Position numbers and translations under genes: made by a program
The notes under the pieces: model-generated
The model's input: the letters and a program-made list of their open reading frames with translations, nothing else
What the model was told of the DNA's origin: nothing
Database searches by the model: none
Part shown: piece after piece, positions 1-26,129 of the stretch
How positions within the stretch are numbered: position 1 is the first letter of the stretch
Layout: every line of letters starts with the position of its first letter
From: a virus
IMG/VR virus record: IMGVR_UViG_3300044619_000861
Coordinates: 1 to 26,129 of that record
Length of the DNA stretch: 26,129 bases
Reading direction: 5' to 3' (one strand)

Positions 1-298
1 CGGCACCTTGACTCCAAACGGCGACACGACGGATGTGTTTAACGCCTTTTCTCTGGACGGCGGCATCACGATTGCGGCCCCCAGCGGAACACCTGTGGAC
101 GGGCAAAAGTTGATCCTTCGATTCAAGGACAACGGTACGGCTAGGGCCATAACTTGGACCATCAGCAGCGGGGCCTACAGAGCCACCGGGATTACCTTGC
201 CTACTACGACAACGGCAAATAAGATCACCTACGTCGGTTGCGTTTACAACAGCACAGACTCTTTCTGGGACGCTGTTGCACTCGCAACGCAAGCATAA
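1..298 (+). CDS. Tail-fibre-type protein, C-terminal part (5' end outside window)
   Basis: The frame is open from the first bases, and the only in-window start is a TTG at 8 with no room to see a ribosome site, so this is most likely the 3' end of a longer gene that begins upstream. About 96 residues are visible, rich in Thr, Gly and Ala and with an alternating beta-strand pattern. The motifs GTPVDGQKLILRFKDNGTAR and YVGCVYNSTDSFWDAVA match, from memory, a beta-structured domain common at the C-termini of phage tail fibres and structural proteins. It ends 9 bases before the next gene, and a very large adhesin lies just downstream, which fits a receptor-binding or tail-tip role. The exact function cannot be told from this fragment. 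Confidence 0.7.
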   Translation, partial: GTLTPNGDTTDVFNAFSLDGGITIAAPSGTPVDGQKLILRFKDNGTARAITWTISSGAYRATGITLPTTTTANKITYVGCVYNSTDSFWDAVALATQA

Positions 299-307
299 GA
301 GGCCACC

Positions 308-547
308 ATGAAGATCGACTTCGAGTTTGACACCGCCCACGGCAAGTTCCGTGATGCTTTGAACCTGCCCGACAACCACGGTCTCAGTGACGCTGAGATC
401 GAGGCTATGAAGGTGCAGCGCCGGGACAACTGGATTGCCGTGGTGGAGGCCCCGCCTGTTGAGCCGGACACCGTGGAGATCGACGGCGTAACCTATGAGA
501 AGGTCGAGATCGACGGCCAGACGGTCCTCAAGCCTGTAGAGGTCTGA
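308..547 (+). CDS. Small acidic phage protein of unknown function
   Basis: This encodes 79 residues. The start ATG has an AGAGG ribosome site 5 bases upstream. The protein is acidic and soluble with no membrane segment. Its first half (FDTAHGKFRDALNLPD then LSDAEIEAMKVQRRDNWIAVV) resembles small proteins often found beside tail-fibre genes in phages. The C-terminal third carries two copies of an EIDG-type beta hairpin (VEIDGVTYEKVEIDGQTVLKPVEV, read in two halves). It sits between a fibre-type protein and the giant adhesin, with one base between its stop and the next start, so it is probably co-translated with them. A chaperone or assembly role would fit, but that is only inference from position. 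Confidence 0.75.
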   Translation: MKIDFEFDTAHGKFRDALNLPDNHGLSDAEIEAMKVQRRDNWIAVVEAPPVEPDTVEIDGVTYEKVEIDGQTVLKPVEV

Positions 548-548
548 C

Positions 549-3500
549 ATGGCTGATCGTTATTGGGTTGGTGGAAGTGGAAGCTGGAATAGCACCACGA
601 AGTGGTCCACAACGTCAGGCGGTGCCTCTGGCGCTTCTGTTCCTACGGCCTCTGACAATGCGATCTTCGATGCGGCTTCTGCCACCGCCCACTACACCGT
701 CACGGTTACAGACAACGCCACCTGCGCCAACCTGACCTTCACGCCTGAGCCTGCTGATGGCGTCACGCAGTTTTCTGTCGGCACTGGCTTCGTCATCGCT
801 GGCACGTTCTCGACCTCTGGCACTCAGGGCAACCGCCGTGCTTGGTTTCGCTCCTCAACAGAGGGGCTTATGCGTGATATGCAGATTGCCACCATTGGCA
901 CTGTGACCGACGTAGACTTCCGCGACATCCGTGTCACTGGCACTGGAGGGACGCTGACAGGCACCCGCATTGGCGACCTTCGCGGCAACAGCAATATCAC
1001 GTTCAGCACGCCCAAGAACTGCTTCCGCATCGGCACTGGCAACTGGTCTGACAATCAGTGGTCGGATACGTCTGGCGGCTCACCCAACACGAACTTCTTC
1101 CCACTGGCCCAAGACACTGCGGTGTTTGACGAAAGCACGACCGCTGGCACTCATGCGACGAACAATGCTATCCCTTACACGGGGTCAGTGGACATGAGTG
1201 CGCGGACGAGTGCGCTGACGTTGAGTGTAGGCACCCCTCTGACGGTTTATGGTAACTGGACGGTCGGCTCTGGCATTACCTATACTGGTTCCGCCGCGCT
1301 TACCTTCTCTGGCCGCAACACTCAAGTAATCACCAGCGCAGGCAAGACGTTTTTTAGTGCGCTCACCGTTGACTCCTACGGCGGCACGGTCGAACTTGCT
1401 GATGCGCTGAATATCGGCAGCAATACACTCTCCGTCACCAATGGCACCTTCGACACCAAGGGCTACAACGTCACGGCTGGCGTTCTGTCGTCCAGCAACA
1501 GCAACGTGCGTGAGATCAAACTGGGTGCAAGCACGGTTACGTTGAGTAATGGGGCTACGACATGGGCGTTTACAACAAGCACCAATTTGTCTTTTGATGC
1601 TGGGACGTCGCAAATAAACATCACATATACCCCGCCAACTTTTAACGGGGGCGGACTAGTTTTTAACAACATTGCGTTTACAAACACAGCATCAAACAGC
1701 GTAACGATAACTTGGCAAAACACATTCAACAACTTTTCGGTAACTGCACCAAGTTCTTCTGGAATTTCTCAGGTCTTCTTCGCTGGCAACCAAACCATCA
1801 CAGGCACCCTGACCGCCGCTGGTGCTACCGCTATCCGTCGTGTGATGCTCCTCTCAAGTGCTATCGGCACCACGCGCACCCTGACCGTAGGAACGCTGTC
1901 CGCTAACGACTGTGACTTCCGCGACATCACCATTGCTGGCACCGCCGCTGGTGGCTCTCCGACCCGTGCAGGCAACTGTGGTGGCAACTCTGGCGTGACC
2001 TTCCCTGCTGGCAAGACGGTCTACTGGAACCTTGCAGGGACGCAGAACTGGAGTGCAGACGGCTGGGCTACATCTAGCGGTGGCGTACCCGCCACGAACA
2101 ACTTCCCGCTGGCCCAAGATACGGCGGTGTTCGATAACACTGGGTCTGCTGGGACGGTAGGACTTGAGACGTGTAATATCGGCACCATCGACATGTCTGC
2201 AAGAACAACCGCGATGACGATTGGCACTAACGGTTCGCCATTTGTCTACGGAAATGTCACTATGGGGTCCAGCACCACAGTAAGCAGCACAAGCAATAGT
2301 ATTACCTTTTCTGGCCGCAGCACCTCCACGATCACCAGTAACGGAGTATCGTTCGCTCGTCCCATCACCATCGACTGCGGCACAGGTACCGTACAGCTTG
2401 CAGATGCGTTGGAGCTTACTTCTGCTCGGACCTTGACGCTCACATCGGGCACCTTTGATGCTGTGTCGTATAATGTGACGTCTGGCCTGCTTGATGGCAG
2501 TAATACCAACACCAGAACGCTTAAAATGGGTTCTGGAACTTGGACCCTGTCTGGGGCGGGTAGCGTTTGGAACGTAGCCACAACGACAAACCTTGCCCTA
2601 TATACAGGCACCGCTGACATCCTGCTGTCAAACACCAGCACAACAACCCGCTCTTTTTCTGGCGGCGGTCTGTCCTACAACAAACTCACCATCGGCGGTG
2701 CAACTGGCACATCGACGCTGACGATCTCGAGCAACAACACCTTCACAGAACTTGCCAGCACCAAGACTGTCGCCCATACCATCGCTCTGGGGACAACCGT
2801 CCAGACCTTCGGCAAGTGGAGCGTGACGGGAACTTCTGGCAACGTGGTGACGCTGACAGGGACAGGCACAAGCCACATCCTCGCTGGTGCTTGCACAGAC
2901 GGCATCGACTATCTTGCGATGGGTAGCATCGGCTTTGCAGCCACATCTCCTGCCGAGTTCTACGCTGGCGCAAACAGCACGGGGACCGCTGCCGTTCCTG
3001 TTTACCGCACAGCCAAGCCCGCCGACAGCACACGCTACTGGGTGGGTGGCACTGGCAACTGGAACGACACAGCCCGCTGGTCCACCTCCTCCGGTGGCGC
3101 TGGTGGGGCCGATCTGCCACGCAGCCATGATGATGTGGTGTTTGATAGTCTGTCTAACGCTACGGCCTACACGGCCACTGTGAACGCCATCACGGGGGGC
3201 AACCGCTGCAAGGCTTTGACTGTCGCTGGTCCTCTTGTTGGCAACGTGACGCTGGCTGGATCGACTGCGCTGTTCATCCACGACGACATCACCCTGCCTG
3301 CGACTGCGCTGACGCGGACGTATACGGGTGCGATCACGCTGACAGGTACGGGTGCGGGCAAGACGATTACGACTAACGGTGTGACGCTGGCGTCTGCTAT
3401 TACGGTTGATGGCGTGGGGGCTGAGTGGGCGTTGGCCGATGCTTTGAACATGGGTTCGAGCGCGATTACCGTTACCAACGGGTCGTTTGACACAGCTAAT

Positions 3501-5150
3501 TACAGCTTAACTTTTGGCACGTTGGCCTCAAATAATACCAACGCAAGAACAATTGATCTTGGGTCTTCAACGGTAACTACGTCAGGCGCGCCAAACTTTG
3601 GGCCAACAGAAAGCAGTAGGGCAAATCTGACATTTACAGCGGGAACTTCACAAATAAATATTAGCTTTGGCTCTGGGAATATTAATGCCAACAATCAAAT
3701 TTTTTACAACGTCAGCTTCACCAGCACGAGTATCAGCACTGTTACCATAAACGGCGCAAACACCTTCAACAACCTGACCGTTGCGGGTCAAACCTCTGCT
3801 GGCGTTGGCGCACTATCCCTAACTGCCGACCAAACCATCAACGGCACCCTGACTCTCTCTGCTGGCACAAACGCCACCATGAGAACCTTTGTGCAGTCTG
3901 ACACGATTGGCACAACCCGCACTCTGACTTGCGCTGCTGTGGCCTCTCTGACGGACATCGACTTCCGCGACATCACGATTGCAGGTGCTGCGGCACCTGT
4001 CAGTGGAACTCGGCTGGGTGACTGCAAGGGGAACAGCGGGATTACCTTCGTTGCAGGGGCTGACAAGTATCGGAATTTTGCTGGTACAGACAACTGGTCC
4101 GCAGTTGGATGGGCTACCTCAAGCGGCGGCGCGGTAAGCAATGACAACTTCCCACTGGCTCAAGACACTTGCATCTTTGAAGCGGGAAGCCCGAACTCTG
4201 GCGCTGCCGTGAACCTCAACGCATCCTACAACATCGGCACCATCGACATGTCGGCCCGCACGACGAATACGATGACGTTGGCAACAAGTAGCAACACACC
4301 AGCGATCTACGGCAACTGGATCAACGGCACAGGCGTTACGATAAGTGGGACAGGGACGCTGACATTCGCTGGTCGTGGTTCGCAGACAATTACCAGTGCT
4401 GGAAGGACGTTTACACAGGGTTTCACTATCGACACGCCAAGCGGGTCCGTGACGCTGCAGGATGCGTTTGAGACAAATAGGAATACGAGCGTTGCTGTAT
4501 CACTCAACTCTGGCACCTTCGACGCCAACGGCTACAACGTAACGATCAGTGGCTCCACTGGCGGCGTAAATCTGGACGACACGACCACCACAAGAACTGT
4601 TGCTGTCGGTTCTGGAACGTGGACGATTGCTGGCACGAGCGGGTGGGATGCTTCTCCATCAACAGGCCTCACTGTCACAGGGACGGGAACCATCAGATTT
4701 ACCAGCGCCTCATCAAAATCTTTCGCTGGTGGTGATCTTAACTACTCAGGGATCACCATAGACCAAGCTGGTGCAGGGCAGCTAACTATTGCAGGCAACA
4801 ACACCTTCGCCAACATCACCAACAGCCACAGCGCCACAGGTGCGACGACCTTAAACTTCGGCACGACCACCCAGCGTGTTGCTGACTTCACGGCCACTGG
4901 CACCGCAGGCAATGTGCTGACCATCCAAGGCACGTCGGCCACCAGCCCTTGCACCTTGATCTATACGGGGACGGCACCCAGCACTGCTACGACCCCCAGC
5001 ACTGACTACTTGACGCTTACGGGGGTGAGGGCTTACCCGTTGCAGAGCACGTGGTTCGCTGGAAACAACTCTTCGAACAACGGTTCGTTGGGCTGGTTGT
5101 TCCAAGCGGAAGCGCTTGGAACAACAGGCGCGTTCTTTCTTCTCTTCTAG
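549..5150 (+). CDS. Giant repetitive beta-rich tail adhesin / receptor-binding protein
   Basis: At 1533 residues this is the longest gene in the window. The start ATG follows a GAGG site. The protein is made of Thr/Ser/Gly/Asn-rich beta repeats and is poor in charge. Two near-identical entry modules, RYWVGGSGSWN at residues 4-14 and RYWVGGTGNWN at 829-839, split it into halves. Variants of the same Trp-containing module begin near 158, 491 and 1173, each followed by SGG and then a [VI]FD/E. Three DFRDI modules (about 123-194, 456-529, 1138-1211) end in PLAQDT. Four segments share a GTFD..GYNVT core. The GNW...W...SGG...D.VFD pattern resembles repeats in bacterial surface adhesins and parallel beta-helix proteins. 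It ends in GTTGAFFLLF. A host-binding fibre or spike is the likely role. No catalytic site was recognised. Confidence 0.8.
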   Translation: MADRYWVGGSGSWNSTTKWSTTSGGASGASVPTASDNAIFDAASATAHYTVTVTDNATCANLTFTPEPADGVTQFSVGTGFVIAGTFSTSGTQGNRRAWFRSSTEGLMRDMQIATIGTVTDVDFRDIRVTGTGGTLTGTRIGDLRGNSNITFSTPKNCFRIGTGNWSDNQWSDTSGGSPNTNFFPLAQDTAVFDESTTAGTHATNNAIPYTGSVDMSARTSALTLSVGTPLTVYGNWTVGSGITYTGSAALTFSGRNTQVITSAGKTFFSALTVDSYGGTVELADALNIGSNTLSVTNGTFDTKGYNVTAGVLSSSNSNVREIKLGASTVTLSNGATTWAFTTSTNLSFDAGTSQINITYTPPTFNGGGLVFNNIAFTNTASNSVTITWQNTFNNFSVTAPSSSGISQVFFAGNQTITGTLTAAGATAIRRVMLLSSAIGTTRTLTVGTLSANDCDFRDITIAGTAAGGSPTRAGNCGGNSGVTFPAGKTVYWNLAGTQNWSADGWATSSGGVPATNNFPLAQDTAVFDNTGSAGTVGLETCNIGTIDMSARTTAMTIGTNGSPFVYGNVTMGSSTTVSSTSNSITFSGRSTSTITSNGVSFARPITIDCGTGTVQLADALELTSARTLTLTSGTFDAVSYNVTSGLLDGSNTNTRTLKMGSGTWTLSGAGSVWNVATTTNLALYTGTADILLSNTSTTTRSFSGGGLSYNKLTIGGATGTSTLTISSNNTFTELASTKTVAHTIALGTTVQTFGKWSVTGTSGNVVTLTGTGTSHILAGACTDGIDYLAMGSIGFAATSPAEFYAGANSTGTAAVPVYRTAKPADSTRYWVGGTGNWNDTARWSTSSGGAGGADLPRSHDDVVFDSLSNATAYTATVNAITGGNRCKALTVAGPLVGNVTLAGSTALFIHDDITLPATALTRTYTGAITLTGTGAGKTITTNGVTLASAITVDGVGAEWALADALNMGSSAITVTNGSFDTANYSLTFGTLASNNTNARTIDLGSSTVTTSGAPNFGPTESSRANLTFTAGTSQINISFGSGNINANNQIFYNVSFTSTSISTVTINGANTFNNLTVAGQTSAGVGALSLTADQTINGTLTLSAGTNATMRTFVQSDTIGTTRTLTCAAVASLTDIDFRDITIAGAAAPVSGTRLGDCKGNSGITFVAGADKYRNFAGTDNWSAVGWATSSGGAVSNDNFPLAQDTCIFEAGSPNSGAAVNLNASYNIGTIDMSARTTNTMTLATSSNTPAIYGNWINGTGVTISGTGTLTFAGRGSQTITSAGRTFTQGFTIDTPSGSVTLQDAFETNRNTSVAVSLNSGTFDANGYNVTISGSTGGVNLDDTTTTRTVAVGSGTWTIAGTSGWDASPSTGLTVTGTGTIRFTSASSKSFAGGDLNYSGITIDQAGAGQLTIAGNNTFANITNSHSATGATTLNFGTTTQRVADFTATGTAGNVLTIQGTSATSPCTLIYTGTAPSTATTPSTDYLTLTGVRAYPLQSTWFAGNNSSNNGSLGWLFQAEALGTTGAFFLLF
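558..671 (+). repeat. Adhesin entry module, copy 1 (RYWVGG...VFD type)
   Basis: This codes for residues 4-41 of the giant adhesin: RYWVGGSGSWN, then a KWST..SGG stretch, then NAIFD. It matches the module at 3033-3146 almost position for position. The two copies mark the starts of the two protein halves. Confidence 0.75.
915..1130 (+). repeat. Adhesin DFRDI/PLAQDT module, copy 1
   Basis: This codes for residues 123-194: DFRDIRVTG, GNSNITF, GTGNWSDNQW, then PLAQDTAVFD. It is the most diverged of the three copies (others at 1914-2135 and 3960-4181). It joins a first beta domain to a following MSART beta domain. Confidence 0.75.
1914..2135 (+). repeat. Adhesin DFRDI/PLAQDT module, copy 2
   Basis: This codes for residues 456-529: DFRDITIAGTAAGG, GNCGGNSGVTF, NWSADGWATSSGG, then PLAQDTAVFD. 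It is closest to copy 3 (shared DFRDITIAG, GWATSSGG and GNSG). An MSARTTAMTI beta domain follows. Confidence 0.8.
3033..3146 (+). repeat. Adhesin entry module, copy 2 (RYWVGG...VFD type)
   Basis: This codes for residues 829-866: RYWVGGTGNWN, RWSTSSGGAGG, then DDVVFD. It is the internal copy of the N-terminal module at 558-671 and suggests the gene arose by duplication of a unit of roughly 700-800 residues. Confidence 0.78.
3960..4181 (+). repeat. Adhesin DFRDI/PLAQDT module, copy 3
   Basis: This codes for residues 1138-1211: DFRDITIAGAAAP, GDCKGNSGITF, NWSAVGWATSSGG, then PLAQDTCIFE. It is followed, as in copies 1 and 2, by an MSART beta domain. Confidence 0.8.
5096..5125 (+). terminator. 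Perfect hairpin with U-rich tail in the 3' end of the adhesin gene
   Basis: The 13-base arms GTTGTTCCAAGCG (5096-5108) and CGCTTGGAACAAC (5113-5125) pair perfectly around the loop GAAG. From 5132 the plus strand is pyrimidine-rich with many T (about 5132-5149). The structure lies wholly within the last codons of the adhesin and encodes its WLFQAEALGTT and FFLLF end. Hairpin plus U-rich tail suggests an intrinsic terminator or pause site dividing the tail-fibre genes from the lysis cassette. The 6-base gap between stem and T-rich tract is longer than in a canonical terminator, so termination may be partial. Confidence 0.55.
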
Positions 5151-5178
5151 GTTAGACAACAGGTTTGGGGCAGTGAGC

Positions 5179-5409
5179 ATGACCACCGAGATGATGATAA
5201 ATTTTGCCCTGTCCACCGTCCTCGGCATCTTCGGCTGGATACTCAAGAGCCATGTGGACGAGGTAAAGCGGCTGCAAATCCTGCTCAACCGTACCCGCGA
5301 GGATTACGCCACCAAAAACGACCTTCACAACGATGTGAGCCGGGTGCTGGCTAGGCTCGACACCCTCGACAAGAAGATCGACGACCTACTGAGGGGGCTA
5401 GCAAAATAA
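5179..5409 (+). CDS. Small membrane-anchored coiled-coil protein, possible holin or holin partner
   Basis: This encodes 76 residues from ATG 5179. Upstream in-frame starts would overlap the adhesin gene and its hairpin, and the membrane segment fits a start here; a GTG at 5173 is an alternative. Residues about 6-22 (MINFALSTVLGIFGWIL) form one membrane segment. The rest is charged and helical with heptad character (DYATKNDLHNDVSRVLARL, then DTLDKKIDDLLRGL), typical of small phage proteins near lysis genes. With one membrane pass and a cytoplasmic or periplasmic coiled coil it could be a class III-type holin, a holin regulator or another membrane anchor. No family is assigned firmly. It starts 28 bases after the adhesin stop and opens the small-protein cassette that leads to the endolysin. 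Confidence 0.65.
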   Translation: MTTEMMINFALSTVLGIFGWILKSHVDEVKRLQILLNRTREDYATKNDLHNDVSRVLARLDTLDKKIDDLLRGLAK

Positions 5410-5417
5410 ACCTGCTT

Positions 5418-5549
5418 TTGATCTGGGTTGGTTACACTCACCTGTGGATCGACGGGCGCATGGTATTTGTCAAGATTTGCAGGTATACTGCGGACGTGGC
5501 GTTGGCGGTCCATCCGCTATATCCATGCCCGCCGTTCTGGAGCTTGTAG
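5418..5549 (+). CDS. Possible small ORF filling the 5410-5549 gap
   Basis: The 140-base gap between the coiled-coil protein and the next gene contains an open frame ending in TAG at 5547-5549, directly against the next ATG at 5550. Possible starts are CTG 5412, TTG 5418 or ATG 5460. From TTG 5418 it would give 43 residues, including a stretch like IWVGYTHLWIDGRMVFVKI and a C-terminal PLYPCPPFWSL. The abutting stop/start is what a translationally coupled gene would show, and the peptide is hydrophobic and aromatic like other members of this cassette. Against it, no convincing ribosome site precedes any of the starts: the GAGGGGG at 5391-5397 is too far away. It may simply be leader or control sequence. 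Confidence 0.3.
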   Translation: MIWVGYTHLWIDGRMVFVKICRYTADVALAVHPLYPCPPFWSL

Positions 5550-6041
5550 ATGTTCGACCCAGTTTCAATCAGCATGGCCATTAGCGTGGGTGGCAAGGCC
5601 TTCAGCCTGCTGAAGCAGGGCATCGCCGCTGGCCGCGAAATTCAGGACATGGCGTCTCAACTGTCGGAATGGGGCAAGGCCGTCTCTGACATTGCCTACG
5701 CGGCGGACAAGGCCAACGAGCCTCCCGGCGTGTTCCAGACGCTGTTCGGCGGCGGCAATCAAAAGAGCGCCATTGATATTTTTGCCGCTCAGAAACAGTG
5801 CGAACAGCAGCGGAAAGAACTACGCCAATTGATCTCATACAGCTACGGCAACGACGCTTGGCTGGAGTTTCAGGCGATTGAGCGCAGGGTACGAGAGAAG
5901 CAGCGCGAACAAGTCTACCGTCGCCGAGAACTGATCGAAGGTATTCTAGAGGCCGCCCTCTGGACAGGTATCATCTTGGCGACAAACGTTATTGCAGGCT
6001 TTGGTCTGTACTTCTGGGGCCGCTATTTGGGGAAGTGGTAA
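5550..6041 (+). CDS. Phage protein with C-terminal membrane anchor, function unknown
   Basis: This encodes 163 residues from ATG 5550, with GGAG 7 bases upstream. The N-terminal part has amphipathic, Gly/Ala-containing helices (PVSISMAISVGGKAFSLLKQ). The middle is highly charged and helical (CEQQRKELRQLI and RRVREKQREQVYRRRELIEG). The last 30 residues contain a membrane segment at about 136-156 (LEAALWTGIILATNVIAGFG). The layout is a soluble helical domain tethered by a C-terminal anchor. I recall similar proteins in marine phages, always unnamed. It overlaps the next gene by TAATG, so the two are probably translationally coupled. A spanin is unlikely because there is no signal peptide or lipobox. 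A membrane-targeted virion or lysis accessory protein is possible. Confidence 0.7.
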   Translation: MFDPVSISMAISVGGKAFSLLKQGIAAGREIQDMASQLSEWGKAVSDIAYAADKANEPPGVFQTLFGGGNQKSAIDIFAAQKQCEQQRKELRQLISYSYGNDAWLEFQAIERRVREKQREQVYRRRELIEGILEAALWTGIILATNVIAGFGLYFWGRYLGKW

Positions 6042-6232
6042 TGGCACTCGAACATTGGATATGGCCTGCCGCGGCCGCGGCAATAGGCGTCTTGTTTTGG
6101 TTCAGCGGTGACGGCTGGTATCGCTATCCGTGCCAAGACCCGGCAAACTGGAGCGCGATTGAGTGCCAGCCGCCGATCTGTCTTCGTACCAAGAACTGCG
6201 CTGACGATTTAACTGGAGGGGCCGCGCCATGA
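6041..6232 (+). CDS. Small four-cysteine membrane protein of the lysis cassette
   Basis: This encodes 63 residues. I chose ATG 6041 because its TAATG overlap with the previous stop fits coupling; GTG 6035 is an alternative adding two residues. Residues about 7-22 (IWPAAAAAIGVLFWFS) form one membrane segment, followed by a short domain with four cysteines at 31, 42, 47 and 53 (YPCQDP, IECQPPICLRTKNCADDL). The spacing suggests two disulfides in the periplasm or a small metal site. I recall this YPCQDP..W...EC..PIC pattern from small marine phage proteins, but know of no assigned function. There is no lipobox cysteine right after the hydrophobic segment, so a classical outer-membrane spanin is not supported. 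It overlaps the next gene by ATGA. Confidence 0.7.
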   Translation: MALEHWIWPAAAAAIGVLFWFSGDGWYRYPCQDPANWSAIECQPPICLRTKNCADDLTGGAAP

Positions 6233-6495
6233 AAAAGAACGATCCTGACTATCTGGAAAGTAAGCTGCGCTACTTCATCGGCGTGTCGCTCACCATGATC
6301 TTGGGCGGCAGTATCTTCATCATCCTCTACAGCTTGGTTTTCGTGACCCAGCCGCTCGGAGAGAGCAGCGAGAACGACCGGGCGCTGTTTGCCATCCTCA
6401 CCCCGATTGCCAGCTTTATCACTGGTGCTTTGGGCGGCGTGATGGCTGCAGGCAACAACCGCAAACGCGACGAACCACAGGAGCCACAAGAATGA
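6229..6495 (+). CDS. Two-helix membrane protein, candidate holin
   Basis: This encodes 88 residues. The ATG overlaps the previous stop by four bases (ATGA), and a GGAGG site lies about 9 bases upstream. There is a charged N-terminus (KKNDPDYLESKLR), membrane segment 1 at about 17-40 (IGVSLTMILGGSIFIILYSL), a short loop with SENDR, membrane segment 2 at about 52-74 (ALFAILTPIASFITGALGGV), and a very polar tail (NNRKRDEPQEPQE). Two membrane passes, a small size and a charged tail, three genes upstream of the endolysin, are typical of class II holins. Another small phage membrane protein cannot be excluded. It shares a stop/start overlap with the following gene. Confidence 0.62.
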   Translation: MKKNDPDYLESKLRYFIGVSLTMILGGSIFIILYSLVFVTQPLGESSENDRALFAILTPIASFITGALGGVMAAGNNRKRDEPQEPQE

Positions 6496-6707
6496 TCGGA
6501 CGCATGATTGGAATGCTTGTTGGCCGCAAGCTAAAAGAGAAGGCCGTGGACGCAGTGCTGGACAAGGTAAACTTGCCAGACCCAGTAGAGAACGCGATCA
6601 AGGTCGCGGTCACCGGCAACGTGGGTGATCTGCTTGGCGATGCAGGTAAGGACACGGCCAAAGAAACTCTGCTGGGTGGAATCATGAAGAAGGTGAAAAA
6701 GAAATGA
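6492..6707 (+). CDS. Small basic helical protein of unknown function
   Basis: This encodes 71 residues. ATG overlaps the previous stop (ATGA), with GGAG of the upstream coding end about 10 bases before it. The protein is predicted helical and amphipathic: MIGRMIGMLVGRKLKEKAVD at the start, a Gly-rich middle (GNVGDLLGDAGKD) and a strongly basic end (GGIMKKVKKK). No true membrane-spanning stretch is evident, but the N-terminal helix could lie on a membrane. It is sandwiched between the candidate holin and the endolysin by 4-base overlaps on both sides, so it belongs to the lysis operon. The function is not known. Confidence 0.7.
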   Translation: MIGRMIGMLVGRKLKEKAVDAVLDKVNLPDPVENAIKVAVTGNVGDLLGDAGKDTAKETLLGGIMKKVKKK

Positions 6708-7573
6708 GCCTGATTACCGAAGCCCAACTTGCGGCTATGATCCCGACCAACAAAGAAGTCGAGGAGTGGTGCGCTGCGCTGAATGAGATGCTGCCCAAGT
6801 ACGGCATCACCACCGACAAGCGGATCGCAGGCTTCATCGCCCAGTGCGCCCATGAGAGCATGGACTTCCGCGTCTTGCAGGAGAACCTGAACTACAAGGA
6901 GGCCACCCTCCTGAAGGTCTTCCCGCGCTACTTCGGCCCCGGCAAAGAGAACGCCGCAGAGTATGCAGGCAAACCCGAGAAGATTGCCAATTATGTGTAC
7001 ATGGACAAGAACCGCTCCAAGGGCGGCGCACTTGGCAATGTGAAGGATGGTGACGGGTGGTTATTTTCTGGAAAAGGTCTGAAACAGGTCACTGGCCGTG
7101 CGAATACGACGGCTTTTGGTAAGACCGTCGGCATGACCGCCGAGGAAGCCGCCGCGTACCTCCTGACCAAGAAGGGCGCACTCGAAAGCGCGCTGTGGTT
7201 CTGGGGCAGCCGCAACCTGAACGAAGTGGCCGACACGGGCGACGTGGTGAAGCTGACCAAGATCATCAATGGTGGCGACATCGGCCTTGCAGACCGTCAG
7301 GCACGCTATGCCAAGGCCATGGCTGCTCTGGGCGGCAAGATCGACGCGCCTGCACCAAAGGCCTCGGCCCCTGCAGCTGTCGGCAACGAAACTCTGAAAC
7401 GCGGCAGCACTGGCGCTCTGGTAAAGCGGGTTCAGGAGAAGCTGGGGGTCGATCCTGCCGACGGTATCTATGGGTTTTGGACTGCGAACATGGTGAAGCA
7501 GTGGCAGGCAAAGAATGGCCTCACCGCTGACGGCGTGGCTGGCCCTAAGACATTGGCTAAACTGCTCGGGTGA
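6704..7573 (+). CDS. Endolysin: glycoside hydrolase family 19 (chitinase-like) with peptidoglycan-binding domain
   Basis: This encodes 289 residues, with ATG overlapping the previous stop. Residues about 1-210 are a GH19 lysozyme/chitinase-like domain: FIAQCAHES (catalytic Glu at 51), QENLNY (second acidic residue about 60), KIANYVYMDKN, and GDGWLFSGKGLKQVTGR at about 116-132, the family's signature stretch. A Pro/Ala linker (about 213-226) leads to a PG_binding_1-type domain at about 229-289 (LKRGSTGALVKRVQEKLGV, DGIYGFWTANMVKQWQ, DGVAGPKTLAKLLG). It should cut the glycan strands of the host cell wall at the end of infection. There is no signal peptide or SAR segment, so release should depend on a holin such as the 6229-6495 product. 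It is preceded by a tightly overlapping cassette of small membrane proteins. Confidence 0.93.
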   Translation: MSLITEAQLAAMIPTNKEVEEWCAALNEMLPKYGITTDKRIAGFIAQCAHESMDFRVLQENLNYKEATLLKVFPRYFGPGKENAAEYAGKPEKIANYVYMDKNRSKGGALGNVKDGDGWLFSGKGLKQVTGRANTTAFGKTVGMTAEEAAAYLLTKKGALESALWFWGSRNLNEVADTGDVVKLTKIINGGDIGLADRQARYAKAMAALGGKIDAPAPKASAPAAVGNETLKRGSTGALVKRVQEKLGVDPADGIYGFWTANMVKQWQAKNGLTADGVAGPKTLAKLLG

Positions 7574-7580
7574 TGTAGTA

Positions 7581-7597
7581 TCTCCGGCAACAGGAGA
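7581..7597 (+). promoter_or_regulatory. Small hairpin that can hide the ribosome site of the 7603 gene
   Basis: TCTCC (7581-7585) can pair with GGAGA (7593-7597) across the loop GGCAACA. The second arm is the Shine-Dalgarno sequence (AGGAG, 7 bases before ATG 7603). The stem is short, so it may be chance. If real, it would damp translation of the structural gene until opened. Confidence 0.3.
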
Positions 7598-7602
7598 CTG
7601 CC

Positions 7603-9465
7603 ATGGCGCTCACAAAGCTCGTATTCCAGCCCGGTATTAACCGTGAGACTACCGCCTACGCCAACGAGGGCGGATGGTTTGACGGGAACCTTGTGCGTTT
7701 TCGTGCGTCAAAGCCCGAGAGCATCGGAGGGTGGACCCGTTACAGCCAGACACCCTTTCTGGGTACTGGTCGTTCGCTGTTGCCTTGGTCCGCGCTTGAC
7801 GGAAGCCTGCTTGTTGGGGCGGGGACGAACTTAAAATACTACGTCCTAAAAGGCTCGACGCCATACGACATCACTCCAATTCGAGCAACAACCAGTGCGG
7901 GAGACGTAACCTTCGCTGCCACCAACGGGTCGTCAACGATTGTCGTGACTGACGTTGCTCATGGGGCTGTGACCAATGACTTTGTTACGTTCTCCGGTGC
8001 GGCCTCTCTTGGGGGCAACGTAACTGCGACCATCCTTAACGCAGAGCACCAGATAACGGAGGTTATCACCGCCAACAGCTACAGGATTGTTGTGACGGTT
8101 ACTGCAAACTCGTCCGACAGCGGGGACGGCGGAGCCTCTGTTGTCGGAGCGTATCAAATAAACACCGGCCTCAACACCTCCGTGTCCGGCACGGGGTGGG
8201 GAACAGGTTCGTGGTCCCGCGGAGCGTGGGGTTCTGGGTCCTCAACAACGTCGCCTTCCGCGCAGCTTCGAATCTGGTCGCAAGACAACTTTGGCGAAGA
8301 CCTACTTATCTCCGTGCAAAACGGCGGCCTATTCTACTGGGATAAGTCCTCGGGCGTCGGCACTCGGGCCGTGGCCCTATCGTCCCTGCCCGGGGCGCAG
8401 GCCGTTCCAACAGTCGCCAAGAGCGTCATTGTTTCCGAGCGCGACCGACACGTTATTGCTTTTGGTTGCGATCCCGAAAGCACTCCCGGTGTGCAAGACC
8501 CGCTGACCATTCGTTTTTCAGATCAAGAGAACGCTGCAGAGTGGCGCGCTCAAGCTACCACAACAGCGGGGGAGTTGCGGATCGGCACGGGGTCCTCGAT
8601 TGTTGGGGCCATTCAAACAAAGCAGCAAATCATTGTCTTCACGGACCTGTCCCTACACGCCATGCAGTACATTGGGGACCCCTACACCTTTGGTATTCAA
8701 GAGGTCTCTTCTTCGATTTCCCTGATGAGCCCTAATGCAATGGTGGCTGTTGGTGACCTAGTTTTTTGGATGGGTAAAAACGAGTTCTACCTCTACGATG
8801 GTGCGGTGAAGCAAATCCCCTGCTCTGTGAAAGAGTACGTTTTTTCTGGGATTAATCTTTCTCAGTCACAAAAGGTGTATTGCGGACATTGCAGCTCTTT
8901 TTCGGAGGTCTGGTGGTTCTACCCAAGTTTGAACGTCTCCGAAAACGACAGCTACGTCATCTACAACTATGAACAGAATGTTTGGTACTATGGCCAAATG
9001 CCCCGCACAGCGTGGGTCGACAGAAGCGTTCTGGCTTTCCCCGTCGCTATCTCTCCGGACGGGTACGTCTACTACCAAGAAGCGGGCCTCAACGACGGCA
9101 GCGCTAACCCGCCTGCAGCGCTTTTCTCATACGTTGAGTCGAGTGTCGTGGACATTGGCGACGGCGACCAGTTCATGTTTGCCACCCGCATTATTCCAGA
9201 CTTGACGTTTAGAAACTCAACAAGCGCAACGCCTATAGTAACCCTTACACTCAAGGCGCGCAACTTCCCGGGTGGCGCTTACTTCGCCACGGAGGACGAG
9301 CCCGTTACAAAAACGGCTTCCGTTCCCGTCGAAGAGTTCACAAACCAGCTCTTCTTGCGCCTGCGTGGCCGGTCAATGTCCCTTCGAGTGGAGTCCAACC
9401 AGACCGGCACCGCGTGGCGTCTTGGCGATCCGAGGCTCGATATTCGAGCTGACGGCCGGAGGTAG
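7603..9465 (+). CDS. Virion structural protein (beta-propeller-like, head-tail junction or tail type)
   Basis: This encodes 620 residues. ATG 7603 has AGGAG 7 bases upstream. The N-terminus PGINRETTAYANEGGWFDGN, then LVRFR...PESIGGWTR, is a recognisable start of a large family of uncharacterised phage structural proteins. The body alternates beta strands and turns (SLLVGAGTNLKYYVL, LLISVQNGGLFYWDKSSG, NEFYLYDGAVKQIPCSVKEY, YVIYNYEQNVWYYGQMPRTA), which suggests a propeller fold. By analogy with propeller-like neck/stabilisation proteins of short-tailed phages it may sit at the head-tail junction, but this is not proven. A low-complexity Gly/Ser/Trp patch lies at about 194-215 (SGTGWGTGSWSRGAWGSGSS). 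The next gene follows after 2 bases. Confidence 0.75.
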   Translation: MALTKLVFQPGINRETTAYANEGGWFDGNLVRFRASKPESIGGWTRYSQTPFLGTGRSLLPWSALDGSLLVGAGTNLKYYVLKGSTPYDITPIRATTSAGDVTFAATNGSSTIVVTDVAHGAVTNDFVTFSGAASLGGNVTATILNAEHQITEVITANSYRIVVTVTANSSDSGDGGASVVGAYQINTGLNTSVSGTGWGTGSWSRGAWGSGSSTTSPSAQLRIWSQDNFGEDLLISVQNGGLFYWDKSSGVGTRAVALSSLPGAQAVPTVAKSVIVSERDRHVIAFGCDPESTPGVQDPLTIRFSDQENAAEWRAQATTTAGELRIGTGSSIVGAIQTKQQIIVFTDLSLHAMQYIGDPYTFGIQEVSSSISLMSPNAMVAVGDLVFWMGKNEFYLYDGAVKQIPCSVKEYVFSGINLSQSQKVYCGHCSSFSEVWWFYPSLNVSENDSYVIYNYEQNVWYYGQMPRTAWVDRSVLAFPVAISPDGYVYYQEAGLNDGSANPPAALFSYVESSVVDIGDGDQFMFATRIIPDLTFRNSTSATPIVTLTLKARNFPGGAYFATEDEPVTKTASVPVEEFTNQLFLRLRGRSMSLRVESNQTGTAWRLGDPRLDIRADGRR

Positions 9466-9467
9466 TC

Positions 9468-9764
9468 GTGGCTTCAAACGTCCCAGCCCCCTTTTTCCCA
9501 ACGCCCCCTGACGAGTACAACCGCCAGTACATGGCGCAGCTTGTCCGCGCCTTCTCGGTTTTTGTCCAGCAGGTCAACAACCCGGGGGATGCTGTTTACT
9601 CAAACCTAAGGCTGACGAACCTTCCAACCAACGATCAGGGCCTGCAGACTGGAGCCTTGTTCCAGCACGATGGTTTTGTTAAGATCACGCAAGCAAACGC
9701 GCCGCACGTGGCAGGGGTGTCTGGTACCTTGGTCCTCGGAACAGTCACAGTGGTGATTTCATGA
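9468..9764 (+). CDS. Small virion-associated protein of unknown function
   Basis: This encodes 98 residues from GTG 9468, with a strong GGAGG site 5 bases before it inside the end of the upstream gene. It begins MASNVPAPFFPTPPDEYNRQ, continues with an amphipathic helix (YMAQLVRAFSVFVQQVNNPG), and ends in beta-strand sequence (LVLGTVTVVIS). Short proteins of this form, with a Pro-rich N-terminus, a helix and a beta tail, often lie next to the large structural protein upstream in related phages, from memory. It is probably a minor structural or assembly protein. A perfect hairpin follows the stop at once. Confidence 0.7.
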   Translation: MASNVPAPFFPTPPDEYNRQYMAQLVRAFSVFVQQVNNPGDAVYSNLRLTNLPTNDQGLQTGALFQHDGFVKITQANAPHVAGVSGTLVLGTVTVVIS

Positions 9765-9768
9765 GTCT

Positions 9769-9788
9769 CTTCCCGAGCTTTCGGGAAG
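9769..9788 (+). terminator. Perfect 8-base-pair hairpin after the 9468-9764 gene
   Basis: The arms CTTCCCGA (9769-9776) and TCGGGAAG (9781-9788) pair perfectly around GCTT, starting 4 bases after the stop codon. There is no T run behind it (the next bases are GGCAGCCGTAAAG), so it is not a complete intrinsic terminator. It may be an RNA stability or processing element, or a weak attenuator before the block of internal-type proteins. Confidence 0.4.
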
Positions 9789-9810
9789 GGCAGCCGTAAA
9801 GGGGCCTCTT

Positions 9811-10632
9811 ATGCCTATCTTTGGATTCGACAGCTTCGGGGACATGTTCGACGGCGGTGGCGCTGGCGCACGTGGGGGCCCCTCCTCCTTCAAAGGCAGC
9901 TCTCTCGAGGGAATGTTTGGTGGGGGCGGCAAGAAGTCTGGCGGCAACGACCTTCTTTCTGGCCTTGGTAGTCTCCTCGGTCTGGCTGTGGCTGGACCCA
10001 CGGGTGCCGCCATCGGCGCGGGGCTCGGGAACCTCCTGAGCGGCGGTTCGGTTGGATCGTCGATCCAAGCGGGCCTTGGCTCCTTCGCAACGAGCAAGTT
10101 CGGCGGGGTCGGCGGAATGCTTGCCAGCTCCCTCATGGGCGGCCAGAGCCCACAGAACGCGCTGTCAGGGCTCTTTGGCACCGGAGGCCAGCAACAGGCG
10201 CAGCCCGGCCAACCCCAGACACAGACCACTGCCACGCAGACCCAGCAGCCCGGCGGCCTTCTTGGCATCCTGAACAGCCCGCTGGTCATGGCCGCCCTTC
10301 TCAAAGCCACCGAGCCGAAGAACGTGAACATCACGTCCCCCGAGCAGCAGCGCCAGCTGCAGACCGGTGAGCGCCTGCCCGATTACACGGGTACGCCAGT
10401 GGCCGACTACCGCTTTGCCCAAGGCGGCATGGTCCAAGGTCCGGGAACCGGGACCAGCGACTCGATCCCCTCCCGCATCTATCAGAACGGCAAGCCTGTC
10501 CAAGAAGCGCGGCTCTCGGACGGTGAGTTTGTCATGACGAACCGGGCTGTGAAGGGCGCAGGCAACGGCGACCGCGGCAAGGGTGCTGCAGAGATGTATC
10601 GGATGATGCGTCAACTTGAGCGGAGAGCGTAA
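9811..10632 (+). CDS. Gly-rich structural protein with LSDGEFVMT motif
   Basis: This encodes 273 residues. ATG 9811 follows AGGGG at a suitable distance. The N-terminal half is very rich in Gly, Ser and Ala, with hydrophobic Gly-zipper-like stretches (LLSGLGSLLGLAVAGPTGAA, IGAGLGNLLSGG), followed by a Gln/Thr/Pro linker (QQQAQPGQPQTQTTATQTQQ). The C-terminal part holds FAQGGMVQGPGTGTSDSIPS, then EARLSDGEFVMTNRAVKGAG, a signature of many phage virion proteins (in some phages on tape-measure-like or internal proteins). Its role is not settled. The glycine-zipper region suggests membrane contact during DNA entry, which is inference. It overlaps the next gene by one base (TAATG). Confidence 0.75.
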   Translation: MPIFGFDSFGDMFDGGGAGARGGPSSFKGSSLEGMFGGGGKKSGGNDLLSGLGSLLGLAVAGPTGAAIGAGLGNLLSGGSVGSSIQAGLGSFATSKFGGVGGMLASSLMGGQSPQNALSGLFGTGGQQQAQPGQPQTQTTATQTQQPGGLLGILNSPLVMAALLKATEPKNVNITSPEQQRQLQTGERLPDYTGTPVADYRFAQGGMVQGPGTGTSDSIPSRIYQNGKPVQEARLSDGEFVMTNRAVKGAGNGDRGKGAAEMYRMMRQLERRA

Positions 10633-11708
10633 TGGCCGATCAAACAGTCCGCCAAGAGTCTATCAACCTTCTCCCTGAGTATCAGGAGAGGTTCCTCAAA
10701 GACCTTCTGTCCAACATCTACCGCGTCGATCCAGTTACGGGGCAGCCCGCAGGGATCGCCGCAGCGTCGCCGCTCTTCGGCCGCCCTGTCTTTGACGACG
10801 CAGGCAACCCCGTCTACGAGGTCGACGCTCAGGGCAGCCCGCGTCTGGACATCCGTGGCCAGCCGATCCAGCGGGTCGAGGGCGGTGTCCCTCAGGCCGA
10901 GATCATGCCGTTTACCGACACGCAGCGTCGTGCCGCGGAGATGGCTGTCCAAGGCATTGGCGCATACGGCCCGATGATGCAGCAGGCGACGCAGACCCTG
11001 CAGCAAGGTGTCGGGGCAGTGGCTGGTTCCACTGGCGCGTTCGATCCGATGTCGTACCGTGCCTACTACGACCCCTTCGTAGAGCAGGTCGTTGAAACAC
11101 AGCAGCGGGAGATCGCCCGTCAGGGTGACATCGAGCGCCAGCGTGTCGGGGCTTCGGCCGTGCAGGCGGGGGCCTTTGGTGGTTCGCGTCAGGCCGTGGC
11201 GGAACAAGAGCTTGCCCGCAACGTGATGGACCAGCAGGCCCGCACCGGTGCGCAGCTTCGCTCTGCTGCCTTTACTGGCGCTCAGCAGCAGGCTCAGAAC
11301 GTCTTCGAGAATCAGATGCAGCGTGGCCAGCAGGCTGCGCAGATTTTCCAAGGTCTTGGAACTTCGCAGGCAGCTCTCGGCGAGGCGGCACAGGCGGCAG
11401 GGCAGCGCGACGTCAACGCTCTGTTCAACGTCGGATCGCTCGAGCAGGCTCAGCGGCAGGCCGAGTACGACGTGCAGAGGGCCAATGCCATTGAGCTGGC
11501 CTACGAGCCACAGCAGCGCTTCTCGTATATGTCCGACATCTTCCGCGGCGTCCCCTCGACCCAGCAGACACTTGGCGTGACCAGCGTCCCGACACCGAGC
11601 CCGGTGTCCGGGATCATTGGTACGGCCATGAACCTCGGTTCGTTTGGCCAGCAGTACGGCGGCGGTCGCGGCATCCTCGGAGCCTTGATGAACCCAAGCG
11701 GAGCATAA
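10632..11708 (+). CDS. Gln/Ala-rich helical virion protein
   Basis: This encodes 358 residues. ATG 10632 overlaps the previous stop (TAATG) and has GGAG upstream. The N-terminal half is Pro/Gly-containing with VFDDAGNPVYEVDAQG. The middle and C-terminal half are long Ala/Gln-rich helices (QQATQTLQQGVGAVAG, GASAVQAGAFGGSRQAVAEQ, GAQQQAQNVFENQMQRGQQA), and the end has YMSDIFRGVPSTQQTL. The AFGGSRQAVAEQELARN and YYDPFVEQVV motifs recur in structural proteins of marine phages, from memory. It is flanked by other internal-type proteins and is probably one of a set packaged with, or ejected ahead of, the DNA. The antisense 366-codon open frame over it is a composition effect. Confidence 0.75.
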   Translation: MADQTVRQESINLLPEYQERFLKDLLSNIYRVDPVTGQPAGIAAASPLFGRPVFDDAGNPVYEVDAQGSPRLDIRGQPIQRVEGGVPQAEIMPFTDTQRRAAEMAVQGIGAYGPMMQQATQTLQQGVGAVAGSTGAFDPMSYRAYYDPFVEQVVETQQREIARQGDIERQRVGASAVQAGAFGGSRQAVAEQELARNVMDQQARTGAQLRSAAFTGAQQQAQNVFENQMQRGQQAAQIFQGLGTSQAALGEAAQAAGQRDVNALFNVGSLEQAQRQAEYDVQRANAIELAYEPQQRFSYMSDIFRGVPSTQQTLGVTSVPTPSPVSGIIGTAMNLGSFGQQYGGGRGILGALMNPSGA

Positions 11709-11709
11709 C

Positions 11710-12936
11710 ATGTCGGGTGTTTACAACCGGAAACTCTTCCGAAAGTCTTCTGCCCGCGACGAGCTTCGCCGCATGGGTGGGATTATGGCCAGCTCCGAGG
11801 AGCTGATGGCCGAGGCCATGAAGACCGCGCAACAAGCTCCGCGGCCCTCGGGCCTTGGGTCTATGGCCATGCCCGCACCGCAGGCTCCGATGCCGATGCA
11901 GCAGCCCATGATGGCCCAGCCGATGGGTATGCCGATGCAGCAACCCATGATGGCCCAGCCGATGATGGGGATGCCGATGCAGCAGCCGATGATGGCCCAG
12001 CCGTTCATGCCGCCGCAGGTTCCGCAGTCGGTTCAAGCGGCTCCGGCTCAAGCTGTCCCCGGGTTTTTCGCCGGTGGTCTGATCAACATGCTGCCCACGA
12101 TGGGCGGCTCTTCCGCTGCGTCGGAGACGGAGCAACCTACCTCGCGTCCAAACCCTAACCGGGGTATCGGGATCGGCCCTTCCACTGTCCGGTCGGTGGA
12201 CGTTTCAAAGCCCGCCGGTTCTTACCAGCGTGAAAACCCCCTGCCGCCGTCCGTGGTCAAGCGGGCCGAGGAGCTTGCGAAGAAGGTGGACGAACAGTCC
12301 CCGGAAAAGACGGCCTTAGAAATTCTAGACGCAGCTGCTGCCGAGGGCGGCCCGGAGCAGACCGGAAACACCCAGCCCGACCTTGCCGCGGTCTACGAAA
12401 GCCTGACGGGAGACCCGGCGGCCTACGAAAAGAACATCGATACCCTGAACCGCGGCATCATTGGTGCGGCGATTGCTGCGGGAACCTCCGCACGTGCTAC
12501 GGAGAACATTGCTAGGGGTATGCTGGTTGGACTTGAAGGCGCGAAGGCCACCGAGGAGCGGCGGGCTAAAGACGCGCAGGCCTTGCGGATCGCGGCGGCA
12601 GAGGCTCGGGCCCTTGAGGCGAAGGCCTCGGCCGAACAAACGAGGGCCGACAGGAAAGCTCTTATTGAGGCGGAAGCGAAACTCGCAGAGGAAAAGCGGA
12701 AGGTCTTTAACGACACCTTTACCTCAGTGATCGAGGCGGGGATTGACAAGGTCACTATCCCTGACGGCATGAGTATCGAAGAGTACGCCCGGGACATTGC
12801 TCAGGAGCAGGTCCTCTTGAACTTCCCTGATGAGCGGGCACTGACCGAGGCCCGCGCGGCCTTGGCGGCGGGGGCGGATAAGGCCGAAGTTGAGAAACGG
12901 CTCAGAGAAAATGGGATTGATCCGGGGAGACTCTAA
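11710..12936 (+). CDS. Structural protein with Met/Gln/Pro tandem repeat
   Basis: This encodes 408 residues. ATG 11710 is one base after the upstream stop, with GGAG 6 bases before. The N-terminus is basic (VYNRKLFRKSSARDELRRMG). Residues 61-99 are three tandem copies of MPMQQPMMAQP. Then come a Gly-rich hydrophobic patch (GFFAGGLINMLPTMGGSS), a Pro-rich linker and long charged helices to the end (ATEERRAKDAQALRIAAAEA, ALIEAEAKLAEEKRKVFNDT). FFAGGLINM resembles the AGG[LI] patches of phage structural proteins. It probably acts with its neighbours as an internal or ejected virion protein. It overlaps the following gene by TAATG. Confidence 0.72.
   Translation: MSGVYNRKLFRKSSARDELRRMGGIMASSEELMAEAMKTAQQAPRPSGLGSMAMPAPQAPMPMQQPMMAQPMGMPMQQPMMAQPMMGMPMQQPMMAQPFMPPQVPQSVQAAPAQAVPGFFAGGLINMLPTMGGSSAASETEQPTSRPNPNRGIGIGPSTVRSVDVSKPAGSYQRENPLPPSVVKRAEELAKKVDEQSPEKTALEILDAAAAEGGPEQTGNTQPDLAAVYESLTGDPAAYEKNIDTLNRGIIGAAIAAGTSARATENIARGMLVGLEGAKATEERRAKDAQALRIAAAEARALEAKASAEQTRADRKALIEAEAKLAEEKRKVFNDTFTSVIEAGIDKVTIPDGMSIEEYARDIAQEQVLLNFPDERALTEARAALAAGADKAEVEKRLRENGIDPGRL
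11890..12006 (+). repeat. Tandem in-frame repeat (39, 42 and 36 bases)
   Basis: There are three near-identical units coding MPMQQPMMAQP: 11890-11928, 11929-11970 and 11971-12006. Unit 2 has one extra Met codon and unit 3 ends in Phe. Only scattered synonymous changes (CAG/CAA, CCC/CCG) separate the units, so they are recent or kept alike. Length change by slippage or recombination would stay in frame. Confidence 0.9.
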
Positions 12937-15900
12937 TGGGAATGTTCGACGACCTCATCCCGGAGGGGTCTCGGAAGGCTCCTGAAGCAACGACTCCGGC
13001 GGCCGAGGCCCCGGAGGAGGACAAGTCGTTTCTCGAGAGTGCCGCGGATACCGCCGTCACTGCGGGGTCGGAGTTTGGCCGAGCCATCCCGTCCGCCGTC
13101 ATCAGTCTTGCTCAGGGCATCACCGAGTTTGGGGCAGCCGGTCTTGATGCAGCGTTTGGCACGAACACTTCCCGCGCCGTCACGGACAACTTCGAGTACG
13201 TGAAGTCTTATGTTAAGCCGCAGACCGCCGGTGGAGAAATCTTTGAGGACGTCTTGGCCTTTGGTCTGGGGTTTGTTCCGGTTGCCGGGTGGCTTGGACG
13301 TGCAAACGCTGCGGCAAAGGCCGCCAATGCCGGAAAAACAATCACCCCGGCAGCGAGTAGGTTTGCCCGCAGTGCAGACAATTTTGGTCGGTCCGCGCAG
13401 GGCCGGGCCGTTCTCGGCAATCGGGCTAAACTCATCGGTACTACCGCCGCGGCAGCAGCCGGGTACGAGACGTTGTTTACCCCGGACGGTCGCGTGACGC
13501 TGTCTGATACGTTCAGCCTTGGTGGTCCTCTGGAGACCGAGGGCGACACCGGACTTAGCGGTCGGGAAGAAGCCATGCGCCGCATTCGGAACAAGCTTCG
13601 TGCGGGGGCCGAGGGCGGCCTGTTGAGCGGGGTCTTTGACACTGCGCTCTTCGGCATCGGCAAGGGCGTGGCTGCCGCTGGTAGCACCGACACCGCCGCG
13701 GCAGCAGCTCGGGGCATTCGTGCTGGGATGGGTATTGTTGGCGGCGGCCTAAGCCGCATCCCCGGTGCGGAGACGGCCGGACGTGTTGCCACTCGATACC
13801 TTACCGCGTCTGGCGGAGCTGACCCACGCGTCTTTGAAGAAGCCGCGGATACCACGGCAAGATTCACCGGCATCAAAGGCCGTTCGATCTCGGCCTTTGA
13901 TGAACTCGAGCGGGAAATGCGCAGGGTGGTTTCGCCTCCGTTCATGAACCTGTTCGGCAAGGGGAAGGCAAAGGCTCGGGAGGCCGAGGCCGACATGTTC
14001 CGCTACCTGACGGGAACGGGGCCGGACCTTTCCAAGTACGGCCCGAAAGTTGCTGCCGCAGGTGAGCGCGTCCTACAGGCTGCCAACAAAGAGCGGGACC
14101 GCTTCTACGCCACGCTAGAGCGTGAAGTAGACATGGCTCCTGTGGGTAATCGTAAGACGGCCCTGAGAAACGTCCTCAAGGACATGGATGATCACGCGGC
14201 TGCCGAGAAGGGTGTTCTTCGCAGGGTGTTCCAAGTCCACAAGGACCCGATTGCTTTCTACAAGAGCTTGGACCTCAAGTACGACGGGGAAGGAAATCTC
14301 ATTGGGAAAAGCGCTCCGCAATACAATATAGCCGTCAGGGAAGTGGCTCAGAACCTGAACCCTTCTAACCCCTTGGCCGAGGAAACTCAGGCCTTGGCGC
14401 GGTATACGGTCAACAAGTCTATCGGCCTTGGCGCGATCAACAACGGCATGGACCCGGGCGCGGCAATCAAGGACAAGCTTTCGAAGCTCAAGGGAGAGGT
14501 TGCGACCCCCGAAGGGAACCTGTTCGCCAAGGACATGCCTCGGTTCAGGATGACGCGCTCGTTGGTCACCAAGCGCGAGAAAGCCGTCGAGGATTCTCCG
14601 GCCCTTCGGCAGCTTCTTGGGGAGATCACGGACCCTCGTGAGCTGTATGTCCAGACCATTGGCGACTTGGCACAGACGTCGGAGGCCCTTCGGTTTTACG
14701 GAAACATGGCCAAGTCTGGTGTCACCTCCTCTCTTGCTGATGCCGTCCCTGCCCTCCGCGAAGGGGCGCGGCCTTTGTTTGTTCGGGTCCCGGATGCCTC
14801 TGAAACCATGACAGGCTTTGACCTGAGTCCCTTTGTTCAAAAGGCCAGAGAGCTCAACGTACAGACGATGGTTCCGGGGGCCGCGGGACCAGATTTCCCG
14901 GCCGAGTTTGCAGGAGAGATCGGCTGGGACGATGTGCTCAAGTCTTACACCGACGAACTCACCTTGAACGGCTACGTAAAGCTGGGGGAGATAGACCCCG
15001 CTAGTAATGACCTCTTTGTCGGCTCCTACGGCCAGCTCACGGGTCTCTACGTTACGCCCGAGACGTACCGTGCGCTCAGTGCCCCTGCTCGTATTGGTGT
15101 GACAGGTCTCGACGAGGCCGTTTCAATTCTTGCGCAACTCAAGGGCCTGTCGCAAAAGATGACCGTGGTCCCCAGCCTTGCAAGCCAGATGCGGTCTGCC
15201 ATCGGCAACCTGATCGCGCTTGTTGGGACAGGGAACCTCGGGCGTTCGACGGACGTCATGGACGTCTTCCAAGTCTTCACTGCCAATCTGGAGAACCTCG
15301 ACAAGGCAGGGCTCGAACGGCTTTCAAGCGTCATCAGCCTGAGCGGGACGTCAGAGACCAACCTCGTCATCCAAGCGCTTCAGGAGTACAAGGAAACCAG
15401 CAACAGCGCCCTGCTGTCAGGGAAGTTGCGGAACCTGATCGAAAAAGGCGAGAGCCTTGTCCCCTTCCTAAACTTCTTCGAGCGCACCTTCTCGGGGACG
15501 GACTCTTTCTTCAAGGGTGTGGCGGTCGTTTCAGAGCAGAACAAGCTTCTCGAAGCCCTCGCTAAGGCGGGGTTTGACGAAGACTCTTACCCGGCCGATT
15601 TGCTTGAGGACCTTGTGGCCCAAGGCATTGCCAAGAGAACCTCTAGCGCCGCAAACCCCAGCCTGAGTGCGGTTGAGGTTGTCGCAGCAGACGCCGTGAA
15701 AGACATGTTCCCGATCCAAAACCGGGTAGGCCTGTTTGTGCGAGAGCTTGACAAGCTGCCCATTCTCGGGGCTTTCACCTCGTTTGCTTCGGAGAACATC
15801 CGCAACTCGGTCAATATCCTCGACCGCGGGCTGAAGGAGATGTCGTACTCGGTCTCCGAACCTATCCGTGGACGGCTTGGGGAGGAGGCGGCCAGAGCCT

Positions 15901-17324
15901 TTGAGCGGGCCATTCGAGCCCACGGCGCTCAGCGCCTTACCTCGTATGTTGCAACCGCTGTTGTGATCCCGAAGTCGGCTGTCGCCGCGTCGATGATGGC
16001 GACGGGGACTACCCCCGAGCAGATGCAGGCGCTCTATGCCCAGACCAACGAGCTTCTTCCGGGGCACGACCTCCTTGTCATCGGCAACGATCAGAAGGGC
16101 AAGATCGAGTACCTCGACCTTAGCTACGTTACACCGTTCTCCTTTGTGGTTGACTCGGCCACCGCAGGTCTCCGCGCCTACAGCGAGGCCGGTGAGGTGG
16201 GCAAGAGTCAGGCGCAGCAGCTGTTGAACGGCGTCTGGGCCGGGGTTCTTTCCTACTCTGATCCGTTTGCCTCGGAAGCGATGTCTTCTGAGCGCATCTT
16301 CGACGTCCTTCCGTCTGCCCGCAACGGCCGCACAAAGACAGGGAGCGTGGTCTACAATCAGTCCGACCCGATGTCCGAGAAGGTTCTGAGCTCTATCAAC
16401 CACCTCACCGCACCCTACGTTCCGGGTTACATGCGGGACTTCTACGAGGTGAGAGAAGGCGAGATGCGCCCCGGCGCTATCGCTCGAGCCTTCTTTGGAA
16501 TGCCCACGGCCCAAGGTAAGGACCTGAACCTTCCGTCCGAGTTTGCAAAACTTGTCACGGGGCTGAAGCCGATGGAGCTTAACCTTCGTCGCGACTTCCA
16601 GTTCGCTGGCGGCAAGTACTCGCCTCTCCGCACCGAGGCCAAGTCCGCCGCCCTCCGCAAGATACGAGCTGCCGACCGGACGCCGGAGGAGATGATGGGT
16701 GCGTGGAACCAGTACCTCGACAACCTCTATCGAGAGCAGTCGAAGCTCTATGCCGACATTCAAAATGCTCGGACCTTGGGCCTTTCGGACAGGGACATTC
16801 GGCGGCAGCTGATCGGGGAAGCCAAGCTCGGCACCGACGAAGTCAACCGAATCATGCGCGGAGAGTTCTATCCGGGAACGGTGTCTGAAGAACTCATGCA
16901 GGATATCCGGCGGCAGGAGCGGAACGAGGGGATCAACCGTGTCACCCCGTCCTCCGCAATCCCCTACGCCGCTTTCCGGAAGGCGTCTCGAGATCGTGCT
17001 CGCGAACCGCTGCAGTCGGAAGTTCCCCAAGAGGCGGCCGAAACGGAAACGACCCCCGCCGCACCAGCGGCAAGACCTGCCCGTCAACGCACAGGGGTGT
17101 TTGACGATCTGCTACCTACTGCCGGTGGCGCAGGCGGTGGAAGCTCGTCGTCACAAGGGGCGGCACCGCCGCCCCCCGCCTTCGATTCAGTGCCAGCACC
17201 GTCGGCACCACAGCTGCCGACAGCACCGGCGAATAGGGCCTCCTTGTCTCCGAGCCTTCTCGGAGGTGACCTCGCATCGCAGATGGCGAATATGGAAATT
17301 GCACAGCGTATCTCGGGTCAGTAA
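12936..17324 (+). CDS. Very large internal/ejection-type virion protein
   Basis: This encodes 1462 residues. ATG 12936 overlaps the upstream stop (TAATG) and has GGGGAG upstream. It begins MGMFDDLIPEG; a matching VFDDLLP lies at residues 1388-1394 near the disordered, Pro/Ser-rich C-terminus. Early Ala/Gly-rich hydrophobic regions (FEDVLAFGLGFVPVAGWLGR and others) could insert in membranes. The long middle is helical and charged, with conserved-looking stretches such as PSLASQMRSAIGNLIALVGT and LDLSYVTPFSFVVDSATAGL. Size, composition and position at the end of the structural block match the giant internal proteins of short-tailed phages, which leave the head with the DNA and help cross the cell envelope. 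No transglycosylase or peptidase signature was identified. The last 7 bases overlap the convergent 17318-17530 gene. Confidence 0.75.
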   Translation: MGMFDDLIPEGSRKAPEATTPAAEAPEEDKSFLESAADTAVTAGSEFGRAIPSAVISLAQGITEFGAAGLDAAFGTNTSRAVTDNFEYVKSYVKPQTAGGEIFEDVLAFGLGFVPVAGWLGRANAAAKAANAGKTITPAASRFARSADNFGRSAQGRAVLGNRAKLIGTTAAAAAGYETLFTPDGRVTLSDTFSLGGPLETEGDTGLSGREEAMRRIRNKLRAGAEGGLLSGVFDTALFGIGKGVAAAGSTDTAAAAARGIRAGMGIVGGGLSRIPGAETAGRVATRYLTASGGADPRVFEEAADTTARFTGIKGRSISAFDELEREMRRVVSPPFMNLFGKGKAKAREAEADMFRYLTGTGPDLSKYGPKVAAAGERVLQAANKERDRFYATLEREVDMAPVGNRKTALRNVLKDMDDHAAAEKGVLRRVFQVHKDPIAFYKSLDLKYDGEGNLIGKSAPQYNIAVREVAQNLNPSNPLAEETQALARYTVNKSIGLGAINNGMDPGAAIKDKLSKLKGEVATPEGNLFAKDMPRFRMTRSLVTKREKAVEDSPALRQLLGEITDPRELYVQTIGDLAQTSEALRFYGNMAKSGVTSSLADAVPALREGARPLFVRVPDASETMTGFDLSPFVQKARELNVQTMVPGAAGPDFPAEFAGEIGWDDVLKSYTDELTLNGYVKLGEIDPASNDLFVGSYGQLTGLYVTPETYRALSAPARIGVTGLDEAVSILAQLKGLSQKMTVVPSLASQMRSAIGNLIALVGTGNLGRSTDVMDVFQVFTANLENLDKAGLERLSSVISLSGTSETNLVIQALQEYKETSNSALLSGKLRNLIEKGESLVPFLNFFERTFSGTDSFFKGVAVVSEQNKLLEALAKAGFDEDSYPADLLEDLVAQGIAKRTSSAANPSLSAVEVVAADAVKDMFPIQNRVGLFVRELDKLPILGAFTSFASENIRNSVNILDRGLKEMSYSVSEPIRGRLGEEAARAFERAIRAHGAQRLTSYVATAVVIPKSAVAASMMATGTTPEQMQALYAQTNELLPGHDLLVIGNDQKGKIEYLDLSYVTPFSFVVDSATAGLRAYSEAGEVGKSQAQQLLNGVWAGVLSYSDPFASEAMSSERIFDVLPSARNGRTKTGSVVYNQSDPMSEKVLSSINHLTAPYVPGYMRDFYEVREGEMRPGAIARAFFGMPTAQGKDLNLPSEFAKLVTGLKPMELNLRRDFQFAGGKYSPLRTEAKSAALRKIRAADRTPEEMMGAWNQYLDNLYREQSKLYADIQNARTLGLSDRDIRRQLIGEAKLGTDEVNRIMRGEFYPGTVSEELMQDIRRQERNEGINRVTPSSAIPYAAFRKASRDRAREPLQSEVPQEAAETETTPAAPAARPARQRTGVFDDLLPTAGGAGGGSSSSQGAAPPPPAFDSVPAPSAPQLPTAPANRASLSPSLLGGDLASQMANMEIAQRISGQ

Positions 17325-17530
17325 TCAAACTTCGGGTTGACCTCCACGGTCAACCCGTGAGCCCCGAACAGCTGCACCATCTCGTCGATGTCCTCGAAGA
17401 CTTCTTCGAAAGCCTCCACGCCGTAGGCGTCGGCAAGGTTGAGAGCATGCGCCATCACCCTCGTCAGCGCCGCGATCTGCATCGGGTCCATGTCCTTGAA
17501 ACCAATGCACTTTATTTCCTGCTCGTTCAT
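17318..17530 (-). CDS. Small acidic protein of unknown function at the operon end
   Basis: This encodes 70 residues from ATG 17530, which overlaps the polymerase stop by four bases (ATGA) and has GGGGAGAGG shortly before it. The protein is acidic and mostly helical (MQIAALTRVMAHALNLADAY, GVEAFEEVFEDIDEMVQLFG), ending in LTVEVNPKFDY. No family was recognised. Being last in the replication operon, directly after the polymerase, it could be a polymerase accessory protein or have an unrelated role; this is only positional inference. Its last 7 bases overlap the end of the large virion gene on the opposite strand, and a perfect hairpin (17333-17357) lies inside its 3' end. Longer upstream extensions of the frame are the shadow of the polymerase gene. 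Confidence 0.65.
   Translation of the reverse strand: MNEQEIKCIGFKDMDPMQIAALTRVMAHALNLADAYGVEAFEEVFEDIDEMVQLFGAHGLTVEVNPKFDY
17333..17357. terminator. Perfect hairpin at the convergent gene junction
   Basis: The arms CGGGTTGAC (17333-17341) and GTCAACCCG (17349-17357) pair fully around a 7-base loop. It starts 9 bases after the stop of the plus-strand virion gene and lies in the last codons of the minus-strand gene. On the minus strand AAGTTTGATTACTGA follows, a weak T-containing tail; on the plus strand no T run follows. Its position between two converging transcription units suggests a bidirectional terminator or transcript-end stabiliser. Confidence 0.5.
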
Positions 17531-19437
17531 CCGGCCTCTCCCCAATTGTTGCCGAGTTCTTGGTCCACTTTGCTGGGGACCTTGAGGGACAACCCTTCTT
17601 CCATGATCTTGGTGATCCGGGCCGCCTGCTCGTCGGTCTCCACGTTGAAGCACAGTTCGTCATGCACCGTGAGGAGCGGGACCAGTCCCTCCTCGTAGCA
17701 CTGTGCCATGGCGAGTTTGTTCTGATCGGCAGCCGATCCTTGGATCACGCGGTTCAGGGCCTTGTAGGTAAACGCCCGTCTCAGGCGACCCATCCCACCG
17801 TACTCACGCTGCGCGTCGTCGTACTTCATGGGCTTATTGTAGCCGAAGCTGGCAGGTTCCCAAAGATCAAAGCGGCACAGACGGCCGCCGATTGTGCGAA
17901 TCTTGCCCTCCCGATCTGCCCGCGTCGAAGCCAGCGTGGCCAGCTTCTTCACGAAAGGCACCTTGTCTTGGTACTCGGCCATCAGGGCCTTTGCCTGCAC
18001 GTCCGTCAGCCCGAGCTGGTTGGCAAGCTTGCCCACGCCCATGCCGTACATGATGCCGAGGTTGATGGTCTTGGCAGACTTCCGGCTGATGCCCGCCATG
18101 TCGGCCACCATCTGGTGCAGGTCGGCGTCGCCCCGGTTGTACTCGTCCACGATGGACAGGACCAAAGGATCGCGCTCCGTCTCCGGGTGGCTGGCTGCGA
18201 AGTGCACCAAGAGCCGCGGTTCTTGGGACGAGTAGTCGAACGACCCCCACTTGCATCCATCCTCCGGGACAAAAAGTCCCCGGATTAATCCTTTGATGTA
18301 GGGGTCTCTCGCAGGTATCTGCTGCAGGTTTGGGTTCGAGCTGCTGAAGCGTCCTGTCACCGTGCCGCCATCGTCGGAGCGGAGCTGGTGCATTTCGCAG
18401 TGGATGCGGCCGTTGCTCTGGTAGCGCAGGATCGAGTCGATGAACGTGCTGTCGGCCTTGTCCATCTCGCGCAGGTTGACGAGGGCCTTGGCCACCGGGT
18501 GGTCCATGGCCTGCAGGAACTGCTTCGTGAACGACGGTGCTCCGGCCTCGGTCCTTGGGTAGGGCAGGCCGAGGGCATCGAACATCTTCTGCACCGAGGC
18601 GGCCGCCCACGGGTCAACCTTGACCCCAGACTCTTTGGCAATCCACGCGGCCAGCTCGTCGGCCTTCTTGCGCAGCTCCTTCTTGGCGATCTCGGCCTTG
18701 TCCAGATCAACGCGGACCCCGCGCATCCGCATGTCGATGACGGCCGGGAGCACACGGTGCTCCAGATCGCAGACGGACAGCAGGCTCTGGTCCTCGAGCT
18801 GGGGCTTCAGCCGCTCCCACAGCTTGAGCGTCAGCACCGCATCCTGCTCGGCGTAGACGCCCACGTAGCGGGCCGGGAGCTTCCACATCTCGGCCTTCGG
18901 ATCGATGCCCCACTCTGCGGCTGCGCTCTTCAGGACCTTCTCGTCCTTGCGCATGCCCAGATAGTCCTTGCCCAAGAGGTCGAGGCGGTAGGACAGGCGG
19001 TTCTCGTCCAAGAGCGGGGCGACCAGCATGGTGTCGATCACCGGACCTTGGACCGTGATCCCCGAAGCCATGAGCCAGCCCAAGTCGTAGCTGGCGTTGT
19101 GCATGATCTTGGTGATGTGCGGCGTCGCAAGCTGCTTCTGCAGCCAGCGGAACACCACCTTCTTGTCAAGGTTCGGCCCCTTGGCGTGGGCGATGGGGAA
19201 GTAGCCGGAGAAGTCCCCGGCCGCAATGGCGATGCCAATGATCTCGCCATGCTTGGTTGCCCAGCCCGGACCCATGGTGGTCAGGTTCGGGTCCCGCGTT
19301 TCGAGGTCGATGGCCATCGTCCTGTTGTTCGTCAGGTCCGGAAACTCGGAGGGCATGAACCACTCGACATCCGGGTTGGCGAGGTCCATCTTCAGCAGGA
19401 AGTCATCCGTGCTGACGTCGAAGCGGTCTTTACTCAC
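17527..19437 (-). CDS. Family A DNA polymerase with 3'-5' proofreading domain
   Basis: This encodes 636 residues from GTG 19437, preceded by GGGGAA and overlapping the upstream stop; ATG 19389 is a less likely start. The exonuclease domain (DEDDy) shows AIDLETRDPN (Asp/Glu about 44 and 46), MHNASYDLGWL (about 112-122) and YAEQDAVLTL (Tyr 195, Asp 199). The polymerase domain shows TVTGRFSSSNPNLQQIPARD (about 359-378), motif A FDYSSQEPRL (Asp about 401), motif B RKSAKTINLGIMYG (Lys 456, Tyr 464) and motif C VHDE (591-594). There is no 5'-3' nuclease domain. The residue matching E. coli Pol I Phe762 is Leu (about 460), a variant known from viral polymerases. It replicates the phage genome together with the primase, helicases and SSB-like protein of this operon. 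Confidence 0.95.
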   Translation of the reverse strand: MSKDRFDVSTDDFLLKMDLANPDVEWFMPSEFPDLTNNRTMAIDLETRDPNLTTMGPGWATKHGEIIGIAIAAGDFSGYFPIAHAKGPNLDKKVVFRWLQKQLATPHITKIMHNASYDLGWLMASGITVQGPVIDTMLVAPLLDENRLSYRLDLLGKDYLGMRKDEKVLKSAAAEWGIDPKAEMWKLPARYVGVYAEQDAVLTLKLWERLKPQLEDQSLLSVCDLEHRVLPAVIDMRMRGVRVDLDKAEIAKKELRKKADELAAWIAKESGVKVDPWAAASVQKMFDALGLPYPRTEAGAPSFTKQFLQAMDHPVAKALVNLREMDKADSTFIDSILRYQSNGRIHCEMHQLRSDDGGTVTGRFSSSNPNLQQIPARDPYIKGLIRGLFVPEDGCKWGSFDYSSQEPRLLVHFAASHPETERDPLVLSIVDEYNRGDADLHQMVADMAGISRKSAKTINLGIMYGMGVGKLANQLGLTDVQAKALMAEYQDKVPFVKKLATLASTRADREGKIRTIGGRLCRFDLWEPASFGYNKPMKYDDAQREYGGMGRLRRAFTYKALNRVIQGSAADQNKLAMAQCYEEGLVPLLTVHDELCFNVETDEQAARITKIMEEGLSLKVPSKVDQELGNNWGEAG

Positions 19438-19723
19438 AGGCGCATTCCCCGGCGATGGCGGCATAGGCAGCCGCGTCCACATAGTTGTCCTCGTGATAGC
19501 CCCCGTTCAGGGAACGAGCGGCCTTGAGCATAACCATCATCCACGCCACGTCCTCGGAAGTGATCGTCACTTGAAGCTCGTTCCTCTGGCTCAGGTACAG
19601 CGCCCAGAACTCTGCGATGTTGGACAGGTTTTGTTCAACCGGGCCGTAGGAGTCCTGTCGTTCCCCGCCCGTCACCTCGGCTGCGCGCTTCAAGATTTTG
19701 ATTCTCATCTGGTCAGACGACAT
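19430..19723 (-). CDS. DUF6378-like phage protein
   Basis: This encodes 97 residues. ATG 19723 was chosen because AAGGA lies 8 bases upstream, inside the end of the helicase gene; an internal ATG at 19708 lacks such a site. The sequence KILKRAAEVTGGERQDSYGP, then NLSNIAEFWALYL, DVAWMMVMLKAARSLNGGYH and NYVDAAAYAAIAGECA fits a small family of phage proteins I know as DUF6378. Members lie in phage replication or nucleotide-metabolism regions; the activity is not known to me. The helical pattern with conserved Glu/Asp (E..SYG, HEDNYVD) resembles MazG-like all-alpha pyrophosphatases, so nucleotide cleaning is a possibility only. It overlaps the helicase by 11 bases and the polymerase by 8. Confidence 0.7.
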   Translation of the reverse strand: MSSDQMRIKILKRAAEVTGGERQDSYGPVEQNLSNIAEFWALYLSQRNELQVTITSEDVAWMMVMLKAARSLNGGYHEDNYVDAAAYAAIAGECACE

Positions 19724-21239
19724 AGCGGTAGTCCTTGTCTGTGTGCACGAAGCACAGGTGTTTCTTTGCCCGGCTGCCCATGACATAGGCCAGACGGTGT
19801 TCGTCGTCGGGGAAGGCGGTGTTGACGCAGGCCTTGGTGGACGACAGATCGACTGCGACGTTGTCCTCCTCCCCGCCCTTGGCCGCATGCCCCGTGGACA
19901 CGGTGATCCGGGGTTCGCCCGAGATGTCCTCGCCCCGGCGCTCGAGGCCCCGGATGTATTCCGCCTCGGTCTCCCCGAGGTTCAGGACCCGAAGCGCATC
20001 GAGCTGCTGTGGGGCGATCATGCCCACGGCCGACACCAGATAGTCGTAGTCGTAGCTCTCCGTCGGGCTGAGCGCCTCGAGGAGCTTGGCCGATCCGCGC
20101 TTCACTGCCGCCGCATCCCCCTGCTTGGGCAGCATCTCATAGAGCGCCTTGATCGAGGCCAGCGGCAGCGCCTCCCCGCGCTGCAGGGCCCGCCACCCTT
20201 TGATGGCAGAGGAGACCTTCGGGTCCACGGAGTTGCGGCCGTAGAGCTTGAACATGTAGCCGTCCTTGCGCAGGCGCTGGGCCCAGTCCTGCACGTAGCT
20301 GTTGGTGCGGGCCAGCACCATCCAGCGTCCGGTCGATAGGTCCAAGTTGCGCGGCCCGATGACCCTGCTCACCGATCCCTCATGCTCGGCCGGATGGAAC
20401 TCCTTGGGCAGGCGGTCTCGGATGCGCGCCGACAGGGACACGCAGACATCGTAGACAGGCTTGGGCAAGCGGAAGCTCTGGGACAGCACCTCGATGTTGC
20501 GGGAGCTTTCCATGAACAGCTTCACTTTCACCCCGGCCCAGCGGTGGATCGCCTGATCGTCGTCCCCTGCGAAGATCACCCGATCTGCCCGCTCGGCCAA
20601 GAGCTCCACCATCCGCCACTGCAGGGGCGTCAGGTCCTGCGCTTCATCGACCACGAGGAGCTTGAGCCTCGGCCCTTGGAGCTCCTGCACCACGACCTCG
20701 TTGATCATGTCCACGAACGAGAACTTGTTGTAGGTGCTCTTGAAGTAGGCCAGCTCTGCCTCGACCTTCAGGAGCATGGGCCAAGACATGGACCAGTCGT
20801 TCATTTCCGAGAACTCCTGCTCGAGCGGAATGCAGCGCATGATCGAGCGCTCGATGGCGGCGACGTACTTATCCCCGCCCACCGTCTGCGCGATGATCAT
20901 GCCGTCCTTGGCAGAGTGATCGTTGGTCCCGATGATGTCGAGGCCAAGGCCCCGGCCGAAGTTGCGCCAATCTGCCTGCGTCATGATCTGCGTGGCGGCG
21001 AGGCCCAGCATCCGCATGCCTGCGGAGTGCAGGGTGCGGAACCACGGCAGGTCCTTGGGCTGCAGGTTGAACCTAGCGCAGGCCCGATCTCGCGCCTCCT
21101 CCACAGCCTTGCGGGTGAAGGAGAAGACGGCGATCTCGTCAGGCCTCGTCCCCCGAGCCAGCTCCATCTCCACTTCCGAGATTAGCCTGTGGGTTTTTCC
21201 GCACCCGGGGGGACCGAGCAACAGCTTTCTCTGTTCCAT
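19713..21239 (-). CDS. UvrD/Rep-like superfamily 1 DNA helicase
   Basis: This encodes 508 residues. ATG 21239 follows GAGGGAAG and must be near the true start, since the Walker A motif GPPGCGKT is at 9-16. Motif Ia FSFTRKA is at about 39-45, motif II VVDEAQD at 196-202, motif III FAGDDDQAIHRWAG at 223-236, and motif IV-like SQSFRLPKPV follows. Motif V-like TGHAAKGGEEDNV is at about 449-461 and motif VI-like YVMGSRAKKHLCFV at 485-498, with the arginine finger candidate Arg490. It is shorter than UvrD (about 720 residues), so accessory insertions are reduced. It should unwind DNA 3' to 5' or remodel replication or recombination intermediates. Motif V has GlyGly where KGLE is usual. The first 101 bases overlap the upstream HTH gene in another frame. 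Confidence 0.9.
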   Translation of the reverse strand: MEQRKLLLGPPGCGKTHRLISEVEMELARGTRPDEIAVFSFTRKAVEEARDRACARFNLQPKDLPWFRTLHSAGMRMLGLAATQIMTQADWRNFGRGLGLDIIGTNDHSAKDGMIIAQTVGGDKYVAAIERSIMRCIPLEQEFSEMNDWSMSWPMLLKVEAELAYFKSTYNKFSFVDMINEVVVQELQGPRLKLLVVDEAQDLTPLQWRMVELLAERADRVIFAGDDDQAIHRWAGVKVKLFMESSRNIEVLSQSFRLPKPVYDVCVSLSARIRDRLPKEFHPAEHEGSVSRVIGPRNLDLSTGRWMVLARTNSYVQDWAQRLRKDGYMFKLYGRNSVDPKVSSAIKGWRALQRGEALPLASIKALYEMLPKQGDAAAVKRGSAKLLEALSPTESYDYDYLVSAVGMIAPQQLDALRVLNLGETEAEYIRGLERRGEDISGEPRITVSTGHAAKGGEEDNVAVDLSSTKACVNTAFPDDEHRLAYVMGSRAKKHLCFVHTDKDYRYVV

Positions 21240-21465
21240 GAAACTTCCCTCTTGGTCTTGCGTATAGCCAATCCTCGATCTCCTTCTTGGAGAACCGGGA
21301 CACTGAGTTTTGATCCTGCTCGTCGCCCAGCGAGTAGGGCTTCGGGAACTTCCCGTCCTTGATCCACTTGTACAAAGTGGACTCCGACAGGTTCAGCCAC
21401 CGGCATACATCGGCAGCTCTCAAGAGGCGGTCGTCCGCCTCAGAAGGGAATACTGGTTGCTTCAC
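21139..21465 (-). CDS. AlpA-like helix-turn-helix DNA-binding protein
   Basis: This encodes 108 residues from GTG 21465, with GGAG 7 bases upstream. Residues about 13-70 form an AlpA/HTH_17-type winged-helix domain: LLRAADVCRWLNLSESTLYK (helix-turn-helix), WIKDGKFPKPYSLG (wing) and VSRFSKKEIEDWLYARPRGK. Such proteins act as excisionase-like factors or as small transcription regulators, so it may control this operon or DNA transactions. From residue 76 on, the tail (GTEKAVARSPRVRKNPQANL, then Gly/Ser/Asp-rich) is encoded in the same 101 bases as the helicase N-terminus in another frame and looks like incidental extension. It overlaps the primase by 26 bases. Confidence 0.8.
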   Translation of the reverse strand: MKQPVFPSEADDRLLRAADVCRWLNLSESTLYKWIKDGKFPKPYSLGDEQDQNSVSRFSKKEIEDWLYARPRGKFHGTEKAVARSPRVRKNPQANLGSGDGAGSGDEA

Positions 21466-22981
21466 GTCTCGACTCCGATCTCATGTCCACATGGGACTCT
21501 TTGTAGGCAGGCACCCACCACACACGTATCGTTGAGGGAGCGCCGTCCTCTTTCTTCACGGCCTGATGGCCATTGCAGGCTGCACCCGAGTTGAGGTCTC
21601 GGATGAAGTTTTGTATCTGCGGGCGCGTCACCGTGGTGAACCCGCGGAACTTCAGGAACTCGGCCAGACCACCAAAGGTAAACTTGGTCAGGCCCTTGTC
21701 CGTCCAAGGCTTGCCCATGACCATCTCCTCTGGGACCATGGCCTTGATGTTGCTCGTGCAGTACTCCTTGATCAGGTCCTCGAACTGCCCGCGCAGCGTC
21801 AGCTCCGGCGGGGCTTCGATCTTGATCGCGGTGGACAGGAGATCGTTGACCAGCTTGTTCCACTCCGTGGGCTTGATCGTTGGCGGCATCCTATCCACCT
21901 GCTCGACGCAGGCTCTGCTGAAGGCCGACTGGACGGAGAGCTGCTCTGAGGTCAGCTCAAGACGCTGCCCGTCGTAGTCGAGGAAGAACATCTTGGGCGA
22001 CGAGTTGAGGATGGTCATGCCCGTGAGCTTCGGGAACTCGACAGGTCCACTACCCCCAATCCCATACTTGCGGGAGCGGCAGAGGTCCTTGTTGCAGAAG
22101 TTGCAGAGCGGCTGGGCTGTGCACTGGAACCCGTAGACTTTCTTATCGTGCTGCTTCTGCAGCGTGACAATCTCTTCCGCACCGAGAGGCTCGTCGCAGT
22201 ACCGCGCGTTGCTCTCCTCGAGCAGCTTCTTCCACCCCTCGGGGCTGGCCTTACGGTGCGCCACGATCATGTTGAACATGGTGATGTTGCGGTAGCTGTT
22301 GACTACACCTTGCTGGATGATCTGCTCCAGACAGGGTGGGTAGTCCTTCAGGTCATCGCGGGCTTCCACATGCGGAGCAATCTCGAGCTTCGACATGGGA
22401 ATCCGGTTAGCTTCCACCCTGTCGAGGAACTCCTCCAAGCTCAGCGCCTCACCCGTCTCCGAGATGGCATAGCGCACGGTGGTCTCGGCGTTGAAGTACG
22501 GCGTGTTGATGAAGTTGCCCACATCCCCACGGTCGAACAGTATCTTGTCCTGCTTCGGGAATATCTCCCGACCAGCAAAGCCAAGCACGGCCGCCATCTC
22601 GGTCAGGTATTCCCGCACCATGGCGGCCGGATACCAGTTGTCCAAGAATAGGTACAAGTGCGCACCGCCCGACTTCGAGCGGCACTGGATCAGCGGCAGC
22701 TTCTGGTTCTTGATACGTGCCGCCAAGGCCTTGTGGTCGAGGTCGTAGTCATCGACATCGATGGCCCCGAAGCAGCACTCGTTCTTCGAATTGATCGGGA
22801 TCGCGCCGACGCCCTGCTTGCCTGCAAGGTGCGCCTCGACGTGCTCCTCCGTCATCACCTCACGGATGACATAACTGTTGGCTTCTGCCTTGCCGTTTCT
22901 CGCAACTCGGCCCACGGTCGTTCGTCCATGGGCCAAGTCCGAGCCTTGAAAGGCAAGCAGAAGACGTCTGGCATTTGACAT
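21440..22981 (-). CDS. Archaeo-eukaryotic-type DNA primase (primase-polymerase)
   Basis: This encodes 513 residues from ATG 22981, with GGAG 6 bases upstream. The catalytic domain has CCFGAIDVDDYDLDH (acidic pair about Asp75/Asp77), SKSGGAHLYLF (about 103-112, His108) and EIFPKQD followed by GNFINTPYF (139-163), the pattern of AEP-superfamily primases such as those grouped with TOTE-type primases. A second part, from PPCLEQII (Cys217) and RNITMFN to CTAQPLCNFCNKDLC (Cys287, 293, 296, 301) and RSRKYGIGG, resembles the cysteine-bearing PriL-like/PriCT region and may bind an iron-sulfur cluster or zinc. The C-terminus is REATSIPF, like the tip of SSB tails. It lies in one operon with the SSB-like protein, helicase and polymerase, so it most likely makes primers for genome replication. 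Confidence 0.85.
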   Translation of the reverse strand: MSNARRLLLAFQGSDLAHGRTTVGRVARNGKAEANSYVIREVMTEEHVEAHLAGKQGVGAIPINSKNECCFGAIDVDDYDLDHKALAARIKNQKLPLIQCRSKSGGAHLYLFLDNWYPAAMVREYLTEMAAVLGFAGREIFPKQDKILFDRGDVGNFINTPYFNAETTVRYAISETGEALSLEEFLDRVEANRIPMSKLEIAPHVEARDDLKDYPPCLEQIIQQGVVNSYRNITMFNMIVAHRKASPEGWKKLLEESNARYCDEPLGAEEIVTLQKQHDKKVYGFQCTAQPLCNFCNKDLCRSRKYGIGGSGPVEFPKLTGMTILNSSPKMFFLDYDGQRLELTSEQLSVQSAFSRACVEQVDRMPPTIKPTEWNKLVNDLLSTAIKIEAPPELTLRGQFEDLIKEYCTSNIKAMVPEEMVMGKPWTDKGLTKFTFGGLAEFLKFRGFTTVTRPQIQNFIRDLNSGAACNGHQAVKKEDGAPSTIRVWWVPAYKESHVDMRSESRREATSIPF

Positions 22982-23004
22982 TGTCTTCTCCGGGCGCGGG
23001 TGGA

Positions 23005-23026
23005 TGAGGGGGCCGAAGCCCCCTCA
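23005..23026 (-). terminator. Perfect hairpin with UUCG loop between SSB-like and primase genes
   Basis: On the minus strand TGAGGGGGC pairs fully with GCCCCCTCA around TTCG (closed by C-G), an extra-stable tetraloop. It starts 4 bases after the SSB-like stop and ends before the primase ribosome site, filling most of the 48-base gap, the largest in this operon. No T run follows, so it is more likely an RNA stabiliser, processing site or partial attenuator than a full terminator. Confidence 0.55.
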
Positions 23027-23029
23027 GGC

Positions 23030-23812
23030 TCAAAACGGGATAGAATCGTCTCGGCCACCCTCGGAGTGGTTCTCGGCTTGCGCCTTCACCTCGCCGCGCA
23101 TGATGCTCTCGCGGAAGTTCTTGGCCTCAAGCAGAAGCTCACGGGTATCGACCATACCCAGCTTCTCGATGGACCAGTTGTAGAAGTCGCCCTTGTCGTT
23201 GGTCTCTTCCGTGGTCGTCAAGAGCCACATCGTAGCGAACACTGGCGGGGTAATGATGGCACCCGTCGTCGGGTGCTTGACCTTCTGCATGGCGATCTGC
23301 GTCTTCCAGCGACGCGAGACCTTGAGCTGCGTAGACTTCATGTCAACCACAACGGGCTGGGTCATGCCGTCTTCGTCAACGATCAGGCAGAAGTGCTGGT
23401 CAGACTTCACCAGCTCGTTGCCTGTCGGCAGGATTTCCTTGCTGCCGTTGCGGCTGGTGCGCTGCAGGATCGGATCGTTGGCGTTGATCTCTCCCCGGAA
23501 CCCGCCGCCGCTCTCGCGAGGGACAAACTCCAGATACTTCGTGGTCTGGTAGCAGGGGATGATGACCAGCCCCTTCTCGCCTGCCCACATCTGCCCGGTG
23601 AGCGTGTTGTACGCATCGCCCGTGGAGAGGCCCTCGATGTACTCGGGCTTCTTCTTGTTCAGTTGCGGCGACAGGGACTGCGCCACACGCACGAACGGGA
23701 TTTGCATCTCGGACGAGTCGAAGGCTGCGCCCTCTCCCGCCATGCCGAAGATGTCGTCCATCACGTCGGTGGACAGGGCGGTCTGGTTGGCTTTTGCCAC
23801 AGCAGTGGTCAT
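23030..23812 (-). CDS. SSB-like protein with acidic C-terminal tail
   Basis: This encodes 260 residues from ATG 23812, preceded by GGAGGA inside the end of the upstream gene. The N-terminus carries STDVMDDIFGMAGEG; then IPFVRVAQSLSPQLNKKKPE, WAGEKGLVIIPCYQTTKYLE, FVPRESGGGFRGEI and KVSRRWKTQIAMQKVKHPTT give a mixed beta core with basic patches. The last residues EGGRDDSIPF copy the acidic tip by which bacterial SSBs recruit partner proteins. I recall this family from phage replication regions as single-stranded DNA binding or unnamed. An OB-type fold is plausible but not proven by eye. It lies between a coiled-coil protein and the primase, with a stable hairpin behind it that could raise its mRNA level. 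Confidence 0.72.
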   Translation of the reverse strand: MTTAVAKANQTALSTDVMDDIFGMAGEGAAFDSSEMQIPFVRVAQSLSPQLNKKKPEYIEGLSTGDAYNTLTGQMWAGEKGLVIIPCYQTTKYLEFVPRESGGGFRGEINANDPILQRTSRNGSKEILPTGNELVKSDQHFCLIVDEDGMTQPVVVDMKSTQLKVSRRWKTQIAMQKVKHPTTGAIITPPVFATMWLLTTTEETNDKGDFYNWSIEKLGMVDTRELLLEAKNFRESIMRGEVKAQAENHSEGGRDDSIPF

Positions 23813-23814
23813 GA

Positions 23815-24372
23815 TTACTTCCTCCGGATATCAGCAGCGTTGACGACGTATGCACCGAACAGGTCGAGATCGATGGGCTTGCCACCCTCGACACGCTCTT
23901 TGACAAAAGCCTTCAGCGTCTGGGAATGAATGTGGGTCTTGATTTCGGGGTCGAAGCCCTGCTCACGCAGGATGCCGACAGCGTTCTTGGCAGCGTTGTC
24001 TTCGCCACGTCCGAAGGACACCGTCACATCGTTCTTGATGATGTCGTCCAGACCATTGTCGCGAAGCCAGCCGAAGGCCTTCTCGCGGTTGTCCTCAGAG
24101 ATCGAGGCCGACACGATGAGCTTGCGTGTCACAGCCACGCCGTCAACGTCGAGGCGGTCAACGCCCATCTCGTCCATCACGCCGGGGATCAGTTCGGTGG
24201 TGAGCTTCTGACGCTCCTGCTTCAAAGACTTGAGATCGGCTTCCACCTTCTCGATGTCCTTGTCCACCTGCCGCAACGTGCGGACGAGGTCGCTCAGGTT
24301 CCTGGTCTCTTGGGTGCCCACGTTTGACAGCGCGTCGGCTTCGCTGAAGATGTCGTCGAAGATGTCAGTCAC
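23815..24372 (-). CDS. Coiled-coil phage protein, first gene of the replication operon
   Basis: This encodes 185 residues from GTG 24372, with AGAGGA about 7 bases upstream; longer in-frame extensions would run through the divergent control region and the SNF2 gene and are rejected. The N-terminus is acidic (TDIFDDIFSEADALSN). Residues about 25-62 form a coiled coil (LVRTLRQVDKDIEKVEADLK, SLKQERQKLTTELIPGVM). The C-terminal part is alpha/beta with AFGWLRDNGLDDIIKNDVTV, SFGRGEDNAA and HIHSQTLKAFVKERVEGGKP. I recall such proteins, unnamed, in the replication regions of many phages. Two bases separate it from the SSB-like gene, and both share a DDIF motif near the N-terminus. It may be an SSB or replisome partner, by inference. 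Confidence 0.72.
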   Translation of the reverse strand: MTDIFDDIFSEADALSNVGTQETRNLSDLVRTLRQVDKDIEKVEADLKSLKQERQKLTTELIPGVMDEMGVDRLDVDGVAVTRKLIVSASISEDNREKAFGWLRDNGLDDIIKNDVTVSFGRGEDNAAKNAVGILREQGFDPEIKTHIHSQTLKAFVKERVEGGKPIDLDLFGAYVVNAADIRRK

Positions 24373-24447
24373 AAGTATATCCTCTTCAGGTTTGTGGTTG
24401 ATCAACAAGTCGTCTTGTTGTAGATGCAGTATATCGGAGGATATGCC
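24373..24447. promoter_or_regulatory. Divergent control region with overlapping dyads
   Basis: These 75 bases separate the minus-strand replication operon from the plus-strand SNF2 gene, so both promoters must lie here or inside the first codons. It contains the perfect palindrome GTTGATCAAC (24397-24406), overlapping a second dyad, CAACAAG (24403-24409) and CTTGTTG (24414-24420) around TCGT. Both edges hold ribosome sites (AGAGGA on the minus strand, GGAGGA on the plus strand). Overlapping dyads in a short divergent gap look like an operator. I found no convincing sigma70 -10/-35 pair at normal spacing. Confidence 0.55.
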
Positions 24448-25902
24448 ATGACTGTCAAGCTGAATTTTAAGACGACGCCATACGCCCATCAGGTGACGGC
24501 GCTCGAACGCTCTCTCGACCGGGAGTCCTATGGATTCTTCATGGAGATGGGCACTGGTAAGTCGAAGGTTCTGATCGACACCATCAGCAACCTGTACCTC
24601 GAGGGCAAGATAGACTTCGCCCTGATCATTGCACCCAAAGGCGTGTACCGCAACTGGGTGTCGAAAGAAATCCCAGAGCACATGCCCGACGAGTTGGAGA
24701 AGCGGGTGATTCGCTGGGTGTCCACTGCGAACAAGGAACAAGAGGCCGAGATCAAGTCGGTCGGCAAGTTCTTTGGGGGCCTGACCGTCTTCGTCATGAA
24801 CGTCGAAGCCTTCTCCGCCCTCAAGGGCAAGCAGGCGGGCGAGTGGCTGGGCAAGAAGTTCGGGGCCCGAGGTCTGATCGGCATCGACGAATCAACCACC
24901 ATCAAGAACCACAAAGCCAAGAGGACCAAGGCCCTCGTCAAGATCGCCTCGATGTTCAGGTATCGCAGGCTGCTGACAGGATCGCCTGTGACCAAGTCGC
25001 CCATGGACATCTACGCTCAATGCGAGTTCCTCGGACCTCGGCTCTTGGGCTGCGACAGCTACTACGCTTTCCAAGGGCGGTACGCCGTGACGCAGAAGCG
25101 GAAGATGGGAGCGCACAGCTTCGAACAGATCGTCGGCTACCGCAATCTGGAGGAGCTCGGACATCGGATCGACAGCTTTGCCTACCGGGTCCTGAAGAAA
25201 GAGTGTCTCGACCTGCCGGAGAAAACCTACAGCGCCCGCTACGTGGCGATGACGCCCGAGCAGCAGAAGATGTACGACGAGATCAGGAAGGAGGCGTTCA
25301 CCCTGATCGACGGGACAGAGCTGGTGTCTACCCCTGTCGTGATCACGCAGCTTCTCCGCCTGCAACAAGTGCTGTCCGGCCATCTCAAGACGGACGAGGG
25401 TGAGCTCGTCACCTTCAAGTCCAACCGCATGGAGGCGCTGCTCGAGATACTCGAGGAGCACGATGGCAAGGCCATCATCTGGTCCCGCTTCAGGCACGAC
25501 ATCATCTCGATCACCGAGGCGCTTCGCAAAGAGTACGGCCCGCAGGTGGCGGCCGCCTACTTCGGGGACACCTCGGACGAGGAGCGCAACGACATCGTGC
25601 GAAACTTCCAGAACCCCGGACATCCGCTGCGCTTCTTCATAGGCAACCCAGCCACGGCAGGCTATGGTCTGACGCTGACGGAGGCAAACCTCGTGGTCTA
25701 CTATGCCAACTCCTTTGACCTCGAACATCGGCTGCAAAGCGAGGATCGGGCGCACAGGATCGGGCAGAAGAACCCTGTCACCTACATCGACCTGATCACC
25801 GAGAAGACGGTGGACGAGAAGATTGTGGCAGCATTGAGGAATAAGATCGACATCGGGGCGAAGGTCCTCAGAGAGGAGGCGCGCAAATGGCTGCAACTCT
25901 AG
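24448..25902 (+). CDS. SNF2-family DNA helicase / translocase
   Basis: This encodes 484 residues. ATG 24448 was chosen because GGAGGA lies 6 bases upstream; an earlier ATG at 24424 has no site. The motifs in order are YAHQVTALE (Q-like, about 12-20), I GFFMEMGTGKSK (Lys38), Ia IIAPKGVYRNW, II GIDESTTIKN (DEST at 147-150), III RLLTGSPVTKSPMDIY, IV KAIIWSRFRHDI, V NPATAGYGLTLTEANLVVYY and VI QSEDRAHRIGQKN (430-442). This is a minimal two-lobe SF2/SNF2 ATPase without extra DNA-binding or nuclease domains. In phages such proteins sit near replication genes and probably move along double-stranded DNA, remodelling protein-DNA complexes or driving recombination. It is transcribed away from the other replication genes and is coupled by overlap to the next gene. 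Confidence 0.92.
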   Translation: MTVKLNFKTTPYAHQVTALERSLDRESYGFFMEMGTGKSKVLIDTISNLYLEGKIDFALIIAPKGVYRNWVSKEIPEHMPDELEKRVIRWVSTANKEQEAEIKSVGKFFGGLTVFVMNVEAFSALKGKQAGEWLGKKFGARGLIGIDESTTIKNHKAKRTKALVKIASMFRYRRLLTGSPVTKSPMDIYAQCEFLGPRLLGCDSYYAFQGRYAVTQKRKMGAHSFEQIVGYRNLEELGHRIDSFAYRVLKKECLDLPEKTYSARYVAMTPEQQKMYDEIRKEAFTLIDGTELVSTPVVITQLLRLQQVLSGHLKTDEGELVTFKSNRMEALLEILEEHDGKAIIWSRFRHDIISITEALRKEYGPQVAAAYFGDTSDEERNDIVRNFQNPGHPLRFFIGNPATAGYGLTLTEANLVVYYANSFDLEHRLQSEDRAHRIGQKNPVTYIDLITEKTVDEKIVAALRNKIDIGAKVLREEARKWLQL

Positions 25903-26129
25903 CCGAGCTGGACAACATCACAGGCGACGACCTCATGGCCCACTGGCAGTTCATGAAGGCGGTGCTGGAGTACAAGTTTGGGGATCGGACGAGGGACGAG
26001 GCCCTCGAACACATGAGCTATTACAGCGGGCTCGAAGTGTTCTTCTGTGAGATCATGCTCAAAGAGCTGTGTCGGGAGCGCCTCGGCGCTCGCGGCATTT
26101 CTTTTCCGAAACTACCGCCATTTCCTACG
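25887..26129 (+). CDS. Start of an unidentified gene (3' end outside window)
   Basis: ATG 25887 has a very good GAGGAGG site 8 bases upstream and lies within the SNF2 gene, overlapping its end by 16 bases in another frame. The frame stays open for 81 codons to the end of the window. The visible protein begins MAATLAELDNITGDDLMAHW and goes on with EYKFGDRTRDEALEHMSYYS, GLEVFFCEIMLKELCRERLG and ARGISFPKLPPFPT. It is helical and charged, with two cysteines and no membrane segment. No family was recognised. Coupled translation with the SNF2 helicase suggests a related job. Confidence 0.7.
   Translation, partial: MAATLAELDNITGDDLMAHWQFMKAVLEYKFGDRTRDEALEHMSYYSGLEVFFCEIMLKELCRERLGARGISFPKLPPFPT

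Follow-up and report, generated by a model that had tools for sequence, protein, structure and literature searches.

A conserved hairpin slot behind an SSB-like phage gene and its probable role as an RNA boundary element

Phage operons join the genes of stoichiometric proteins, such as SSB, with those of catalytic proteins, such as primase, helicase and polymerase. The locus analysed here raises the question of what a stable hairpin might do between two such genes. It lies in a 26,129-nt stretch of viral DNA (IMG/VR record IMGVR_UViG_3300044619_000861; hereafter the window, meaning this whole stretch), behind a gene for an SSB-like protein and ahead of a primase gene. A sequence-only reading had proposed that the hairpin stabilizes the upstream message and so could set the ratio of the two proteins. 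The features concerned are the following:

23005..23026, minus strand: UUCG-capped 9-bp hairpin (sequence, folds, conserved position)
23014..23017, minus strand: UUCG tetraloop closed by C-G (read from the sequence)
22982..23004, minus strand: spacer from the hairpin to the primase ATG, with a free Shine-Dalgarno-like GGAG and no U tract
23030..23812, minus strand: upstream cistron, Pam3_Gp34 / phrog_2402, SSB-like, 260 aa, tail DDSIPF
21440..22981, minus strand: downstream cistron, AEP-type primase (AEP-TOTE, phrog_21866)
23815..24372, minus strand: Pam3 gp33-like gene (DUF7307 / phrog_2378) ahead of the SSB-like gene in this operon, its start being our choice

Along the minus strand, the stop codon TGA of the SSB-like gene (23032-23030) is followed by GCC, TGAGGGGGC (23026-23018), TTCG (23017-23014) and GCCCCCTCA (23013-23005). 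As RNA, the hairpin reads UGAGGGGGC-UUCG-GCCCCCUCA (23026-23005), then come UCCACCCGCGCCCGGAGAAGACA and the primase AUG at 22981. The stem consists of nine Watson-Crick pairs under a C(UUCG)G loop, and 23 bases separate it from the primase ATG. The sequence-only reading had the coordinates of stem and loop exactly and was correct that no U tract follows, but the spacer behind the SSB-like stop is three bases (GCC) and not four. Its description of this gap as the only sizeable one in the replication operon nearly holds: there are 48 nt here and 2 nt before the SSB-like gene, but a further 33 nt lie between the primase stop and the ORF at 21182-21406. Taken alone, the 22-mer hairpin folds at -19.0 kcal/mol, which none of 200 shuffles equals, and it is present in both the MFE and the centroid structure of its 57-nt context; the whole context is ordinary (z -1.5, 17 of 200 shuffles as good). 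Perfect stems of at least 9 bp with a loop of 3-8 nt occur at four window sites (5096-5125, 13871-13902, 17333-17357 and 23005-23026). Counting nested loops, these amount to 7 entries versus 0.82 per dinucleotide shuffle, and 27 of 50 shuffles have at least one. Since shuffled windows often carry such stems, the window stem is by itself unremarkable, and it is the location in a short gap, together with the conservation of this location, that gives it weight. Rfam has no match in the window at gathering score, and a further scan returned eight matches (E 0.21-4), each far under its gathering score. Hairpin-stimulated stop readthrough was considered and rejected, as the in-frame TGA GCC TGA would add two residues at most. 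Two of the other stems deserve a remark of their own. The 10-bp stem at 17333-17357 lies directly 3' of the plus-strand gene 12936-17324, within the end of the minus-strand ORF 17325-17663, and with its minus-strand tail AAGTTTGATT it is a candidate terminator at a convergent junction. The 13-bp stem at 5096-5125, the longest perfect small-loop stem of the window, is found in the last 60 bases of ORF 549-5150.

The upstream gene belongs to a family without assigned function (Pfam Pam3_Gp34 / phrog_2402; gp34 for short). The passages of PMC9382816 that match on Pam3 gp34 function treat Pam1 and Pam5 instead. Past the primase gene come a small ORF (21182-21406, 74 aa), the gene of a UvrD-like helicase, an ORF that PHROG labels phosphofructokinase, and the gene of a family A polymerase; ORF 19430-19888 overlaps the helicase and polymerase genes. 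By eye, the product of the small ORF is AlpA-like, without a PHROG match. An AlphaFold2 model of the SSB-like protein (mean pLDDT 79.7) had no Foldseek match at E 0.001, and the PDB sequence search gave a chance-level match only (malate dehydrogenase, E 0.14); an absent structural match rules out no family. With VIA-align 2, the model was matched to the phiC31 RDF (Z 8.2), the OB domain of BRCA2 (Z 6.8) and the cores of T4 and RB69 gp32 (Z 6.5; rmsd 4.6 with 152 aligned for the T4 core), where a Z below 8 can reflect merely a common arrangement. The C-terminus of the protein (...RDDSIPF) is an acidic tip ending in PF, with the consensus DDDxPF in our alignment A2; bacterial SSB shares this feature. 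The gp34-family gene of phiVC8 adjoins another gene that is itself annotated as coding for an ssDNA-binding protein. The label "SSB-like" of the sequence-only reading is fair in view of the modest OB-fold matches and the DDSIPF tail, but it is not proven; the protein of the window probably binds ssDNA. As a separate observation, the predicted fold is nearest the phiC31 recombination directionality factor, above T4 gp32, and a common origin of the phiC31 RDF and phage SSB is a testable idea.

Is the hairpin conserved? The sequence-only reading had named a lack of stem conservation in related phages as a refutation, and the element survives this check: a hairpin in this slot is kept across very distant relatives. 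The UUCG loop itself is not conserved. In a first set of 44 IMG/VR loci (numbered with the prefix L) encoding a gp34-family protein of 34-100% identity, nearly all have, by eye, a hairpin behind the gp34 stop, and the sequences are unrelated. Within the clade of the window the 8-bp core is kept under different caps, namely UUCG (window, L001-L003), UCCG (L005) and GUGA (L006-L009, L022); UNCG and GNRA are stable tetraloops. Compensatory changes were sought in this clade and rejected: only the loop and the outermost pair vary, and because the core is invariant we claim no covariation for it. In all 22 of the 22 annotated phages compared, which include Pbunavirus, Yuavirus, Abidjanvirus, Nanhaivirus, Myosmarvirus, phiVC8 and BcepF1, the gp34 gap shows a clear hairpin, with folds from -15.6 to -45.4 kcal/mol. 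When gaps were matched, a score of at least 20 on our own simple stem scale was reached by 21 of 22 gp34 gaps versus 8 of 33 other 40-110-nt gaps of the same records; the single miss, tabernarius, is probably explained by a 16-nt loop exceeding the limit of the test.

The larger set comprises 307 sequences (the window and 306 loci), all matching the protein profile, 303 of them with a stop and 4 without; L045, a copy from the window, and L068, without a gp34 gene, were left out of the clustering. At 80% identity the 303 sequences form 123 clusters, which share ancestry (LBL3 and E217, for example, are both Pbunavirus) and, not being phylogenetically independent, overstate the number of events when counted. 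In 106 of the 123 clusters, the 90 nt past the gp34 stop reach a folding energy of -15 kcal/mol or lower (median -20.3 versus -13.1 for dinucleotide shuffles; z at or below -2 in 86); control flanks from the same loci do so in 24% of cases for upstream genes (266 flanks) and in 34% for downstream genes (180 flanks). Because a 90-nt stretch may extend into coding sequence, the run was repeated on gaps only, for the 117 clusters with a definable next start, guessed as the first in-frame ATG or GTG (6 of the 123 have none). The gap measures at least 20 nt in 103 of the 117. Of these 103 gaps, 101 reach -10 kcal/mol or lower on folding, 87 contain one strong stem, and 75 fold better than every one of 30 letter shuffles. 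Counting against conservation are the 14 clusters whose gap of less than 20 nt has no room for a hairpin, as well as the 28 of 103 gaps that fail to beat all shuffles. A strong stem within 48 nt of the stop is found in 38 of 66 clusters for gp34, in 1 of 64 for the primase genes of these phages and in 21 of 615 random windows. In a Nanhaivirus-like clade (L047, L048, L229-L234, L237) we also noted a palindrome, GTTTAAAC, in the apical part of the gp34 hairpin, where it might give rise to kissing dimers; L054 belongs to this genus and is without the palindrome.

Based on these comparisons, the hairpin most likely marks and protects the end of the message of the SSB-like gene. More specifically, we give a probability of about 0.6 to the window hairpin being a 3' boundary element of the SSB-like cistron that acts as a barrier to 3'-5' exonucleases. 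It would act as RNA on the coding strand. Transcripts would be cut or terminated within the primase-helicase-polymerase part, 3'-5' exonucleases would trim them back to the hairpin, and this trimming would leave a stable gp33-gp34 message. In relatives with a U tract, the hairpin would instead terminate a share of the transcripts outright. Either way, the SSB-like message would come to exceed that of primase. The comparisons thus support the sequence-only reading in part.

A different possibility is that the slot holds a leaky intrinsic terminator, whose window copy either lost its U tract or never had one. Predicted terminators are annotated in the same slot in the records of LBL3 and phiVC8, and 22 nt behind gene 32 of T4, a classical phage SSB gene, stands GGGGACC-CUAGA-GGUCCCC-UUUUUU. 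Moreover, a U tract (T>=5 of 8) stands behind the stem in 38 of 114 clusters, the remaining 9 of the 123 being left out of this count as their stem is too close to the end of the 75-nt stretch, so that termination may be the older role. However, 34 of the same 114 clusters have two T or fewer in these eight positions, and a U tract is missing altogether from the window hairpin and those of its near relatives (tails UCCACCCG, CCCACCCG, ACCCCCUU and CCACCUUC). The window hairpin has the GC-rich stem of a Rho-independent terminator, lacks the U tract required of one and is missing from the 14 terminator-like sites predicted in the window. For the window we consider termination the main rival reading, albeit an unlikely one. 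The 20-mer core of the window hairpin is present in at least 120 viral contig stretches. Among the matches listed, it stands directly behind an ORF stop in 111 of 120, versus 95 of 1200 random positions, is followed by T>=5 of 8 in 42 of 120 and lies behind gp34 in 2 of 120. All 22 of 22 letters of 23027-23006 recur in a gokushovirus record (E 0.05). Since the core recurs behind ORF stops, we regard the window hairpin as a common phage 3' punctuation hairpin. Our literature search found no usable published transcript ends for Yuavirus or Pbunavirus, nor a paper uniting SSB, downstream terminator, primase and intergenic hairpin.

Being a boundary element of the SSB-like cistron presupposes that the hairpin is tied to the upstream gene. 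Primase comes next in 66 of the 123 clusters, and depending on the phage the following gene can also be a UvrD/RecD/Dda-like helicase, Bbp1-like, a spanin, an ssDNA-binding protein or an endonuclease. A strong stem is present in 46 of 57 gaps with primase next and in 41 of 46 with another gene next. Two loci close to the window are also informative. L004 and L019 encode a protein with 97% identity to that of the window and have a different, longer hairpin directly behind gp34; in L004 an HNH_3 gene (Pfam E 3.7e-15; L004:1611-2045) is situated between gp34 and primase. There the primase ATG falls within the last 8 nt of the HNH_3 gene and the UUCG core is absent; the L004/L019 hairpin may have arrived with the insert. 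Because the slot is filled with or without primase, and in view of L004 and L019, we infer that the hairpin belongs to the 3' end of the SSB-like cistron. It may be added that two GGCTTGA(CACC) copies behind gp34 of L004 could pair alternatively with the intervening GGTGTCAAGCC, and that L019 has the same stretch behind gp34. A 7-bp hairpin at the primase stop (21441-21424) was tried as a second punctuation mark and rejected, as a strong stem occurs there in 1 of 64 clusters, the window's own.

The same observations bear on the idea that the hairpin is a 5' control element of primase, which would limit ribosome entry or serve as the binding site of a phage protein, perhaps the SSB-like one itself. 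Such a role is hard to reconcile with the strong stem in 41 of 46 gaps where primase is not next, and with L004, where primase is directly preceded by the HNH gene and not by the hairpin slot. In the window, furthermore, the hairpin leaves the Shine-Dalgarno-like stretch free, with 23 nt between the stem and the primase start. Distances in other phages are more favourable to it: in 27 of 84 strong-hairpin gaps ahead of primase (95% representatives), no more than 12 nt separate the stem from the guessed start. Also as expected of a protein site, the stem found in marine lineages covaries while its cap is invariant (see below), and T4 gp32 represses its own translation via RNA structure, albeit 5' of the gene, in the passages of PMC3014915 dealing with it. 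On balance, control of primase appears improbable. As an observation apart, in eight representatives, all from L024-L043 (L024, L029, L030, L033, L034, L036, L037 and L042), the hairpin is found 3-13 nt before the guessed primase start without a Shine-Dalgarno-like stretch in between, so primase may need coupled translation there; a hairpin at this distance would fit control of primase translation as well.

Whether the element functions as RNA or as DNA can be separated by a simple test, namely whether GNRA and UNCG caps are restricted to one strand. With both strands scored alike over 75 nt past the stop in the 123 clusters, 4-nt loops were found in 40; on the mRNA strand 10 of them are GNRA and 8 UNCG, on the opposite strand none is either, and our own arithmetic from equal base frequencies gives an expectation of about 2. 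Within the stems there are 59 G-U versus 18 A-C positions. Since the caps are found on the mRNA strand only and G-U pairs are in excess, we conclude that the element works as RNA, and these features point to selection acting on the transcript. A hairpin operating at the DNA level, e.g. a single-strand initiation or origin site beside the primase gene, would suit a place among replication genes and next to primase, but with RNA-specific tetraloops confined to the mRNA strand, G-U exceeding A-C and the slot kept where primase does not adjoin, it is very hard to credit. A chance stem without function, which the 0.82 perfect-stem entries of at least 9 bp per shuffled window might bring to mind, is refuted by the slot conservation against several controls, unless those controls are biased.

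In some relatives the slot is occupied by one of two further, covarying RNAs. The marine RNA (L111-L148 group, e.g. L131:3739-3800) lies between gp34 and primase; its stem is variable, its GAGA cap invariant and its internal loop rich in purines, and in some cases a small first hairpin precedes the main stem. In its stem 97.1% of cells are paired, and covariation is 0.447 versus 0.136 for shuffled and at most 0.167 for slid controls, as computed on 28 sequences picked by motif, an alignment of a kind that leans towards the motif. Pairs changed on both sides number five, a count reached by 298 of 500 shuffles and hence no excess. Loci whose motif looked different were left out: L095, L215 and L219 from the marine alignment (A6) and L085 from the freshwater alignment (A7). 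The strict marine pattern is present in at least 119 stretches; among the matches listed, 112 of 119 are directly behind the gp34 stop, and the remaining 7 have the motif no more than 140 nt from an end of the DNA stretch. The marine RNA has no match in Rfam or in the INPHARED phages.

The freshwater RNA (L072-L099 group behind gp34, L430-L549 elsewhere) consists of a variable covarying outer stem, GAAAGCGGAUGCUG, 10-40 nt and GCAGCGAGUA; its GAA.../AGUA part we take to be a loop-E-like motif. It is found in at least 120 stretches, and among the matches listed 7 of 120 are behind gp34. The genes upstream of it are varied (34 families in 93 loci), and each of the 14 contigs searched (32-91 kb) has one exact copy. 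From the 120 listed stretches come 109 distinct copies flanked by 8 nt at either end, and outer-stem positions 1-4 are paired in 107, 106, 107 and 103 of these (shuffled means 52-80), with several pair types at every position. The apical part shows no excess pairs in the chosen register, and RNAalifold gave no meaningful consensus for A7, probably due to this variable part. Among INPHARED phages the only good match is MW202710 (E 4e-10), that to Alcaligenes phage CASP1 being weak (E 0.005) and that to Bordetella phage vB_BaM-IFTN6 at chance level (E 0.7); in Rfam the freshwater RNA has no match. We consider it a candidate new structured RNA. Across 20 loci, 18 of them with either motif, the sole Rfam match at gathering score is int-alpA in L079, outside the slot; this RNA (RF02996, L079:5463-5528) is probably just 3' of the primase gene. 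Nothing on either RNA was found among the papers listed by the literature search, which is a thin basis for calling them undescribed. It is tempting to speculate, and we do so tentatively, that the slot has been refilled over evolution by tetraloop hairpins, U-tract terminators and at least two covarying RNAs, the latter undescribed and perhaps protein-binding 3'-end elements. With the slot kept across very divergent phages and its sequence fully turned over, the roles of RNA 3' ends versus promoters in setting protein ratios become testable.

How does the window hairpin compare with known systems? By analogy, the E-hairpin of the E. coli gal operon is the best documented counterpart. According to the passages on it in PMC11925234 and PMC9239205, it has an 8-bp stem and a 4-nt loop, blocks 3'-5' exonuclease and creates polarity, and the gal ends are made by Rho and RNase E rather than by an intrinsic terminator. 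Both hairpins combine a short GC stem with a small loop inside an operon, near a cistron boundary, and the window hairpin shows the sequence traits of this type: a GC stem and a small loop at the 3' end of a cistron, without a U tract. However, in the same passages the galE 3' end is about 130 nt past the galE stop, inside galT, whereas the window stem starts 3 nt past the stop in a 48-nt gap. The window hairpin also resembles the phage CUUCGG hairpins (Tuerk et al. 1988, as cited in PMC8948821) in its complementary stem under a C(UUCG)G loop, placed between genes on the phage mRNA strand. In the family of the window, however, it is the slot and not the loop that is kept, UUCG being one of several caps. 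The 3' hairpin of T4 gene 32 (L310) is likewise a strong hairpin behind a phage SSB gene, but it has a U6 tract and 22 nt from stop to stem, and any kinship of the two proteins is putative. The annotated Rho-independent terminators of LBL3 and phiVC8 belong to the same gene family and the same slot and differ by a U-rich tail, which the window does not have. In other words, the window hairpin is of a known kind, and the deep conservation of its slot together with the two covarying RNAs are the interesting parts.
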